From assembly GCF_900113935.1 (NCBI RefSeq), contig NZ_FORF01000007.1:1-64000 (forward strand): a stretch of 64,000 bases of DNA, in the 5' to 3' direction. The DNA comes from Aquamicrobium aerolatum DSM 21857. GTDB lineage: Bacteria; Pseudomonadota; Alphaproteobacteria; Rhizobiales; Rhizobiaceae. The position numbers and the translations under genes were made by a program. A model generated the notes under the pieces. The model searched no databases. It was not told the origin of the DNA and was given only the letters and a program-made list of their open reading frames with translations. Position 1 is the stretch's first letter, and the number at the start of each line of letters is the position of its first letter. Below, in pieces: positions 1 through 64,000 of the stretch.

Positions 1-281
1 CCCCGATGCATCCCCAGACCCAGGGCAAGATCGAGCGCTGGCACCAAACCATGAAGAACCGCATCCTGCTGGAGAACTACTTCCTGCCCGGCGACCTGGA
101 GGCCCAGATCGGCGCCTTCGTCGAACACTACAATCACAGGCGCTATCATGAGAGCCTCGACAACGTGACCCCGGCAGACGCCTACTTCGGCAGGGCCGCA
201 GCCATCATAAAACAGCGCGAAAGGATCAAACGACAAACCATCCAGCATCGGCGCTTGCAGCACCGCAAGCTCGCCGCATAA
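1..281 (+). CDS. IS3-family transposase OrfB, C-terminal part (5' end outside window)
   Basis: This is the C-terminal end of a DDE-type integrase-core transposase, which cuts and joins the ends of an insertion sequence. The open frame runs in from the window edge and ends with TAA at 279-281. The visible part carries the GKIERWHQTMK segment, whose Glu is the last member of the DDE triad, then the HYNHRRYHESL and TPADAYFG blocks seen at the end of IS3-group OrfB proteins. A basic tail of about 30 residues follows. No OrfA or left end is visible, so completeness of the element cannot be judged. It sits just downstream of a minus-strand operon in an accessory region, which fits a mobile or recently acquired segment. 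Confidence 0.85.
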   Translation, partial: PMHPQTQGKIERWHQTMKNRILLENYFLPGDLEAQIGAFVEHYNHRRYHESLDNVTPADAYFGRAAAIIKQRERIKRQTIQHRRLQHRKLAA

Positions 282-355
282 CATCAACCCAAAGACGAGG
301 CCGATACTCCGCTAATCCAAGACCCAAACTGCGCCAAATGATCTGACGACGGACA
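1..355 (+). mobile_element. Right-hand end of an IS3-type insertion sequence
   Basis: The transposase stop codon is followed by about 75 bp of non-coding sequence. It ends in a stretch resembling the terminal repeat of rhizobial IS3-group elements and finishing in CA near 351-355. The outer boundary is inferred from the usual TG...CA ends of this family. The left inverted repeat is outside the window, so neither the pairing of ends nor a target duplication can be tested here. Confidence 0.45.
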
Positions 356-435
356 ATCTGCGGGATCGGTGCTGGCTTGCTGCTGGATGACTGATGGTTA
401 GGTGATGGATGAGTGATGGACGTGTTTGCGAAAGG

Positions 436-1212
436 CTACGTAGTTCTTAGCCGATACTTGCCGCGACCGTCTGATCTAATTAGGGTCTTCCATGCTGAAT
501 GACGGCCAAAAAGATTGACCATACGCATGTTCAGATCCGTTGACCCAGCTTCCTTCAGCAGGGTCTTGCCGAGGCGCCATGGTTCGGAAGTCCCCGCGGC
601 GGCGTGAAGAAGGCGGATAACAGCTCGATTGATTTCACCCGTGAAGCTGAACAACTCACCGTGCAGTCTGACTTCTGAATAGTCGGGAGCGTGCCAGAAC
701 GGATCGCCATCATCAGCTTCCTTGGTCGGCCCATTTGTCGCCGCGTCGTATCGCATCTGGCAGGCTTGATGGTCGTGACGACCCGCTCGCTCAAGACAGC
801 TTCGAATTGTTGCCCTGATATTCTGGTTTTTTACGCTCAACGGCTTCAGGATGAAGGCATCGATGCCGTCATTATATGCATCGATGATGTTCTGGGGTTC
901 GTGCCCATGCCCGCTGACCACAATTACTGGCAAGAAGTGTACGCCGGTGTGATTGCGATGCGGGAACCGCTGCCGGATTTCGTGCAGAAGTGTCATCCCG
1001 GATTCGACCCGTGGCTTGATCGAAGCACGATCGGCCTTGATCTGCAGATCAAGCAGCACATAACAGAAGCCTCCTCGATCGAGACAGTCCAGCCCTTCTT
1101 CAAGCGTTTCGGCATGGATGTGATCATATCCGAAGGACCGCAGCAGATCGCCGATCTCGGCTGCCATATCGGGTTCGTCCTCCACGACCAGAGCAACATG
1201 ACGATGGTTCAT
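436..1212 (-). CDS. Response regulator with winged-helix-like C-terminal domain
   Basis: 258 aa. Residues 1-135 form a receiver domain: acidic pair E11-D12 (with E13), phospho-acceptor D55 in LLDLQ, S100 in VVVSGHG and conserved K123 in ILKPL. About 15 extra residues follow the D55 strand. Residues 175-258 look like a small winged-helix DNA-binding domain, but I do not recognise it as OmpR- or LuxR-type. The gene starts four bases after the histidine kinase stop, with a good ribosome site (GGAGG about 9 nt upstream). It is therefore the last gene of the ATPase-kinase-regulator operon and the likely phosphotransfer partner of that kinase. Target promoters are unknown; the repeat at 4467-4499 in front of the operon is one candidate. 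Confidence 0.8.
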   Translation of the reverse strand: MNHRHVALVVEDEPDMAAEIGDLLRSFGYDHIHAETLEEGLDCLDRGGFCYVLLDLQIKADRASIKPRVESGMTLLHEIRQRFPHRNHTGVHFLPVIVVSGHGHEPQNIIDAYNDGIDAFILKPLSVKNQNIRATIRSCLERAGRHDHQACQMRYDAATNGPTKEADDGDPFWHAPDYSEVRLHGELFSFTGEINRAVIRLLHAAAGTSEPWRLGKTLLKEAGSTDLNMRMVNLFGRHSAWKTLIRSDGRGKYRLRTT

Positions 1213-1216
1213 TTCG

Positions 1217-2350
1217 TCAGTCCTCCAGCCGTAACTGCTCGACCGGCAGAATGATCGTCACCGTGGTGCCAATGCCAATCTGGCTTTCGAGCGAAAGCGT
1301 GCCGCGATGTCCGATCTCGATGACTCTTTTCGCCAGCGGCAGGCCAAAGCCCATGCCGCTCTTTTTGCCGGTACTGTAAAGCAGCAGGCAGTCCTTCACG
1401 GCCTCTTCATTCATCCCGCAGCCATTATCGGCGATCGTGATCCTGATGTGATTTTGGCCTTCAGCTTGTGCGACCACCATGATCGTGCTGTCGCTCGCCT
1501 TGCCAGAGCAAGCCTCGATGGCATTGGCGATGATATTGATGAACGCTTGGAGAAGGCGCGAACGGGACGCTTCCAGTGTCAGCGGAGCAAAGAGTTCAAG
1601 ACGGATATCAATGCCGCCGCCTGCTTCCTGTCCTGTTGAGAGGTCGATCGCCTCCTGAAGAAGGGGATACAATCCTTCCGTTGCAAACACTGTTGGTTCG
1701 TCGGTCGTAAAGGCCCGGAGATTGTCGAGGAATTCGGTGATCAGCCGGACCCGCACTTGCGCGCGAGTGCAGGACAGGCGCACACGATCAGAAACACCGT
1801 CGGCGGTTTCAAGCTCGTTGGCAAGGTTGAGCAGGAACGCATCCAAGGGTGCGATGATCCTGGAGATTTCGTGATAGGCTTCCCGCACAAATCGATGATG
1901 GAGCTGATCGGCAATCCTCGATGCGGTCCGTCGTGCCCGAGGCCCATGCCGCGCTTCGAGCGACGATAGCAGGTCGAGCGTTGCATCATCCTGATCGTTA
2001 CCACCGATATCGGCGCGCGTCAGGTTCTCGCGGCGACGCAGCGTCTTGCGCGCGGCTTCCCGGACCCAGGCGTTCTCGTCATCAACGAGCGAGCCGATCG
2101 TGGCGAGGAAGCTGTCGTGGCGCAAAAACAGCATGGCGTGTGCAAGCGCCTTGCGGACCTGCCATTTGGTATGGCCCGCCAAACGTACAAAGCGTGCGGC
2201 GATCTCCGCCCTGAAGCGATCATTGATTCTGCGTGCACGCAGCCAATCGCCGGCTACCTCCACAGCATCGCGCACAGTATTCCAATCGTCAGCGTCGAGC
2301 TCCGCAAGCAGGGCCTGCTCTTTATCCTCCCCCATGGCGAGCTGCTTCAA
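1217..2350 (-). CDS. HEAT-repeat histidine kinase
   Basis: 377 aa, no signal peptide or membrane segment, so a soluble sensor. Residues 45-110 contain helical HEAT-type repeats (WQVRKALAHAM; AWVREAARKTL). A coiled dimerisation region carries H160-E161 as the probable phospho-acceptor. Residues 225-370 form the HATPase domain, with N-box N276, the DNGCGM box at 308-313 and a G-rich lid (STGKKSGMGFGL, 326-337). A HEAT input domain in place of PAS or periplasmic sensing suggests that it senses a protein or nucleic-acid complex, plausibly the ATPase encoded just upstream. The TTG start at 2350 overlaps the ATPase stop (TTGA); an ATG at 2335 is a possible alternative start. Its product would phosphorylate the next gene's response regulator. 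Confidence 0.8.
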   Translation of the reverse strand: MKQLAMGEDKEQALLAELDADDWNTVRDAVEVAGDWLRARRINDRFRAEIAARFVRLAGHTKWQVRKALAHAMLFLRHDSFLATIGSLVDDENAWVREAARKTLRRRENLTRADIGGNDQDDATLDLLSSLEARHGPRARRTASRIADQLHHRFVREAYHEISRIIAPLDAFLLNLANELETADGVSDRVRLSCTRAQVRVRLITEFLDNLRAFTTDEPTVFATEGLYPLLQEAIDLSTGQEAGGGIDIRLELFAPLTLEASRSRLLQAFINIIANAIEACSGKASDSTIMVVAQAEGQNHIRITIADNGCGMNEEAVKDCLLLYSTGKKSGMGFGLPLAKRVIEIGHRGTLSLESQIGIGTTVTIILPVEQLRLED

Positions 2351-4269
2351 TGGCCATATTTCTGCATGCGCAGAACAAACGCTTCCTTGCCGCCTTCCAG
2401 CAGATGCTCAATCTGGTCCTTGACCTCTTCGACGGTTCCTACATTGGAAACAGTGCCTTGCCTGCCGTCCGATGAAAACACGAATACGCGCTCGGCCTCA
2501 CCAAGGACCGGAATATTCGGATTGTGCGTGACGAAGATGAGTTGGCGATTGGCCTTCACCCCACGCAGGCTCCTGACGATGGTGTCATAGACGAAGGCGT
2601 TGTCGAGATTGTCTTCCGGCTGGTCGATGAGCAGAGGGCGGTCGCTTTCGAACAGCAGGATCGGCAGGATTACCGTACAACGCTGGCCGGTCGACAGATC
2701 AGCCGAATTCTTGAAGTCGGAACCGTCCTTCAGGGCAATCAGCGGTTCATCGCCAAGGTCGATGGTTTCCAGCCGACCGATCTGGTCGCTGTCCTGCAAA
2801 TGAGCGATGATGCGGGAGGCTTGATCCTCAGGCATGTCTCCATCCTCGGCAAGACGGCTCGTGTCGCCCCGGCGCACGATCCTTGACAGCTCCTCCGGCG
2901 ACAGGTTTTCCACCATGCGTGCGGTCAACCGGGCATATTGCAGACCGCAACCTTTCAGCATTTCCTTTAGCAGCGTCTCGTAGCCGGTTTTGTCGGCGGC
3001 CTGCGTAAGCGTCACCCGCACCGTCGGTGCCAGTGCTGCCGAAAGCCGTTCGGCCACATCACGGCGCAGACGAAAGCGCTCGTCGCGCAAATCGGAAAGT
3101 CTGGAGTTCAAGCTCCGGTGGTTTGCCTCCAGTTCCGTGAGCTTTTGACGCAGGCCATCAAGTTCATGACGGGCCCGGGTCAGCTCAAGGTGGCGCTGCT
3201 GCAGCTTTGTCCTTTCAGCGGCATGTTGACGTTCCTGCTCGGAATGGGCGATGAGCTGGCGATAATTTTGCTCCTGGTGGACATGTGCTTCCCCAAGATG
3301 GTGCGATACCTCATCAAGGCGCGAGACAAGAGCATCGCAATGGTTCCGGAGTTTCGGGACGGCATCTGTAAAAACCGCAGTAAAATTGTCGATCGCGACC
3401 TTGATGTCCTCAAACAGAGGGCCGTTCGGGCCAGCGCGACAGTCATCCCCCGAAGCGTTCGCGAAATTCTCGACGACCGCGCCAGCAAATCGCGAGAACT
3501 TGGTGGCTGTCGATCCGGCAAGTTCGCGCAGTTCCCTGATGGTCTCCACTTCGCGGGCTCGAAGCGCCTTGTGTTCATGGGCAGCATTGATCAGATGTGC
3601 ATCCGCACCAGTAACGGCCTGCATCTCCTCCAGACGTTTGTTGACCACCTCCAGTTCGGGAACGACTTCTTCGATTTCGCGGATCCTGTGGTCGTAATTG
3701 CGCAGCTCCAATGAGTTCTGCTCGATCACACGCCGAAGCTTCTGGATTTCCGCATTGGCGATACGAATGGGCTCTTCGGCGAATTTGTCGATCAATGCCA
3801 ACTGGAACTTAGGGTTGGTGGCGATTTCCTCGATCTCGTTCTGGCTGTAGATGTCGGCCTTGAAGACGAGATCGCGATCAAGGGAAACAGCAACAGGATT
3901 GCCATCCTGATCGAGAACCTGGACGTCGTCGCCCCATGGTCGCTCAGCCCGATAGCGGGTTCCGTGTTTGGTCTCGACATCGAGTGTGATGGTGCCGCTG
4001 CCGAGATTGTTTCGTACATGGCTTTCAGTTGCCTTCACCCTTGGCCGAGCGTCATTGCCATCCGGCAACATGCCAAGAATGTAGCGAATGAACTCCAGCA
4101 CCGTGGTCTTGCCGGTACCACGGCCGCCGATGATGCAATTCAGGCCATCGCTGAATTCAAGCCGCGCTCCATCGAGAAACCCGCCTGCTACACTGATGCT
4201 GTGGATCCGGTGATGTGACCGGGCAGCTTCTGAGTGGTTCGATATATCTAGAGCGGATCTGTTTTCCAC
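2347..4269 (-). CDS. SMC/RecN-like coiled-coil AAA ATPase
   Basis: 640 aa. Walker A GGRGTGKT lies at 48-55. A long Glu/Arg-rich helical region at about 170-400, probably coiled coil, separates it from the C-terminal half. That half carries an ABC-type signature LSTGQR (525-530), Walker B LLIDQPED (546-553) with a D-loop NLD, and an H-loop Thr-His-Asn (581-583). This split ATPase resembles SMC, RecN and the ATPase part of TrlF-type proteins, which act on DNA or sense DNA ends. The PHP nuclease domain of TrlF is absent. It starts at GTG with GGGGGAG 5 nt upstream and is first in an operon with a HEAT kinase and a response regulator. The molecular role is unknown; sensing or processing of foreign DNA is an inference. 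Confidence 0.8.
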   Translation of the reverse strand: MENRSALDISNHSEAARSHHRIHSISVAGGFLDGARLEFSDGLNCIIGGRGTGKTTVLEFIRYILGMLPDGNDARPRVKATESHVRNNLGSGTITLDVETKHGTRYRAERPWGDDVQVLDQDGNPVAVSLDRDLVFKADIYSQNEIEEIATNPKFQLALIDKFAEEPIRIANAEIQKLRRVIEQNSLELRNYDHRIREIEEVVPELEVVNKRLEEMQAVTGADAHLINAAHEHKALRAREVETIRELRELAGSTATKFSRFAGAVVENFANASGDDCRAGPNGPLFEDIKVAIDNFTAVFTDAVPKLRNHCDALVSRLDEVSHHLGEAHVHQEQNYRQLIAHSEQERQHAAERTKLQQRHLELTRARHELDGLRQKLTELEANHRSLNSRLSDLRDERFRLRRDVAERLSAALAPTVRVTLTQAADKTGYETLLKEMLKGCGLQYARLTARMVENLSPEELSRIVRRGDTSRLAEDGDMPEDQASRIIAHLQDSDQIGRLETIDLGDEPLIALKDGSDFKNSADLSTGQRCTVILPILLFESDRPLLIDQPEDNLDNAFVYDTIVRSLRGVKANRQLIFVTHNPNIPVLGEAERVFVFSSDGRQGTVSNVGTVEEVKDQIEHLLEGGKEAFVLRMQKYGH

Positions 4270-4466
4270 GTTTCTCCCCCTTATGAATTATTGCGGCGAC
4301 CGTCTTTGCAGTCTTGTGCCCTCCTCCAGATTTAATGTTCCTATTTTGTTCGCATTTGTAAAAGAGTCAATCCGTTGCCTCCCGCCGTATCACGAATGAC
4401 TTCGCGAGAAGACGTTCAGCTATGATAAGATATTGATATTGCTTGTGTTTGGTAATTTCATGACCT

Positions 4467-4499
4467 ACCGTTCGCCTATCAAGATTAATGGCGAACCGT
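4467..4499. promoter_or_regulatory. Inverted repeat in the divergent intergenic region (candidate operator or recombination site)
   Basis: ACCGTTCGCC at 4467-4476 and GGCGAACCGT at 4490-4499 form a 10-bp inverted repeat with one mismatch and a 13-bp spacer. It lies in the 218-bp, relatively AT-rich gap between the ATPase operon (leftward) and the recombinase module (rightward), overlapping the first possible start of the small gene at 4488. It could be an operator for the local response regulator or a recombinase-associated site. No factor can be assigned from sequence alone. Confidence 0.4.
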
Positions 4500-4730
4500 C
4501 TCATGAACATCTCTCATCAATCTCAAGGGTTTTTATCGCCGGACCGGATGTCGTCTGATCAGCGCCTGGCCGAGATCGGTGAAATCCTGGCTGCAGCCGT
4601 AAGGCGTGTCCTGGCCGAACAGTCCAGTTCTTTATCTGCAGAAGGCAGAGACAGTTCATTCGACATTCTCGCCCTCAAACGCCGTGTTGGTCGTCGCAAA
4701 CCGAGCAACCGAGTTGGAGAGCAGGAATGA
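4488..4730 (+). CDS. Small conserved protein preceding DUF2924 (recombinase module)
   Basis: 80 aa, soluble, basic C-terminus. It resembles small proteins commonly found immediately before DUF2924-recombinase pairs in alphaproteobacteria: a RLAEIGEILAAAVRRVLAEQSS helix followed by a SSFDILALKR segment. It ends with an ATGA overlap (4727-4730) with the DUF2924 gene, so the two are translationally coupled. No clear ribosome site precedes ATG 4488; ATG 4503 is an equally possible start, and the inverted repeat at 4467-4499 overlaps the first. Function is unknown. Confidence 0.65.
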   Translation: MANRLMNISHQSQGFLSPDRMSSDQRLAEIGEILAAAVRRVLAEQSSSLSAEGRDSSFDILALKRRVGRRKPSNRVGEQE

Positions 4731-5227
4731 ATCAAGCAGTCAGAAAGCACGCCGGAAGCCGCAAAACTCTGCCGGATGCCGACACGTCGGTCCTGGCCCG
4801 ATTGGCGGCGCTGAAACGCATGTCGGTCAGGGAGCTGAAACTCGAGTGGGAAGCGTTGTTCGACACGCCGGCACCGAACAACAGCCGTGGCAATCTGGAG
4901 TTGCGACTATCCTGGCGCATCCAGGAACTGGCGCTGGGCGGTCTGTCCCGGCAGACGGCCAGGATACTGGAGCTGCTCGCCGACGAGGTCGACGGCAAAT
5001 CCGATCGCAAGGCGATCCTCGCCGACCCGCGCACTCCGGTTGTCGGCACAAGGCTGGTGCGCGAATGGGACGGCGTCGAACACACGGTGACTGTGCTGCG
5101 CGATGGCTTCGAGTGGCAGGGGCGACGCTTCAAATCGCTATCTGCTGCTGCGCGCGCGATCACCGGCAGCAACTGGAACGGTTATCGCTTCTTTGGTCTT
5201 GGCGATGCGCGCAGGAGTGAACGATGA
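4727..5227 (+). CDS. DUF2924 domain protein
   Basis: 166 aa. It shows the DUF2924 pattern: an N-terminal helix (LARLAALKRMSVRELKLEWEALF), an arginine-rich LRLSWRIQELALGGLS helix, then a small beta domain (GTRLVREWDG...HTVTVLRDGFEWQGRRFKSLSAAARAITGSNWNGYRFFGL). The C-terminal part resembles domains that contact DNA. Its function is not established. It is coupled by ATGA overlaps to the small gene upstream (4727-4730) and the serine recombinase downstream (5224-5227), which points to an accessory role in recombination. Confidence 0.85.
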   Translation: MNQAVRKHAGSRKTLPDADTSVLARLAALKRMSVRELKLEWEALFDTPAPNNSRGNLELRLSWRIQELALGGLSRQTARILELLADEVDGKSDRKAILADPRTPVVGTRLVREWDGVEHTVTVLRDGFEWQGRRFKSLSAAARAITGSNWNGYRFFGLGDARRSER

Positions 5228-6543
5228 ATATTCGACCGCCCCAACGCCGTTTGCGCTGCGCCATCTATACGCGCAAATCCTCCGAAGAAGGCCTCGACAT
5301 GGAGTTCAACTCGCTCGATGCCCAGCGTGAGTCCTGCGAGGCCTACATCGCCAGCCAGCGCTCGGAAGGATTTGCTGCGATCCGAGAACGCTACGACGAT
5401 GGCGGCCACTCCGGAGGTACGCTGGAGCGACCGGCGTTGCAGCGGCTGCTGGCCGATGTCGAAGCCGGGCTCATCGACGTCATCGTCGTTTACAAGATTG
5501 ACCGGCTATCGCGATCATTGATGGACTTTTCCAAACTGGTCGAGATCTTTGAACGCAATCAGGTGACGTTCGTGTCGGTCACCCAGTCCTTCAACACCAC
5601 AACGTCGATGGGACGGCTGACGCTTAACATCCTGCTTTCATTCGCGCAGTTCGAGCGCGAGGTGATTGGCGAGCGCATTCGCGACAAATTTGCCGCCTCG
5701 CGCAAGAAGGGCATGTGGATGGGTGGCTATGTCCCGCTTGGTTATGATGTCCGCGACCGGAAACTGGTGATCAATGGAGAAGAGGCCAAAACGGTCAGGC
5801 TGATCTTCGAGCGCTTCGTGGCGATCGGATCGGCCACAAGGCTGGCGAAGGCGCTGGCGGCCGAGGGCGTCGTCAACAAGCGCGGCAGGCTGGTCGATAA
5901 GGGCTTTCTCTACAAGCTGATCAACAATCGCATCTATATTGGCGAGGCTGTGCATAAGGGAACCAGCTATCCGGGTGAGCATGAGGCGATCATTGATCGT
6001 GAGCTATGGGACGCGGTCCATTCCATTCTGAAGACCAGTCCTCGGCTACGTGCCGCCGCGTCGAGAAACCAGACCCCTGCGATGCTGAAGGGGCTGATTT
6101 TTACCGACACCGGCACCGCGATGACGCCGACTGCCACCAAGAAGGGCAGCAAGCTCTATCGTTACTATACGTCGATGGACCTGATCCGAAACCGCCCCAC
6201 CGATGCGGGAGGGCCGCAGCGGCTTCCTGCTGCCATGGTCGAGGATGCAGTTGTCGGCGAAATCCGCCACATGATCGCCACGCCCGAAATCAGAGCGCGG
6301 GCGCTCGCCGCCCTGAAAACTGACATGCCAGACATCGACGATAAGGCGGTGATTGCCGCGCTTGGCGATTTCGACACGCTCTGGGCCTCGCTGTTTCCTG
6401 CCGAACAGGCGCGCATCGTCCAGCTTCTGGTGGCGCGCATCACGGTTGGTGCATCAGGCCTTGCCATCGACCTGCGCCATGACGGCCTCAAATCACTGGC
6501 GCGGCAGATGATGGCGCCGCAGATCGAAAAGGATGCGGCATGA
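5224..6543 (+). CDS. Large serine recombinase (site-specific integrase/excisionase type)
   Basis: 439 aa. Residues 11-150 form the resolvase catalytic domain: YTRKS with nucleophile S19, the DGGHSGGTLERPALQRLL stretch, VYKIDRLSRS, and LLSFAQFEREVIGERIRDK. The recombinase domain follows at about 170-260 (GYVPLGYDV...FLYKLINNRIYIGEAVHKG). The third region, normally a zinc ribbon with four cysteines, reads GLIFTDTGTAMTPTATKKGSKLYRYY and has no cysteines. Such enzymes integrate or excise phages and islands at short att sites. The gene is coupled to DUF2924 upstream and to a small helix-turn-helix-like gene downstream (ATGA 6540-6543). Its att sites could not be identified. Confidence 0.92.
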   Translation: MNIRPPQRRLRCAIYTRKSSEEGLDMEFNSLDAQRESCEAYIASQRSEGFAAIRERYDDGGHSGGTLERPALQRLLADVEAGLIDVIVVYKIDRLSRSLMDFSKLVEIFERNQVTFVSVTQSFNTTTSMGRLTLNILLSFAQFEREVIGERIRDKFAASRKKGMWMGGYVPLGYDVRDRKLVINGEEAKTVRLIFERFVAIGSATRLAKALAAEGVVNKRGRLVDKGFLYKLINNRIYIGEAVHKGTSYPGEHEAIIDRELWDAVHSILKTSPRLRAAASRNQTPAMLKGLIFTDTGTAMTPTATKKGSKLYRYYTSMDLIRNRPTDAGGPQRLPAAMVEDAVVGEIRHMIATPEIRARALAALKTDMPDIDDKAVIAALGDFDTLWASLFPAEQARIVQLLVARITVGASGLAIDLRHDGLKSLARQMMAPQIEKDAA

Positions 6544-6938
6544 CGGAAAACACCATCCGCGTAGTCATTCCGCTGACCATTCGCAAGACGAACGGTCGTC
6601 CGAAAATCCTGCCGCCGGCCGACCACGGACCCGCCGAGACGCGGGCGCAGGACGCGCATGTGCTACGCGCCATCGCTCGCGCCTGGAACTGGCGGCGCAG
6701 GCTGGAGCGCGGCGAGGCCTCGACCATTGCCGATATTGCCAAGGCCGACAATGTCAGCGATCGCTTTGTCAGCCGGATGATGCGACTGGCCTATCTTGCC
6801 CCGGACGTGCTGGAAAGGCTGCTCATCCATCGCATCCCGCCGTCCTTGTCGCTCAATGATCTGATGGTTGTCGCCGAACTGCCATGGGCGGAGCAGATGG
6901 AAGCGGTATTCGGCACGCCATCAGATTCTACTCTGTGA
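6540..6938 (+). CDS. Recombinase-module small protein with helix-turn-helix-like segment
   Basis: 132 aa, soluble. Residues 40-85 (HVLRAIARAWNWRRRLERGEASTIADIAKADNVSDRFVSRMMRLAYLAP) look like a helix-turn-helix with a clear recognition-helix pattern. A C-terminal segment (LNDLMVVAELPWAEQMEAVFG) follows. Proteins of this form are commonly found after DUF2924-associated serine recombinases. The ATGA overlap with the recombinase makes it the fourth gene of the unit. A role as recombination directionality factor or autoregulator is possible but not shown by sequence. Confidence 0.75.
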   Translation: MTENTIRVVIPLTIRKTNGRPKILPPADHGPAETRAQDAHVLRAIARAWNWRRRLERGEASTIADIAKADNVSDRFVSRMMRLAYLAPDVLERLLIHRIPPSLSLNDLMVVAELPWAEQMEAVFGTPSDSTL

Positions 6939-7238
6939 GGCAGCTGGACGCTCGCAAAACCTTGACCGTTCTCAACTCTTTTCCAATCTAAGCGAGCACA
7001 ACAGTTACGAGCGCGGAACAAATAGGACTCAAGCGACTGTCGGATTGACTCGTCATGTTTGTCTCAGATGTTTTTTGCGTGGTCTGCATTTTGCCCCCAG
7101 CATCGTCGTTCCTAACACTCCAACCACTTCCTGAAAGCCACCGCCCTTTGCGCATTTTAGTGACACACCATCGACAGCGCTTGACCACGGACGAGTTGAA
7201 ATGTTGCATAACGGGCCAGAACGCCGACTTTTCGAAGA
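6939..7238. other. Gene-free stretch between the recombinase module and the BCCT gene
   Basis: About 300 bp lie between two convergent genes. I see no convincing coding frame, RNA gene or strong terminator hairpin. If the serine recombinase uses an att site beside its own module, this is one place to look, but no repeat pair was recognised. Confidence 0.4.
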
Positions 7239-8903
7239 TCAGCGTGGTTCGGTCACCAACCCTTTCACTAAAGCGAAACATGCCCCGAGCAGAACGATGG
7301 TGAACGGAAACCCCGTAGAAACCGCCATGGCTTGCAAGGCGGCAAGACCGCCGCCGAGAAGCAATGCAATAGCGATCAAGCCTTCGAAAGTTGCCCAGAA
7401 AACTCGTTGTGGCGTCGGTGCATTCATCTTGCCGCCGGCACCGATCGTATCAATAACGAGCGATCCAGAGTCCGAGGATGTTATAAAAAACACGATAACC
7501 AAAACAATGCCGACCAAAGAAGTCAACGGAGTCAGAGGAAGGCCGGCCAGCATTTCAAAGAGTTGCAGTTCCAGGACAGCAGACTGAACCGAAGTCATGC
7601 CCTGATCGACCACTTGGCTGATGGCAGTTCCGCCAAGCGCAGTCATCCAGATCGTCGAGACGATTGAAGGAATAAAGAGCACTGCGATGATGAACTCGCG
7701 CACGGTCCGCCCTCGGCTTACACGGGCGATGAACATGCCCACAAAGGGCGACCAACTGATCCACCACGCCCAATAGAAAGCCGTCCAACCATGCCGGAAA
7801 TTATCATCGGTGCGCCCGATTGGGTTGGAAAGCGCGGGCAAATACTCGACATAGGCCAAGAGGTTCTTAAAAAAACCAGTCGTGATTTGCCATGTCGGCC
7901 CGACCACAACGACAAACAACAAAAGCAGCAGTGCGAGGCCCATATTGAGTTCGGATAGCCGCTTCACGCCCTTATCCATTCCGGCAACGACCGAAATAGT
8001 GGCAATCGCTGTGATCACAATGATCAAAACAACCATGCTGCCGGTGGTCGATGGAAGACCGAAGAGAAAATCAAGACCAGCGCTGGCTTGCTGCGCTCCA
8101 ATGCCTAGCGAGGTGGCGAGCCCGAACAGCGTTGCGAGAATGGCAAGAATATCGACGACATGCCCCGGCCACCCCCAAATGCGATCGCCCAGAATCGGAT
8201 AGAAGACAGAGCGAAGGGTGAGCGGCAAGCCCTTGTTAAACGCAAACAGCGCTAGTGAGAGAGCGACAACGGCATATATCGCCCATGGATGCAGCGCCCA
8301 ATGGAAGATGGTTGCCGCCATCGCGAGGCGCCTCGCGCCCTCAGCATCGCCGGCCATGCCATCCAGCGGCGCCCAATCGGTGCGAACTCCGTCTGCGTTC
8401 GTGATGGGACCTTCGAACGCAGCGGTGAAATTACCCAATGGTTCTGATACGCCATAGAACATCAATCCAATACCCATGCCCGCGGCAAACAACATGGAGA
8501 ACCAGGAGATGTAATTATAATCAGGGGTTGCGTCTGGGCCACCAAGCCGAACTCTTCCCAACGGGAGCAGGACTAAGGCCGCGCAAAGCAGGACAAAAAT
8601 GTTACCGGCGATGATAAAGAACCAGTCAAGGTTAGCCGTTAGGAAATCCCGTGTGGCTACAAAGAAGGGGCCAAGAGTACTCTGAAAAATCAGCGTCAGT
8701 ATCGTGAAGGTAACAATGGCCAGGGCGGATATGCCGAATACGGGGTTGTGGACGTCGAATTCGAAAACTAGTCGTCTTCGATAATTGATGTTGTCCTGGC
8801 CGATCTCGTAATCGGTATTAATAATTTCAGTAGCACCTTCTGGCGGCGGAACAGCATCCTCAGAATTTGCCGGGCCTGCTGTGGGTGTTATTTTCTCGGT
8901 CAA
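7239..8903 (-). CDS. BCCT-family betaine/choline/carnitine transporter
   Basis: 554 aa integral membrane protein with about 12 hydrophobic segments. A soluble acidic N-terminus of about 45 residues precedes the first segment (ALAIVTFTILTLIF). The family core is visible: FSMLFAAGMGIGLMFYGVSEPL and HWALHPWAIYAV, then the signature TAFYWAWWISWSPFVGMFIARVSRGRTVREF, and SSDSGSLVIDTIG further on. The family couples uptake of quaternary amines to sodium or proton flow for osmoprotection or nutrition. The substrate cannot be set from sequence. It stands alone, with no bet or dmg genes nearby, and its base composition looks less GC-rich than the genes beyond the tRNA. It ends close to the last membrane segment, so there is no long cytoplasmic regulatory tail. 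Confidence 0.92.
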   Translation of the reverse strand: MTEKITPTAGPANSEDAVPPPEGATEIINTDYEIGQDNINYRRRLVFEFDVHNPVFGISALAIVTFTILTLIFQSTLGPFFVATRDFLTANLDWFFIIAGNIFVLLCAALVLLPLGRVRLGGPDATPDYNYISWFSMLFAAGMGIGLMFYGVSEPLGNFTAAFEGPITNADGVRTDWAPLDGMAGDAEGARRLAMAATIFHWALHPWAIYAVVALSLALFAFNKGLPLTLRSVFYPILGDRIWGWPGHVVDILAILATLFGLATSLGIGAQQASAGLDFLFGLPSTTGSMVVLIIVITAIATISVVAGMDKGVKRLSELNMGLALLLLLFVVVVGPTWQITTGFFKNLLAYVEYLPALSNPIGRTDDNFRHGWTAFYWAWWISWSPFVGMFIARVSRGRTVREFIIAVLFIPSIVSTIWMTALGGTAISQVVDQGMTSVQSAVLELQLFEMLAGLPLTPLTSLVGIVLVIVFFITSSDSGSLVIDTIGAGGKMNAPTPQRVFWATFEGLIAIALLLGGGLAALQAMAVSTGFPFTIVLLGACFALVKGLVTEPR

Positions 8904-9409
8904 TTTTCGGTCCTCAGTCCGGTCTGGTTCTCTGGTCCATAATTAACAATGCTTGGGGAGCCGGGTTAAATATTGCTGACACGAATCTCCGACTTTAGAA
9001 AAATCGGGTAGGAATTACAACTAACCGGTCAATATTAAAGACAAGTGCTTTCAAAAAGGCGAGCGGTCGAATGGTAGCTTTCTATGTTCTACAGTGACAT
9101 CGGCTCGTATAATTGCTCTACATTCCGCCCGGAAACGTCCACCTCGGGTGTCTCAGTTCAGGCTGGCTGGTAGTGACACCCGTTGCAACTCGGGCGCAGT
9201 TCAAGAATTGCAAAATATTGAAATCATGGAGTATTCTTTGACCGAACCAAATCGACCAAGGTTCGCATGGTTTGAGACAAAAGCTGTTCAGAGACTGAAA
9301 TCTGGCCCTTTTCCGGTCTCAGAGGTTCGGTCGAAGCCGCTAACCCCCTTTGAAATCAAAAGGAATTTCGGCGTTTAAATGGGGTGGTGGAGAGTTTGCA
9401 ATTAGATAG
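8904..9409. other. Gene-poor stretch between the BCCT gene and tRNA-Ser
   Basis: About 500 bp, fairly AT-rich. The left part must hold the promoter of the leftward BCCT gene. A 94-codon frame with a GTG start at 9094-9378 has no recognisable domain and no good ribosome site, and is not called. No repeat of the tRNA 3' end was seen here. Confidence 0.4.
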
Positions 9410-9499
9410 TGGCGGAGAGAGAGGGATTCGAACCCTCGATACGGTTCCCCGTATACACACTTTCCAGGCGTGCGCCTTCAACCACTCGGCCACCTCTCC
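9410..9499 (-). tRNA. tRNA-Ser (anticodon GGA)
   Basis: 90 nt including an encoded CCA (9410-9412). The acceptor stem GGAGAGG pairs with TCTCTCC (one G-T pair), followed by discriminator G. The anticodon stem CACGC/GTGTG closes a CTGGAAA loop, giving anticodon GGA, which reads UCC and UCU. A long variable arm (TATACGG/CCGTATC type) marks it as class II tRNA-Ser. The T arm is GAGGG-TTCGAAT-CCCTC. Its 3' end faces the accessory segment at 1-9409. Confidence 0.96.
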
Positions 9500-9627
9500 G
9501 CAGCCCGTCCTGTTCGGACAGATGGTTGAAGCGCTCATCTAGTCGATCCTTTGCCGCTTGCCAAGCGCTCAATTGATAGTTTTGCGTCAAGAGTGCGGTG
9601 TCGGGCCAAATTCTTCAGAGTTGACGT

Positions 9628-9683
9628 GCCGAGCGGCATGTTACGGCTCCCGCCGAGCGGCATGTTACGGCTCCTGCCGAGCG
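9628..9683. repeat. 24-bp tandem repeat, 2.3 copies
   Basis: The unit GCCGAGCGGCATGTTACGGC plus TCCY runs at 9628-9651 and 9652-9675, differing only in the last base. A third, 8-bp start of the unit follows at 9676-9683. It lies between tRNA-Ser and the small membrane-protein gene, in otherwise unremarkable non-coding DNA. Confidence 0.85.
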
Positions 9684-9785
9684 AGGTTGCGTGACGTCCT
9701 TGGTTTTCAGAACTGGATTGCCAACGCGCGGCTTCGTGCCTATCTCCTGTAACATACGGCCGCCAGGAAACCGCACGGTTCGAAC

Positions 9786-10112
9786 ATGTTCAAGGCACTG
9801 CTCCGATTGCTGTCGATGATTTGTCTTTCCGTGGCCGTTGTCATGGCTGTGCTGGATGCCACGCGCTCCATTGCCGCAGGGGGCCTCGTCGCGACGCCTT
9901 TGTTGGCCTCGTGGGCTTCCGTGTCGCCGGGAACGCTGGAACAGGCGCATTCGACAATTGCGCAAAGCCTGTCGCCACTGGTCTGGGATCCTGTGGTGGT
10001 CTCGTTGCTGACACTGCCGGGCTTCGTTGTTTTTGCCATTCTTGCCGGACTTCTCGCGGTCGCTGGCAGACGAAAGTTACAGCACGATGGACGGTTCGTG
10101 GCTTTTCGCTGA
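9786..10112 (+). CDS. Small conserved membrane protein upstream of msrA
   Basis: 108 aa with two hydrophobic segments, at about 5-30 (a possible signal anchor) and 68-95, and a short basic C-terminal tail. The central 40 residues (ATPLLASWASVSPGTLEQAHSTIAQSLSPLVWDPVV) would lie on one side of the inner membrane. I do not recognise a characterised family; similar short proteins occur near msrA in rhizobia. It is followed on the same strand by msrA after 58 bp. Function is unknown. Confidence 0.6.
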   Translation: MFKALLRLLSMICLSVAVVMAVLDATRSIAAGGLVATPLLASWASVSPGTLEQAHSTIAQSLSPLVWDPVVVSLLTLPGFVVFAILAGLLAVAGRRKLQHDGRFVAFR

Positions 10113-10170
10113 GCCAGCCGGGTCTGACATTTGGACGAGGCGGTCAGAGTGACATGGAAGGAGACAGAAA

Positions 10171-10830
10171 TTGTTTTTCCAGAATGACAAGATGAGCCAG
10201 AAGGTCAACTTGCCTCTGCCGCAGGATGCTTTGCCGGGCCGAGCCACACAGTTTCCCACGGCATCGACGCATTTCGTAACCGGCCGTCCGTTGCGCGGGG
10301 CGCTTCCTGAAGGACTGGAGGTCGCCTATTTCGGCATGGGCTGTTTCTGGGGCGTCGAGCGCCTGTTCTGGCAAATTCCTGGTGTGTGGCTCACTGCGGC
10401 AGGGTATCAGGGCGGCATAACACCGAATCCGACCTACCCGGAAACATGCACTGGACTGACCGGTCATGCCGAGACGGTCATGGTCGTGTTCGACCCGGAA
10501 GTGATAAGCTATCGGGATCTTCTCAAGGTGTTCTGGGAGAGCCATGACCCGACGCAGGGCATGCGCCAGGGCAACGATATTGGCACAACCTATCGCTCCG
10601 CAATTTATACAACCTCGGATTTGCAGACCGCCGAAGCTGAAAGCTCGCGCGACGCATATGAAAAGGCGCTGCAAAGCGCGGGGCGTGGCGGGATCACGAC
10701 AGAGATCGCTCCGGCTGGCGAGTTTTACTTTGCGGAGGCCGAGCATCAACAATATCTGGCAAAGAACCCGAATGGATATTGTGGCTTGAAGGGCACTGGC
10801 GTCAGTTGTGCAATCCCCGTTGCCGGTTGA
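10171..10830 (+). CDS. msrA: Peptide-methionine (S)-S-oxide reductase MsrA
   Basis: 219 aa. MsrA reduces the S-epimer of methionine sulfoxide in oxidised proteins using thioredoxin. The catalytic motif GMGCFWG places the nucleophile at C58. [40 protein letters not shown] and the [16 protein letters not shown] region follow as expected, with a resolving Cys in the NGYCG motif and another near the C-terminus. The start is a TTG preceded at 7 nt by AAGGAG (10158-10163), which is better placed than the internal ATG at 10192. Length and motif order are normal for the family. Confidence 0.95.
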
Positions 10831-11012
10831 TGCAACGCTAAAATGCTTGCTTGTCCGTTGCCATCAAGATTCTTCGTGAGTTTTCCGAGTACGCATGCAA
10901 CATTGCTTCCAGGACGGGAGGAAGTCTTCCCGCCGATGGCAACCTCAGGTCTGTCACGAGCCGGGGGGCGCTGTCAGTAAGCCATTAAGAGCAACCGACA
11001 GGGTGTGGATCA

Positions 11013-12008
11013 ATGAAGCGTTTTGTTCTCGGCCTCCTGGCCGCTACGGCGATGTGCGCGACCGCTTTCGCTCAGGAAGAAATCAAGCCAGGTCTCCTGT
11101 TCGACTTCGGCGGCAAGTTCGACAAGTCGTTCAACGAAGCGTCCTATAACGGCGCCGAACTGTTCAAGAAAGAAACCGGGATCGACTACGTCGACTTCGA
11201 AGTTTCCAACGATGCCCAGCGCGAACAGGCGCTGCGTCGCTTCGCCGAGGATGGCCGCAATCCGATCGTGATGGCCGGCTTCTCCTGGGCATCTGCACTC
11301 GAGGTTGTAGCGGAAGAGTTCCCGGAGACCGATTTCGCGATCATCGACATGGTTGTCGACAAGCCGAATGTACGCTCGGTTATCTATGACGAACCAGCTG
11401 GCTCTTACCTTGTCGGCGTGCTCGCTGCCATGGCGTCCAAGACCGGCAAGGTCGGCTTTGTTGGTGGCATGCAGGTGCCGCTGATTGGCAAGTTCGAATG
11501 TGGCTACGTTTCCGGCGTCATGGAAACCAACAAGGACGCTACCGTCATCCGCAACTACACGGGCGACACGCCTGCAGCCTGGAATGATCCGACACGTGGC
11601 GCGGAAATCGCGCGTTCACAGATCGACCAGGGCGCGGATGTGATCTACCATGCGGCAGGCGGCACCGGTGTGGGTGTTCTGCAGGCGGCCGCGGATGCCG
11701 GCAAACTTGGCATCGGTGTTGATTCCAACCAGAACGGGATGCACCCCGGCAAGGTCCTGACATCAATGCTGAAGCGGGTCGACGTCGCTGTCTACCGTGC
11801 CTTTGAAGACGCCAAGAAGGGCGAGTTCACCGCCGGCGTCAACCTGCTCGGGCTGGCTGAAGACGGTGTTGGCTATGCGCTCGACGACAACAACGCTTCG
11901 CTCATCACCGCCGAAATGAAGGCTGCTGTCGAAGAGGCGAAGGCCAAGATCATTTCCGGTGAGATCAAGGTCCACAACTTCATGGACGACAACGCCTGTC
12001 CGTACTGA
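11013..12008 (+). CDS. BMP-family nucleoside ABC transporter substrate-binding protein
   Basis: 331 aa with a signal peptide of about 20 residues ending AFA-QEE. It has the basic-membrane-protein fold of periplasmic purine or nucleoside receptors: LLFDFGGKFDKSFNEASYNGAE, GFSWASALEVVAEEFPETDFAIIDMVVD, AGSYLVGVLAAMASKTGKVGFVGGM, DVIYHAAGGTGVGVLQAA, GVDSNQNGMHPGKVLTSMLKRVDVAVY. No lipobox is present, so it is a soluble periplasmic protein. The matching ATPase and two permeases are 3.8 kb downstream at 15813-19454, separated by five unrelated genes. The hairpin at 12031-12052 ends its transcript, so it is expressed separately from the membrane components. Confidence 0.92.
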   Translation: MKRFVLGLLAATAMCATAFAQEEIKPGLLFDFGGKFDKSFNEASYNGAELFKKETGIDYVDFEVSNDAQREQALRRFAEDGRNPIVMAGFSWASALEVVAEEFPETDFAIIDMVVDKPNVRSVIYDEPAGSYLVGVLAAMASKTGKVGFVGGMQVPLIGKFECGYVSGVMETNKDATVIRNYTGDTPAAWNDPTRGAEIARSQIDQGADVIYHAAGGTGVGVLQAAADAGKLGIGVDSNQNGMHPGKVLTSMLKRVDVAVYRAFEDAKKGEFTAGVNLLGLAEDGVGYALDDNNASLITAEMKAAVEEAKAKIISGEIKVHNFMDDNACPY

Positions 12009-12030
12009 TCTTCACCAGATTAATTGATGA

Positions 12031-12056
12031 CCGCCGGGCTAAAACCCGGCGGTTTT
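12031..12056 (+). terminator. Rho-independent terminator after the BMP gene
   Basis: CCGCCGGG (12031-12038) pairs with CCCGGCGG (12045-12052) around a CTAAAA loop, and a run of T follows. It lies 22 bp after the BMP stop codon. Confidence 0.9.
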
Positions 12057-12090
12057 TCATGGGCCGAGCCATCGACCAAGTGCTATTCTT

Positions 12091-13269
12091 ATGACGCGTG
12101 AAATCTCTACCGCTGACGAGCCGGTCCCCGTCGTGCTGATCGGGCTGATCCTGACGCTCGGTGTTCTAACCGGTGCTCAACTTGGCAAGATCGCACCGCT
12201 TATCCCCTGGTACACCGAGGATTTGGGGTTTTCACTCATTTCGGCAGGTTGGCTCGCCGCAATGCTGGGCGTTTTCATCGCACTTAGCGCCCTACCGGCA
12301 GGCTGGCTTATCGACCGTGTGGGGTTGCGCAATTCCATTGCCGCCGGCGTGTTGGCCCTGACCATAGGCGGGGCATGGCTGTCGATCTCGGTTGATCACG
12401 GCGCGATCTTTGCTGCACGGACGGTCGAGGCGATCGGCTATCTTGCGCTGTGCATTGCGTTGCCGGCCTGTCTCGACGCGGTGTCGCCGCCGCGCTGGAA
12501 GGCCCCTGTGCTGGCAATCTGGAGCGGCTTTGTTCCCTTGGGCTTTGCTCTGTCAGACTTTCTTGCCGCAATGGTTCTGGCGCTTCATGGTCCAGAGACC
12601 TTCTTGCAGATCATAACGGGCATTTTTCTTTTATTGTCTGTCGCTGTTATTTTGCTGCTGCAAAGACGCCAGGTGACACCGGTCGCTGGCGACACGGGCA
12701 CGATGAGGGCCACCTTGTCCAGGCAGGTCGTGCTTCTCGCGATCTCGTTTGGGGCGTTCGTTATCGTCTCCGTTTCGATGTTCACCTTCATGCCGTCATT
12801 CGTTGCAGGTGAAGGCAGTCACTATCTGTTGGGTGCAGGAGCCGTCGCGCTTTGCGTGCCGTTGGGGAACATTCTTGCCAGTGTGCTGGTGGTTGGCCGC
12901 AGACCGCAATACATGGCCGGGCTCGCTGCTGCCGGGTTTGTCGTCAGCGCCATTGCCGCAATTCCTGCTTTCGTAATGCACGACCCGGCGATCGCGACGA
13001 TTGCAGCGTTGGCGCTTGCAATATCCGGCGCGTTTGTCGCATCGGCGCAGTTTGCGGCAATACCGTTCTCGACGCCAAGCGGTGGATCGGTTGCTGTCGT
13101 GTTCGGTCTGGTGTCGCAGGCGGGCGGCATTGCCACCGTGTTCGGTCCGCCGGTCGCCGCCTGGATTGTGGAAACCTACAGTTGGTCGGGCCTTGGCTAT
13201 TTTCTTGCGCTGGTCTCGGCGGTTGGCGTCGTGACCATGCTGCCGCTGACACGCACAGTCTCGCGCTAG
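12091..13269 (+). CDS. MFS transporter
   Basis: 392 aa, about 12 membrane segments in two halves. The A-like motif between segments 2 and 3 is seen as GWLIDRVGLRNS (GxLaDrxGrr type). The second half begins near RATLSRQVVLLAISFGAFVIV. It is a secondary transporter of the major facilitator superfamily; no substrate can be inferred from sequence. It begins 34 bp beyond the upstream terminator with no obvious ribosome site and converges with the minus-strand operon ending at 13281. Confidence 0.85.
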   Translation: MTREISTADEPVPVVLIGLILTLGVLTGAQLGKIAPLIPWYTEDLGFSLISAGWLAAMLGVFIALSALPAGWLIDRVGLRNSIAAGVLALTIGGAWLSISVDHGAIFAARTVEAIGYLALCIALPACLDAVSPPRWKAPVLAIWSGFVPLGFALSDFLAAMVLALHGPETFLQIITGIFLLLSVAVILLLQRRQVTPVAGDTGTMRATLSRQVVLLAISFGAFVIVSVSMFTFMPSFVAGEGSHYLLGAGAVALCVPLGNILASVLVVGRRPQYMAGLAAAGFVVSAIAAIPAFVMHDPAIATIAALALAISGAFVASAQFAAIPFSTPSGGSVAVVFGLVSQAGGIATVFGPPVAAWIVETYSWSGLGYFLALVSAVGVVTMLPLTRTVSR

Positions 13270-13280
13270 CTATGCGCCGG

Positions 13281-13841
13281 TTAGCGGACTGGAATGACCG
13301 CCTCACCGCTCAGAATGACCGCGCCGGTCGGAGTGACTTCAGGCGTGGCTGAGCGTGGTTCCAGCGTCATGCTGTAAAGCTGGCCTTGTCGGGGTGCTGC
13401 AAGTTCCGGTCCCGTCAGCGTCGTCTCAGCAGCGCTGCCGAGAACAGCCAGGGGCACAGCCGTTCCACCCTGCCATGTCCAAAGCTGCAATACTTGCCCG
13501 GAAGGGACTTGCATCTGCGCAAGCGGCAGCAGGCGGATCGAGTGGTTGCGGTAGACCTCGAGTATCGCCGCCGTGGTGTTTTCGCTGTCGTGCAGGAACA
13601 CAACCGCCAAAGGAGACGGAACCGGTGCCATGCTCTGTCCGGCATAGTAGCCAATCATCATTGCTGCCACCAATGCCAGCCCGACGACTGTTCCCCGCCA
13701 TCCGCCAAATTGCTGCGCGCCTGGCCGCTTGATGCGCAACATGCCCTTCTGGTCGGGATCGGCGCCGGCCAGGCCGAGCCTTCTCAGCTGTTCCGCTTCT
13801 GCGTTCCTTTGATCCGGTCTATCAGGGCGTGGGGTGGTCAT
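13281..13841 (-). CDS. Anti-sigma-K/RskA-like membrane protein without a zinc anti-sigma domain
   Basis: 186 aa. A cytoplasmic N-terminus of about 45 residues is followed by one membrane segment (GTVVGLALVAAMMIGYYAG) and a periplasmic domain. That domain resembles the RskA C-terminal region: QVPSGQVLQLWTWQGG, VPLAVLGSAAETTLTG, LYSMTLEP, TPTGAVILSGEA. The N-terminal helical zinc domain that normally grips the sigma factor is missing, and no sigma factor gene is adjacent. The ATG at 13841 has a strong GGGAGGAG site 8 nt upstream; a GTG at 13868 would overlap the slyX stop but lacks this support. It is last in the Fe-ADH operon. Its role is uncertain. Confidence 0.6.
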   Translation of the reverse strand: MTTPRPDRPDQRNAEAEQLRRLGLAGADPDQKGMLRIKRPGAQQFGGWRGTVVGLALVAAMMIGYYAGQSMAPVPSPLAVVFLHDSENTTAAILEVYRNHSIRLLPLAQMQVPSGQVLQLWTWQGGTAVPLAVLGSAAETTLTGPELAAPRQGQLYSMTLEPRSATPEVTPTGAVILSGEAVIPVR

Positions 13842-13864
13842 GGCTAGGCTCCTCCCGCTGTGAG

Positions 13865-14071
13865 TCACCAGTGCGGCGGCTTGGTAATGGGCACGTCACC
13901 GGCCCCCTGTTCCTCCAGCTCGATGAAACGCTCCGACAGTGCGCCCAACTGGCGCTGGATCTTCTCGACGGCCTTCCATTGCTCGGTGATCTGATCCGAA
14001 AGCTCGTGGATGGCCCGATCCTGTTCGGCGATGATGATTTCCAGCTGAACGATGCGTGCTTCCGCGCTCAT
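13865..14071 (-). CDS. slyX: SlyX-family protein
   Basis: 68 aa, almost entirely one amphipathic coiled coil (EARIVQLEIIIAEQDRAIHELSDQITEQWKAVEKIQRQLGALSERF) ending in the typical KPPHW tail. SlyX is a small conserved protein of unknown function, first named for its position next to slyD in E. coli. It overlaps the thioesterase stop by ATGA and is followed closely by the anti-sigma-like gene. Confidence 0.9.
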   Translation of the reverse strand: MSAEARIVQLEIIIAEQDRAIHELSDQITEQWKAVEKIQRQLGALSERFIELEEQGAGDVPITKPPHW

Positions 14072-14511
14072 GATGTGATTCCTTCCAGTGCTGTGCGCAG
14101 GGCCATTCCGAGCGGCGTTGGTCTGCGAGACGCGCGGTCGACATAAACGTGGATGAAAAATCCTTCCGCGGCCGCCGACTGCTCCTCGTTTCGAAACAGG
14201 CCGATCTCATAGCGTACGGAGGAAGTGCCAAGTCTCGTGACACGAATACCTGCAGTTACGAGGTCGGGAAATGCCATTTCTGCAAAATAACGGCAGCCGG
14301 TTTCCACGACCAAGCCGATCTGTTCGCCGTGGACGATGTCAAGGACTCCGTTCTCGATCAGCCAGCCGTTTACAGCGGTGTCGAACAGGGAGTAGTGCAC
14401 CACATTGTTCATATGGCCGTATACGTCGTTGTCCATCCAGCGGGTCTGGATGGTGCGGAATGCGCGATAATCCTGGCGTGTCGCCGGCGCGCTTCTTTCG
14501 CCCTTCACCAC
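14068..14511 (-). CDS. Acyl-CoA thioesterase, hotdog fold (YbgC/4-hydroxybenzoyl-CoA thioesterase type)
   Basis: 147 aa. The catalytic stretch TRWMDNDVYGHMNNVVHYSLFD (Asp in DNDVYGHMNN) and the FPDLVTAGIRVTRLGTSSVRYEIGLF strands are those of hotdog-fold acyl-CoA thioesterases, which hydrolyse acyl-CoA to acid plus CoA. Substrate chain length cannot be told. It overlaps the 3' end of the iron-dependent dehydrogenase by 7 bases and slyX by 4, so all are in one operon. Pairing with an alcohol dehydrogenase may reflect a small acyl/aldehyde pathway, but this is inference. Confidence 0.88.
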   Translation of the reverse strand: MVKGERSAPATRQDYRAFRTIQTRWMDNDVYGHMNNVVHYSLFDTAVNGWLIENGVLDIVHGEQIGLVVETGCRYFAEMAFPDLVTAGIRVTRLGTSSVRYEIGLFRNEEQSAAAEGFFIHVYVDRASRRPTPLGMALRTALEGITS

Positions 14512-15677
14512 GCAGCCTCGTAGATTGCAAGCGCATCGTCTTCGCGAAGTTCGCGCGGATTATTGATCAACAAACGCTGCTGCTTCATGGCATTAGCTGC
14601 CATCTTTGGGAGCGCTGCCTTGGCGATACCGACGTCGCGTAAGCGTGTTGGCAGCCCAAGGCGAGACGACAGCACCGCGAGTTCTTCTATGAACGCGTCA
14701 CAGCGTGACTGATCATCTTTTTCTGCGGCCAGATGTGGAAATGCACATGCAGCAATCTCGGCATAAAGATGGGCTGCATCGGGAGTGTTGAAGCGCAGAA
14801 CATGGGGCAGCACCAAGGCGTTGGACAGCCCATGCGGGATATGGAACGTTCCGCCGATCGGATAGGCAAGTGCGTGGACTGCGGCGACAGGCGAGTTGGC
14901 AAATGCCTGCCCGGCCAGCATGGAGCCAAGCAGCATTGCCGATCGCGCCGCCATATCGCCGCCGTTGCTAACTGCAATCTCGATATTTGCCCCCAGTAGC
15001 TGCAATGCTTCCTTGGCCAGCATTTTTGAGAGGGGATTGTTGTTCGAGTTTTTTGAAGCGTAGGCTTCGATCGCGTGGACCATCGCGTCGATTCCGGTCG
15101 CAGCCGTGATTGCCGGTGGCAGACCAAGTGTCAGCTCTGGATCAAGCACCGCGATATCCGGCAAAATGATCGCAGACGATACGCCGCGTTTTTCTTCTTC
15201 GCCTACCGTGATGATGGAAACCGGCGTCACCTCAGAACCGGTTCCGGCCGTTGTCGGCACCAGAACCAGAGGCAGCCTCGGGCCCTTGGCTTGCGCTACT
15301 CCCCAGGCTTCATCCAGATCCTCGCCTGAGCCGGCGAGTAACGCGGCAAGTTTTGCGATGTCCATGGATGAGCCGCCGCCGAAGCCAACGACACCTGTGA
15401 TCGATGCCGACTTGCAGCTCTCAACCGCGCGCATCAGCGTGGCACGGGAAGGGTCGGGCTCGACGCTGTCGAACAGCGTCACCGCGATGCCTTTTTCTGC
15501 AAAGGCAGCAATCGCCGGGTCGCATAGACCAAGATTGCGCAGACCGGGATCCGTAACAAACAGAACGCGCGGCCCCAGTAACTTGCCAGCTAATGCACCA
15601 AGATGTTTGGAGGCGCCCGGCTCGAAGACAATTGAGGGCGCGGTACTAAAGGTAAAGCTGTTCAGAGTATCGGACAT
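14505..15677 (-). CDS. Iron-containing alcohol dehydrogenase
   Basis: 390 aa, usual length for group III (iron-activated) dehydrogenases. The NAD(P)-binding GGGSSMDIAKLAALL, the PTTAGTGSEVTPVSIIT motif, the ATGIDAMVHAIEAY region and metal-binding HALAYPIGGTFHIPHGLSNALVLPHVLRFN are all visible. It would interconvert an alcohol and an aldehyde or ketone; the family includes maleylacetate reductases, so the substrate is open. First gene of a four-gene minus-strand operon (with thioesterase, slyX and the anti-sigma-like gene), transcribed away from the nucleoside ABC operon. Confidence 0.9.
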   Translation of the reverse strand: MSDTLNSFTFSTAPSIVFEPGASKHLGALAGKLLGPRVLFVTDPGLRNLGLCDPAIAAFAEKGIAVTLFDSVEPDPSRATLMRAVESCKSASITGVVGFGGGSSMDIAKLAALLAGSGEDLDEAWGVAQAKGPRLPLVLVPTTAGTGSEVTPVSIITVGEEEKRGVSSAIILPDIAVLDPELTLGLPPAITAATGIDAMVHAIEAYASKNSNNNPLSKMLAKEALQLLGANIEIAVSNGGDMAARSAMLLGSMLAGQAFANSPVAAVHALAYPIGGTFHIPHGLSNALVLPHVLRFNTPDAAHLYAEIAACAFPHLAAEKDDQSRCDAFIEELAVLSSRLGLPTRLRDVGIAKAALPKMAANAMKQQRLLINNPRELREDDALAIYEAAW

Positions 15678-15812
15678 TCTGACTCGGAAATTGACAAGCG
15701 ACGGTTGTTTTGTGGACAGTGTTTCAAAGAGCCACTTGCAGGGGCGGTTGGCAAGCTCAAATCCGGCGTGTTAGCGTCGGCACAAATGATAAAAGAGGGG
15801 CCTGGCGCAAGC

Positions 15813-17345
15813 ATGGCAGAAACTGCGATCGAGCTTGTCGGCATTAACAAGAGTTTCGGAGCGGTTCACGCCAATCGCGATATCCATTTGGAAATTCCGC
15901 GCGGTACGATCCATGGAATCGTGGGGGAGAACGGAGCCGGTAAATCGACGTTGATGTCGATTCTCTACGGTTTCTATCAGGCCGATAGTGGCGAGATTCG
16001 CGTCGACGGAAAGCCTGTCACCATTGCCACCCCGAACGACGCCATCGCGACCGGAATTGGTATGGTGCATCAGCATTTCATGCTGGTGCAGAATTTCACG
16101 GTGGTCGAAAACGTCATCCTGGGGGCGGAAGGCGAAGCGCTGCTGAATTCGTCGATCGCCAATGCTCGTTCCGAGTTGGCGCGACTGGAGCGCGAATATG
16201 GTCTGGAGGTTGCTCCGGATGCGATTGTCGAGGAGCTTCCTGTCGGGCTCCAGCAGCGCGTCGAGATCTTGAAGGCGCTTTATCGTGGTGCTGAAATTCT
16301 CATCCTCGATGAGCCCACGGGCGTTCTGACCCCTGCTGAAGCAGATCATCTGTTCCGGATCCTTTCCCAACTGAAGGCGGAGGGAAAGACGATCGTCCTG
16401 ATTACGCACAAGCTGCGCGAGATCATGGCTATTACCGATAATGTCTCGGTGATGCGGCAGGGCCAGATGGTTGCCACTCGCAAGACCGCCGACACCAGCG
16501 TGGAAGAACTTGCCGAACTGATGGTGGGGCGCCACGTGCTTCTGCGGGTGGAAAAGGGTGAGAAAGAACGGGGCGAGGTCAAACTGTCGGTGAAGAACCT
16601 GACGGTGAAGGATTCGCGTGGCGTGACGATGGTCAGCGATGTTTCTTTCGATGTCCGCGCAGGAGAAATCGTCGGGATTGCGGGCGTGGCGGGCAACGGT
16701 CAATCGGAACTGCTCGAGACGATTGCAGGCATCCGCAAGGCGCAATCTGGCACGGTTCACCTTGACGGAGCGCCCATTGATGTGACCGGCGCCGCGGACC
16801 CGGCGGAGCTACGCGCCCGTGGTCTCGCTCACGTTCCGGAAGATCGCCATCATGTTGGTCTCGTGCTGTCTTTCGAGGAGTACGAGAATTCCATCCTGGG
16901 CTATCATGATGACCCGGCCTACCTGAAAGGGCCGTTCCTCGATATTGAGGCGATCCGGGCGGATGCGCGGGCGAAAATTGCTTCCTACGATATAAGGCCG
17001 GCCAATGAGCGGCTGAAAACTGCAAATTTTTCTGGTGGAAACCAGCAAAAAATCGTGCTGGCGCGGGAGATAGAAAAAGACCCCGGCGTGTTGATCGTCG
17101 GTCAGCCGACACGCGGTGTGGATGTCGGCGCGATCGAGTTTATTCACAAGCGTCTGATCGCGATGCGGGATGCGGGGAAAGCGGTATTGCTCATTTCGGT
17201 AGAGCTGGATGAAATCCGCGCTCTGTCGGATCGCATCCTGGTGATCTTCGACGGCCGCATTGTCGGTGAACGAGATGCCGGCGCGACCGAAGGTGAGCTT
17301 GGCTTGCTGATGGCGGGTGTTGAAAACCAGGAGGCCGCCGAATGA
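15813..17345 (+). CDS. Nucleoside ABC transporter ATP-binding protein (double ATPase, YufO/RbsA type)
   Basis: 510 aa with two ATPase domains in tandem. The first has Walker A GENGAGKST at 38-46, a LPVGLQQRVEILKALYRGAEILILDEPTGVLTP signature/Walker B block and an H-loop (LITHKLREI). The second has the degenerate GVAGNGQSE loop and FSGGNQQKIVLAREIEKDPGVLIVGQPTRGVD, as usual in this class. Start is set at ATG 15813 (MAETAIEL), with AGAGGGG upstream; an ATG at 15786 is less likely. It energises the two permeases that follow (ATGA overlap at 17342) and presumably uses the BMP-family receptor at 11013. First gene of the nucleoside uptake and catabolism operon. Confidence 0.93.
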   Translation: MAETAIELVGINKSFGAVHANRDIHLEIPRGTIHGIVGENGAGKSTLMSILYGFYQADSGEIRVDGKPVTIATPNDAIATGIGMVHQHFMLVQNFTVVENVILGAEGEALLNSSIANARSELARLEREYGLEVAPDAIVEELPVGLQQRVEILKALYRGAEILILDEPTGVLTPAEADHLFRILSQLKAEGKTIVLITHKLREIMAITDNVSVMRQGQMVATRKTADTSVEELAELMVGRHVLLRVEKGEKERGEVKLSVKNLTVKDSRGVTMVSDVSFDVRAGEIVGIAGVAGNGQSELLETIAGIRKAQSGTVHLDGAPIDVTGAADPAELRARGLAHVPEDRHHVGLVLSFEEYENSILGYHDDPAYLKGPFLDIEAIRADARAKIASYDIRPANERLKTANFSGGNQQKIVLAREIEKDPGVLIVGQPTRGVDVGAIEFIHKRLIAMRDAGKAVLLISVELDEIRALSDRILVIFDGRIVGERDAGATEGELGLLMAGVENQEAAE

Positions 17346-18481
17346 GCACCCCTTACGCGAAGCTTCCTGCCTGGGCCGATTATGGGCTTATTCCGTTTTT
17401 TAATCTCGTCGTCGCGTTTGTGGTCGCGGGGCTCGTGGTGCTGCTCGTCGGAGAAAACCCGTTCCGTGCAGCTGCAATCATGGTCGAGGGTGCCTTTGGC
17501 TCGGGACGAAACATCGCCTACACGCTGTTTTACTCCACCAGTTTTATCTTCACCGGGCTGGCCGTCGCGGTCGCATTCCATGGCGGGCTGTTCAATATTG
17601 GCGGCGAAGGACAGGCCTATATCGGTGGTCTGGGCGTCGCTCTGGTATGCCTTTCCTTCGACAGCATCTTGCCGTGGTGGTTGACTTTCCCGCTCGCTGT
17701 CCTGGGGGCCGCGGGGATTGGCGCGGCGTGGGCGTTCATCCCGGCCTATCTACAAGCGCGGCGCGGCTCGCACATCGTCATCACGACCATCATGTTCAAC
17801 TTCATCGCCGCGAGCCTGATGGTCTATCTGCTGGTCGGAGCACTCAAGCCGTTGAGCTCGATGGCACCACAGACGCGGACCTTCGCGCCCGGCGGACAAT
17901 TGCCAAAACTCAACTGGCTTATCGAGCTTTTCGGGGGCACCGTCCGCTCGTCACCGTTCAATCTTTCCTTCCTGCTTGCGCTTTTCTGCGCTTTCCTCGT
18001 CTGGCTTTTGATCTGGCGAACGCGTCTGGGTTACGAGATCCGCACGCAGGGGTTCAGCGCCAAAGCGGCGCGCTATGCGGGGATTGGCGAGACGCGCATC
18101 GTTCTTGTCACGATGATGGTCTCGGGCGCATTGGCAGGAATGATGGCGCTCAACCCGGTGATGGGAGATCAGGGCAGATTGCAGCTCGACTTCGTCGCGG
18201 GTGCGGGCTTTGTCGGCATCGCCGTGGCACTGATGGGACGATCACATCCGGCAGGTATCGTTCCTGCGGCCATTCTGTTTGGAATGCTATATCAGGGCGG
18301 CGCAGAACTGGCCTTCGAGATGCCCAACATCAGTCGCGACATGATCGTGATCATTCAAGGCCTCGTCATTCTGTTCGCGGGGGCGCTTGAAAATATGTTC
18401 CGTCCTTCGATCCAGACATTGTTTGCAAGCCTCGGAGCCCAATCTTCAGGCGTTTCGGCCTCCAGCAGCGAGCGGGCGTGA
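17342..18481 (+). CDS. Nucleoside ABC transporter permease 1 (YufP-like)
   Basis: 379 aa, about nine hydrophobic segments, BPD_transp_2 type as in ribose and nucleoside importers. Typical stretches are AFHGGLFNIGGEGQAYIGGLG and the cytoplasmic GFSAKAARYAGI...RIVLVTMMVSGALAGMMA coupling region. The start overlaps the ATPase stop (ATGA). It pairs with the next gene to form the heterodimeric channel. Confidence 0.92.
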   Translation: MSTPYAKLPAWADYGLIPFFNLVVAFVVAGLVVLLVGENPFRAAAIMVEGAFGSGRNIAYTLFYSTSFIFTGLAVAVAFHGGLFNIGGEGQAYIGGLGVALVCLSFDSILPWWLTFPLAVLGAAGIGAAWAFIPAYLQARRGSHIVITTIMFNFIAASLMVYLLVGALKPLSSMAPQTRTFAPGGQLPKLNWLIELFGGTVRSSPFNLSFLLALFCAFLVWLLIWRTRLGYEIRTQGFSAKAARYAGIGETRIVLVTMMVSGALAGMMALNPVMGDQGRLQLDFVAGAGFVGIAVALMGRSHPAGIVPAAILFGMLYQGGAELAFEMPNISRDMIVIIQGLVILFAGALENMFRPSIQTLFASLGAQSSGVSASSSERA

Positions 18482-18482
18482 C

Positions 18483-19454
18483 ATGGAAAGCTTCAACACC
18501 TTGATTGTCGTGCTGGACTCAACGGTCCGCTTGTCTATTCCGTTGCTGCTTGCCTGCCTTGCCGGGCTCTATTCTGAGCGCGCTGGCGTGTTCGATATCG
18601 GGCTGGAGGGCAAGATGCTCGCTGGCGCGTTTGCGGCAGGGGCGGCGGCTGCGGTCTATGGCTCTGCCTGGGCCGGTCTTGGCGCTGCGATACTGGTCTC
18701 CGGCTTTCTGGCGCTGGTGCACGGCTTCGCGTCGATCACCCATCGAGGCAACCAGATCGTCTCTGGTGTCGCTATCAACTTCATTGCAGCGGGTTCTACG
18801 ATCATCCTGGGGCAGGCGTGGTTTTCACAGGGCGGACGAACACCGTCGTTGGATGCCGAAAGCCGTTTCGGCGCGATTACCCTGCCATTTGCTGAGGCGG
18901 TGCAGGATATTCCGGTGATTGGCTACACCTATTATGAGCTGATTTCCGGCCATTCAGCGCTGACTTATTTTGCGTTCGCGATGGTTTTTGTCACTTGGTG
19001 GGTGCTGTTTCGCACACGATTTGGCTTGCGCATGCGTGCAGTTGGCGAAAACCCGGCAGCAGTCGACACAGCCGGTATTTCGGTTCCGTGGTTGCGCTAT
19101 CGAGCCGTGCTGATCACGGGCGTGTTGTGCGGGTTTGCCGGCAGTTATCTGGCACTTGCGCAGAATGCGGGCTTTGTAAAGGACATGACAGCCGGCAAGG
19201 GCTACATCGCGCTCGCGGCACTGATCTTCGCGAAATGGCGTCCCGTGCCGGCAATGTTTGCGTGCCTGCTGTTTGGCTTCCTTGACGCGCTTGCGATTCG
19301 TCTTCAGGGCACGCCGTTGCCTGTGGTCGGTCGGGTTCCCGCTCAACTGTTCCAGGCCTTGCCTTACATTCTGACAGTCATTCTCTTGGCGGGCTTTATC
19401 GGCAAGGCGATCCCGCCGCGCGCCGGTGGCATTCCCTACGTGAAGGAGCGGTAA
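18483..19454 (+). CDS. Nucleoside ABC transporter permease 2 (YufQ-like)
   Basis: 323 aa, about eight membrane segments. LYSERAGVFDIGLEGKMLAGAFAAG, ITHRGNQIVSGVAINF and AVGENPAAVDTAGISVPWLRYRAVLITG match the second permease of BMP-type nucleoside importers. The ATG at 18483 (MESFNTLI) starts one base after the previous stop; upstream in-frame codons lie inside that gene and are not used. cdd follows after 5 bp. Confidence 0.92.
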   Translation: MESFNTLIVVLDSTVRLSIPLLLACLAGLYSERAGVFDIGLEGKMLAGAFAAGAAAAVYGSAWAGLGAAILVSGFLALVHGFASITHRGNQIVSGVAINFIAAGSTIILGQAWFSQGGRTPSLDAESRFGAITLPFAEAVQDIPVIGYTYYELISGHSALTYFAFAMVFVTWWVLFRTRFGLRMRAVGENPAAVDTAGISVPWLRYRAVLITGVLCGFAGSYLALAQNAGFVKDMTAGKGYIALAALIFAKWRPVPAMFACLLFGFLDALAIRLQGTPLPVVGRVPAQLFQALPYILTVILLAGFIGKAIPPRAGGIPYVKER

Positions 19455-19459
19455 GTTCG

Positions 19460-19852
19460 ATGTCTCATGATCTGTTCGAGGCTGCCCGCACAGCGATGGC
19501 AAGTGCCTATGCGCCGTATTCGAAATTCCCGGTTGGCGCGGCGTTGCGCACGGCGGACGGCAAGGTGTTTGCTGGCGCCAATATCGAGGTGGCGTCTTTT
19601 CCGGAAGGCTGGTGCGCGGAGACGACCGCACTTGGCCATTACATCATGGCAGGTGGCGGCAAGATCACCGAGATCGCCGTGGTGGCCGAAAAGATGGATC
19701 GCATCACGCCATGCGGTGGATGCCGTCAGCGCCTCGCTGAGTTTGCCGGGCCGGATACCTTGCTACATCTGTGCGATCAGTCCGGTATTGCGCAGACCAT
19801 GACGATGGCGGAAATCCTGCCGCTCGGCTTTGCCGGAGACACGCTGAAATGA
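19460..19852 (+). CDS. cdd: Cytidine deaminase
   Basis: 130 aa, the short homotetrameric type. Zinc ligands and catalytic residues are in WCAETTAL (C52, E54) and PCGGCRQ (C85, C88); the PYSKFPVGAAL opening and GANIEVASFPEG loop bind the nucleoside. It deaminates cytidine and deoxycytidine to the uridine forms, feeding the phosphorylases next door. Its stop overlaps the start of punA (ATGA, 19849-19852). Confidence 0.96.
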   Translation: MSHDLFEAARTAMASAYAPYSKFPVGAALRTADGKVFAGANIEVASFPEGWCAETTALGHYIMAGGGKITEIAVVAEKMDRITPCGGCRQRLAEFAGPDTLLHLCDQSGIAQTMTMAEILPLGFAGDTLK

Positions 19853-20655
19853 ATCGCACCATCGCCACGATCACCGAGAGGCTGGAGGGGCGTGCGCCCA
19901 GAGCAGCTCTGGTTCTTGGTTCGGGTCTGGGCGCTTTGGTCGATGAAGTGGTGGATGCAGTGCGCATTCCCTACGCCGACTTGCCGGTGTTTCCCAAAAG
20001 CGGCGTGACAGGACATGCGGGGGAGCTTGTAGCCGGGGATCTGGAGGGCAGTCCGATACTCATGTTGGCAGGTCGCTCCCACTATTACGAGCATGGCAAT
20101 GCTGCCGCGATGCGGCCGGTTCTGGAGGTGTTGGCTGGAATAGGTATCGATCAGTTGCTCCTGACCAACGCTGCGGGCTCGCTTGATGCCGAGATGGCAC
20201 CGGGATCGGTGATGCTGATTACCGACCATATCAATTTCTCGGGTGCCAATCCGTTGTTCGGCGAGCCTACCGACCGACGCTTTGTCGGCATGACAGAGGC
20301 CTATGACCCCGCAATGCGTGCCGCTTTTGAAGCTGCCGCAAAGGCATCTGGCACGCCGCTGCATAAGGGTGTCTATATGTGGTTTTCGGGCCCTTCATTC
20401 GAAACGCCTGCCGAAATCCGAATGGCACGGGTCTTTGGTGCCAACGCCGTCGGCATGTCGACGGTGCCGGAGGTCATTCTTGCGCGGTTTTTGGGGCTGC
20501 GTGCGGCCGCTTGCTCGGTTGTCACCAACTATGCGGCCGGCATGACCGGCAACGAGCTTTCGCATCAGGAGACGAAGGAAATGGCTCCTTTGGGCGGACA
20601 GCGTCTGGCGACGATCCTCAAGAGAATATTCGCTGACAGGTTGCTTGATGATTAG
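19849..20655 (+). CDS. punA: Purine-nucleoside phosphorylase (trimeric class)
   Basis: 268 aa. The phosphate loop LVLGSGLGALVDE, AGRSHYYEHGN, TNAAGSLDAEMAPGSVMLITDHINFSGANPL and the VGMSTVPEVILARFLGL block are those of the trimeric PNP class, which cleaves inosine or guanosine with phosphate to base and (deoxy)ribose-1-phosphate. The start at 19849 overlaps cdd; the longer frame upstream lies in cdd and is not used. deoA follows after 36 bp. Confidence 0.94.
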   Translation: MNRTIATITERLEGRAPRAALVLGSGLGALVDEVVDAVRIPYADLPVFPKSGVTGHAGELVAGDLEGSPILMLAGRSHYYEHGNAAAMRPVLEVLAGIGIDQLLLTNAAGSLDAEMAPGSVMLITDHINFSGANPLFGEPTDRRFVGMTEAYDPAMRAAFEAAAKASGTPLHKGVYMWFSGPSFETPAEIRMARVFGANAVGMSTVPEVILARFLGLRAAACSVVTNYAAGMTGNELSHQETKEMAPLGGQRLATILKRIFADRLLDD

Positions 20656-20691
20656 CAGCCTCACGACATTCCGGCGCGGTGGGGAGATGGA

Positions 20692-22017
20692 ATGACGGCT
20701 CTGCCGCAGGAGATCATCGCCAGAAAACGCGATGGTCAGGCGCTCGATCAAAGCGAAATTGCGGCGTTCGTTGGCGGGCTGACGGATGCCAGCTTCTCGG
20801 AGGGGCAGATCTCCGCGCTGGCAATGGCGATTTTTCTCAAGGGCATGAATCGCGATGAAGCGGTCGCGTTGACGCTCGCGATGCGCAATTCGGGTCTGGT
20901 GCTGGACTGGTCCGATTTGCCCGGCCCGGTAACGGACAAGCATTCGACCGGTGGGGTCGGGGACAATGTCTCGTTGATGCTCGCGCCGATCGTTGCGGCC
21001 TGTGGAGCCTACGTTCCGATGATTTCAGGACGCGGGCTCGGCCATACTGGCGGCACGCTCGACAAGATGGATGCGATCCCCGGTTATGTCAGCGAGCCGG
21101 ATAGCAGTTTGTTTCGTAAGGTGGTTGCGGAAACTGGCTGCGCCATCATCGGGCAAACCTCAGATCTGGCCCCTGCCGACAAGCGGCTCTATGCGATCCG
21201 TGACGTGACCGCGACAGTGGCGTCGATCCCGCTCATTACGGCGTCCATTCTGTCCAAGAAACTGGCCGCCGGCCTTGGCAGCCTGGTGCTTGACGTCAAG
21301 ACCGGCAGCGGTGCCTTCATGACGACCAGAAAAGGCGCGAATGCGCTGGCGCAAAGTCTGGTCGCCGTGGCAAACGGAGCGGGCTTGCCCACGACGGCGC
21401 TCATCACGGATATGGATCAACCGCTGGCCAGCGCCGCCGGCAACGCCGTTGAGGTGGCGAATGCGGTCGATTTCCTCACCGGCCGCAAGCGGGATCGTCG
21501 TCTGGAGCAGGTGACGCTCGCACTGGCAGGCGAGATGCTGCTGTCGAGCGGTATTGCCATATCTCATCAGGACGCGCTGCTGCGTGCACAGGGCGCCCTT
21601 TCCAGTGGAAAAGCGGCGGAGGTTTTCGGGCGCATGGTAAGTGCGCTTGGCGGACCTGTAGATTTCGTCGAACGATCTGGTGACTATTTGCCTGCCGCCA
21701 ACGTAATCCGGCCGCTAAGGGCAAAGCGATCGGGCTTTGTCGATTCGATCGCTTCGCTGGATATCGGTATGGCGGTTGTCTCTCTCGGCGGTGGGCGAGT
21801 ACTGCCGCAGGACCGGATAGATCATTCAGTCGGAGTGAGTGAACTCCTCCCGGTCGGCTCCGAGTTGCGCGCAGGCGAGATATTCGCGGTCATCCATGCG
21901 CGAAATGAATCGCAAGCGGATGCTGCCGAAGCCGCGTTGCATTCGGCCTACGTGCTTGCAGACGGCAAACCCCGTACGCCCAGGACAGTCCTTCGACGCA
22001 TCATTCATCAGGACTGA
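20692..22017 (+). CDS. deoA: Thymidine phosphorylase
   Basis: 441 aa. The phosphate-binding KHSTGGVGD motif is at 83-91, followed by MISGRGLGHTGGTLDKMDAIPGY, the IIGQTSDLAPADKRLYAIRDVTATV segment and SILSKKLAAGLGSLVLDVKTGSGAF. It phosphorolyses thymidine or deoxyuridine to the base and deoxyribose-1-phosphate, which DeoB converts to the 5-phosphate. Last gene of the uptake-catabolism operon; its end is convergent with coaBC and touches it (22017/22018), leaving no room for a separate terminator. Confidence 0.96.
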   Translation: MTALPQEIIARKRDGQALDQSEIAAFVGGLTDASFSEGQISALAMAIFLKGMNRDEAVALTLAMRNSGLVLDWSDLPGPVTDKHSTGGVGDNVSLMLAPIVAACGAYVPMISGRGLGHTGGTLDKMDAIPGYVSEPDSSLFRKVVAETGCAIIGQTSDLAPADKRLYAIRDVTATVASIPLITASILSKKLAAGLGSLVLDVKTGSGAFMTTRKGANALAQSLVAVANGAGLPTTALITDMDQPLASAAGNAVEVANAVDFLTGRKRDRRLEQVTLALAGEMLLSSGIAISHQDALLRAQGALSSGKAAEVFGRMVSALGGPVDFVERSGDYLPAANVIRPLRAKRSGFVDSIASLDIGMAVVSLGGGRVLPQDRIDHSVGVSELLPVGSELRAGEIFAVIHARNESQADAAEAALHSAYVLADGKPRTPRTVLRRIIHQD

Positions 22018-23241
22018 TCAGTTCCCCAGTCGCGTGGCGATCACGTCAGCAAGGCGCGCTGCAACCTCGTCCTTGCTCATTTCTGGCCACTCGTCGACAC
22101 CATCGGCGGATACGACGCGCACCACATTGCGGTCACCGCCCATCACGCCCGCAGCATTGATGCCGCTGTCGTGGGAGACATCGTTGGCAACAATGAGGTT
22201 TGCACGCTTCTTGGCCAGCTTCCGCCGGGCATTTTCGACGACATTCTGTGTTTCGGCCGCGAAGCCGACAACGAGTCGGGGACGCTGTGCATGATGCCCG
22301 ATCGTTGCGAGAATGTCCGGGTTCTCCACCATCTGCAGGGCAGGCGGTCCTTTGCCCTCTTCCTTTTTGATTTTCTGGCCGGATTCACCGTCCGTACGCC
22401 AGTCGGCCACCGCGGCAACGAACACGCCGGCGTCAGCTGGCAGCGCCGCTTCAACAGCCGCCTTCATCTGCCGCGCTGTCTCGACATGCTCGACGTGAAC
22501 TCCAGCAGGGTCTGGGATTGTCACCGGTCCGGAGACGAGATGGACCTGAGCACCAAGTCTTGCCAACGCAGCGGCAATCGCATGCCCCTGCTTGCCTGAT
22601 GAGCGGTTTGCAATGTAGCGCACCGGATCGATCGGTTCATGGGTGGGGCCGGATGTGACGATGATCTTCTTGCCGGCCAGCGGTTTGGGCGTGTCAGTCA
22701 GAAGCTGTTCGATAGCTGTGACGATTTCCAGCGGTTCGGCCATTCTGCCATCACCGGCTTCGCCGCTTTCTGCCATCTCGCCTCTGGCGGGACCGATAAA
22801 GGCGATGCCGTCGCGTTCGAGTGTGGCGCGATTGCGCTGCGTGGCGGCATGGCTCCACATGCGTGGGTTCATCGCTGGAGCGATCAGCACGCGCTTGTTG
22901 GTTGCCAGCAGCACGGTTGACGCCAGATCGTCAGCCAACCCGTTTGCCATTTTTGCCATCAGGTTGGCCGTGGCCGGGGCAACGACAATCAAATCGGCTT
23001 CGCGCGATAGTCGGATATGCCCGACATCGTGCTCATCCTGGCGGTCGAAGAGCTCCGTGAAGACGTGGTCTGCCGAGAGCGCCCCCACCGCAAGCGGAGT
23101 AATGAACTGCTGGGCGCCTTCTGTCATCACGCAGCGAACGCTCGCACCGCGTTCGCGCAATCGACGGATCAGGTCGAGGCACTTGTAGGCGGCTATTCCG
23201 CCACCAATGATGAGCAGGATACGTTTTTCCGAGAGCGTCAT
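22018..23241 (-). CDS. coaBC: Bifunctional phosphopantothenoylcysteine decarboxylase/ligase
   Basis: 407 aa. The N-terminal flavoprotein domain (ILLIIGGGIAAYKCLDLIRRLRERG, VVAPATANLMAKMANGLADDL, APAMNPRMW) decarboxylates; the C-terminal domain (IIVTSGPTHEPIDPVRYIANRSSGKQG, DWR, KIKKEEGKG, NPDILATIG, VGFAAET) ligates cysteine to phosphopantothenate using CTP. Both steps belong to coenzyme A synthesis. Start set at ATG 23241 with a purine-rich GGGGGAC just upstream; longer in-frame codons reach towards ubiB and lack support. It follows ubiB in the ubiE-ubiB-coaBC order seen in related bacteria. Confidence 0.95.
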   Translation of the reverse strand: MTLSEKRILLIIGGGIAAYKCLDLIRRLRERGASVRCVMTEGAQQFITPLAVGALSADHVFTELFDRQDEHDVGHIRLSREADLIVVAPATANLMAKMANGLADDLASTVLLATNKRVLIAPAMNPRMWSHAATQRNRATLERDGIAFIGPARGEMAESGEAGDGRMAEPLEIVTAIEQLLTDTPKPLAGKKIIVTSGPTHEPIDPVRYIANRSSGKQGHAIAAALARLGAQVHLVSGPVTIPDPAGVHVEHVETARQMKAAVEAALPADAGVFVAAVADWRTDGESGQKIKKEEGKGPPALQMVENPDILATIGHHAQRPRLVVGFAAETQNVVENARRKLAKKRANLIVANDVSHDSGINAAGVMGGDRNVVRVVSADGVDEWPEMSKDEVAARLADVIATRLGN

Positions 23242-23261
23242 GCCGTCCCCCTTCGTCCCGA

Positions 23262-24830
23262 TCAGCTGAGTGCCATCCATAGCAGCGTGGCAGCGATGAT
23301 CCACAATGCAATACGACCTGATCTGGTGTGCCGGGCCTCTGCCTTGCCGATGTCGCGGGCTGTCTGCGCATCAAAGCGGAGGCCGTTTTCCGCCATCGCA
23401 TCAATCTCGCGCGACAAGCGCTCTGTGCGCGCGACCAGATCAGGTGCCTGGCGGGCCAGTGACACGAGTGCTTCAAGCCCGTCGCGTGCGTCTTCAAACA
23501 TGCCGCGCGGGCCCAGATTGCTGCGGATCCAGCCACCGACGACAGGCTCTGCTGCCTTCCACATGTTGAACGTCGGATCGAGGGTTCGTGCGACGCCTTC
23601 GACAACCACCATCGTCTTCTGCAGCAGCACCAGTTCCGGGCGCGTTTCCATGTCGAACAGTTCGGTGACCTCGAACAGCAGAGTGAGCAGACGCGCCATC
23701 GAGATCGTCTCTGCAGGTTGCCCATGGATCGGCTCACCGATGGCGCGGATCGCCTGTGCAAACGCATTCACGTCATGACTACGCGGTACGTAGCCGGCCT
23801 CGAAGTGTACTTCAGCGACGCGTCGGTAATCGCGCGTGATGAAGCCATAGAGGATCTCGGCCAGGAAACGGCGTTCCTTCTTTCCGAGGCGACCGGCGAT
23901 GCCCATGTCGACGGCGACGATAGTGCCGTCACCGTCAACGAAGAGATTGCCCGGATGCATGTCGGCGTGGAAAAAACCATCACGCAGGGTATGGCGCAGA
24001 AATGACTGCATCAGCACTGTCGCAACAGCTTTGAGGTCGTGACCTGCTGCCCGCAGACCGTCAAGATCGTTCATCTTGACGCCGTCGATCCACTCCATGG
24101 TGATGACGTCGCGTCCCGTGCGTTCCCAGTCGACCCACGGCACACGAAACCCCGGATCATCCTTGGTGTTTTCGGCGAGTTCAGACAGGGCCGCCGCCTC
24201 GAGGCGCAGATCCATCTCGATCTTGGTCGTTTGCGCCAGACCTTGCGCAATTTCGACCGGTCGCAACCTGCGGGTCGACGGCATGAACCGTTCCTGCATG
24301 CGCGCTGCGAGGAAGAAGCCTTCCAGGTCGTTGGCGAAGCGGCGCCGCACGCCTGGCCGGATCACTTTGACCGCAACCTTGTGCTCGCTTGCCTCGCGCC
24401 AGATGGTGGCAGGGTGAACCTGCGCAATCGACGCAGCAGCGATTGGATCATCGAAGCTGGAATAAAGCTCAGTGACCGGCCGGCCAAGCGAATCGGCAAT
24501 TGCTGCCGTTGCTTGCGCGGTCGGGAACGTCGCCATGCGGTCCTGAAGGTTAGCCAGTTCGGCAGCAATGTCCGCTCCGACCACATCCGGACGCGTCGCC
24601 AGAAACTGTCCCAGCTTCACATAGGAAGGCCCGAGACGGTCGATGGCGCGAGACATGCGCAGCGTGGTATCCGATTTGCGCACGCGGCGGCGCGACAGGA
24701 AGCGCGCGACACCCCAGGCTGCGCGGGGAGGTCCGGTGAGCTGGTCGCCGGGTAACGCACCGATCACGCCTTCGCGGGTCAATATCCAGCCAGCACGCGC
24801 CAGCCGGAACCAGGCAGTTGGGCTGCTCAT
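23262..24830 (-). CDS. ubiB: Ubiquinone biosynthesis kinase-like protein UbiB
   Basis: 522 aa. An ABC1/ADCK atypical kinase: the KxGQ motif is seen as LGPSYVKLGQFLATRPD, with SSFDDPIAAASIAQVHPA, VAVKVIRPGV, the catalytic HADMHPGNLFVDGDG and VDMGIAGRLGKKERRFL. Two hydrophobic stretches at the C-terminus anchor it in the membrane. The family supports ubiquinone assembly. Start set at ATG 24830 (MSSPTAWF), 14 bp after the ubiE stop; upstream codons overlap ubiE. Confidence 0.95.
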   Translation of the reverse strand: MSSPTAWFRLARAGWILTREGVIGALPGDQLTGPPRAAWGVARFLSRRRVRKSDTTLRMSRAIDRLGPSYVKLGQFLATRPDVVGADIAAELANLQDRMATFPTAQATAAIADSLGRPVTELYSSFDDPIAAASIAQVHPATIWREASEHKVAVKVIRPGVRRRFANDLEGFFLAARMQERFMPSTRRLRPVEIAQGLAQTTKIEMDLRLEAAALSELAENTKDDPGFRVPWVDWERTGRDVITMEWIDGVKMNDLDGLRAAGHDLKAVATVLMQSFLRHTLRDGFFHADMHPGNLFVDGDGTIVAVDMGIAGRLGKKERRFLAEILYGFITRDYRRVAEVHFEAGYVPRSHDVNAFAQAIRAIGEPIHGQPAETISMARLLTLLFEVTELFDMETRPELVLLQKTMVVVEGVARTLDPTFNMWKAAEPVVGGWIRSNLGPRGMFEDARDGLEALVSLARQAPDLVARTERLSREIDAMAENGLRFDAQTARDIGKAEARHTRSGRIALWIIAATLLWMALS

Positions 24831-24843
24831 GCCTGCCGCCGCC

Positions 24844-25620
24844 TCACAGTTTCCAGCCGGAATGCAATGCCGCGATGCCGCCCGAATAGTTGCGCCATGT
24901 GACGCGTTCAAATCCGGCCTTCTCGATCATCGCGGCAAAGTTCTTCTGGTCCGGGAACTTGCGGATCGACTCCACGAGGTAGCGATAAGGCTCACCGTCC
25001 CCCGCAACCAGGTCGCCGATGCGCGGAATGGCATTGAACGACCAGGCTTCGTAGACCTTGTCGAGCACGGGCATCTCGACCTCTGAAAACTCCAGCACGA
25101 GAATACGGCCGCCGGGCTTCAAAACGCGGTAGGCTTCCGAGAGCGCGACATCGATGCGCGGGACGTTACGGATGCCGAACGCGATCGTGTAGGCGTCGAA
25201 CGTCTCGTCTTCGAACGGCAGTTCCTCAGCGTTGGCTTCGACGAACTCGGTGTATTCCGAAAGCCCGCGCTTGGCCGCGCGGTCCTGGCCAACCCCGAGC
25301 ATAGAGCCATTGATGTCGAGAATCGTTGCATGTGCATTGCGCTGGGACGCTTCGATGATCCGGAACGAGACGTCGCCGGTGCCGCCAGCGACGTCGAGAA
25401 CGCGCCAACCCGGCCGCTTGGGCGGGTTCAGCCAGGCTACCATCGAGTCTTTCCAGACGCGGTGCAGGCCAACCGACATGATGTCGTTCATCAGGTCGTA
25501 TCGTCCTGCAACCTTGTGGAAAACCTCGTTGACGAGACCCTGCTTTTCTCCCAACCCGACTTCGCGGAAGCCATAGGCCGTTTCCATGCCGCCATTGGCG
25601 GTGGTGCGCTGTTCGGACAT
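24844..25620 (-). CDS. ubiE: Demethylmenaquinone/ubiquinone C-methyltransferase UbiE
   Basis: 258 aa. SAM-binding motif [14 protein letters not shown], the [20 protein letters not shown] opening, [15 protein letters not shown] and [13 protein letters not shown] are diagnostic. It C-methylates the quinone ring during ubiquinone synthesis. Start chosen at ATG 25620 (MSEQRTT), with ATG 25629 as a close alternative. First gene of ubiE-ubiB-coaBC. Upstream it faces add divergently, whereas relatives usually have mutM here (see findings). Confidence 0.95.
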
Positions 25621-25735
25621 GATTTTCATCCATTCAAATTTCGGCCGGACCATAGCCGATCACAGCCGCAGACGCTATTGTTGATGCCGCGATGTTCGGC
25701 CGCGTTTTGTGGCGATCCTGTGGAGCTGATGCACA

Positions 25736-26716
25736 ATGTTACTGAAGGCTGAACTGCATTGCCATATCGAAGGCGCGGCTGCACCTGAACTGGTGATCGC
25801 TCAGGCACGCAAATATAATGCCTCGGTTGAGCCGTTCATCAGAGACGGTTCCTTTGTCTGGACCGATTTTACGTCTTTTCTGGCTGCTTACGATTTTGCT
25901 GCCGATTTGTTCCGCAGCGAGGAAGATTACGCGCGTCTTGCTGAATATTATCTGACCAGTCTTGCAAAGGACGGGGCGATCTATTCGGAAGTATTTACAT
26001 CTCCGGACCACGCGGTGCGTGCGGGGCTTTCGCCGAAAGCCTATACCGACGCGCTGGGAGAGGGGATGGCGCGAGCCAAGGCCAAGACCGGCATCGAAGG
26101 CCGCATGATCGTCACCGGAGTCCGTCACGTCGGCGTCGAGTCGATTGAGCGGGCCGCGCGTTTCGCTGCGACATGCCGACATCCGCTGGTAAGCGGGTTC
26201 GGCGTTGCGGGGGATGAGCGCGTTGGCGCGATGGAGGACTATGTTCGCGCTTTCGAGATTGCGCGTGAGGCGGGGCTTGGCATCACTGTTCATGCCGGCG
26301 AGTTTGGCGGGCCGCAAAGCGTTCGCGACGCACTGGACCATATCAGGCCCTCGCGCATCGGGCATGGCGTTCGCGCCATTGAGGATCCGGATCTCGTCAA
26401 GCGCATCGCTGATGAGGGCATAGTGCTTGAAGTGTGTCCTGTGTCGAACATCGAGCTTAAAGTCTATCGGGACTTTTCCGAGCACCCGTTCAATGCTTTG
26501 CGCGAGGCGGGTTGCAAGGTCACGCTCAACTCAGACGATCCGCCGCATTTCTGGACGACCCTGAAGCGCGAATATGAGGTGGCGGCGACCCACTTTGGTC
26601 TTTCGGACAAGCAGTTGGCTGCGGTCACGCAAACCGCAATCAACGCAGCCTTTGTCGATCGTCAGACACGCGCAGCCTTGCTTGCACGCCTGGATGCAGC
26701 AGCATCGGGGCGCTGA
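25736..26716 (+). CDS. add: Adenosine deaminase
   Basis: 326 aa. Metal and catalytic residues are present in [34 protein letters not shown] and [12 protein letters not shown], with an EVCPVSN loop. It hydrolyses adenosine or deoxyadenosine to inosine forms that PunA can split. It is isolated from the other nucleoside genes, lying between ubiE (divergent) and a convergent SH3 gene. Flipping the 25.7-36.26 kb segment would place it directly after deoB on the same strand. Confidence 0.95.
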
Positions 26717-26727
26717 CCTGGGGCGGG

Positions 26728-27285
26728 TCAGTCCTTGTAGGTCTCTCCCGGATAAGCACCCCAGATCTGTGTCTGGCTGAGCCAGCCGCGGTGGCCTGAG
26801 AATTCGATCTCGCACCACTGGCCATTGCACGCCTTGATATTGCCGATGACGCCGGGCTCAAGCTTGGCGACGATCCGCGAGGTCGTGTCCGGACCTGCAC
26901 GAAGCAGAAGCTCTGTCTCCTGGCCTTTTTGCCATGGCGCGGCGATGGCGGTGCGGCGACCGGAAAGCAGCGACTGGTTCACCCAGCCCTCTGCACCCTC
27001 TGAATCGCGTACACGCCGCCAGTTGTCGTACTCCTGGATGATCTCCATCGGCACGCCGGACTTGAGATAAAGCCATTCCACGGGATATTTCAGGCCGGGT
27101 CCGATGCGCAGATTTACCCGGCCGGACTTCAAGCTGGCAAAGCGTGGCAGTGGCAGGCCGCTGGGGCCGACCGCAGTATTTTGCGCGTGGGCTGCCTTTG
27201 ACAGAATGCCGAGATCGGCACTGATGCTGCCGATCAGAGCCAGTGCCGCGCAAAGAACGTATTTGAGGATTGCGCGAGGGGACAT
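26728..27285 (-). CDS. Exported protein with two SH3-like domains
   Basis: 185 aa. A signal peptide (AILKYVLCAALALIGS...AHAQN) is followed by two bacterial SH3-type repeats, LKSGRVNLRIGPGLKYPVEWLYLKSGVPMEIIQEYDNWRRVRD and KGQETELLLRAGPDTTSRIVAKLEPGVIGNIKACNGQWCEIEF. Each has the RxGPGxxYP/Wxxv pattern. Such proteins are periplasmic and may bind peptidoglycan. Start set at ATG 27285 rather than 27315. Convergent with add, divergent from the hydroxyacid dehydrogenase. Confidence 0.85.
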   Translation of the reverse strand: MSPRAILKYVLCAALALIGSISADLGILSKAAHAQNTAVGPSGLPLPRFASLKSGRVNLRIGPGLKYPVEWLYLKSGVPMEIIQEYDNWRRVRDSEGAEGWVNQSLLSGRRTAIAAPWQKGQETELLLRAGPDTTSRIVAKLEPGVIGNIKACNGQWCEIEFSGHRGWLSQTQIWGAYPGETYKD

Positions 27286-27468
27286 TGGTTTCACTTCTAC
27301 TTCATCACCCGACATGACCGGACTTGGACGGCGTCGGCCTGTTTTCCTTTGTGTTCGACAGGGGGGCTTGATACACAGGCATCAATGCCGTGATCCTGCC
27401 GACGCCATTTCCAAGTGTCGCTAATCTTGGTTAAAGAGGTCTCAACAAGACCCGGATTCGAGGAAACA

Positions 27469-28470
27469 ATGGCTGGCAAAAAGAAGCCGCTTGTCGTGAT
27501 CACCCGGAAATTGCCGGACGCAATCGAGACCCGCATGCGGGAGCTTTTCGACGCGCGCCTCAATGTCGAAGATCGCCCCATGTCGCACGCCGAACTGGGT
27601 GAGGCCATGCGCGAGGCGGACGTGCTGGTGCCGACCGTCACCGACAAGATTGACGCGACGCTGATCGAACAGGCAGGCCCCAACCTCAAGCTCATCGCGA
27701 CCTTTGGCAATGGTGTCGACAACATCGATGTTGCCGGTGCGGCCAAGCGCGGGATCGTTGTCACCAACACGCCCAACGTCCTCACCGAAGACACCGCCGA
27801 CATGACCATGGCGTTGATGCTTGCCGTGCCCCGCCGGCTGACGGAGGGAGCCACGTTCCTGACCGATGGCGGAAAATGGGGCGGCTGGTCGCCGACCTGG
27901 ATGCTGGGTCGACGCATCTGGGGCAAGCGGCTTGGCATCGTCGGCATGGGCCGCATCGGCACTGCCGTTGCCCGCCGCGCCAAGGCTTTCGGCCTGTCGA
28001 TCCACTACCATAACCGGCAGCGCGTTGCGCCCGCCACCGAGGACGCGCTGGAGGCAACCTATTGGGAAAGCCTCGACCAGATGCTCGCGCGCATGGACAT
28101 CATCTCGGTCAACTGCCCCTCGACCCCGGCGACCTATCACCTTCTGTCGGCACGTCGCCTGGCGCTGCTGCAGCCGACCGCATATCTCGTCAACACGGCG
28201 CGCGGCGACATCATTGATGAGAGCGCTCTGCTCAAGCTTCTGGAACAGGACAAGATCGCCGGAGCGGGGCTGGACGTGTTCCAGCACGAGCCCGTTGTCA
28301 GTCCGCGTCTGGTGAAGCTGGCCAAAAAGGGCAAGGTGGTGATCCTGCCGCATATGGGATCGGCCACGATCGAAGGCCGGATCGACATGGGCGAAAAGGT
28401 GCTGATCAATATCCGCACCTTCTTTGACGGCCACCGCCCACCAGATCGGGTTCTTCCTTCTCGGGTCTGA
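27469..28470 (+). CDS. D-isomer-specific 2-hydroxyacid dehydrogenase (glyoxylate/hydroxypyruvate reductase type)
   Basis: 333 aa. NAD(P)-binding motif LGIVGMGRIGTAVARRAKAFG, catalytic Arg in NTARGDIIDESAL, Glu in the following AGAGLDVFQHEP block and catalytic His in LPHMGSAT. It reduces a 2-keto acid such as glyoxylate to the D-2-hydroxy acid. ATG 27469 has GAGGA 5 nt upstream; longer in-frame sequence is not needed. It converges with moeB. The precise substrate is not determined by sequence. Confidence 0.9.
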   Translation: MAGKKKPLVVITRKLPDAIETRMRELFDARLNVEDRPMSHAELGEAMREADVLVPTVTDKIDATLIEQAGPNLKLIATFGNGVDNIDVAGAAKRGIVVTNTPNVLTEDTADMTMALMLAVPRRLTEGATFLTDGGKWGGWSPTWMLGRRIWGKRLGIVGMGRIGTAVARRAKAFGLSIHYHNRQRVAPATEDALEATYWESLDQMLARMDIISVNCPSTPATYHLLSARRLALLQPTAYLVNTARGDIIDESALLKLLEQDKIAGAGLDVFQHEPVVSPRLVKLAKKGKVVILPHMGSATIEGRIDMGEKVLINIRTFFDGHRPPDRVLPSRV

Positions 28471-28485
28471 TGCTGCGGGACTTCG

Positions 28486-29253
28486 CTACAGTGCTTGCGC
28501 CTTGTAGCGAACTGTCTCGAAGTTTGCTCCAAGTCCGTCATACATCAGCAATCGACCGACAAGCGGCTCGCCAATGCCGGTGATCAGCTTGATTGCTTCC
28601 ATGGCTTGCAGGGTGCCGATCACGCCGACAAGCGCGCCGATGATGCCGGCCTGGGCACAGGAGGGCACGAGATCGGCAGGCGGTGGCTCGGGGAACAGAT
28701 CGCGATAGGAAGGGTTGCGCTGGCCCTGCGCGTTCTTCTCGAAGGGTTTGAGAACCGTCACCGATCCATCGAACCGCCCGACCGCACCGGTGACCAGCGG
28801 ACGCTGCGCCGCAGCGCAGGCATCGGCAACCGCGTAGCGGGTCGCGAAATTGTCGGTGCCGTCCACGACCAGATCATAGGCGCTGACGATGTCGCCAATA
28901 TTCTTCGTGTCGAGCCGCATTTGGTGCAACTCGACGGCGACGTGCGGATTGATCCTGCCGATTGTCGCCGCCGCGCTTTCCACCTTGCTCATGTCCAGCG
29001 TCTGCATGCTGTGGATCACCTGGCGCTGCAGGTTCGACAGCGACACGATGTCGTCATCAACGATCCCGAGCGTGCCGACGCCTGCGGCAGACAGATAGAG
29101 GAGGATTGGCGCGCCAAGTCCGCCGGCGCCCACCACCAGCACGCGCGCCCGTTTCAGCTTCTGCTGGCCAGCGCCACCGACCTCCGGCAGCACGATATGG
29201 CGCGCGTAGCGTTCGAGTTCTTCCGGGGCGAGGGGGGTGGAGGTCTGGTTCAT
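28486..29253 (-). CDS. moeB: MoeB/ThiF-family adenylyltransferase
   Basis: 255 aa. The ATP-binding GAGGLGAPILLYLSAAGVGTLGIVDDDIVSLSNLQRQ loop, DLVVDGTDNFATRY and PSCAQAGIIGALVGVIGTLQAMEAIKLI are standard for enzymes that adenylate the C-terminus of MoaD or ThiS sulfur carriers. The four zinc-binding cysteines of E. coli MoeB are absent: only two Cys occur in the whole protein. The gene is downstream of recF, in the place where gyrB often follows recF in other bacteria. MoeB versus ThiF use cannot be separated here. Confidence 0.88.
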   Translation of the reverse strand: MNQTSTPLAPEELERYARHIVLPEVGGAGQQKLKRARVLVVGAGGLGAPILLYLSAAGVGTLGIVDDDIVSLSNLQRQVIHSMQTLDMSKVESAAATIGRINPHVAVELHQMRLDTKNIGDIVSAYDLVVDGTDNFATRYAVADACAAAQRPLVTGAVGRFDGSVTVLKPFEKNAQGQRNPSYRDLFPEPPPADLVPSCAQAGIIGALVGVIGTLQAMEAIKLITGIGEPLVGRLLMYDGLGANFETVRYKAQAL

Positions 29254-29292
29254 GACGACAGGATAGCCTTGCCATCGCTGAAAGTCAGCGTC

Positions 29293-30441
29293 TCAAACGG
29301 GGCTAACTTTGCCGCCTGAAACGGTGAAGAACTGCGCTTGTCCGGCAAGGCTCGAGAAGAGTGCGGCATCGGTCCCGGTCATGAATGCCTGACAATTGAG
29401 GTCGGCGAGAATATCGAACAGCGCTGCGCGCCTTCCAGCATCGAGATGCGCGGCGATTTCGTCGAGCAGCAGGATCGGAGCGGTGCCGGCCAATTCCCGC
29501 ACCAAACGCGCATGCGACAGCACTAGGCCCGTCAGAAGTGCCTTCTGTTCTCCCGTCGAGCACAATTCGGCCTGCATGTTCTTGGGCCGGTGACGGACGA
29601 GCAGATCAGAGCGGTGTGGTCCTTCCAGAGTTCGCCCAGCAGCACGGTCGCGATAGCGATTGCCGGCAAGTGCGCTTCGGAAGCTTTCTTCCACATCTAC
29701 GGCAGCCTGATGCGTAAAAGCTTCCTCCAGCGTCCCCGACAATGCGATATCCGCCTTGGGGAAGGGGCTGTCATCGGGCAGACGTTCCATCATGCCGCTG
29801 AGCAACCGGACCATCTCCACCCGCGCAGCAGCGATGGCGCTACCCGTTTCCGCCATCTGGGTCTCGATGGCGTCAAACCACCCATCGTCACGCGCATTGT
29901 CCAGCAAAAGCCGGTTTCGACCGCGCATTGCCTTTTCGTAATCGAGCGCTCGGCGTCCGTGGCTCGGATCGATCGCCAGCACCAGCCGGTCGATGAAGCG
30001 ACGCCTTTCGGCTGCTGGCCCCGTAAACAGCGCGTCCATCGCCGGTACCAGCCAGATGACGCGAAGCCAGTCGAGGAGTTCGTCTGCGGAGCGGGCATTG
30101 GCGCCGTTGATGCGGACCCGCCTCACGGTGCTTTCGGCTGTCGGGCTGCGTTCGAACAGCGTTCCGGTTCCGATCTCGACTTCGCCCTGTGGCCCGTCGA
30201 CACGAGCATGGATCGCAAAGCCGTCGGATCCGGCACGCGCAACGTCTTCGTGGGATGCACGGCGCATGCCCCGTCCGGGCGAAAGATACGAAACCGCCTC
30301 GAGCAGATTGGTCTTTCCGGCGCCGTTTTCTCCCGTCAGCACCACCGCGCCAGGCGCAAAATCGAGCGCCTCGCTGGTGTAGTTGCGAAAGTCCGTCAGC
30401 ATCAAACGAGCGACATGCGTCTGCGTTTCGCGGGTCGGCAT
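29293..30441 (-). CDS. recF: DNA replication and repair protein RecF
   Basis: 382 aa. Walker A TGENGAGKTN (36-45), LTDFRNY opening, YLSPGRGMR, and the C-terminal STGEQKALLTGLVLSHARL signature with LLLDEIAAHLD Walker B are those of RecF, which loads RecA at gaps through RecOR. It follows dnaN by 37 bp on the same strand, in the order dnaA-dnaN-recF. Confidence 0.95.
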   Translation of the reverse strand: MPTRETQTHVARLMLTDFRNYTSEALDFAPGAVVLTGENGAGKTNLLEAVSYLSPGRGMRRASHEDVARAGSDGFAIHARVDGPQGEVEIGTGTLFERSPTAESTVRRVRINGANARSADELLDWLRVIWLVPAMDALFTGPAAERRRFIDRLVLAIDPSHGRRALDYEKAMRGRNRLLLDNARDDGWFDAIETQMAETGSAIAAARVEMVRLLSGMMERLPDDSPFPKADIALSGTLEEAFTHQAAVDVEESFRSALAGNRYRDRAAGRTLEGPHRSDLLVRHRPKNMQAELCSTGEQKALLTGLVLSHARLVRELAGTAPILLLDEIAAHLDAGRRAALFDILADLNCQAFMTGTDAALFSSLAGQAQFFTVSGGKVSPV

Positions 30442-30478
30442 GGACCAGGCTCGTTTCCTGTCAGTGTCGATGGCCGGT

Positions 30479-31597
30479 CTATACCCGCATCGGCATCAGA
30501 ACGTACAGCGCATGCGCATCGCTAGTGTCGTGGATCAGTGTCGGTGAGCCGGCATCCGCCAGCATGAACCGTGCCTCGCCGCCAGAGAGCTGCGCCGCGA
30601 CATCGAGCAAATATTTTGCGTTGAAGCCAATCTCGATTGGGTCAGCATCATAATCGGCCACGATTTCTTCCGTCGCACTTCCGGAATCCGGATTGTTGAC
30701 GGTCAATGTCACCTGGCCCGACGAGATTGACAGCTTGACCGCGCGTCCGCGCTCCGACGAGATGGTCGAGACACGGTCAACAGCCTGGGCGAAAGCCTGC
30801 CGGTCGATCACCAGCTGCTTGTCGTTACCGGTCGGAATGACGCGCTGATAGTCCGGGAATGTCCCGTCGATCAGCTTGGATGTCAGGATCACGCTGCCAA
30901 TGGTGAAGCGGATCTTGGTGTCCGACAATTCGGTCGTCACCTGCACGTCCGGCGCATCAACGAGCTTTTGCAACTCGCTGACGGTCTTTCGTGGAATGAT
31001 GATGCCCGGCATGCCTTCAGAGCCCGAAGGCGCCTCGACGTCGGCGCGCGCGAGGCGATGGCCATCCGTTGCCACCGAGCGCAGGGTAAGCTTGCCGCCA
31101 TCCTCATGCGTGTGGAAGTAGATGCCGTTGAGATAGTAGCGCGTTTCCTCGGTCGAGATCGCAAACTGCGTTTTCTCGATCAGTCCCTTCAGATGATCGG
31201 AAGGGAGACGGAAGACATGGGTAAAAGTGCCCGCAGAGAGCTCCGGAAAATCGGCCTGCGGCAGGCACTGCAATCGAAACGACGAGCGCCCTGACATCAC
31301 GGTCATCGAGTTGCCGCTCTCATCGACCTTGAGCATGACTTCTGCGCCGTCTGGCAGCTTGCGCACGATGTCGTAGAGCAGATGCGCCGGCACGGTGGTT
31401 GCACCGCCTTGCTCGACGGTCGCAGCGGTCGACTCGGTCACTTCCAGGTCGAGGTCTGTCGCCTTCAGCTGGAGGCTTGCATCCGTCGCCGAGAGAAGCA
31501 CGTTCGAAAGGATCGGGATCGTATTGCGACGCTCGACGACACGGTGGACGTGGTTCAGCGACTTGAGGAGATTGGAGCGTTCGAGGGTTACACGCAT
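30479..31597 (-). CDS. dnaN: DNA polymerase III beta subunit (sliding clamp)
   Basis: 372 aa. MRVTLERSNLLKSLNHVHRVVERRNTIPILSNVLL at the N-terminus, the FAISTEETRYYLNGIYFH region, TDGHRLA and the C-terminal ALYVLMPMRV tail are typical. Three clamp domains are implied by length. Start at ATG 31597; an upstream ATG three codons earlier is possible but adds no conserved sequence. A 182-bp gap separates it from dnaA. Confidence 0.97.
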   Translation of the reverse strand: MRVTLERSNLLKSLNHVHRVVERRNTIPILSNVLLSATDASLQLKATDLDLEVTESTAATVEQGGATTVPAHLLYDIVRKLPDGAEVMLKVDESGNSMTVMSGRSSFRLQCLPQADFPELSAGTFTHVFRLPSDHLKGLIEKTQFAISTEETRYYLNGIYFHTHEDGGKLTLRSVATDGHRLARADVEAPSGSEGMPGIIIPRKTVSELQKLVDAPDVQVTTELSDTKIRFTIGSVILTSKLIDGTFPDYQRVIPTGNDKQLVIDRQAFAQAVDRVSTISSERGRAVKLSISSGQVTLTVNNPDSGSATEEIVADYDADPIEIGFNAKYLLDVAAQLSGGEARFMLADAGSPTLIHDTSDAHALYVLMPMRV

Positions 31598-31716
31598 GAT
31601 ACGCAAGGATCTCGCAGAAAACTAAGGTCAGAGTTCAGGCCGGATACGCCCACTGGGCGGTAAATGCCGAAGCGGAAATGGACGTAGACCCTGACGGGAA
31701 ATGAACCGGAACGCAA

Positions 31717-31746
31717 GTGCGCGCCGCCTTTGGTGGCCGCGCGCAC
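31717..31746 (-). terminator. GC-rich hairpin between dnaA and dnaN
   Basis: GTGCGCGCCGCC (31717-31728) and GGCCGCGCGCAC (31735-31746) form a 12-bp stem with one mismatch around a 6-nt loop, 34 bp after the dnaA stop. There is no clear U-tract on the minus-strand side, so it could be a weak terminator or an mRNA-end stabiliser. Confidence 0.4.
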
Positions 31747-31779
31747 AAGATTTTTGGGGAAAACGCGCTCAGGCGGCGA

Positions 31780-33321
31780 TCAGGCCTGTTCGGCGATCAG
31801 GCGCTTGAGCAGCTCCAGTTCCTGCGCCATCGTGTTGTCAGCGCCCGACAGCCCTTCGATCTTGCGCACTGCGTGCAGAACCGTGGTGTGGTCCCGGCCG
31901 CCAAAACGACGCCCGATCTCGGGCAGAGAGCGTGGTGTCATCACCTTTGCCAGATACATCGCGATCTGGCGCGGCTTGACAATCGTCCGGGTACGCCGGT
32001 TCGAAAGGAGCTCGTTCTTCGATACGTTGTAGTGGCGGGCGACAATGCGCTGGATGTCCTCGATGCGCACGCGCTTGGGCTCGCCGGCGCTGTAGACATT
32101 GCCGAGAACCTCCTTCACCCAGTCGATCGACATTTCTGGCTCGAACGACTGGCGGAACAGGATCTGGTTGAACGCCCCCTCCAGTTCGCGACCGCTACCG
32201 GTCACGGTCTGGGCGACATGGGACAGGATCTCTTCCGGAATTTCCAGCGTCGGCATTTCCATCCGTGCGGCGGCGTAACGCTGCTGCAGGATCGACAGGC
32301 GCATCTCGTAGTCTGGCAGCGCCATTTCGAGCGCAACGCCGCCATTGAGGCGCGAGCGCACGCGTGGCTCCAGCGACTCCAGTTCTGATGGTGGGCGGTC
32401 CGCCGCAACCACCACCTGCTTGGCGCTGTCGAGGAGCATGTTGATCAGATGGCAGAACTCGTGCTGGATCGACTTGCCCTGCAGGAACTGCATGTCGTCG
32501 ATGATGAGAAGGTCGATGTCGCGCAGCTGCTCCTTCAGGTGCAGCGCGTAGTTGTCGCGAATTGCCGTTGCAAAACGCCACATGAAATATTCAGCCGTCA
32601 GGTAGACGACGTGAGCCTGCGGCTTGAGGCGGATTGTTTCCGCGGCAATTGCCTGCAGCAGATGGGTCTTGCCGAGGCCGACGGACGCATGAATGAACAG
32701 CGGGTTGAAGCGCAGCGCGCTTGGCGAAGACTCAGACAGGGAGCGCGCGGCGGCAAAGGCGACGCGGTTCGACGGCCCCTGGACGAAGGAATCGAACGTA
32801 TAGCGCGGGTCAAGTGGGGAGCCGAGCACAGCTTGTTTGCCCTGGCGCTCTGCGCCGTGCACTGGCTGCGATGGGATCGCGCCTTCGGCACGCGCCATTG
32901 TCGGCATTGTCTGGGCGGTTGCTGTGGGGCGAATGTTGTTTCTGCGTGCCGGCGCCACGTCTTCCTCGACGGGTGCGACGCTGCGCGCGGCAGAGCGGAC
33001 GACGATTTCCACCTTGAGCGTGGATGGCTCGGTCTGCTTCCACAATTCGGTGATCACGTCGAGATAGTGACTGTTGATCCACTGGCGAAGAAACGCGGTA
33101 GGCACCGAGAGGCGGATCAGGCCACGGGAGGCCTCCGCCACTTTCATGCGGCCAAACCAGCTCGAATAGACGTCATTGCCGAGGCGGGCCTTGAGCTGCG
33201 CTTTCACGCGCTCGAAATTGGCTTCAGTGCCGCCTGCTGACGTCATGCCGGTCCCCTCGTTCGATGTTGCTGATTCAAACGACGCCGTATCGGCCGCCGC
33301 TCTTTCGATGCCGCTGTGCAT
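31780..33321 (-). CDS. dnaA: Chromosomal replication initiator DnaA
   Basis: 513 aa. Domain I at about 30-105 ([22 protein letters not shown]...LRQWINSHY), a poorly conserved linker, AAA+ domain with Walker A around SVGLGKT (213-219) and Walker [11 protein letters not shown] (271-280), and C-terminal DNA-box binding domain ending with [15 protein letters not shown]. It binds DnaA boxes and melts the origin. Start chosen at ATG 33321 (MHSGIERA), which leaves a 792-bp leader to rpsT; the frame is open further upstream to 33477 but that part is not conserved-looking. Five GANTC sites in the leader suggest methylation-linked control. Confidence 0.96.
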
Positions 33322-33726
33322 GCTTCTTGACTTTCCCTGTATGACTTCCGCCTTGCGTCGCTGTCGATTTCTAACCGCATCCGACTTGACGACGCAGTAC
33401 ATCTTGTCCCGCGTTCTATATGCTTGGTGGTCCACCTTCCTTCTCGCTGGTGCCTGATGGGATTTGCCGTCAGTCACAAAAAATGCGCAAAAAAGACCGA
33501 CCTCGAGCCAGAGCCCGAAGTTTGAATACCCTTACGTCTTTGCAGTCCCCTGTCCACGAAAGGCCATATATTGGACGTCCGCGGGGAAGTGCCCACGGCT
33601 CAAATATGCCTAAAACTGGCTGGATTAGCGGTCCAATATGCCCGCCCCTTCGATGACTGGACTTTACAAAATGAGGCGGTCAAAGGGCAAGAGACAGAAG
33701 TGGAATTTTTCGTCCTCAAGGGCAGA

Positions 33727-33863
33727 GATTCAGCTTGACTCGGGTCCGCCAAGATCAGCCCGTCTCACAAAAGCCTTTTGATTCAAAACCTTTGCCGTTC
33801 TGCGACCGATTGACTCATTTTGCTATAAAAATTGCTTGACAGCGAAAGCCTCTTCAAAGACTC
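33727..33863. promoter_or_regulatory. Cluster of five GANTC (CcrM) sites upstream of dnaA
   Basis: GATTC at 33727, GACTC at 33737, GATTC at 33780, GACTC at 33812 and GACTC at 33859: five sites in 137 bp, against about 0.5 expected by chance at equal base use. CcrM adenine methylation of GANTC is a cell-cycle signal in alphaproteobacteria and affects dnaA transcription in Caulobacter. Confidence 0.55.
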
Positions 33864-34054
33864 GCCAGAATGCCTCACTTGAGAGCCGTACCTAGGGTAA
33901 GCTTCTGATATATAAGCACAAAATATGCCGCTGGCGTGCTTGGTGGTGCCGTTAGGTCGCCGCCGGCTGCCGGTCAAGCCAGTGTATGCCGACAAAAGGA
34001 GTTACTTCCCATAAGGTTACGCAAGATCAATTGTCGGCAAAGAATTCACGCAAC

Positions 34055-34086
34055 AAAAAACCCGGTCGCAATGCGCCGGGTTTTTT
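34055..34086 (-). terminator. Terminator downstream of rpsT
   Basis: CCCGG-T-CGC (34061-34069) and GCGCCGGG (34073-34080) form an 8-bp stem with one bulged T around an AAT loop, flanked by A6 and T6 runs. It can work in both directions and lies 28 bp after the rpsT stop. Confidence 0.85.
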
Positions 34087-34113
34087 AATGCGAATACTAA
34101 GAAGGAGGCTAGC

Positions 34114-34380
34114 TCAGGCAGACAGTGCCTTCACGCGCTGTGCCAGACGCGAAACCTTGCGGGACGCCGTATTGCGATGGAAGACGCCCTTGGAGACAGC
34201 GCGCATCAGCTCCGGCTGGGCGACGCTGAAGGCAGCCTGTGCTGCATCCTTGTCGCCGGCGGTCAGCGCCTCTTCAACCTTGCGGATGAATGTGCGGACA
34301 CGCGAGCGACGGTTCTTGTTGACCGCGGTCTGGCGAGCGATCTTGCGCGTAGCCTTCTTGGCCGAAGACGTATTGGCCAT
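34114..34380 (-). CDS. rpsT: 30S ribosomal protein S20
   Basis: 88 aa, very basic. [39 protein letters not shown] and the C-terminal [23 protein letters not shown] are standard S20, a primary 16S rRNA binder. A terminator follows at 34055-34086. The rpsT-dnaA order is common in this bacterial group. Confidence 0.98.
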
Positions 34381-34553
34381 AATGCCTCTCTCTCACTATC
34401 TCAGTGTGGGCACCTAGGCGGATAGTCCGTTGAGGAGATACCGTCAGGCGCAATAAATACAAGGGGCGGATTTATACCGCCCAGTTGCGGCGGCTTATAG
34501 AGGAGCTTTGCCCGGACGTCAACGCTTCAGTGGCTTGAATCCGGGGACAAAAC

Positions 34554-35327
34554 TCATTGGTTGCGGAAGTTGGGTGCACGTTTGTCCGAAAAGGCTTCCA
34601 TGCCCTCTTTCTGGTCCTCAAGGGCGAACATGGAGTGAAACACCCGCCGCTCGAAGCGCAGGCCTTCCGTCAGTGTGGTCTCATAGGAGCGGTTGACGGC
34701 CTCCTTGTTCATCAGCACCGCCGGCAGCGAGAACGAGGCGATCTTTTCAGCTGCCTTGAGCGCTTCGTCGACCAGTGTTGCAGCGGGAACCACGCGCGAC
34801 ACCAGACCGCTGCGCTCCGCTTCCTCAGCGTCCATCATCCGACCCGTCAGGCACATGTCCATTGCCTTGGATTTGCCGACAAAGCGGGTCAGGCGTTGCG
34901 AGCCGCCCATGCCCGGCATCACGCCTAGCGTGATTTCCGGCTGGCCAAATTTGGCGTTGTCGCCGGCAATGATGAAGTCGCACATCATCGCCAGTTCGCA
35001 TCCGCCGCCGAGTGCATAGCCGGACACCGCGGCAATGATCGGCTTGCGGATGCGCAGCATCGCATCCCAGCCGGAAAAGAAGTCCGCCATATACATGTCG
35101 ATATATGACTTCTGGTGCATTTCCTTGATATCAGCACCGGCCGCGAAAGCTTTCTCTGAACCCGTGATGACGATCGCACCGATCGTCTCGTCAGCCTCGT
35201 AAGCCTGCAGCGCGGCAACGACGTCTTCCTGCATTTGTGAGTTGAGCGCGTTGAGGGCTTTGGGCCGGTTGAGGGTGATGAGGCCCACCTTGCCGCGAGT
35301 TTCGACGAGGATTGTTTCGTAGGCCAT
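34554..35327 (-). CDS. Enoyl-CoA hydratase
   Basis: 257 aa, crotonase family. Oxyanion-hole segments [11 protein letters not shown] and [45 protein letters not shown] are intact, with the two catalytic Glu positions visible in that second stretch and following loop. It hydrates 2-enoyl-CoA in fatty-acid beta-oxidation. Start at ATG 35327 with AGGGAG 8 nt upstream. It lies between mutM and rpsT on the same strand, as in many Rhizobiales. Confidence 0.93.
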
Positions 35328-35370
35328 TGCACGCTCCCTGATATGTCGGATGATCTTGATATGGTGATAG

Positions 35371-36264
35371 CTAACGCTGGCACGCCGGGCAATAGAAGGT
35401 CGAGCGCCCGCTCTGCACGATGCGCGCAATTGGCTTGCCGCAGCCATCCGTGCGGCACGGTTTGCCCTCGCGTCCATAGACCGCAAAACTGTGCTGGAAG
35501 TAGCCCAGCGAGCCGTCAGCCTGAACGTGGTCGCGCAGTGATGATCCGCCTGCGATGATGGCTTCCGCTATGACAGCGCGGATGGCGTCGGCCAGGCGGT
35601 CGCATTTGGCATTGCGTCGACCCGGTGCGGGTGCAATCGATCCAGCCTCTCGTTCGGGCGACAATCCGGCGCGCCACAGGGCCTCGCAGACATAGATGTT
35701 GCCAAGGCCTGCGATCAGCCTTTGGTCGAGAAGAGCCGCCTTGAGCGGGGTGCGTTTGCCGCGCAGCAAGTCGCCCAGCAGTTTGCCGTCGAGCGCGTTG
35801 CCTGTCGGTTCGATGCCGAGGCCGGCGAGCGACGGATGCTCGTGCAGCGTCGCGGCATCTGAAAAGATCATGAAGCCGAAGCGACGTGGATCGTTAAATA
35901 CAACCCGATGCTGCGCGCCCGATGGTTCAAGCAGGTGAAAGACAACATGGTCGTGCGCCTCGATTTTCGAGCGCTCGTGATGAAATTCGCCGGGTGTCCT
36001 GTCGTCCTCGCCGGAGAGGATCCGAAACGAGCCCGACATTCCAAGATGGCAGATCAGGACCGGGTCCTGATCAAGATGTATCGTCAGATATTTTGCCCGC
36101 CGCCCCAGTGACACGACCACGCGATCTGTCAATCTGGAGACAAAGTCTTCTGGAAAAGGAAACCGCAGATTGGGCCTGCGCTGCTCGACACGCGTGATGC
36201 GCGAGCCTTCGAAGACGGGTTGCAACCCGCGGCGAACTGTTTCGACTTCGGGGAGTTCAGGCAT
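35371..36264 (-). CDS. mutM: Formamidopyrimidine-DNA glycosylase
   Basis: 297 aa. N-terminal catalytic [14 protein letters not shown] (P2, E3), [32 protein letters not shown], and a C-terminal zinc finger with C-x4-C and C-x2-C (CRTDGC...FYCPAC). It excises 8-oxoguanine and formamidopyrimidines. The start codon lies inside the last codons of deoB (8-bp overlap, 36257-36264), an odd pairing discussed in findings. Confidence 0.96.
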
Positions 36265-37483
36265 GGTTCAAAAGCGCCCGGAATGATGTTCCATGGGATC
36301 CAGCTGCGATGCCGAGATGCTCGGCAATGGTCTCGCCAATGTCGCTGAATGTTGCGCGTACACCCACCGACACGGCTTTCAGCCCTGGACCCGTGCCGAT
36401 GATCGGAATCCGCTCGCGCGTGTGGTCCGTACCTTTCCAGGTCGGATCGCATCCATGATCGGCGGTCAGCAGGAGGAGATCGCCGGGCTGCAGCAGCGCG
36501 AGCACTTCAGGCAGCCGGGCATCGAAGGCCTCGAGCGCTGCTGCATAGCCGCAGACATCGCGCCGATGGCCGAAATTGGTGTCGAAGTCGACGAAATTGA
36601 CGAAGACGAGATCGCCGCTGTCGGCATTGTTGATCGCTGCAATCGCCTGATCCATCATCGCCATGTTGTTCGGCGCTTTGCGCAGGCTGGAGATGCCTCG
36701 GTGAGCAAAGATGTCGCCGATCTTGCCGACTGCGTGGACCTGGCGGCCCGCCGATACGAGCCGGTCAAGCAGCGTCGGTTCCGGTGGTGGCGTGGCGTAG
36801 TCCTTTCGGTTCGCTGTACGTTCAAACGTCTCTGGAGTTTCACCGATGAACGGGCGCGCGATCACGCGGCCGATATTCATATCGTTAGCCAGTCTGCGGG
36901 CGATCTCACAAACATGGTAAAGTTGCTGGAGGCCGAAATGCTGCTCATGCGCTGCAATCTGGATCACGGAATCCACTGATGTGTAGCAGATCGGTTTGCC
37001 GGTCCGGATATGCTCCTCGCCATACTGTTCGATGACTTCGATGCCGGGGGCATGGCAGTTGGCGAGTATGCCGGGCAGACCTGCCTCCCTGATGAGCGCA
37101 TCCGTGAAATCTTGCGGGAATGCGGGATGGGTATCGGGAAAGTAGCCCCAGTCGAATGTAACGGGCAGTCCTGCAATTTCCCAATGGCCGGAAGGCGTGT
37201 CCTTTCCAGACGAAATTTCGGTGGCGGCACCGAAAAAGCCGTTGACCGTTGCTGCGGGCAATGGCCGGTCATGATTGATTGCAGCTGCATGCGAGAGGCC
37301 GAGAGCCTGCATGTTGGGAAGGGAAAGCGGCCCTGAGCGCAGTCCCGCGACATCCGCGTCCCCGTTCGCGCAGGCTGCCTCGATATGGCCGAGCGTATCG
37401 GCACCCGCATCGTCAAAGCGGGCTGCATCGGGTGCTCCGCCAATGCCGAAGGAATCGAGGACAAACAGAAATGCACGTGCCAT
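36257..37483 (-). CDS. deoB: Phosphopentomutase
   Basis: 408 aa. Alkaline-phosphatase-fold mutase: [94 protein letters not shown] carry the metal and phospho-threonine sites. It interconverts (deoxy)ribose-1- and 5-phosphates, the step after PunA and DeoA. ATG 37483 is chosen; a long N-terminal extension in the same frame has no conservation. The last three codons and stop lie in the mutM 5' end. Confidence 0.95.
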
Positions 37484-37595
37484 CTGAGCAACCTTTGCCG
37501 GTCTTGGTCCGTCAAGAGATAGGAGGCGAGGTGAGGCTTGGCAATTCAGAAACCATAGTCGGGGATGATTGCCGCATGAAGAGGGAGTGCCGATC

Positions 37596-38450
37596 TTGGT
37601 AAGATACATGATCCGGCTCTGCGCGTTGCTGATGGCAATGTCGCAGGCAGCCTTGTCGCAGCCACGGACCGAAGAGCCATTCCGTATCGGCATGGTGGTC
37701 GCTGCCTCGGATGTACCTGAGATCGAAGGGGTGTCCGGGATACGCGAGATGTTTTCGCGCGCATTGGGTCGCTCTGTCGAGGTCATCGCGGCGCGTGATC
37801 ACGAAGCGCTGGTGGCAGCTCACGTCGCCGGGCGCGTCGACTATGCCATTTATACGGCCCTTTCCTACGCTGCAGCCGCTCGGTGTGGATGCGTGGAGCC
37901 GATCGCGACCCCTATGACCAGCGAGGGCGCAATCGGTGTGCGCTCGATCTTGATGACCAGAACTGAACGGGCGCTGGAGCGTATTGCGGTTGGCGCTCCT
38001 GATAGCGTGGCGGGTCGACTTGCGCCGCTGGCGTTGTGGCCTGATGCGTTCGAGGCGCGTTCGGCGCAGCGCCTTGTCGATTTTCCGAGCGCGCAGGACG
38101 CACAAGAAGAGTTTGTTGCCGGTGCGGTTGATGCAATTTTTGGCTGGGTTCCGGTGTCATCATCCGGCGAAAACCTGCCCGGTGGAACACCGGATCGACT
38201 TGCCGCGATGAGCAGCGCAGGCACCGAGAGCAGGATCGAATGGGAATCGGATGTCTTGCGTCATGGTCCCCACGCAGTCCGCGCCGACCTGTCGCGCGAT
38301 ATGCGCCAGAAGCTTGTTGCGATGTTGGTCGACGGCACCGATGCGGAGCTGGTTTATATCAATCGCGCCTATGGGGGAGGGTTCGTGGCAGCTTCACGAG
38401 ACGACTACCAGCCGGCAGTCAAAATTCTGGAGTCGTTGGAGGCTGAATAG
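37596..38450 (+). CDS. PhnD-like periplasmic substrate-binding protein
   Basis: About 284 aa. A signal peptide ([18 protein letters not shown]) is followed by a PhnD/phosphate-phosphonate-type binding fold: [89 protein letters not shown]. Start is either TTG 37596 (GAGGGAG 8 nt upstream) or ATG 37608. No ABC permease or ATPase is nearby, so it is an orphan receptor whose ligand is unknown. It diverges from deoB and converges with the pilus-associated genes. Confidence 0.72.
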
Positions 38451-38469
38451 GAAGCTGGCGTTGACGCTC

Positions 38470-39054
38470 TCAGCAGGATGCACATTGAACATCCGAGCTC
38501 ATGCGCGGGCGCAGATAGTACGTCTCTGACATGTTGATGTTGTCAAAAGCGGCTGCAAGTCCCATTGCTGCTTTGCCGTCCGCGCTCCAGGCGATCACCG
38601 GGCGATAGTCGAGCTCGCTTTCCACCCGCACAATAAAGGTGTCGCGAATTTTCAGCGCAGTCGGGACGCTGGTCACTGTCCCCTTGAGAGCAGCGCGGCT
38701 GAAAACCCCGTTTGCCATCTTGCGGGACCATACGACCTGAGCCTTGGGGGTCGCTTCGTCTGTCAAATAGATGCCGGTCACGGCAATACGCGGCGCGGAG
38801 CGGCCATATGGCTGGAGCACGGCGCTTCCGATCTGCATGATTGCATCGAGTTCTGCCGGGGTTACGTCGGCATTCTGGGCAACGAGGTCGGCTACCATGG
38901 ATCCGATCCGGCTGACTTTCTTGTTGTTTTCGATCGCCTGCGAAACCTCCATCGAAAGGAAGTAGAATATCAGTAGAAACGGAACGATCAGTGCAAATTC
39001 GACAACTGCAACGCCCTGTCGATCCTTGACCAAGCGCAAGATCCAGTCACGCAT
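38470..39054 (-). CDS. TadE-like pilus assembly protein (second)
   Basis: 194 aa. A short basic N-terminus then GVAVVEFALIVPFLLIFYFLSMEV, the pseudopilin-like TadE segment with the conserved Glu, followed by a long extracytoplasmic domain ending in a C-x2-C pair. TadE-type proteins are minor pseudopilins of the Flp/Tad system. Start is ATG 39054; an ATG at 39081 overlaps the upstream TadE gene (ATGA). It is last in a minus-strand unit divergent from the main pilus cluster. Confidence 0.83.
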   Translation of the reverse strand: MRDWILRLVKDRQGVAVVEFALIVPFLLIFYFLSMEVSQAIENNKKVSRIGSMVADLVAQNADVTPAELDAIMQIGSAVLQPYGRSAPRIAVTGIYLTDEATPKAQVVWSRKMANGVFSRAALKGTVTSVPTALKIRDTFIVRVESELDYRPVIAWSADGKAAMGLAAAFDNINMSETYYLRPRMSSDVQCASC

Positions 39055-39077
39055 CGCTGCCCCCAGATAGATGGCCG

Positions 39078-39668
39078 TCATTCTTCAAACGGCTCGTTCT
39101 GCCACGTCACAGTGGCGTAGTGCAGTGTCTTGCCGTCTGGCAGATTGGACATTGCCTTGCGCATGAGGTCTGTCATCACCGGCCATCGATAAAAAACGCG
39201 CAACTGGTTCTTCGACTGGGCATCGCCCAGGGCGATCTTGAAGTCCTTGACGTCGAGATCACCATCCGGCTTGAACTTGACCTTGTGATCGGCTGCCTGC
39301 TTGAAGGTCGCATGTGATCGCAGGTCGATTTCCAGCCCGGGGCAGCCTTTTGATACGACAATCTGCAGCGGTTCGCAGATCATGTCGCGTAGTTTGTATT
39401 GCAGATCCGTCGGGTTGATGTCTGCAGCCCGGATCTGGCCGGTGCGGAATTTGCGTGCAACATCATCCGTCACGCTGGTCATGACCTGTTGTGCCGCAAA
39501 CGAGATGCAGCTTTCCAGGATGGCGAAAACCAGAAGGCAGAAGGGAAGGGCAAGTGCTGCAAATTCGATCGCCACATTTCCATCGACGCTACGCCTGAAG
39601 CGATGGAAAATGGAACGGGAAGTTTGTGACTTCGTCGTTGCCCCGTGTGGCGTGTTATTGTTGACCAT
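39078..39668 (-). CDS. TadE-like pilus assembly protein (first)
   Basis: 196 aa. After a basic N-terminal 28 residues, GNVAIEFAALALPFCLLVFAILESCISF is the TadE hydrophobic segment with Glu after the leader-like Gly. The rest is extracytoplasmic with two Cys. It overlaps or abuts the second TadE-like gene by ATGA. Both likely build the minor components or tip of the Flp pilus. Confidence 0.85.
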   Translation of the reverse strand: MVNNNTPHGATTKSQTSRSIFHRFRRSVDGNVAIEFAALALPFCLLVFAILESCISFAAQQVMTSVTDDVARKFRTGQIRAADINPTDLQYKLRDMICEPLQIVVSKGCPGLEIDLRSHATFKQAADHKVKFKPDGDLDVKDFKIALGDAQSKNQLRVFYRWPVMTDLMRKAMSNLPDGKTLHYATVTWQNEPFEE

Positions 39669-39796
39669 CTAAACGCACTCGCCCCTCAAAGATCATTGCG
39701 TACACTAGCCGGCGCGAGTTGAATTCCCGTTCTGACGGACGCTAAAAGTTTATTGGGCGAATTAGCGGCTTCTTAAGCTGCCAGAATGACGCGAGT

Positions 39797-40225
39797 TTAC
39801 CTGTCGCCGCCAAGGGTATTTTCCGACATCTGCTCAGCTTCGCTCTTGTAGGAGCTTTCGCAATAGGGAGTGCAGGACAGCGTCTGCACATTGGCGCGAC
39901 GGTAGACGCGTACTGAATCAGCCACACTGCGCGAGACGACGATCTGCTCATCGACGATGGGCATGCCGTCACGGTCCAGAATGACAAGATTGGTCACACC
40001 GAAGCCCTTGCCAGTCAGAACGATCGTGGAAGCGTCCTGCACAGATGCGTCCGCGATGTTCGGATTGCCGATCACGATGGTGTCTGCGGGCCGGGCCAGC
40101 TTCACGATCTTCGCCTGATTGATCACAACCCTGATTGTCTCGCTTGCGTTTGCCGGTGCAGCAGCGAGCATCGCCACTGCTATGAGCATGGCCCGGCAGA
40201 TACGTTTCGCGATGTACGGCTGCAT
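39797..40225 (-). CDS. Pilus assembly protein with secretin N-terminal-type domain
   Basis: 142 aa. A signal peptide (ICRAMLIAVAMLAAAPANA-SE) is followed by TIRVVINQAKIVKLARPADTIVIGNPNIADASVQDASTIVLTGKGFGVTNLVILDRDG. This is the same domain as the N-terminus of the CpaC secretin encoded at 42255 (both have the RP/RDA...ANPG/GNPN...VADA pattern), but without the secretin part. The tail carries two Cys. It is transcribed away from the pilin gene. It may cap, chaperone or compete with the secretin ring. Confidence 0.8.
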   Translation of the reverse strand: MQPYIAKRICRAMLIAVAMLAAAPANASETIRVVINQAKIVKLARPADTIVIGNPNIADASVQDASTIVLTGKGFGVTNLVILDRDGMPIVDEQIVVSRSVADSVRVYRRANVQTLSCTPYCESSYKSEAEQMSENTLGGDR

Positions 40226-40491
40226 GTGAGCTGCCCCCAAGGTTCAATTGCTCAAGTGAAAATGAATGAGATTGGTGAAGCAAGGGTTAAGCCAGATTGC
40301 GGGGCGGTTGATATAAGGTAAAAATGAAAGAGATCATTAACCAGTAAGGCCGGTTGAAATAAGAAAGAATTTGGTAATTGTGTTTTTTAAGTCGATTGCA
40401 AGAGCTTCATCCTAGTGTGCAGTCAATCCGATCGACACATTACAGAAATGTTGACGGATGTGCTGTAAACACATTGGGTAAGGAACCTGAA

Positions 40492-40686
40492 ATGGCTAAG
40501 ATTCTTGCACGCTTTGCAAAAGACGAATCCGGCGCAACCGCCATCGAATACGGTCTGATCGCTGCTCTGATCGGTCTTGCAATCGTTGTTGGCGCTGGCG
40601 CGCTTGGCAATGGGCTGAATGACCAGTTCTCTAAGATTTCTGACTGCATTAGTGATACTAAAAACTGTGTGCCGGCAGGCGAGTAA
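40492..40686 (+). CDS. Flp-family type IVb pilin
   Basis: 64 aa. The short leader ends ...KDESG-14, followed by ATAIEYGLIAALIGLAIVVGAGALG with Glu at mature position 5 and Tyr next to it, the Flp signature. The prepilin peptidase encoded next (40795) would cleave after G14. ATG 40492 has AAGGA upstream; upstream in-frame codons are ignored. A strong hairpin at 40695-40723 follows, which would hold most transcripts to this highly expressed subunit. A 266-bp region upstream holds its promoter. Confidence 0.95.
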   Translation: MAKILARFAKDESGATAIEYGLIAALIGLAIVVGAGALGNGLNDQFSKISDCISDTKNCVPAGE

Positions 40687-40694
40687 ATATTCCT

Positions 40695-40723
40695 AAAATG
40701 GCCGCCCTCAAGGCGGCCATTTT
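40695..40723 (+). terminator. Terminator after the pilin gene
   Basis: AAAATGGCCGCC and GGCGGCCATTTT form a perfect 12-bp stem around CTCAA, ending in four T. It lies 8 bp after the pilin stop and before cpaA, so read-through would set the pilin-to-machinery ratio. Confidence 0.9.
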
Positions 40724-40794
40724 ACTTCAGATATACTGTAAGATTAAGAGCAGCTTCGATAATTGGCGATTCAAGCTGAGTTGATGGTATAACG

Positions 40795-41310
40795 ATGCTG
40801 CAAGCCCTCATTTTCGTGGTCTTCCCATTCTGTATGTTGTTTGCCGCACTCTCCGACATGCTGTCGATGACGATTGCAAACCGCGTTTCCATACTTCTTG
40901 TCGCTACTTTTGCAGTCGTCGCGCCGATGGCGGGCATGGACTGGGCGACCTATGGCTGGCACTTCGCCGCTGCGATGCTGATCCTGATGGTCACGTTCAC
41001 GCTTTTTGCTCTTGGCGGCATGGGCGGCGGTGACGCCAAGATGATGGCTGCTACGGCATTGTGGATGGGGTTTTCATTCGAATTACTGCAATACCTTGTC
41101 TACGCAGCGCTAATAGGCGGTCTTTTGACGTTCTTTTTGCTGCTTTACCGTGGGTCTGTTCTTGCGGCCTTTACAGGACACAATCTGTTCTTGAAGAACT
41201 TTGCCGATGCCCGCCAGGGCGTTCCTTATGGGATTGCGTTGGGGATCAGCGGCTTGAGCGTCTATCCTTCAACATATCTGGCGCAATGGGCGTTGATGAG
41301 CCTCGTTTAG
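40795..41310 (+). CDS. cpaA: Prepilin peptidase CpaA/TadV
   Basis: 171 aa, about five membrane segments. It is the short form of type IV prepilin peptidase without the methylase domain. The two catalytic Asp are D21 in the ALSDMLSMTI segment and D80 in GGMGGGDAKMM. It cleaves the pilin and TadE-like leaders in the inner membrane. It lies 109 bp after the pilin stop, beyond the terminator. Confidence 0.92.
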   Translation: MLQALIFVVFPFCMLFAALSDMLSMTIANRVSILLVATFAVVAPMAGMDWATYGWHFAAAMLILMVTFTLFALGGMGGGDAKMMAATALWMGFSFELLQYLVYAALIGGLLTFFLLLYRGSVLAAFTGHNLFLKNFADARQGVPYGIALGISGLSVYPSTYLAQWALMSLV

Positions 41311-41376
41311 GTTGATCGCCGCGTTGCCGAACTTCACGAATTTAGGAAAACATTAATCACGAATGTAAGTGATCCA

Positions 41377-41392
41377 TTAACCTTAATTTGAC
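41377..41392 (+). promoter_or_regulatory. CtrA-like motif upstream of cpaB (one mismatch)
   Basis: TTAACCTTAATTTGAC matches TTAA-N7-TTAAC except for one base. It lies about 60 bp before the cpaB start. CtrA controls pilus genes in Caulobacter, which makes this plausible, but a single imperfect motif is weak evidence. Confidence 0.35.
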
Positions 41393-41448
41393 GATTGCTC
41401 CGTCAATGTCGAACCGGGCTTGGTGAATGCCGAGAGAGGTTCCAGGGA

Positions 41449-42258
41449 ATGGCTCCATCGCGCGTGATAATTTTGGGCGTTGCCGTCGCTACGGCGATTG
41501 GTGCCGGCTATGTGGCAAAGCGCATGGCGACGCCATCCGCGCCGCTGGTGATTGAAGCGGCGGTGAAGGAACCAGCTATCCGTCTGACAGAAGTTCTCGT
41601 CCTGCAAGGCGATGTGCAGATGGGTTCTGGTGTTAGCAGCGCTCTGGCCTGGCAGTCCTGGCCGGCGAATGGTGTCAGTGACGGATTCATCCTGCGCGAG
41701 AGCGAGCCCGACGCGCTCGACGAATTGAGCGGTGCCATCGCACGCGTTCCTCTTTATGATGGCGAGCCGCTGCGAAGGTCGAAGCTGATCGGTCAGGGTC
41801 AGAGTTTCATGTCCTCGATCCTTCCATCTGGCAAGCGCGCTGTCGCCACGCAGATCGCAGCTGACACTTCTGCTGGCGGTTTCATTCTTCCCAATGATTT
41901 TGTCGACGTCATCATGACTCGCCGCGCGAGCGACGGCGACAGTGACGGCTTCATTACCGAGACGGTTCTACGCAATATTCGGGTCTTGGCGATCGATCAG
42001 GCCATTCAAGAGGATGAAGAGGGCCGTCGCGTCCGCGTGGGCAGTACGGCAACGCTGGAGCTGACCCCCCAGCAGGCAGAGATCATCACTGTTGCCCAGC
42101 AGATGGCCGACCGCCTGACTCTGGCCCTTCGTGCTCTGGTCGATACGCAGGAGATGATCGTTGAAGAGGCGGATTATCTTGTTTCAGGACAGGGACGGCG
42201 CGGAACCGTGCGCCTGATCCGCTCGGGCGAAGTCAGCGAAGTGGGGGCCCGCAAATGA
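41449..42258 (+). CDS. cpaB: Flp pilus assembly protein CpaB
   Basis: 269 aa. One N-terminal hydrophobic segment (VIILGVAVATAIGAGYVA), then a SAF-type domain (ITEVLVLQGDVQMGSGVSSALAWQSWPA...) and a GKRAVATQIAADTSAGGFILPNDFVDVIMTRR block characteristic of CpaB/RcpC. It is periplasmic and associates with the secretin. ATG 41449 has AGGGA nearby. The stop overlaps cpaC (ATGA 42255-42258). Confidence 0.93.
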   Translation: MAPSRVIILGVAVATAIGAGYVAKRMATPSAPLVIEAAVKEPAIRLTEVLVLQGDVQMGSGVSSALAWQSWPANGVSDGFILRESEPDALDELSGAIARVPLYDGEPLRRSKLIGQGQSFMSSILPSGKRAVATQIAADTSAGGFILPNDFVDVIMTRRASDGDSDGFITETVLRNIRVLAIDQAIQEDEEGRRVRVGSTATLELTPQQAEIITVAQQMADRLTLALRALVDTQEMIVEEADYLVSGQGRRGTVRLIRSGEVSEVGARK

Positions 42259-43754
42259 CCATGACCACTCCAATCGGCAAGCTGTGCAAGCGTGCGGCAA
42301 CATCCCTTCTCGGGATTTCGTTTGTCGCAATGGCCACGGTGTCCACCGCCACTTTCACGTTGACTGGCGCGGCGCAAGCTCAGGCGACCGTCAAGGTTAG
42401 TTCTCAGGCAGCCGTGCAGCAGATCAGGCTTGGCCTCAACAAATCGGCGGTCATCGACCTACCGCGCGACGCTTACGACATTCTCGTCGCCAATCCCGGC
42501 GTCGCAGACGCTGTAACGCGAACGGCCCGACGCATCTATCTGTTTGGCAAGCAGATTGGCGATACCAACATTTTTGTGTTCGGACCGAATGGTGAGCAGA
42601 TCGCCAGCCTGGACGTGCGCATTGAGCGGGACGTTTCCGGGCTCGATGCCCATCTGCGCCGTTTTCTACCCAACGCGGACATCAGGTCCGAACTGATGAA
42701 CGACAACGTGATCCTGACCGGAACGGTTCAGACGCCTCTCGACGCGAAGCGCGCCGAAGATCTGGCACGCCTTTTTGTCTCCGGCGGTGAAGCGACGACC
42801 GGCCAGTACTCACAGGCCGCGTCCGGTGGCGGTAGTGTCAGAATCAGTGATCCGGACAGTTCGCGCCTTACGAGCTCCATCGTCAACATGCTGCAGGTTG
42901 TTGGGGAAGATCAGGTCACTCTGAAGGTGACCGTCGCTGAAGTCAGCCGCACCGTCCTGAAGCAACTGGGCGTCAATCTGATAGGCCAGGGCAGTTTCGA
43001 TGGCATTAGTTGGGGTGTTGAAACGGCTCTTGCGCCGGTGGGGGCACCTGCTGGCGCATCGCTTGGCGGTTCGCTTCTCAAGTCATCGATCCAGGCAATT
43101 GAACAATCCGGTGCCATGCGCACTTTGGCCGAGCCAACCTTGACCGCTGTTTCAGGCGAGCAGGCAACATTCCGGGTCGGCGGCGAGTACAATATCGTGG
43201 CCAATGTCACCAATGAGGACGGGCGCACCACTCGCAGCATTGAAAAGATCGAATACGGCATCGGTCTGGAGTTTTTGCCGGTTGTGCTTTCACCCGGACG
43301 GATCAGCCTCAAGGTGCGGACGGCAGTTTCCGAGCCGACGCCTGAAGGTGCGGTGGCGGTTCAGGGTGAAAACATCCTGTCCCTGCGCAAGCGGCTGGCC
43401 GACACCACCGTGGAGTTGCCATCCGGCGGCACGATGATGATAGCCGGTCTCGTGAACGACAATGTGCGTCAGGTTTACAACAAGGTGCCCGGCCTTTCGA
43501 AAGTTCCCGTGCTGGGCACGCTTTTTCGCAGCCGCGAATTCACGCGCAACGAAACCGAGCTTGTCATTCTCGTGACGCCCTATCTGTCGCGGCCTGCGGC
43601 TCGCAACGAAATGGCGCGCCCTGATGACAATTTCACGCCCGCCAGCGATGGCGCGGGCATGTTTCTCGGACGGGTCAATCGCGTCTACGGGACAATGAAA
43701 ACCGACAAGCCTGCTGGGCGCTATCATGGCGTCGTCGGCTTCATCTACAAGTGA
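42255..43754 (+). CDS. cpaC: Outer-membrane secretin CpaC
   Basis: 499 aa. Signal peptide to about residue 44 (AAQAQA), then the pilus-type N-domain (RLGLNKSAVIDLPRDAYDILVANPGVADAV), a BON-like region (SELMNDNVILTGTVQTPLDAKRAEDLARLF), and the secretin core (QVTLKVTVAEVSRTVLKQLGVNL; LVNDNVRQVYNKVPGLSKVPVLGTLFRSREFTRNETELVILVTPYL). It forms the outer-membrane pore of the Flp pilus. Next gene cpaD after 13 bp. Confidence 0.95.
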   Translation: MTMTTPIGKLCKRAATSLLGISFVAMATVSTATFTLTGAAQAQATVKVSSQAAVQQIRLGLNKSAVIDLPRDAYDILVANPGVADAVTRTARRIYLFGKQIGDTNIFVFGPNGEQIASLDVRIERDVSGLDAHLRRFLPNADIRSELMNDNVILTGTVQTPLDAKRAEDLARLFVSGGEATTGQYSQAASGGGSVRISDPDSSRLTSSIVNMLQVVGEDQVTLKVTVAEVSRTVLKQLGVNLIGQGSFDGISWGVETALAPVGAPAGASLGGSLLKSSIQAIEQSGAMRTLAEPTLTAVSGEQATFRVGGEYNIVANVTNEDGRTTRSIEKIEYGIGLEFLPVVLSPGRISLKVRTAVSEPTPEGAVAVQGENILSLRKRLADTTVELPSGGTMMIAGLVNDNVRQVYNKVPGLSKVPVLGTLFRSREFTRNETELVILVTPYLSRPAARNEMARPDDNFTPASDGAGMFLGRVNRVYGTMKTDKPAGRYHGVVGFIYK

Positions 43755-43767
43755 TCGGAACGCTGCC

Positions 43768-44448
43768 ATGTCCATCGGTTTCAAGACGAACACGCCGCGA
43801 ATGTCAGCTTTGATCGTGCTCGCTGCCGGCCTGATGACTGGTTGCGCCAATCGCGACAGCATCACGGTTGGCTCGGTTCCGGATGACTACCGCACCAATC
43901 ACCCGATCGTCGTCGCGGAGCGCGACAAGGTGATCGACATCCCGGTCGGCATTGCCGACAGCCGAATGACCAACATTCAGCAGACTGCGCTTGATGGGTT
44001 CATCGACAATTACGACCGCCGCGTTGCGCCGTTGGTCATGGTGATGGTGCCATATGGTTCTGCCAACCAGACTGCTGCCTCCCATGTGTCTCAGGACATG
44101 ATCAAGCGGCTGCGTTCGGCGGGCGTGCCTGAGGGCAAGATCGTTCATCAGCCATACGATGCCAGCAATGCGTCAGAGAATGCTCCGGTTCGGCTCGTCT
44201 ACAAGCAGATGAGAGCTTCGACCGGACCGTGTGGCCGCTGGCCCGACGACATGCTGAACGACAGCGATAACAAGCATTGGGCAAATTTCGGGTGCTCTTA
44301 CCAGAACAACCTGGCGGCGCAGATTGCAAATCCGGCGGATCTTCTGGGGCCCCGCCAGAGCGACCAGATCGACACGGAGCGACGCAGCAAGGCGATCAAC
44401 GACTATCGTCGGCGTGATGCATCGTGGAAGCCGAATATCAATTATTGA
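43768..44448 (+). CDS. cpaD: Pilus assembly lipoprotein CpaD
   Basis: 226 aa. Signal peptide with lipobox LMTGC, followed by DYRTNHPIVVAERDKVIDIPVG and a C-terminal half with three Cys in GPCGRWPDDM and NFGCSYQNNLAAQIANPADLLGPR, typical CpaD. It is an outer-membrane lipoprotein that helps secretin assembly. ATG 43768 is chosen; upstream codons are inside cpaC. Confidence 0.92.
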   Translation: MSIGFKTNTPRMSALIVLAAGLMTGCANRDSITVGSVPDDYRTNHPIVVAERDKVIDIPVGIADSRMTNIQQTALDGFIDNYDRRVAPLVMVMVPYGSANQTAASHVSQDMIKRLRSAGVPEGKIVHQPYDASNASENAPVRLVYKQMRASTGPCGRWPDDMLNDSDNKHWANFGCSYQNNLAAQIANPADLLGPRQSDQIDTERRSKAINDYRRRDASWKPNINY

Positions 44449-44467
44449 CGAGACCGGGGGCTACGAC

Positions 44468-45748
44468 ATGGGCAACCTAGCGTTCGATTCCGATCCGGGA
44501 TCAATCAGCGCCAGCGAGAGCGAAGTCTCGGCGATGCGCGATCTGCGCCCGATCCCACGCATTTCCATCCAGGCGTTTTGTGAGACGGAAGGGGTCGCTG
44601 ATCCGGTGGAACGTGCGGCTGGCGACCGCCGGATGGCAAAGGCGCATCTCAAGGTGCACCGCGGCGGCATTGCCACTGCGATCGAATTCTACCACACGGC
44701 GCAGACGCCCAATCTCATCGTGGTGGAGTCGCGCGAGGAACCGCAGCAACTGCTGGAATCGCTGGGCAAATTATCCGAGGTCTGCGATCCTTCATCGAAG
44801 GTGGTGGTGATCGGTCACTACAACGATGTCTGGCTCTATCGCGAACTGATCCGCTTCGGAATTTCCGAATACATCGTTGCGCCGGTTACCATGGCCGACG
44901 TGATCTCTGTGATTTCGTCCATCTATGTCGACCCGAATGCGGCACCGGTTGGTCGCTCGATCGCGTTCATCGGTGCCAAGGGCGGGGTCGGTTCGTCAAC
45001 GATTGCCCACAACATCGGCTGGACGATGTCCTCCCTGTTCAGTTCCGAGGTCGTGGTCGCCGATCTCGATCTTGCATTCGGCACCGCCAACATCAATTTC
45101 GATCAGGATCCGGCTCAGGGAATTGCGGAGGCGGTATTTTCGCCGGAGCGCATTGATGAGGTCTATCTCGACCGACTTCTGGCGCAGTGCGCCGAGCGTC
45201 TTTCCCTGCTTGCAGCGCCGTCGATGCTCGACCGGACCTATGATTTCGATGCAGATGCATTCACGCATATCATTGAGGTTGCGCAGCGCACGGCACCTCT
45301 GCTGATCCTCGATGTGCCTCATGTCTGGAGCGGCTGGTCACGCGCCGTCCTCATGCAGGCCGATGAGATCGTCATCACGGCAACGCCAGAACTCGCCAAC
45401 CTGCGTAACACCAAGAACCTGGTTGATACGTTGCGCAAGCTTCGGCCCAATGACGCGCCTCCCAAACTCGTCATCAACCAGGCGGGAGTGCCAAAGCGCC
45501 CCGAAATCAGCGCCGACGATTTCGTCGAGCCACTGGAGGTGACGCCGCTTGCAGTTATTCCGTTTGAACCTGCGCTTTTTGGCACCAGTGCAAATAATGG
45601 CCGAATGCTGGGTGAGATGGATGCACAGCATGCAATCGTCAAGACGATCAACGAGATGGCCCATGTGCTGACGGGCCGCTCCGAGATCAAAACAAGGAAG
45701 AAGGCGGGCCTTGGCGAGCTTCTCGCCCGGCTGCGTAAGAAGAAATAG
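44468..45748 (+). CDS. cpaE: CpaE: atypical receiver fused to ParA/MinD-like ATPase
   Basis: 426 aa. Residues 30-150 resemble a degenerate receiver domain. The second half is a MinD/ParA ATPase with deviant Walker A GAKGGVGSST, VVADLDLAFGTANINFD and LLILDVPHVWSGW. CpaE localises the pilus machine to the pole. Start ATG 44468; the longer frame overlaps cpaD. The stop TAG (45746-45748) is 20 bp before cpaF. Confidence 0.93.
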   Translation: MGNLAFDSDPGSISASESEVSAMRDLRPIPRISIQAFCETEGVADPVERAAGDRRMAKAHLKVHRGGIATAIEFYHTAQTPNLIVVESREEPQQLLESLGKLSEVCDPSSKVVVIGHYNDVWLYRELIRFGISEYIVAPVTMADVISVISSIYVDPNAAPVGRSIAFIGAKGGVGSSTIAHNIGWTMSSLFSSEVVVADLDLAFGTANINFDQDPAQGIAEAVFSPERIDEVYLDRLLAQCAERLSLLAAPSMLDRTYDFDADAFTHIIEVAQRTAPLLILDVPHVWSGWSRAVLMQADEIVITATPELANLRNTKNLVDTLRKLRPNDAPPKLVINQAGVPKRPEISADDFVEPLEVTPLAVIPFEPALFGTSANNGRMLGEMDAQHAIVKTINEMAHVLTGRSEIKTRKKAGLGELLARLRKKK

Positions 45749-45768
45749 TGCGAGAAAGCGGAACACGC

Positions 45769-47265
45769 ATGTTTGGCAGAAGAGGTGCAGATAGCGGTCC
45801 GCGGGACCTGACGGGAGAGCGCTCAGGCGTCCCGGCACCTACCGCATCCGATGTACTGGTTACGCCGCGCGTCGAGCCGCGCGCGACCGTGCCGGATGTC
45901 GCGCCGGCTCCTGCAAGCTACGGTCTCGATACATCGTCACTCAAGCCTCAACAGCCGCCACGTCGCGCCGCTCGAGAGCGTGGCGACAGCTACTACGACA
46001 CCAAAAGCCAGGTCTTCGCCGCGCTCATCGACACCATCGATCTGTCCCAGCTTGCCAAGCTGGAGGCGGACGCCGCGCGTGAAGAAATCCGTGATATCGT
46101 CAACGACATCATCGCCATCAAGAATTTCGCGATGTCGATTTCCGAGCAGGAAGAGCTGCTCGAAGATATTTGCAACGACGTTCTGGGATATGGTCCTCTG
46201 GAGCCTCTGCTGGCCCGGGACGACATCGCGGATATCATGGTCAATGGCTCCAGGCACGTCTATATTGAAGTCGCCGGCAAGGTGGAGCAGACCAATATCC
46301 GCTTCCGCGACAACCAGCAGTTGCTCAATATCTGCCAGCGCATTGTCAGCCAGGTCGGCCGCCGCGTTGATGAATCCTCCCCCATTTGCGATGCGCGCCT
46401 GCCAGACGGTTCCCGCGTCAACGTCATCGCTCCGCCGCTGGCTATCGATGGCGCAGCGCTGACCATCCGCAAGTTCAAGAAGGACAAGCTGACGCTTGAC
46501 CAGCTGGTACGCTTCGGTGCGATCTCGCCGCAGGGAGCCGAAGTTCTCAAGGTCATCGGCCGCGTCCGTTGCAATGTCATCATTTCCGGCGGTACCGGTT
46601 CCGGCAAGACGACATTGCTCAACTGCCTGACCAACTATATCGACCGTGATGAGCGCATCATCACCTGCGAAGACTCTGCCGAATTGCAGCTTCAGCAGCC
46701 GCATGTCGTGCGCCTCGAAACCCGGCCGCCGAATCTTGAAGGCGAGGGTGAGGTCACGATGCGTGATCTGGTGAAGAACTGTTTGCGCATGCGGCCTGAA
46801 CGCATTGTCGTCGGTGAAGTGCGCGGCTCTGAGGTCTTCGATCTCCTTCAGGCGATGAACACCGGCCACGACGGATCGATGGGTACGATCCACTCGAACA
46901 GCCCGCGCGAATGTCTCAATCGCATCGAGTCCATGATTGCCATGGGCGGCTTTTCGCTGCCACAGAAGACGGTGCGCGAGATCATCGTCGGCTCGGTCGA
47001 CATCATCATCCAGGCGGCACGTCTGCGTGACGGCTCGCGCCGCATCACCCATGTGACCGAGGTGATCGGTATGGAGGGCGATGTCATCATCACGCAGGAT
47101 CTCATCAATTATTCGATGAAGGGCGAGGACGCGCAGGGTCGTATCATCGGTGAGCACGTTTCAACCGGCATCAGTCGACCCGCTTTCTGGGACCGCGCTC
47201 GCTACTACGGTGAAGAAGCGCGGCTGGCGAGCGCGCTGGAAGCGATGGAAACGGCGACAACATGA
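45769..47265 (+). CDS. cpaF: Pilus assembly ATPase CpaF/TadA
   Basis: 498 aa. Secretion ATPase of the CpaF family: proline-rich N-terminus, three-helix region, [16 protein letters not shown], Walker A GGTGSGKT (274-281), [25 protein letters not shown] Asp box, [38 protein letters not shown] (Walker B and His box). It powers pilus extension and, in some species, retraction. ATG 45769 is preferred to the GTG at 45748, which overlaps the cpaE stop. Confidence 0.95.
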
Positions 47266-47309
47266 GTGCTGATTTCGCGGCGACCGACAGCAGGAAGGAA
47301 AGAACGTAG

Positions 47310-48323
47310 ATGTTCGGTCTGGACAGTTCGATGCTGCTGTTTGTTGTGCTGGCCACGCTCAGCGTCGGTTTTCTTGCCTATGCGATTTTCTTTTCCACGA
47401 TCCAGAGCGAAAAGAAGGTCGGTCGTCGGCTGGACACGATCAAGCGCGCGGACACTGACCGGGCCACCGCAAAGGCGTCGCGTGACCGCGTTGCAGAGGC
47501 GGCACGTCGGCGTAAATCCGTTCACGATTCACTGAAGGATCTTGAGCAGCGCCAGACCGCGCGTGACAATAATATGCGCAAGCCGCCGCTCAAGATTCAG
47601 ATACGTCAGGCTGGCATGGACGTGACCATGCAGCGCTTCTACATCTATTCTGCGGCGTGTGGCGTTGTTGTTGCGCTGCTGGCTTTGCTTGCGGGTGGGG
47701 GGTGGCTTGTCGCGATCGGCGCGCTCGTCGCAGGGGCGCTGGGTTTGCCGCGCTGGTTTGTCAGTTTCCGGCGCGCGCGCCGCGTAAAGGCGTTTCTCGC
47801 CGAGTTTCCCAATGCTTTGGACGTCGTCGTTCGCGCGGTGAAATCGGGCCTGCCGCTGAACGATGCGGTTCGTCTGATTGCTTCTGAATCCCCGGAGCCT
47901 GTTCGATCCGAATTCCGTCGGGTGGTCGAATCGCAGCAATTGGGCTTGTCGTTGCCGGATGCGGTTCTGCGCATGCCGGAAACGATGCCCTGCCCGGAAG
48001 CCAGTTTCTTTGGCATCGTCATTCAGATTCAGAGCCAGGCCGGCGGCAATCTTTCCGAGGCATTGGGCAATCTGTCCAAGGTTCTACGCGACCGCAAGAA
48101 GATGAAGGCAAAGATCCAGGCGCTTTCGATGGAGGCCAAGGCGTCGGCCGTCATCATCGGCGCGCTGCCGTTCATCGTTGCCTTCCTCGTCTACATGTCC
48201 AGCCCCGGCTACATCATGCCGCTCTTCGTTCACCCCACCGGGCACCTGATCCTCGCTTTCTCGGCGGTGTGGATGTCCATGGGCATCTTCGTGATGCGCA
48301 AGATGATGAATTTCGACATTTGA
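47310..48323 (+). CDS. tadB: Inner-membrane platform protein TadB
   Basis: 337 aa with hydrophobic segments at the N-terminus, at about 110-150 and at the C-terminus. The GspF/T2SSF domain between carries FPNALDVVVRAVKSGLPLNDAVRLIASE and FFGIVIQIQSQAGGNLSEALGNLSKVLRDRKKMKAKIQALS. It forms the membrane platform with TadC, driven by CpaF. Starts 44 bp after cpaF with GGAAGGAAAG upstream. Confidence 0.94.
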   Translation: MFGLDSSMLLFVVLATLSVGFLAYAIFFSTIQSEKKVGRRLDTIKRADTDRATAKASRDRVAEAARRRKSVHDSLKDLEQRQTARDNNMRKPPLKIQIRQAGMDVTMQRFYIYSAACGVVVALLALLAGGGWLVAIGALVAGALGLPRWFVSFRRARRVKAFLAEFPNALDVVVRAVKSGLPLNDAVRLIASESPEPVRSEFRRVVESQQLGLSLPDAVLRMPETMPCPEASFFGIVIQIQSQAGGNLSEALGNLSKVLRDRKKMKAKIQALSMEAKASAVIIGALPFIVAFLVYMSSPGYIMPLFVHPTGHLILAFSAVWMSMGIFVMRKMMNFDI

Positions 48324-48336
48324 GAGGGCGCAGTCG

Positions 48337-49332
48337 ATGATCGAGCAGATTTCGAGATCGCTCACCGATCCAAGTTTCATGGTGGCGCTGGTCGTAGCGA
48401 TCGCGGTTTTTGTCACCATGTTCACGGCCCTGCCAGCCTTGGGGGCAGATCCGCTCAAGGCTCGGATGAAGTCGGTCGCGCTGGAGCGCGACGAACTGCG
48501 CGCGAAGCAACGTGCGCGCCTCGCCGCCGAGGCGGACCGAAAGCGTCGGGGCCTGCGCGAGCAGGAATCCGTCGGCATGCGCAACATCGTCGAGCGGCTT
48601 GATTTGCGTCGTGCGCTTGCCGATGAGGCAACATTGGCCAAGCTGAAAGAGGCAGGCTTCCGCGGTCAGAACCCGCTGACGAAGTTTCTGTTTTTCCGCC
48701 TTGTCCTGCCGTTCGTGTTTCTGGCGCTGGCAGTGGCCTATGTCTTTTTTCTAGGCGGCCTTCCCCAGCAGCCGCCTGTGATGAAGATGTTTGTCTGTAT
48801 CGTCGCTGCCTATGCCGGATTTTATGCACCGGTTCTTTATGTCTCCAACCGCGCTAGCAAGCGTAAGGCGTCAATCCAGCGTGCCTGGCCCGACGCGCTG
48901 GATCTGATGCTGATCTGCGTGGAGTCAGGCGTTTCGGTCGAGGCTGCATTCAGACGTGTTGCCGAGGAAATTGGCGGGCAATCTGTAGAACTGGCGGAAG
49001 AATTCGTGCTCACCAATGCGGAGCTGTCCTTCCTGCAGGAGCGAAAGCAAGCCTATGACAATCTTGCGGCGCGGACCGGTCTGGAATCGGTGAAAAGTGT
49101 TACGCAGGCGCTCACTCAGGCGGAGCGTTACGGCACTCCGGTCGCTCACGCCTTGCGCGTTTTGTCAGCCGAAAGCCGGGACATGCGCATGAACGAGGCG
49201 GAGAAGAAGGCTGCAGCACTGCCGCCCAAGCTGACAGTGCCGATGATCCTGTTCTTCCTGCCGGTCCTTTTCGCCGTGATCCTCGGCCCTGCCGGAATCC
49301 AGGTGTCTGAGCGCGGCTTGTTTCCGGGATAG
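48337..49332 (+). CDS. tadC: Inner-membrane platform protein TadC
   Basis: 331 aa, the second GspF-type platform protein: WPDALDLMLICVESGVSVEAAFRRVAEEIG and ERYGTPVAHALRVLSAESRDMRMNEAEKKAAALPPKLTVPMILFFLPVLFAVILGPA. It starts 13 bp after tadB. It is the last pilus gene here. A TadD/CpaO TPR gene, often next, is not present; instead corC converges 35 bp away. Confidence 0.94.
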   Translation: MIEQISRSLTDPSFMVALVVAIAVFVTMFTALPALGADPLKARMKSVALERDELRAKQRARLAAEADRKRRGLREQESVGMRNIVERLDLRRALADEATLAKLKEAGFRGQNPLTKFLFFRLVLPFVFLALAVAYVFFLGGLPQQPPVMKMFVCIVAAYAGFYAPVLYVSNRASKRKASIQRAWPDALDLMLICVESGVSVEAAFRRVAEEIGGQSVELAEEFVLTNAELSFLQERKQAYDNLAARTGLESVKSVTQALTQAERYGTPVAHALRVLSAESRDMRMNEAEKKAAALPPKLTVPMILFFLPVLFAVILGPAGIQVSERGLFPG

Positions 49333-49367
49333 GCCGGCATCCCTCGTGAAAGGGACGTCGATCAGTT

Positions 49368-50483
49368 TTACGAAGCCTGAGCGTCTCGCGGCGTTGCCTC
49401 CGGGTTTTCCGCGGCGACAGGTTGCTCAGTGCGCTCAGCGGTGCGCACACGCCGCCGTTCGCTGTAGCGCTCCTGCACGATCCGTACGCGCTTGACGCGG
49501 CGCGGATCTGCGTCGAGGACATGGAACTCAAAGCCAGGGATCGCCTGCACGACTTCTCCGCGCGCCGGCACACGTCCGAGCGCATTGAAGATCAGCCCGC
49601 CGATCGTGTCGACATATTCGGCATGTTCGCCCGGCACGAACGCATTGCCGATGGCTGCTGCCACATCGTCGATTTCTGCCTTGGCATCGACCACGAAAAC
49701 CCCGTCAGCCGTCTTGTTGATCAGCGGCGCTTCGTCCTCGTCGTGCTCGTCCTCGATGTCGCCAACCACCATTTCGACGATGTCCTCAAGCGAGGCCAAT
49801 CCGTCAGTGCCGCCATATTCGTCGATCACCAGCGCCATCTGGATGCGCGCGGCCTGCATGCGGGCCATCAGGTCGGAAGCCAGCATGGACGGCGGCACGA
49901 ACAGGACCGGCCGCACGATGCCGAGCTCATTTACCGATTTGGAAAGGTCGACATTGAGCAGGTCCAGCGGCGTCGTGGTGCCATTGGCCACTTTCTTGGT
50001 TCTGCCGCGCTTCTGCTTGGCGGCGCGGGTGATGAAGCCAACGACGTCGCGGATGTGAACCATGCCGCGCGGATCATCAAGGGTTTCGTGATAGACGGGC
50101 ATACGCGAGCGGCCCGATTCTTCGAACAGCATCAGAAGGTCGCCGAGAGACGTCGACATATCGATCGCCTCAATATCCGTGCGTGGAACCATGACATCCT
50201 CTACCCGCAGTTCACGCAGGCTCAGGATATTGTTGAGCATGGCGCGCTCAGCCGGCGAAAATGACGCCTCGGTCTCCGCCGTAGCCTCGTCGGACAGTGC
50301 GTCCTCCAAGTCTTCACGAAGACTCGTTCCGTTGCGCGGTCTGAACCGTGCAGCCAGTCGTTCAAAGAATGTGGATTTCGCGCCGAATCGATCGGCGATC
50401 GTACTAGGGGAATCGTCGGATTGTTCCGAGCCCTTGTCGCCATCCTGCTGCGCAAGTGGGACTGTCTGTGAGTTTTCGTTCAT
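49368..50483 (-). CDS. corC: CorC/TlyC-type CBS-pair protein
   Basis: 371 aa. After a charged N-terminus, two CBS domains (VMVPRTDIEAIDMSTSLGDLLMLFEESGRSRMPVY; VPPSMLASDLMARMQAARIQMALVIDEYGGTDGLASLEDIVE) and a transporter-associated C-terminal domain. There is no DUF21 membrane domain, so it is the short CorC form linked to magnesium/cobalt efflux. In relatives it lies between ybeY and lnt; here ybeY precedes it (start 29 bp away) but no lnt follows. Confidence 0.93.
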   Translation of the reverse strand: MNENSQTVPLAQQDGDKGSEQSDDSPSTIADRFGAKSTFFERLAARFRPRNGTSLREDLEDALSDEATAETEASFSPAERAMLNNILSLRELRVEDVMVPRTDIEAIDMSTSLGDLLMLFEESGRSRMPVYHETLDDPRGMVHIRDVVGFITRAAKQKRGRTKKVANGTTTPLDLLNVDLSKSVNELGIVRPVLFVPPSMLASDLMARMQAARIQMALVIDEYGGTDGLASLEDIVEMVVGDIEDEHDEDEAPLINKTADGVFVVDAKAEIDDVAAAIGNAFVPGEHAEYVDTIGGLIFNALGRVPARGEVVQAIPGFEFHVLDADPRRVKRVRIVQERYSERRRVRTAERTEQPVAAENPEATPRDAQAS

Positions 50484-50511
50484 CGTCTCGTCGTGTTTGG
50501 ACTAACTGCAG

Positions 50512-50982
50512 TTAATCGTATGGATCGGGAATGGCAAGCTTTGCAAGCACAACGCGCTCCAGTGCCTCCATTTCCTCAGCCTCGTCTTCGGTTTCATGGT
50601 CAAAACCTAGAAGATGAAGCAGGCCATGTACAATCAGATGCGTTAAATGGTGCTCCAAAGGCTTGTTTTCCAGTGCTGCCTCCCGGAGGATCGTTTCACG
50701 GGCCAGCACGATGTCGCCCAGCATGGGTGGCAGTTCTTCTTCGGACCCAATATCAAAGGCCGGAAAGGATAGCACGTTGGTCGGCTTGTCCTTGCTCCGC
50801 CATTGTGCGTTGAGTGCCTGAATATGCGCATCGTCCGTAAAGAGCAGGCTCAGTTCACTGGCCTGATCATCGGCGAAGTCGAATTGCTCCAGCGTAGCTT
50901 CGGCGGCTGCGCGCGCTATGGCAAGTAGAGCACTTTCGTCACCCCAGTCGCCCGCCTCCAGTGAAATGTCGATATCCAGCAT
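50512..50982 (-). CDS. ybeY: Endoribonuclease YbeY (16S rRNA maturation)
   Basis: 156 aa. Metal site [11 protein letters not shown] at 119-129 (H119, H123, H129), preceded by [13 protein letters not shown]. It processes the 3' end of 16S rRNA and takes part in ribosome quality control. It begins only 6 bp after the upp stop on the same strand and has no evident ribosome site of its own. In relatives it follows phoH rather than upp. Confidence 0.95.
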
Positions 50983-50988
50983 AGGGCG

Positions 50989-51618
50989 CTACTTGGTTCC
51001 ATACATGCGGTCGCCGGCGTCTCCGAGGCCTGGCAGGATGTAGCCTTTTTCGTTGAGCTTGTCGTCGATGGACGCGGTGAAGACCGCAACGTCCGGATGC
51101 GCGGACGTAAAGCGTTCGATCCCTTCAGGCGCGGCGAGCAGGCACAGAAACCGGATATTGGTCGCGCCGCGTTCCTTCAGCTTGTCGATGGCGGCAATTG
51201 CCGAGTTGGCCGTCGCCAGCATCGGATCAACGACGATCACCAGACGGTCAGCCAGATTGCTGGGGGCTTTGAAGAAATACTCGACCGCCTGCAATGTGTC
51301 ATGGTCGCGATACAGCCCGATATGGGCGACGCGCGCGGCAGGTACCAGGTCCAGCATACCGTCGAGCAGGCCGTTGCCCGCGCGCAGGACGGATGCGAAC
51401 ACCAGCTTCTTGCCCTCAAGCGTTGGCGCTTCCATCGTCATCATCGGTGTTTCGATGGTCCGCGTGGTCAGTTCCAGGTCGCGGGTTACTTCATAGCATA
51501 AAAGCAGCGATATTTCCCGCAGCAGGCGGCGAAAGCCGGCGGTTGAGGTTTCCTTGTCTCGCATGATCGTCAGCTTGTGCTGGACCAGCGGATGGTTGAC
51601 GACGGTAACGCCCTTCAT
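50989..51618 (-). CDS. upp: Uracil phosphoribosyltransferase
   Basis: 209 aa. N-terminal [56 protein letters not shown], the PRPP-binding [24 protein letters not shown] and [13 protein letters not shown] are diagnostic. It makes UMP from uracil and PRPP, salvaging the base released by nucleoside phosphorolysis. ATG 51618 has GAGG upstream; the frame extends to 51738 without conserved sequence. Divergent from miaB. Confidence 0.95.
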
Positions 51619-51767
51619 ATGCCTCGCTCCATGATTATTGCTATCGATCCTAGCCGCCGCCGGGGAGTAGAGATAGCGCAACGCGCCTGCAGCCACAGTT
51701 TTTGCGTGATGGGAAGCGGATGTCAAAGCATCTGTCATTTTGGCTGAAAAAGCGTTAGAGACGCGCC

Positions 51768-53168
51768 ATGGAACTCAACGATACGATCACTCACGACGAA
51801 ACGGCCCCAGCCGAGGCGGCGACTGCGTCTTCCAAAAAGGTCTTCATGAAGACCTATGGCTGCCAGATGAACGTCTACGATTCCCAGCGCATGTCTGATG
51901 CGCTGGCGGTTGAAGGCTACCAGCCGACCGAGACGATAGACGAGGCCGACCTCGTCCTGATCAATACCTGCCACATTCGCGAGAAGGCGGCGGAGAAGGT
52001 CTACTCGCAACTTGGCCGCCTTCAGAAGATGAAGAAGGAGCGCGCCGCGCTTGGCCGGGACATGATGGTGGGGGTTGCCGGCTGCGTTGCGCAGGCCGAA
52101 GGCGATGAGATCATCCGCCGCGCTCCCGTCGTCGATCTCGTGATTGGCCCGCAAACCTATCACCGTCTTCCTGATGTCGTGCGAAAGGCGCGTGCGGGCG
52201 AGAAAGTGGTCGAGACGGAATATGCCGTCGAAGACAAGTTCGAACACTTGCCGACCGCTCCTCGAAAAGTGGTGCGCAGTCGCGGTGTCACTGCGTTCCT
52301 GACCGTCCAGGAAGGCTGCGACAAGTTCTGCACCTTCTGCGTTGTGCCCTACACCCGCGGCTCGGAAGTTTCGCGTCCCGTGGCACAGATCGTTGCAGAG
52401 GCGCGGCAACTGGCCGAGGCAGGGGTGCGCGAAGTCACGCTGCTGGGGCAGAACGTCAATGCCTGGCACGGGGAAGGTCCGGCTGGTGCCGAATGGGGGC
52501 TGGGTCAGCTCCTGTTCGAACTGGCCAAGATCCCCGGCATCGCCCGGCTGCGCTATACGACCAGTCATCCGCGCGACATTGACGACGCATTGATCGAGGC
52601 ACATCGCGATCTCGATATTCTGATGCCCTATCTGCATCTCCCAGTTCAGTCTGGCTCCGACCGCATCCTCAAGGCGATGAACCGCAAGCATACAGCGGCC
52701 GACTATCTGCGTCTGATCGAGCGCATCCGGGCCGTGCGCCCCGATATTGCGATGTCAGGCGATTTTATCGTCGGTTTTCCTGGTGAAACTGACGAAGATT
52801 TCGACGCGACCATGCAACTCGTTCGTGAGGTCGACTACGCCCAGGCATTCTCGTTCAAATATTCGCCCCGCCCCGGAACTCCCGGCGCCGATCTTGGTTC
52901 TCACGTCGTGGAGAGCGTCAAGGATGAGCGGTTGCAGCTTTTGCAGGCATTGTTGTTCAAGCAGCAGCGCGATTTCGCCGCCAGCCTCGTCGGCAGGGAG
53001 CTGGATGTTCTGGTTGAGAAGCCCGGTCGTGAGCCGGGCCAGCGCGTTGGCCGTTCGCCGTGGCTTCAGCCGGTAATTGTTGATGAAAACGCGGGCGAAA
53101 TCGGTGACATTGTAACGGTACGAATCACGAAGGCAGGTTCCAACAGCCTCTTTTCCGAGCCCGTTTAG
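51768..53168 (+). CDS. miaB: tRNA-2-methylthio-N6-dimethylallyladenosine synthase MiaB
   Basis: 466 aa. N-terminal UPF0004 domain with cluster ligands C32 ([12 protein letters not shown]), C68 ([10 protein letters not shown]) and C106 (GCVAQAEG); radical-SAM C184-x3-C188-x2-C191 in [18 protein letters not shown]-terminal TRAM domain. It methylthiolates A37 of tRNAs reading U-starting codons. First of a miaB-phoH pair (30 bp between stop and the phoH TTG). Confidence 0.97.
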
Positions 53169-53198
53169 GTGGAAAAGGGCGTCAATGGGGAGAATCGC

Positions 53199-54242
53199 TT
53201 GAGCGCCGCAACAGACGTGAAGCAATCGCCTTCCGGGGCGTCGGACATGGCGCATATCGTTCTGAATTTCGATAACAACAAACATGCCAGTGCGCTGTAC
53301 GGACAGTTTGATGAAAACCTTGCGCGGATCGAGCAGAAGCTCGGGGTCGATATCCGCTCCAAGGGCAATCAACTGTCGGTCAAGGGTGATGCGGTAGCTG
53401 CCGATCAGGCGCGTCGCGCGCTGGACTATCTCTATGAACTTCTCGAAAAGGGTCACGAACTGACCCCGTCGGACGTCGATGGCGCGGTCCGCATGGCGAT
53501 TGCGGCTGACGACCAGCTGACCCTGCCGACATTGGAGCGCAAGGGAAAAGTGGCTGCCGCGCAGATTTCCACCCGCAAGCGCACCATCTATGCCCGTTCT
53601 GCCAACCAGGACGCCTATATGCGTGCGCTGGAGCGTTCAGAGTTGGTTTTCGGCATCGGACCTGCCGGCACGGGCAAGACCTATCTGGCCGTTGCTCACG
53701 CCGCCATGCTCCTTGAACGTGGGCTGGTCGAGAGGATTGTCCTGTCGCGTCCGGCCGTTGAGGCGGGCGAGCGGCTGGGTTTCCTGCCCGGCGACATGAA
53801 GGAGAAGGTCGACCCCTATCTGCGGCCGCTTTACGATGCCCTGTATGACATGATGCCCGCCGACAAGGTCGAGCGCGCCATAGCGGCCGAGGTCATCGAG
53901 ATCGCGCCTTTGGCATTCATGCGCGGTCGCACGCTGCGCAATGCCGCCGTCATCCTGGACGAGGCACAAAATACCACACCGATGCAGATGAAGATGTTCC
54001 TCACCCGTCTGGGCGAAAACGGGCGGATGATTGTGACTGGCGATCCGAGCCAGATCGACCTTCCATCGAACACAAAGTCCGGACTGGTCGAGGCGCTGCA
54101 GGTTCTGGAAGGTGTCAGCGGCATCGTCACGGTGCGTTTCAACGATGTTGACGTCGTTCGTCATCCGCTCGTCGCGGAAATCGTGCGCGCCTATGATCGA
54201 CATGGCAGTGGTGCCGGACCCAAAGGCAGGCTTGACGTCTGA
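53199..54242 (+). CDS. phoH: PhoH-like ATPase (YbeZ)
   Basis: 347 aa from the TTG at 53199, which has GGGGAG 6 nt upstream (53187-53192); a GTG at 53169 directly after the miaB stop is less well supported. An N-terminal KH-like segment (HASALYGQFDENLARIEQKLGVDIRSKG) precedes the PhoH domain with Walker A GPAGTGKT (154-161), LSRPAVEAGERLGFLPGDMKEKV and DEAQNTTPMQMKMFLTRLGENGRM. YbeZ works with YbeY in rRNA maturation. Here ybeY is 2.2 kb away on the other strand. Confidence 0.94.
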   Translation: MSAATDVKQSPSGASDMAHIVLNFDNNKHASALYGQFDENLARIEQKLGVDIRSKGNQLSVKGDAVAADQARRALDYLYELLEKGHELTPSDVDGAVRMAIAADDQLTLPTLERKGKVAAAQISTRKRTIYARSANQDAYMRALERSELVFGIGPAGTGKTYLAVAHAAMLLERGLVERIVLSRPAVEAGERLGFLPGDMKEKVDPYLRPLYDALYDMMPADKVERAIAAEVIEIAPLAFMRGRTLRNAAVILDEAQNTTPMQMKMFLTRLGENGRMIVTGDPSQIDLPSNTKSGLVEALQVLEGVSGIVTVRFNDVDVVRHPLVAEIVRAYDRHGSGAGPKGRLDV

Positions 54243-54301
54243 TCCGATGAGCCGCCGGAGCGGGAGTTGCGATCTACGCCGTTATTGATAACGATCCCGT
54301 G

Positions 54302-55723
54302 TCAACGGGAGCCGGCGGGAAGCGACTTGCCGAATGCCTGAACGCCCGCGCGCGCGGCATGAAACGTCGTGATCCAGTGTGCGGGAATCGGGCGAGGCTC
54401 GAGAACCCGGCCTTTGGGTTCGAGGACGACTTCGCCGCCTGCGCCCCGCGCTGCCAGTTGCGCGCAGCCGAGTGCGGTCAGTTCCGGTTCGTCGGAGATC
54501 AGGATCGGCGTGCCAAGGATGTCGGCGAGAAACTGGCAGAACCATGGATTGCGGCTCATGCCGCCGTCGATGCTGATTGGCCCTGTCCCCGTCGCAATCG
54601 ATGACATCGCGGCCTTCACTTCGGCGACGCGGAAGGCGATGCCTTCAAGCACGGCCTGCACCATGTCGGTCTTGCTTGTGTCCAGCGCCAGGCCCATCCA
54701 CGCACCCCGTGCGCTGCGGTCCCAGTGCGGGCAGGCAAGGCCGGCCAGTGCCGGGACGAATGCGATCCCGCGTGATATTGCCGGCTTAGCCTCGAAGTGG
54801 TTGATGTCGTCGAAGCTTGAAAACAGCCCGATCTGCCGCGCGAAATTGACCGCCGAGGATGCCGCATAGACGCCGCCGTCGAGCGCGTAGACAGGCGGCT
54901 GGCCGTCTTCCACCCATGCGATTGTGGGAAGGACGCCGGGGGCGCGTTCCAGCGTTCCGGTCAGTGTCAGCGCGAACGCGCCGGTGCCGAAGGTGATCTT
55001 GGCATCGCCGGACTTGCGCGCGCCATGACCGTACAGCGCGGCCTGCTGGTCGACGATCGACGCTGTCAGCGCATGTCCACCGGGGAGGGTGCCGAGGGAG
55101 CCCGTGGTCGGGTGAATAGCGGGCAACGCCTCGATCGGCACGCCGAACAGGCGGCAAAGCTCGCCGTCCCATTCGCAGGTTGCAAGATTGAGCAGGCTCG
55201 TTCGTGACGCTGTGCTTGGATCGGTAGCAAAAGACCCGGTCAGTCGATCGCGAAAGAAGGCATCGGTTGTGCCGAGCCGAAGGCGGCCCTGAGACAGAAG
55301 GACGTGCGCCTCGGGCACGTTTTCCATGATCCAGCCGAGCTTCGAGGCCGAAAAATACGGGTCGAGCGGCAGGCCAGCCCGCGCGAGCGTCAGCGTTTCG
55401 GACCCTTGCGCCTTGAGCGTGTTGCATCGCTTTGCGGTGCGGGCATCCTGCCAGACGATCACTGGCGAGATGGCGCGACCCGTCGCGGCATCCCATGCAA
55501 GGCAGCTCTCTCCCTGATTGGCGAGCCCGACGCAGTCGACAGCCGGTGCTGCGCTCAGGCAGGCAAGAAGGTTGGCGATCAGTTCTTCGGGATCATGCTC
55601 GACATGGTCCGGGGCAGGGTAGATCTGCCGGTGCTCGACGGAATGAATGAGGCTGATGCCGGTCTCGTCCAGCAGTAGCGCGCGGGTCGAGGTCGTGCCC
55701 TGATCGATTGCAAGAACTCTCAC
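54302..55723 (-). CDS. glpK: FGGY-family kinase, glycerol kinase-like
   Basis: 473 aa. N-terminal VLAIDQGTTSTRALLLDETG phosphate loop, GLANQGESCLAWDAATGRAISPVIVWQDART (the glycerol kinases have NQRETT here), KLGWIMENVPE, GTTDAFFRDRLTG, and C-terminal ISIDGGMSRNPWFCQFLADILGTPI. It would phosphorylate glycerol or a related polyol. GTG start at 55723, with GGAGGA close upstream, overlaps the preceding oxidoreductase stop (GTGA), so the three genes are coupled. The altered substrate-site motif leaves the exact substrate open. Convergent with phoH. Confidence 0.82.
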   Translation of the reverse strand: MRVLAIDQGTTSTRALLLDETGISLIHSVEHRQIYPAPDHVEHDPEELIANLLACLSAAPAVDCVGLANQGESCLAWDAATGRAISPVIVWQDARTAKRCNTLKAQGSETLTLARAGLPLDPYFSASKLGWIMENVPEAHVLLSQGRLRLGTTDAFFRDRLTGSFATDPSTASRTSLLNLATCEWDGELCRLFGVPIEALPAIHPTTGSLGTLPGGHALTASIVDQQAALYGHGARKSGDAKITFGTGAFALTLTGTLERAPGVLPTIAWVEDGQPPVYALDGGVYAASSAVNFARQIGLFSSFDDINHFEAKPAISRGIAFVPALAGLACPHWDRSARGAWMGLALDTSKTDMVQAVLEGIAFRVAEVKAAMSSIATGTGPISIDGGMSRNPWFCQFLADILGTPILISDEPELTALGCAQLAARGAGGEVVLEPKGRVLEPRPIPAHWITTFHAARAGVQAFGKSLPAGSR

Positions 55724-56928
55724 TGTTCCTCCAGCATGATCTCCACCGGCGCGCCGCGCGGCGGTAGCGGCAAGGTGATGCGCCGTTCGGGACGGCTGTC
55801 GATCTTCTGCGACGCATATTCGGCACCGCCGGCGCGCGCGACGATGCGGCCCTTGGCTGGTCGGTTGACGCGCAACTGCAGGCATGTGTGGGCGCGTTCG
55901 TCCGCTTCAGCGACACGTTGTGGCATCACCCAAGCGAGCGCATCGCCGGTGAGCGTTACGGGATGCGTCGTGTCTTGGCCCAAGGATCCGGCAAGTGCTG
56001 CGCGGATCGATTTTGCCACGGCGATGCCTTCAGCCCAACTCCAGCCGGCTGTTTCGACGGGGCGCAGGAGATTGCCCGCGGCAAAATAGGCCGGATCGCT
56101 GCATCTGCCGACACTGTCGATCACCGGGCCGCCGGTTGCGGCGTCCTTTGCCAGATGGCTGCCGTCGAGCAGCGCCGCTTCCGGTCGGAACTTGCCGCTG
56201 ATGATGACGCCGTCCGTTTCGATGCTGCGCGTTCCACTGGGGCCGTCGATCACGATACGCTCGACGCGCTCGCGTCCCTCAATCGAACGGATCGAGGTTG
56301 AAAGATGCAGTGCGATTCCGTTGAGGCGCGGAAAGAGTGCGGCAGGCCAGCGTGCCGTTGTCTGCGGGTTCGGCTCGATCATTGCGACGGGTTCGATCCC
56401 TGCGTGACGGCAGGTCATGATCGCAGAGAAGGAAACGAGCTCGGTGCCGAGAATGACGGGGCGGCGGAACGGGCGCTTGCCTTCGAGATAGACCAGCCCC
56501 TGAAGCGCACCGGTGGGAAGAATGCCGCCTGGTTTCTCTCCGCCGATAAGACGTTGCGCGCGTGAGCTTTCACGCACGCCAGTGGATAGCAGCACGAATC
56601 TCGCGCGGATTTCAGACACGCCCGCATCGCAGGTCACCGTCACGCGCGGGCCGGGTTCAAGTCGCACGACATTGACTCCGTTGGCGATCTGGACGCCGGC
56701 TTCTTGCGCCCGTTTCACAAGGGCGCGTGCGTAGTCGGGGCCCTTCATCAGTCGGTGAAATTCGCGTATACCGAATGGATAATGGCCGCAATGGCGCGGA
56801 ATCCCGCCTGCAACTGCCTCGCGCTCGACGACCAGAACCCGCGCGGTTCTGGCAAGGATTGTCGCGGCAGCGAGGCCTGCAGGTCCTGCACCAATCACAA
56901 GGACATCGGTTTCCAGCGGCAAGTTCAT
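55720..56928 (-). CDS. FAD-dependent oxidoreductase (HcnB/GlpB-like)
   Basis: 402 aa. N-terminal FAD-binding VLVIGAGPAGLAAATILARTARVLVVERE, then GGIPRHCGHYPFGIREFHRLMKGPDYARALV, LLSTGVRESSRAQRLIGGEKPGGILPTGALQGLVYL, and a C-terminal GRCSDPAYFAAGNLLRPVETAGWSWAEGI motif that closes the FAD site. It resembles the flavoprotein subunit found next to GlpA-type proteins and in HcnB-type dehydrogenases. The ATG shares bases with the stop of the upstream GlpA-like gene (TAATG). It probably forms a complex with that protein. Confidence 0.82.
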   Translation of the reverse strand: MNLPLETDVLVIGAGPAGLAAATILARTARVLVVEREAVAGGIPRHCGHYPFGIREFHRLMKGPDYARALVKRAQEAGVQIANGVNVVRLEPGPRVTVTCDAGVSEIRARFVLLSTGVRESSRAQRLIGGEKPGGILPTGALQGLVYLEGKRPFRRPVILGTELVSFSAIMTCRHAGIEPVAMIEPNPQTTARWPAALFPRLNGIALHLSTSIRSIEGRERVERIVIDGPSGTRSIETDGVIISGKFRPEAALLDGSHLAKDAATGGPVIDSVGRCSDPAYFAAGNLLRPVETAGWSWAEGIAVAKSIRAALAGSLGQDTTHPVTLTGDALAWVMPQRVAEADERAHTCLQLRVNRPAKGRIVARAGGAEYASQKIDSRPERRITLPLPPRGAPVEIMLEEQ

Positions 56929-58313
56929 TACGCCTTCTCCGCCATCGGCCGGTCGAAGTGGCCTTCGGTGAGGCGGGCAAGTTCGGCCGAGCAGAAGAAG
57001 CCCTGGCAGCGGCCCATGGTGACGCGCGTGCGTCGTTTCAGGCCGGCGAGGCTGCGCGCAGGCAGGGGGCCGTCAAGCGCGGCAAGGACTTCGCGCCGAG
57101 TCGTCATCTCGCAATGGCAGACGATGCCGCCATGGCCCTCGCTCTGCCAGTCGCGCGGAAAATATTCGCTGATGTTGGAGACAACCGGCCAGGCCGGATC
57201 AGCCGGTTTGGTCAAGTCGAGTGCCGCCAGCTTCAGCACATGCTGCGCAATACCAAGGGCCGCCGACAGCCCCGTCGAGCGGATACCGCCGACGGTGATG
57301 TAGCTCTTGTCATGCGCCTTGATGCAATAGTCCTTGAACTCGGTTGCGGGGCGCAGGCCTGCATAGATCGCGCTGACCTGATGATCCCTAAGCGCGGGCA
57401 GGATTTCCTCGCCGCGCTTTTTGAGCGCTTCGAGCGTTTCGGGAACCAGTGTCGCATGTTCTCGGTCGTCCTGATCTTCCGCCGTTGGGCCGACCAGCAG
57501 GTTGCCGAAGGCGGTGCGGCAGACGACGACGCCCTTGGTGATCTTGTTGGGAACGGGCAGCAGTATGTGCGAGGCCAGTTGCGCTGCCGGCTTGTCGTAG
57601 ACGACGAACTGCCCCTTGCGCGGCTTCATGTGGAAATCGCGTCGGCCGATCAGCTTTTCGTCGAGAAGATCGCCCCACAGGCCGGCCGCGTTGATGACAA
57701 GTCCGGCCTGAACCGTCCCGCGGCTTGTTTCCAGCGACCAGTCGATGCCGTCGCGGCGGCCGCCGGTCACTTCCGCGCCGCGCAGCACCTGCGCCCCGTT
57801 CTCGATCGCCTGCAGCAGATAGGCGAACGGCGCCGACCACGGGTCGATCAGATATTCGCGTGGCACGCGGAAAGCTGCCCGCGCACCCGCGCCAAGACCG
57901 GGTTCAGCACGCCGCATTGCGGCTTCACCAAGTGGCTCGACATCGGCGACGCCGTTCTGGCGTGCCTGCTCCATCAGCGAGGGAAGAAGCGCCTTTTCTT
58001 CCTCGCTCCACGCGATGACAAGCGCGCCGGATTTGATGAGGGGGAGGCCGAGACGGCCATGGATTTCGAGGTATTCGGCATAGCCCGCTGCAATACAGGC
58101 CTGTTCGAGCGACCCCACGGGCGCATCAAAACCGGTGTGCAAGATCGCGGAGTTGCCTTTGGACGCTCCATCGAGAATGTCGGACGCCTTGTCAATGATG
58201 GCGACGCTTGCGCCTTCGAGCGCAAATCGACGCGCCAGCGCGCAGCCGACGATGCCCGCGCCGATGATAGCAACGTCGAAACGTCCGGAAAGGGCGAAAA
58301 CATCGTTCGACAT
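56928..58313 (-). CDS. GlpA-like FAD dehydrogenase with C-terminal BFD-type [2Fe-2S] domain
   Basis: 461 aa. DAO fold: VAIIGAGIVGCALARRFALEGASVAIIDKASDILDGASKGNSAILHTGFD, RKGQFVVYDK, PNKITKGVVVCRTAFGNLLVGPTAEDQDDRE, SAIYAGLRPATEFKDYCI. The C-terminus has four cysteines spaced as in BFD-like iron-sulfur domains (C399, C401, C436, C441). This layout matches anaerobic glycerol-3-phosphate dehydrogenase subunit A and related 2-hydroxyacid oxidases. Start ATG 58313; the upstream extension is not conserved-looking. First gene of the minus-strand operon and divergent from the DeoR-type regulator. Confidence 0.85.
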   Translation of the reverse strand: MSNDVFALSGRFDVAIIGAGIVGCALARRFALEGASVAIIDKASDILDGASKGNSAILHTGFDAPVGSLEQACIAAGYAEYLEIHGRLGLPLIKSGALVIAWSEEEKALLPSLMEQARQNGVADVEPLGEAAMRRAEPGLGAGARAAFRVPREYLIDPWSAPFAYLLQAIENGAQVLRGAEVTGGRRDGIDWSLETSRGTVQAGLVINAAGLWGDLLDEKLIGRRDFHMKPRKGQFVVYDKPAAQLASHILLPVPNKITKGVVVCRTAFGNLLVGPTAEDQDDREHATLVPETLEALKKRGEEILPALRDHQVSAIYAGLRPATEFKDYCIKAHDKSYITVGGIRSTGLSAALGIAQHVLKLAALDLTKPADPAWPVVSNISEYFPRDWQSEGHGGIVCHCEMTTRREVLAALDGPLPARSLAGLKRRTRVTMGRCQGFFCSAELARLTEGHFDRPMAEKA

Positions 58314-58488
58314 GGAGCTTTCTGACTGTTTTGTCGCTGAAATCTGCGTGCTAATGACCGAATAGTCAATTGTGTATGAAAAATATGCCCATTTTCCCAC
58401 ATTAAACCCAGAGCATGTGTTGACACGGTCACTTGAGTCGCCAAGATTGTCGTAGCCAACCGGGAGGGGTGGCAGAGGGGGATGCTGA

Positions 58489-59244
58489 GTGAAGCCACGA
58501 CGTCGCCAGGCTGGCATTATTGCGCTCGTCGAACGGGACGGCGAGGTCACGGTTGATGGCCTTGCAGATGAATTTCAGGTTTCAGCCGAAACGATCCGCC
58601 GTGATCTGGCGTTACTTGCTGAAACCGGAATGCTTCTGAAGGTGCATGGCGGCGCGCGGCGCGTGCGCATGATCGCCGAGGGATCGTTCGACGAACGGAT
58701 GAACGAAGCTGCCGCCGGGAAGGCGGAAATTGCTCGCAAACTCGCTCACATGATCAGGCCCGGTGATGCCTTCTTCATCGACACGGGGTCGACGACGCTT
58801 GCCTGTGCCCAGCGTCTCAGTGAAACGCCGGAGCTGACGGTTGTCACCAATTCTGTCCGCATCGCGCATGTCATGGCGCGCGGCAGTGGCAAGGCCACCG
58901 TTCACCTCGTCGGCGGCATCTTCGATCCGGATAATGGCGAAACGGTCGGGGCGGACGCCATCGAGCAGATTGGCCGTTTCCGGGTCGATTACGCCATCAT
59001 CGGCGCGGCAGCTGTCGATGTGTCGGCAGGTATCTTCGACGCCGATTTCAACGAAGCATCGGTAGCGCGCGCAATGTGCGCCAACGCACGAAAGATCGCC
59101 GTCGTCGCTCATTACGACAAATTCGCTCGCCAGGCAGCCCACCGCATTCGTCGGCTTGGCGAAATCGATGTGCTCGTTTGCGATATCCCGCCGGGGGAAG
59201 AAGAGATCTCCATCATCAAAACCGCAGGGGTGGCGTTGTCGTGA
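58489..59244 (+). CDS. DeoR/GlpR-family transcriptional regulator
   Basis: 251 aa. N-terminal DeoR winged helix (RRQAGIIALVERDGEVTVDGLADEFQVSAETIRRDLALLAETGMLLKVHGGARR) and a C-terminal sugar-phosphate sensor domain (FFIDTGSTTLACAQRL, VVTNSVRIAHVMA, LVGGIFDPDNGETVGADA, DFNEASVARAM, HYDKFAR). GTG start at 58489 with AGAGGGG upstream. It lies between the divergent kinase/dehydrogenase operon and the TRAP genes, so it probably represses both, with a phosphorylated polyol as inducer. Confidence 0.92.
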   Translation: MKPRRRQAGIIALVERDGEVTVDGLADEFQVSAETIRRDLALLAETGMLLKVHGGARRVRMIAEGSFDERMNEAAAGKAEIARKLAHMIRPGDAFFIDTGSTTLACAQRLSETPELTVVTNSVRIAHVMARGSGKATVHLVGGIFDPDNGETVGADAIEQIGRFRVDYAIIGAAAVDVSAGIFDADFNEASVARAMCANARKIAVVAHYDKFARQAAHRIRRLGEIDVLVCDIPPGEEEISIIKTAGVALS

Positions 59245-59283
59245 CATCATCCAATACGAGAAGCTCAACCCGAAAGGTAATAG

Positions 59284-59796
59284 ATGTCTTCGGTCATTAG
59301 ATCCTATGTGCGGTTGATGGACCGCCTGGCGGATTTCATCGGTGAGTTCGCCAAATATCTGATTTACCTGATGATTGCCGTCCTCCTTTTCGATGTCATT
59401 TCAGACAAGGCTTTCAGCACCGTCCAGAACTGGACGGTCGAGATGGCGCAGTTCACGCTGGCAGCTTTCTATTTCATGGCAGGCCCGCAGACGCTGAAGG
59501 ATGACAAGCATGTGCGTCTCGACCTGATCTATTCGCATCTGTCCGACCGGGCGAAAGCGATGATCGACATGGTCACCGTGTGGATCGTGATTTTCTACCT
59601 GTCGGTCATGCTGTGGGGCGCGACCTCGTCGCTGAAATATTCCTGGGCGACCAATCAGAAACTTCCCTCACTGTGGGCGCCGTCGTTGGTGCCAATCAAG
59701 GTGCTCATGGTGGTCTGCATCGTGCTGATGATCCTTCAGTGCTTTTCCATTTTCTTCAAGGACGTCGCCAAGGTGCGAGGCAAGGTGCTTGCATGA
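59284..59796 (+). CDS. TRAP transporter small permease (DctQ)
   Basis: 170 aa with four membrane segments and the DctQ pattern LAAFYFMAGPQTLKDDKHVRLDLIYSHL. It is the small membrane subunit of a sodium-dependent TRAP importer. AAAGG lies upstream of ATG 59284. Its stop overlaps the large permease start (ATGA 59793-59796). Confidence 0.92.
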   Translation: MSSVIRSYVRLMDRLADFIGEFAKYLIYLMIAVLLFDVISDKAFSTVQNWTVEMAQFTLAAFYFMAGPQTLKDDKHVRLDLIYSHLSDRAKAMIDMVTVWIVIFYLSVMLWGATSSLKYSWATNQKLPSLWAPSLVPIKVLMVVCIVLMILQCFSIFFKDVAKVRGKVLA

Positions 59797-61124
59797 GCCA
59801 TGAAATGATCGCTCTCATGATGTTCGCCGGCATGGTTTTCCTCATGCTGACCGGACAGAGGGTTTTCGCAATGATCGGCGCAGTCGCCGCCGCGAGCGCA
59901 CTGTCCCTTTATGGCAATGCTTCCGCGGAACTGCCGTTCAATGCGGCGTTCAAGCTATTTTCCTGGCATGCGCTGCTGACACTGCCGCTATTCGTTTACA
60001 TGGGCCACATGATGTCGAAGAGCGGCATCGCCGAGGAACTCTACCAGATGATGCATGTCTGGTTCGGCAAGCTGTCCGGCGGCCTTGCGCTGGGGACCAT
60101 CTTCCTGATGGTCATCATCAGTGCGATCAACGGCCTGTCGGTGGCCGGCCTTGCGATCGGCTCTGCCATTGCGCTTCCCGAAATGCTGCGACGCGGCTAC
60201 GACAAGGTGCTTATCACCGGCGTGGTGCAGGGTGGGTCTACGCTTGGGATCCTGTTGCCGCCGTCGGTGGTGATGGTGCTGTTTGCGGTAATTGCCCGCC
60301 AACCCGTGTCCGATCTGTGGCTGGCCGGCGTTTTCCCGGGCCTGCTCATGGCGGTCATTTTCGCCATCTACGTCTATGTCCGCGTCAAGCTGAACCCTTC
60401 TCTGGCACCGAAGCTGAGCGAGGAAGAACTCGCGATGCCGCTCAGTGAGAAACTGAAGCTTCTGCGCGCCGGCATCATCCCCGTCCTCATCTTCGTCTTG
60501 ATGATCGGCCTGTTCGTCACCGGCAATACCAGCCTCCTGGAAAGCGCTGCCGTCGGCGCGACTTCCGCGACACTGGCGGCGGCCTGGAAAGGGCGTCTTT
60601 CCTGGTCGCTGATCAACGAGACCGCGCGCGAGACGATGTCGATCTCGGCTCTGTTCATGTGGGTGATACTTGGTGCGCTCGCGTTCTCGTCGGTGTTCGA
60701 CGGCATCGGCGCAGTGCGCGCGATCGAGAATGTGTTCATCCACAATTGGGAACTGTCGCCGTGGATGGTCATCGTGCTGATGCAGCTGAGCTTCATCGTG
60801 ATGGGCATGTTCCTTGATGACACCGCGATGCTCGTCATCGTCGCGCCGCTCTATATCCCGCTGGTGGCTGCCCTCGATCTGGGTATTGAAAACCAGATGA
60901 TCTGGTTCGGCATTCTCTACACGATGACCTGCCAGATTGCCTATATCAGCCCGCCCTTCGGCTACAATCTGTTCCTGATGCGTGGGTTGGCTCCCAAGGA
61001 GATAACGCTGGTCGACATCTACAAGTCGATCTGGCCGTTCGTTCTGATGATTATGTTCACCATCGCGCTGATCATGATGTTCCCGCAGATAGCGACATGG
61101 CTTCCAAGCTACGTCCGTGGATAG
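59793..61124 (+). CDS. TRAP transporter large permease (DctM)
   Basis: 443 aa, about 12 membrane segments. FYGN-type opening GQRVFAMIGAVAAASALSLYG, TLPLFVYMGHMMSKSGIAEELYQMMHVWFGKLSGGLALGTIFLMVIISAINGLSVAGLAIGSAIALPEMLRRGYDKVLITGVVQGGSTLGILLPPSVVMVLFAVIA and the C-terminal ISPPFGYNLFLMRGLAP are standard DctM. ATG 59793 overlaps the small permease stop; the longer frame upstream lies inside that gene. Confidence 0.94.
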   Translation: MSHEMIALMMFAGMVFLMLTGQRVFAMIGAVAAASALSLYGNASAELPFNAAFKLFSWHALLTLPLFVYMGHMMSKSGIAEELYQMMHVWFGKLSGGLALGTIFLMVIISAINGLSVAGLAIGSAIALPEMLRRGYDKVLITGVVQGGSTLGILLPPSVVMVLFAVIARQPVSDLWLAGVFPGLLMAVIFAIYVYVRVKLNPSLAPKLSEEELAMPLSEKLKLLRAGIIPVLIFVLMIGLFVTGNTSLLESAAVGATSATLAAAWKGRLSWSLINETARETMSISALFMWVILGALAFSSVFDGIGAVRAIENVFIHNWELSPWMVIVLMQLSFIVMGMFLDDTAMLVIVAPLYIPLVAALDLGIENQMIWFGILYTMTCQIAYISPPFGYNLFLMRGLAPKEITLVDIYKSIWPFVLMIMFTIALIMMFPQIATWLPSYVRG

Positions 61125-61148
61125 AAAAGAAAACCGAAGGAGAGTGGA

Positions 61149-62228
61149 ATGACTGGAATCATCAAGCCGCAATCGCCGTCCGAGCGCATTCTGGCCACCC
61201 GCCGCAAATTCCTGACCGTTGCTGGTCTGGCAGCACCGGCAGCGCTTGCCGCGCCTGCGATTGTGCGCGCCCAGGCACCGATCAAGTGGCGTTTGCAGAC
61301 CTATTCTGGCGCGCCGCTTGGCGCTCATGTGATCAAGCCGCAGATCGACGCCTTCAACGCGGCAGCCAATGGCGAGATGGAAATCGAGCTCTACTACGCC
61401 GACCAGCTGGTGCCGACCGCCGAGCTGTTCCGTGCGTTGCAGAACGGCACGCTCGATGCGATTCAGTCCGACGAAGCGACAATGGCGTCGCCGGTCGACA
61501 TCGCTGTCTTCGGCGGCTACTTCCCGTTCGCTACGCGCTTCAGCCTCGATGTGGCGTCGATGTTCATGTATTACGGCCTCGACAAGATCTGGGAAGAAGC
61601 CTACGCCGAGGTCGAGAACGTTACCTATCTGTCGACGGGTGCATGGGATCCGCTCCACATCTTCACCGTCAACAAGCCGATCCGCAGCCTTGCCGACCTC
61701 AACGGTCTTCGTGTTTTCGGCGTGCCGACGGCCGGTCGCTTCCTGTCGAAGTATGGCTTGATCCCTGTCACCGTCCCCTGGGATGACGTTGAAGTTGCCA
61801 TGCGCACTGGCGACCTCGATGGCGTCGCCTGGTGCGGCTTCACCGAAACCTACGAGGTCGGCTGGGCCGATATCTGCAAATACGCCCTGTCCAACTCGAT
61901 TACCGGTGCATGGTTCGGCTCTTACTTCGCCAACACCGCCAGCTGGGAAAAGGTGCCGCCGCATCTGCAGCAGCTCTACCGTAGCACGATCGACCAATCG
62001 CACTACTACCGCAACGTCTGGTACTGGGGCGGTGAGGCGCAGTTGCGCGTCCACGGCGAGAAGATGGAGCAGACGCAGCTTCCGGCCGACGAGTGGGCAC
62101 AGGTAACGAAGGATGCCGAAGGCTTCTGGGATGAGATGGCAGCCGGCTCCGACCGCGCGGCTCGCGTCGTGGAAATCTTCAAGCGCTACGCAGCCGACCA
62201 GCAAAAGGCTGGCTATCCGTACCGCTGA
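61149..62228 (+). CDS. TRAP transporter substrate-binding protein (DctP, Tat signal)
   Basis: 359 aa. An N-terminal twin-arginine signal (RRKFLTVAGLAAPAALAAPAIVRAQA) targets the folded protein to the periplasm. The DctP fold follows: WRLQTYSGAPLGAHVIKPQIDAFNAAANGEMEIELYYADQLVPTAELFRALQNGTLDAI, then GLRVFGVPTAGRFLSKYGLIPVTVPWDDVEVAMRTGDLDGVAWCGFTETYEVGW with the Arg and Trp positions that hold the ligand. AAGGAG precedes ATG 61149. Substrate unknown; context suggests a polyol or related compound. Confidence 0.93.
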   Translation: MTGIIKPQSPSERILATRRKFLTVAGLAAPAALAAPAIVRAQAPIKWRLQTYSGAPLGAHVIKPQIDAFNAAANGEMEIELYYADQLVPTAELFRALQNGTLDAIQSDEATMASPVDIAVFGGYFPFATRFSLDVASMFMYYGLDKIWEEAYAEVENVTYLSTGAWDPLHIFTVNKPIRSLADLNGLRVFGVPTAGRFLSKYGLIPVTVPWDDVEVAMRTGDLDGVAWCGFTETYEVGWADICKYALSNSITGAWFGSYFANTASWEKVPPHLQQLYRSTIDQSHYYRNVWYWGGEAQLRVHGEKMEQTQLPADEWAQVTKDAEGFWDEMAAGSDRAARVVEIFKRYAADQQKAGYPYR

Positions 62229-62240
62229 TCGATGTCGTAC

Positions 62241-62279
62241 CTGGAGCGACGCGCGGACTAAGTCCCCGGGTCGCTCCAG
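62241..62279 (+). terminator. Hairpin after dctP
   Basis: CTGGAGCGAC (62241-62250) and GTCGCTCCAG (62270-62279) form a perfect 10-bp stem. A smaller GGAC/GTCC pairing is possible within the loop. It starts 12 bp after the dctP stop. A U-tract is missing, so it may protect the mRNA end or act with Rho. Confidence 0.55.
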
Positions 62280-62376
62280 ATCAGCACCGTGCTGGCGGCC
62301 CCTTCGGTAATCTTTGCTGCATGATCGGCCACAGGTCAGGCACTCTTTGTGCTGCCTGTCAGTAATTGCACGATCG

Positions 62377-63480
62377 CTACTTGTAGAGTTGCCAGTTTTT
62401 CGTGAAATTGCCGTCTGAAAGGGAGGAGAAGCGGGTTACGCGATTTCTCCCGCCGCTTTTCGCGCTGTAGAGTGCCCGGTCTGCTTTGGTGTAGAGATCG
62501 TCCGGGTTCTGCGCCTGTGTAGCCATGCAGGTGCCCACAGATACCGTGATGGGGCCGTAGTTTGCTCCGGAGGCAACGTTGATGAACGGGGCAGTCATGA
62601 TTGCCTGTCGGATGTCGTCGCCGAGTTGCGCGCACGCCTCCTCGCCAAAGCCGTCGAGGATCAGGGCAAATTCCTCGCCACCGGTCCGGGCAACGAAAGT
62701 GCCGGGCTTGGCAGTTGCGGTAATGATGTTCGCAATGATCTGAAGGATGCGGTCGCCAACCGGGTGTCCAAATCTGTCATTGATCGTTTTGAAGCGGTCG
62801 ATGTCGATCATCAGCAGGGCGCTGAATGTGATATTCCGGTTCGATGCATAAATTTCGGTCAGACGACGATCGAAGGCGCGGCGGTTTCTGAGCTGCGTCA
62901 GTGCATCTGTTTCTGCAAGGCGCTTATACTCTTCCAGCTTCAGTTTCACATCGTGCAGTTCACTTGACTTGGTGATGATGGATTGGGTGGTCACACCCTG
63001 ATGCTCCAGCGACTTGCGTGTCGCTGCAACCGTCACATTGACGATCTTTTCCAAAAACTCGCTGGTAAATTCCTGCCGAGTGCTGAGCCCGTTCGACGTT
63101 TCGTCGAGAATCCTGCCGTAAGCTTCGATGGCATGGCGTTCTTTTTTCAGAAGCGCCAATATTTCATCCAGCCGGGTGGTGACCTCCCGGTGAGCGTCGG
63201 ATACGAGCTTTTCGGTGCTGCGGCTGAGGAATTTTTCGGCGATTTCATCCAGCTGCTTTTGCGAGGGGCGGCTGCCAAGCGCAGAAAGCGCGTCGGTCAG
63301 CTCTTTCGAGCCGGCAGTCATCGCCTCATAGAAAAGTTCGTAGTTGCGCGGCAGCCCGGCGACGCCAAGCTGACGCATCGCCAGCACAACTGATGTTGCA
63401 GAATCGCTGCGCTGGGCGCGCGGCGGGCTACTCCCGCGGCTTTCATTCTGCTCGGGCATTTTTAGTGTTCTTGCGACCAT
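62377..63480 (-). CDS. Diguanylate cyclase (GGDEF)
   Basis: 367 aa from ATG 63480 (ATG 63459 is an alternative). No membrane segment. A helical N-terminal domain of about 180 residues resembles the soluble regulator region of other rhizobial GGDEF proteins. The C-terminal catalytic domain has DALTQLRNRRAFDRRL, LMIDIDRFKTINDRFGHPVGDRIL and the active-site GGEEF at 267-271. There is no RxxD inhibitory site just before it, so product feedback is unlikely. It makes cyclic di-GMP. A perfect TTAA-N7-TTAA motif lies 141 bp upstream of the start. Confidence 0.9.
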   Translation of the reverse strand: MVARTLKMPEQNESRGSSPPRAQRSDSATSVVLAMRQLGVAGLPRNYELFYEAMTAGSKELTDALSALGSRPSQKQLDEIAEKFLSRSTEKLVSDAHREVTTRLDEILALLKKERHAIEAYGRILDETSNGLSTRQEFTSEFLEKIVNVTVAATRKSLEHQGVTTQSIITKSSELHDVKLKLEEYKRLAETDALTQLRNRRAFDRRLTEIYASNRNITFSALLMIDIDRFKTINDRFGHPVGDRILQIIANIITATAKPGTFVARTGGEEFALILDGFGEEACAQLGDDIRQAIMTAPFINVASGANYGPITVSVGTCMATQAQNPDDLYTKADRALYSAKSGGRNRVTRFSSLSDGNFTKNWQLYK

Positions 63481-63620
63481 ACCAGGCGCATCCCCCAAGT
63501 GCCTGCAAAGCCAAGTCCGCGAGTCGGAAAACGGCCCGCGTTTGCTCTGCAGTCACATCCCCTCCGATTCTGCGTGTACCGCTTGACGGTCTGCAGTCCG
63601 GCAAAGCTAACGCAGCGTCA

Positions 63621-63635
63621 TTAAGCTTGAGTTAA
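63621..63635 (-). promoter_or_regulatory. CtrA-box-like motif upstream of the diguanylate cyclase
   Basis: TTAAGCTTGAGTTAA is an exact TTAA-N7-TTAA match to the CtrA consensus, and on the minus strand it reads TTAACTCAAGCTTAA. It sits 141 bp before the GGDEF gene and 127 bp before the XRE-type gene, so either could be the target. Confidence 0.5.
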
Positions 63636-63761
63636 ATTAGCAAAGACCGCTTTTGCCTGTCGTCGCAAGGCGAAATGCGCTAAAACTACGCATCACAGTT
63701 TACGCCAATCACCTCTCTATGTATGTTTTAGACATCATTATTCAACGGCAGACAGTTAATC

Positions 63762-64000
63762 TTGATCACAGGAATGCAAATGCGCGCCGCACGGGCTCTT
63801 GTCGGGCTGGACCAGAAAAAGCTGGCGGCGCTCGCCAGCGTGTCTTTGCCGACGGTCCAGCGCATGGAGGCGAGCGACGGTGTTGTTCGCGCGACCGTGG
63901 ATACGCTCATGAAGATTGTCGATGCTCTTGAGCGCGCAGGAGTCGAATTGATTGGCGACAACCAACCCAGCAATGCTGGTGGTCGCGGCGTGCGCCTCAA
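63762..64000 (+). CDS. XRE-type helix-turn-helix regulator (3' end at or beyond window edge)
   Basis: At least 79 aa, open to the window edge. From a TTG at 63762 the product reads MITGMQMRAARALVGLDQ, then KKLAALASVSLPTVQRMEASDG and VVRATVDTLMKIVDALERAGVELIGD. This is a lambda-repressor-type HTH family common in rhizobia; ATG 63774 or 63780 are other possible starts. The family usually ends about here (GGRGVRLK), so little is likely missing. Target and ligand are unknown. It diverges from the GGDEF gene, with a CtrA-like motif between. Confidence 0.82.
   Translation, partial: MITGMQMRAARALVGLDQKKLAALASVSLPTVQRMEASDGVVRATVDTLMKIVDALERAGVELIGDNQPSNAGGRGVRL

Follow-up and report, generated by a model that had tools for sequence, protein, structure and literature searches.

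Gene organization and predicted proteins

The window analyzed in this study is the stretch of 64,000 nucleotides at the start of contig NZ_FORF01000007.1 of Aquamicrobium aerolatum DSM 21857. Near its left end, three minus-strand ORFs form an operon in the order ATPase (4269-2347), HEAT-domain histidine kinase (2350-1217), and response regulator (1212-436). The ORF check confirmed this arrangement, which had been put forward in a preliminary description of the DNA, with its 4-base overlap between the ATPase and kinase genes and 4-base gap between the kinase and regulator genes. The ATPase gene starts with GTG, preceded by AGGGGGAG, and the kinase gene starts with TTG. The region contains the following features.

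3..281, plus strand: 3′ end of an IS transposase (rve_3; Pfam), a contig-edge flank outside the system
436..1212, minus strand: response regulator, 258 aa (Pfam, AF2 model, Foldseek)
445-699, minus strand: OmpR/PhoB-type winged helix of the regulator (AF2, Foldseek)
787-1197, minus strand: receiver domain of the regulator, Asp55 at 1048-1050 (Pfam)
1217..2350, minus strand: soluble histidine kinase, 377 aa (Pfam, AF2 model)
1235-1684, minus strand: HATPase domain of the kinase (Pfam)
1706-1942, minus strand: DHp domain of the kinase, His160 at 1871-1873
2009-2329, minus strand: HEAT-like helices of the kinase (Pfam HEAT_2, AF2 model)
2347..4269, minus strand: predicted SMC/Rad50-like, PHP-less ATPase of the TrlF/Ppl superfamily, 640 aa (NCBIfam, motifs, conserved columns)
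2500-2532, minus strand: H-loop of the ATPase, H582 (motif inspection)
2611-2634, minus strand: Walker B LLIDQPED, residues 546-553 (motif inspection)
2680-2697, minus strand: signature LSTGQR, residues 525-530 (motif inspection)
about 2950-3777, minus strand: coiled coil of the ATPase
4105-4128, minus strand: Walker A GGRGTGKT, residues 48-55 (motif inspection)
4337..4351, minus strand: LexA-type operator GAAC-AAAATAG-GAAC, overlapping the predicted -10 element (CAAAAT)
4365..4370, minus strand: -35 element of the operon promoter, TTGACT
4727..5227, plus strand: DUF2924 protein of a divergent recombinase module (Pfam PF11149, 4e-48)
5224..6543, plus strand: large serine recombinase (Pfam Resolvase 2.5e-38, Recombinase 3.2e-16)
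6540..6938, plus strand: small conserved protein after the recombinase (weak SopB-HTH match)

The IS and recombinase neighbors mentioned in the preliminary description are real according to Pfam; however, base 1 of the window is base 1 of the contig, so that the left IS marks the assembly end and nothing can be said about what lies beyond it. No known defence system was seen adjoining the operon within the window, and the replication gene family of the element (AAA_24) had no match above the cut-off elsewhere in the host genome. The N-terminus of the small protein after the recombinase was resembled by that of a protein in locus L076.

The four ATPase motifs (Walker A, LSTGQR, Walker B, and H-loop), all of which had been noted previously, are present and largely invariant across 12 relatives. 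The suggestion of a TrlF-like protein was supported by the NCBIfam model TrlF_fam_ATP (NF045780; 6.6e-92), which matched residues 13-639 through model positions 286-944 only, with 310 bits, a score below the TrlF cut-off of 350 and far below the Ppl cut-off of 1000; the Pfam matches were AAA_23/AAA_21. The N-terminal PHP domain was not found: TrlF model positions 1-285 were unmatched, the ATPase module starts the protein, and no PHP gene is adjacent. Judging from its profile match and motifs, the ATPase is a member of the TrlF/Ppl superfamily without the N-terminal PHP nuclease.

In the kinase, Pfam detected HATPase_c (3e-20) and HEAT_2 (5e-5, under the curated cut-off), and no TPR match was obtained in the same search. 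Its AF2 model (pLDDT 86.5) was closest in fold to the cytoplasmic kinase of ZraS. H160 is invariant among the 37 kinases compared, as are N276 and D308/G310 among the family kinases, indicating that the residues expected of a two-component kinase are retained. In the regulator, Pfam detected Response_reg (5e-11) and left the C-terminal domain unrecognized, and the AF2 model (pLDDT 89.6) gave full-length Foldseek matches to RpaA, KdpE, VanR, and PhoP; D12, D55, and K123 are invariant in the 36 relatives compared. The HEAT region of the kinase and the winged-helix end of the regulator, both anticipated earlier, were thus supported by the AlphaFold models. As modeled, the regulator of the window has an OmpR/PhoB-type winged-helix output that is predicted to bind DNA, which implies regulation rather than a toxic effector. 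It shares the receiver, the winged-helix output, and the full-length fold match with OmpR/PhoB response regulators, whereas it is paired with a cytosolic kinase that is itself linked to an ATPase.

The GAAC-N7-GAAC box in the promoter was kept in eight of the ten members of the clade to which the window belongs, where the surrounding DNA has diverged, and the -35 element was also kept in 8/10 members, at 13-14 bases from the box. The lexA promoter of the host bears the same type of box, and the SOS box of Caulobacter is GTTCN7GTTC (PMC9578287). Exact LexA boxes were confined to the window's own clade; gamma-type boxes (CTG-N10-CAG) upstream of other clade B copies were too loose to count. The operon of the window is probably SOS-induced via this putative LexA operator.

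Conservation and genomic context of the family

The kinase and regulator genes directly follow the PHP-less ATPase gene at all 39 distinct loci that were found by the ATPase and had enough sequence, and they were beside none of the 14 loci of PHP-fused ATPases, which bear a DLHxH-type motif. Conversely, the ATPase was present at 9/9 distinct loci found via kinase searches. The three-gene order, which had been expected to recur on varied mobile elements, was found, with overlapping genes, at a further 48 distinct loci in several bacterial groups. The distances of the ATPase, kinase, and receiver co-varied over 46 operons (r 0.92-0.96; 0/999 permutations). A kinase/regulator pair always occurring without the ATPase had been named as evidence against the proposed system, and no intact ATPase-less pair was found; the exception is a set of apparently decayed copies in Piscirickettsia. 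The kinase seemed to be missing in L061, L062, and L097, but this was an artefact of ORF calling, and tblastn located it in these loci.

Two clades, A and B, each formed one group with strong support. Clade A is carried mostly on plasmids, and its regulator is fused to an APH/TCAD9-like kinase. Clade B, which includes the window, has a shorter regulator, of the OmpR/PhoB type in the window, and is carried mostly by phage-like contigs and serine-recombinase elements, with some copies in defence islands. Most clade B copies adjoin the integrase and the replication genes that a phage-like element carries; of about 46 B-type loci, 19 contained a DUF2924 family member, and a terminase was found on 10/23 viral contigs tested. 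One genome (G293) has three clade B copies beside WYL and defence-type helicase/nuclease genes, and no recombinase was seen nearby. Defence neighbors picked by eye, with no background count, were Hachiman (L024), AbiE (L030), a type I methylase with WYL (L061), and a DrmD/BrxHII-like helicase with WYL (L071). Proximity to defence genes, as proposed, was seen for some copies, which lie beside Hachiman, AbiE, or type I RM or DISARM/BREX-like genes, but most clade B copies are on phage-like elements.

The operon was carried by none of seven congeners, and a true kinase homologue was present in 2/289 genomes of the class, while several copies per genome also occur. The order-wide search with the kinase profile returned mostly generic kinases at E about 1e-30 and two real matches. 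As a plasmid query, the kinase of the window drew generic sensor kinases only, and the short clade A kinase was substituted. In complete genomes of E. coli, no DNA match to two clade A operons was obtained.

Comparison with known systems

Ppl was reportedly described as an anti-phage protein by Gao and colleagues in 2020. Among characterized proteins, it is the nearest relative, and it acts as a sensor of DNA 3′ ends and of depleted nucleotides (PMC12904381). TrlF (NF045780) and Ppl (NF042955) share the ATPase module, with its Walker A, LSxGQR, IDQPED, and H-loop motifs, with the ATPase of the window; the latter, however, lacks the PHP exonuclease domain and is followed by a kinase and a regulator, both of which were absent from the PHP-fused relatives at the loci compared. 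The clean replacement of the PHP nuclease by the kinase and regulator points to the ATPase as a sensor that can be reused with different outputs.

Detocs (DtcA kinase, DtcB receiver buffer, and DtcC receiver-effector) resembles the operon in its soluble two-component relay, receiver-fused output, and mobile, defence-like context. The difference from Detocs noted in the preliminary description was upheld: the kinase has HEAT rather than TPR repeats, and the output is a winged helix (clade B) or an APH-like kinase (clade A) instead of the Detocs effectors. In addition, an SMC-like ATPase leads the operon, and there is one receiver gene and no buffer gene. Membership in Detocs was rejected on account of the single receiver gene, the leading ATPase, the lack of TPR, and the lack of a PADLOC Detocs match. 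Lamassu/DdmABC and MADS (mad3) likewise contain an SMC-like ATPase thought to read the state of DNA, and the ATPase gave weak profile matches to LmuB (2.9e-14, partial) and mad3 (3.5e-18), but a two-component relay takes the place of the LmuA/LmuC-type or MADS partner genes. Membership in Lamassu was rejected because an LmuA-like neighbor is absent and the LmuB match is partial. No matching description of TrlF-, HEAT-kinase, or SMC-kinase systems was found in the literature searched, with possible overlap with DefensePredictor, whose paper includes systems bearing HATPase and REC domains among its predictions awaiting validation.

Proposed function and alternative explanations

Gene order, domain content, intact relay residues, the exchange of PHP for a relay, mobility, and the LexA-type operator, all established at the sequence level, are the basis of our proposal. 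We consider it somewhat more probable than not that the operon belongs to a mobile, LexA-damped sensor-relay family in which a DNA-sensing ATPase signals through a kinase to a regulator. The PHP-less ATPase, with its SMC/Rad50-like head and coiled coil, would sense abnormal or invading DNA, the signal being probably the presence of free ends, an altered nucleotide pool, or both. The soluble HEAT-domain kinase would read the ATP-bound or DNA-bound state of the ATPase and phosphorylate the response regulator. In clade B, the OmpR/PhoB-type regulator of the window would then switch the transcription of target genes, and in clade A, the APH/TCAD9-like kinase on the regulator would act as the effector. 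LexA would hold basal expression down, and DNA damage would raise it. We infer the signal, the contact between ATPase and kinase, the genes targeted, and the benefit, likely anti-phage or inter-element defence. DNA sensing is favored because the LexA box is conserved and a relay stands in place of the PHP nuclease, and the LexA operator in the promoter makes it probable that the operon is a DNA-sensing, defence-like system of an undescribed kind.

Clade B lies mostly on prophage-like contigs beside an integrase, and for this reason a role in controlling the carrying element stays a live rival, to which we assign roughly one chance in five. The operon would then be a DNA-damage-responsive regulator of the phage or integrative element that carries it: host damage would be reported by the ATPase and by the release of LexA, and the OmpR-like regulator would turn on excision, replication, or lysis genes. 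The adjoining serine recombinase/DUF2924 and phage replication genes, the terminase on 10/23 viral contigs, the LexA-type operator, and the predicted DNA-binding output fit this explanation. However, clade B copies without a recombinase seen nearby exist, such as the three in G293 beside WYL and defence-type genes; clade A resides on plasmids with a kinase output replacing the DNA-binding domain; and the PHP-fused relatives are nucleases, with Ppl being anti-phage. Defence is provisionally favored over element control.

The kinship of the ATPase with SMC/RecN/Rad50, the LexA box, and the transcriptional output would also suit a mobile but domesticated DNA-damage two-component system through which the host tunes repair or growth when double-strand breaks have occurred. 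Its sporadic occurrence among congeners and in the class, its carriage by plasmids and phages, and its multiple copies per genome make this explanation rather improbable. An unrelated ATPase and a standard two-component pair joined by chance on the island would be suggested by nothing beyond the generic nature of the kinase and receiver domains; this very improbable explanation is refuted by the conserved gene order in the 48 outside loci, along with the overlapping genes and co-varying distances.

If element control were true, the operon would represent a switch of a new type for the induction of prophages or elements. We see an about even chance that the family is an undescribed phage-, plasmid-, and island-borne immune class. 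In such a class, a His-Asp phosphorelay would have replaced the nuclease of a Ppl-type ATPase that senses DNA ends, leading to transcriptional (clade B) or kinase (clade A) output, with the branch of the window being armed by the SOS response of the host. To our knowledge, links between SMC/Ppl-like DNA-state sensors and two-component phosphorelays are limited to isolated cases, and this system, if the proposal is true, would join the two.

Gene layout and promoter

The preliminary description proposed a three-gene candidate defence or DNA-sensing operon here, and its layout was borne out: three open reading frames lie on the minus strand, with the following spacing.

4337–4370, minus strand: promoter region, with the −35 element and a LexA-type operator
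4269–2347, minus strand: ATPase, first gene
2350–1217, minus strand: histidine kinase, second gene, 4-base overlap with the ATPase gene
1212–436, minus strand: response regulator, third gene, after a 4-base gap

A strong Shine-Dalgarno sequence, AGGGGGAG, precedes the GTG start of the ATPase. The IS end reported beside the operon is present at 3–281; it marks the assembly edge, since the first base of the window is also that of the contig. A DUF2924 and serine recombinase module adjoins the operon in divergent orientation. Core chromosome genes (dnaA, fpg/mutM, and TadE-like) were found at 31780–39081, and therefore the operon sits at the contig end, in the dnaA region. Elsewhere in the window, tRNA-Ser lies at 9410–9499, and a 738-aa ORF (59988–62204, minus strand), overlapped by opposite-strand ORFs and matching no Pfam family at 1e-5, may be a shadow ORF.

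The operon promoter is TTGACT-N13-GAACAAAATAGGAAC, and the reverse complement of its LexA box, GTTC-N7-GTTC, is the published Caulobacter SOS box (PMC9578287, PMC4211646). The box with TTGACT 13–14 bases away was found in 8 of 10 members of the window's clade, representing about four lineages whose upstream DNA has otherwise diverged. With a frequency in shuffled sequences of about 0.3 to 1.8 percent per region, chance is a very improbable explanation for its repeated presence at one position in four lineages. The host lexA carries GAACACAAATGGAAC immediately upstream of its probable start, and no exact box was found upstream of recA. A second block (4429–4475; GGTAGG...AAACA.AAG.AAA..TCAATA.CTTA on the ATPase strand) is conserved among close relatives in the intergenic region between the divergent genes, and may be the recombinase promoter or a regulator site.

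Domain composition of the ATPase and the relay

The NCBIfam model TrlF_fam_ATP matched the ATPase at 6.6e-92 over model positions 286–944 only, and the Spaf_1101 and Ppl models matched more weakly. The ATPase module is shared with Ppl and TrlF. The PHP domain that precedes it in PHP-containing relatives, with DLHxH-type motifs near the N-terminus, is absent from the window protein, which begins at the ATPase. PADLOC returned only partial matches (Ppl, mad3, and LmuB), and profile comparison identified SMC5 and Rad50 as solved relatives.

The kinase comprises HEAT-like helices, a DHp helix pair, and a HATPase domain (AlphaFold mean pLDDT 86.5), with the ZraS cytoplasmic kinase as the best solved structural match; His160 was invariant across 37 relatives. 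The regulator model (pLDDT 89.6) matched OmpR/PhoB regulators, among them RpaA, KdpE, and VanR, over its full length, with low TM-scores that we think reflect domain orientation, and Asp55 and Lys123 were invariant across 36 relatives. This model predicts a transcriptional output for the operon; it applies to the window's regulator alone, the C-terminal part being variable among more distant regulators of clade B, to which the window operon belongs.

Spread of the operon and exclusion of the PHP domain

A class-wide search yielded one other true kinase homologue, in genome G097, with gene order identical to that of the window; further relatives came from two alphaproteobacterial metagenome genomes and one viral contig. 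Plasmid searches with the ATPase revealed a second operon type (clade A) in Phaeobacter, Leclercia, and Caballeronia, and its kinase as query retrieved more in Klebsiella, Rhizobium, Shinella, Rhodococcus, Pantoea, and Vibrio. In the protein of its third gene, an APH/TCAD9-like kinase with aligned HGDLHxxN and ID(Y/F) motifs is joined to a receiver. This fusion, observed at loci L022–L030, L110, and L113, is a putative receiver-controlled small-molecule or protein kinase effector. Scanning viral contigs and 398 genomes from the phylum with the ATPase profile added many loci; few candidates were scored per genome, so the prevalence is a lower bound. One genome carried three copies (L068, L071, and L072), the L068 operon being followed by a gene matching HTH_26 and sigma-70 region 4.

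After near-copies and truncated loci were discarded, the kinase and regulator lay next to the ATPase in 48 PHP-less loci (46 by profile and 2 further kinases by tblastn), on varied mobile elements; a conserved three-gene order is what the preliminary description had named as supporting evidence. These loci were entered through the ATPase (39) or the kinase (9), and therefore the link holds in both directions. The relay was next to the ATPase in 0 of 14 PHP-fused loci; these form a more divergent set, and the PHP-fused and PHP-less loci therefore cannot be treated as independent samples. The tree strongly supported clades A and B as one group each; it is compatible with either PHP loss or relay gain behind the apparent exchange. 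Distances of the three proteins co-varied (r 0.92–0.96). A kinase and regulator pair that always lacks the ATPase had been named as contrary evidence: all 9 kinase-found loci have the ATPase, and one possible exception is Piscirickettsia plasmids (L138), where no intact ATPase lies beside a short kinase and regulator, apparently a decayed clade A operon. Similar regulators occur in about 36 Piscirickettsia plasmid records.

Carriers and possible function

Clade A is carried by plasmids and a few viral contigs. Recurrent clade B neighbours were a Sak4-like AAA gene (21 loci), DUF2924 (19), a helicase (16), a putative nuclease (12), and DUF669 (11). A terminase was present in 10 of 23 viral records tested, and therefore many carriers are phage or prophage DNA. 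The ATPase was found in 0 of 7 congeners.

The main rival to a defence role is that the operon controls its carrying element, as the integrase and replication genes adjoining clade B copies suggest. As a general function, this is opposed by the existence of clade A and by copies in defence islands: Hachiman (L024), AbiE (L030), a type I methylase and WYL regulator (L061), and a DrmD/BrxHII-like helicase (L071) lie beside some of the operons, although these neighbours were selected for testing and thus represent no statistical enrichment. For clade B specifically, element control remains the main rival to defence.

The pairing of an SMC/TrlF-type ATPase and a two-component relay is undescribed in PADLOC 2.0.0 (2023) and the searched literature, in which subscription papers and preprints were thinly covered; one recent paper lists HATPase and receiver domains among its predicted systems but gives no detail on them in its text. 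The operon thus consists of known modules in a conserved combination of which we could not find a description in these sources. The exonuclease of Ppl, the nearest characterised relative, reportedly requires both DNA 3′ ends and release from bound NTPs (PMC12904381). By analogy, DNA ends or nucleotide state would be what the ATPase here detects, and the kinase would then receive this signal from it.
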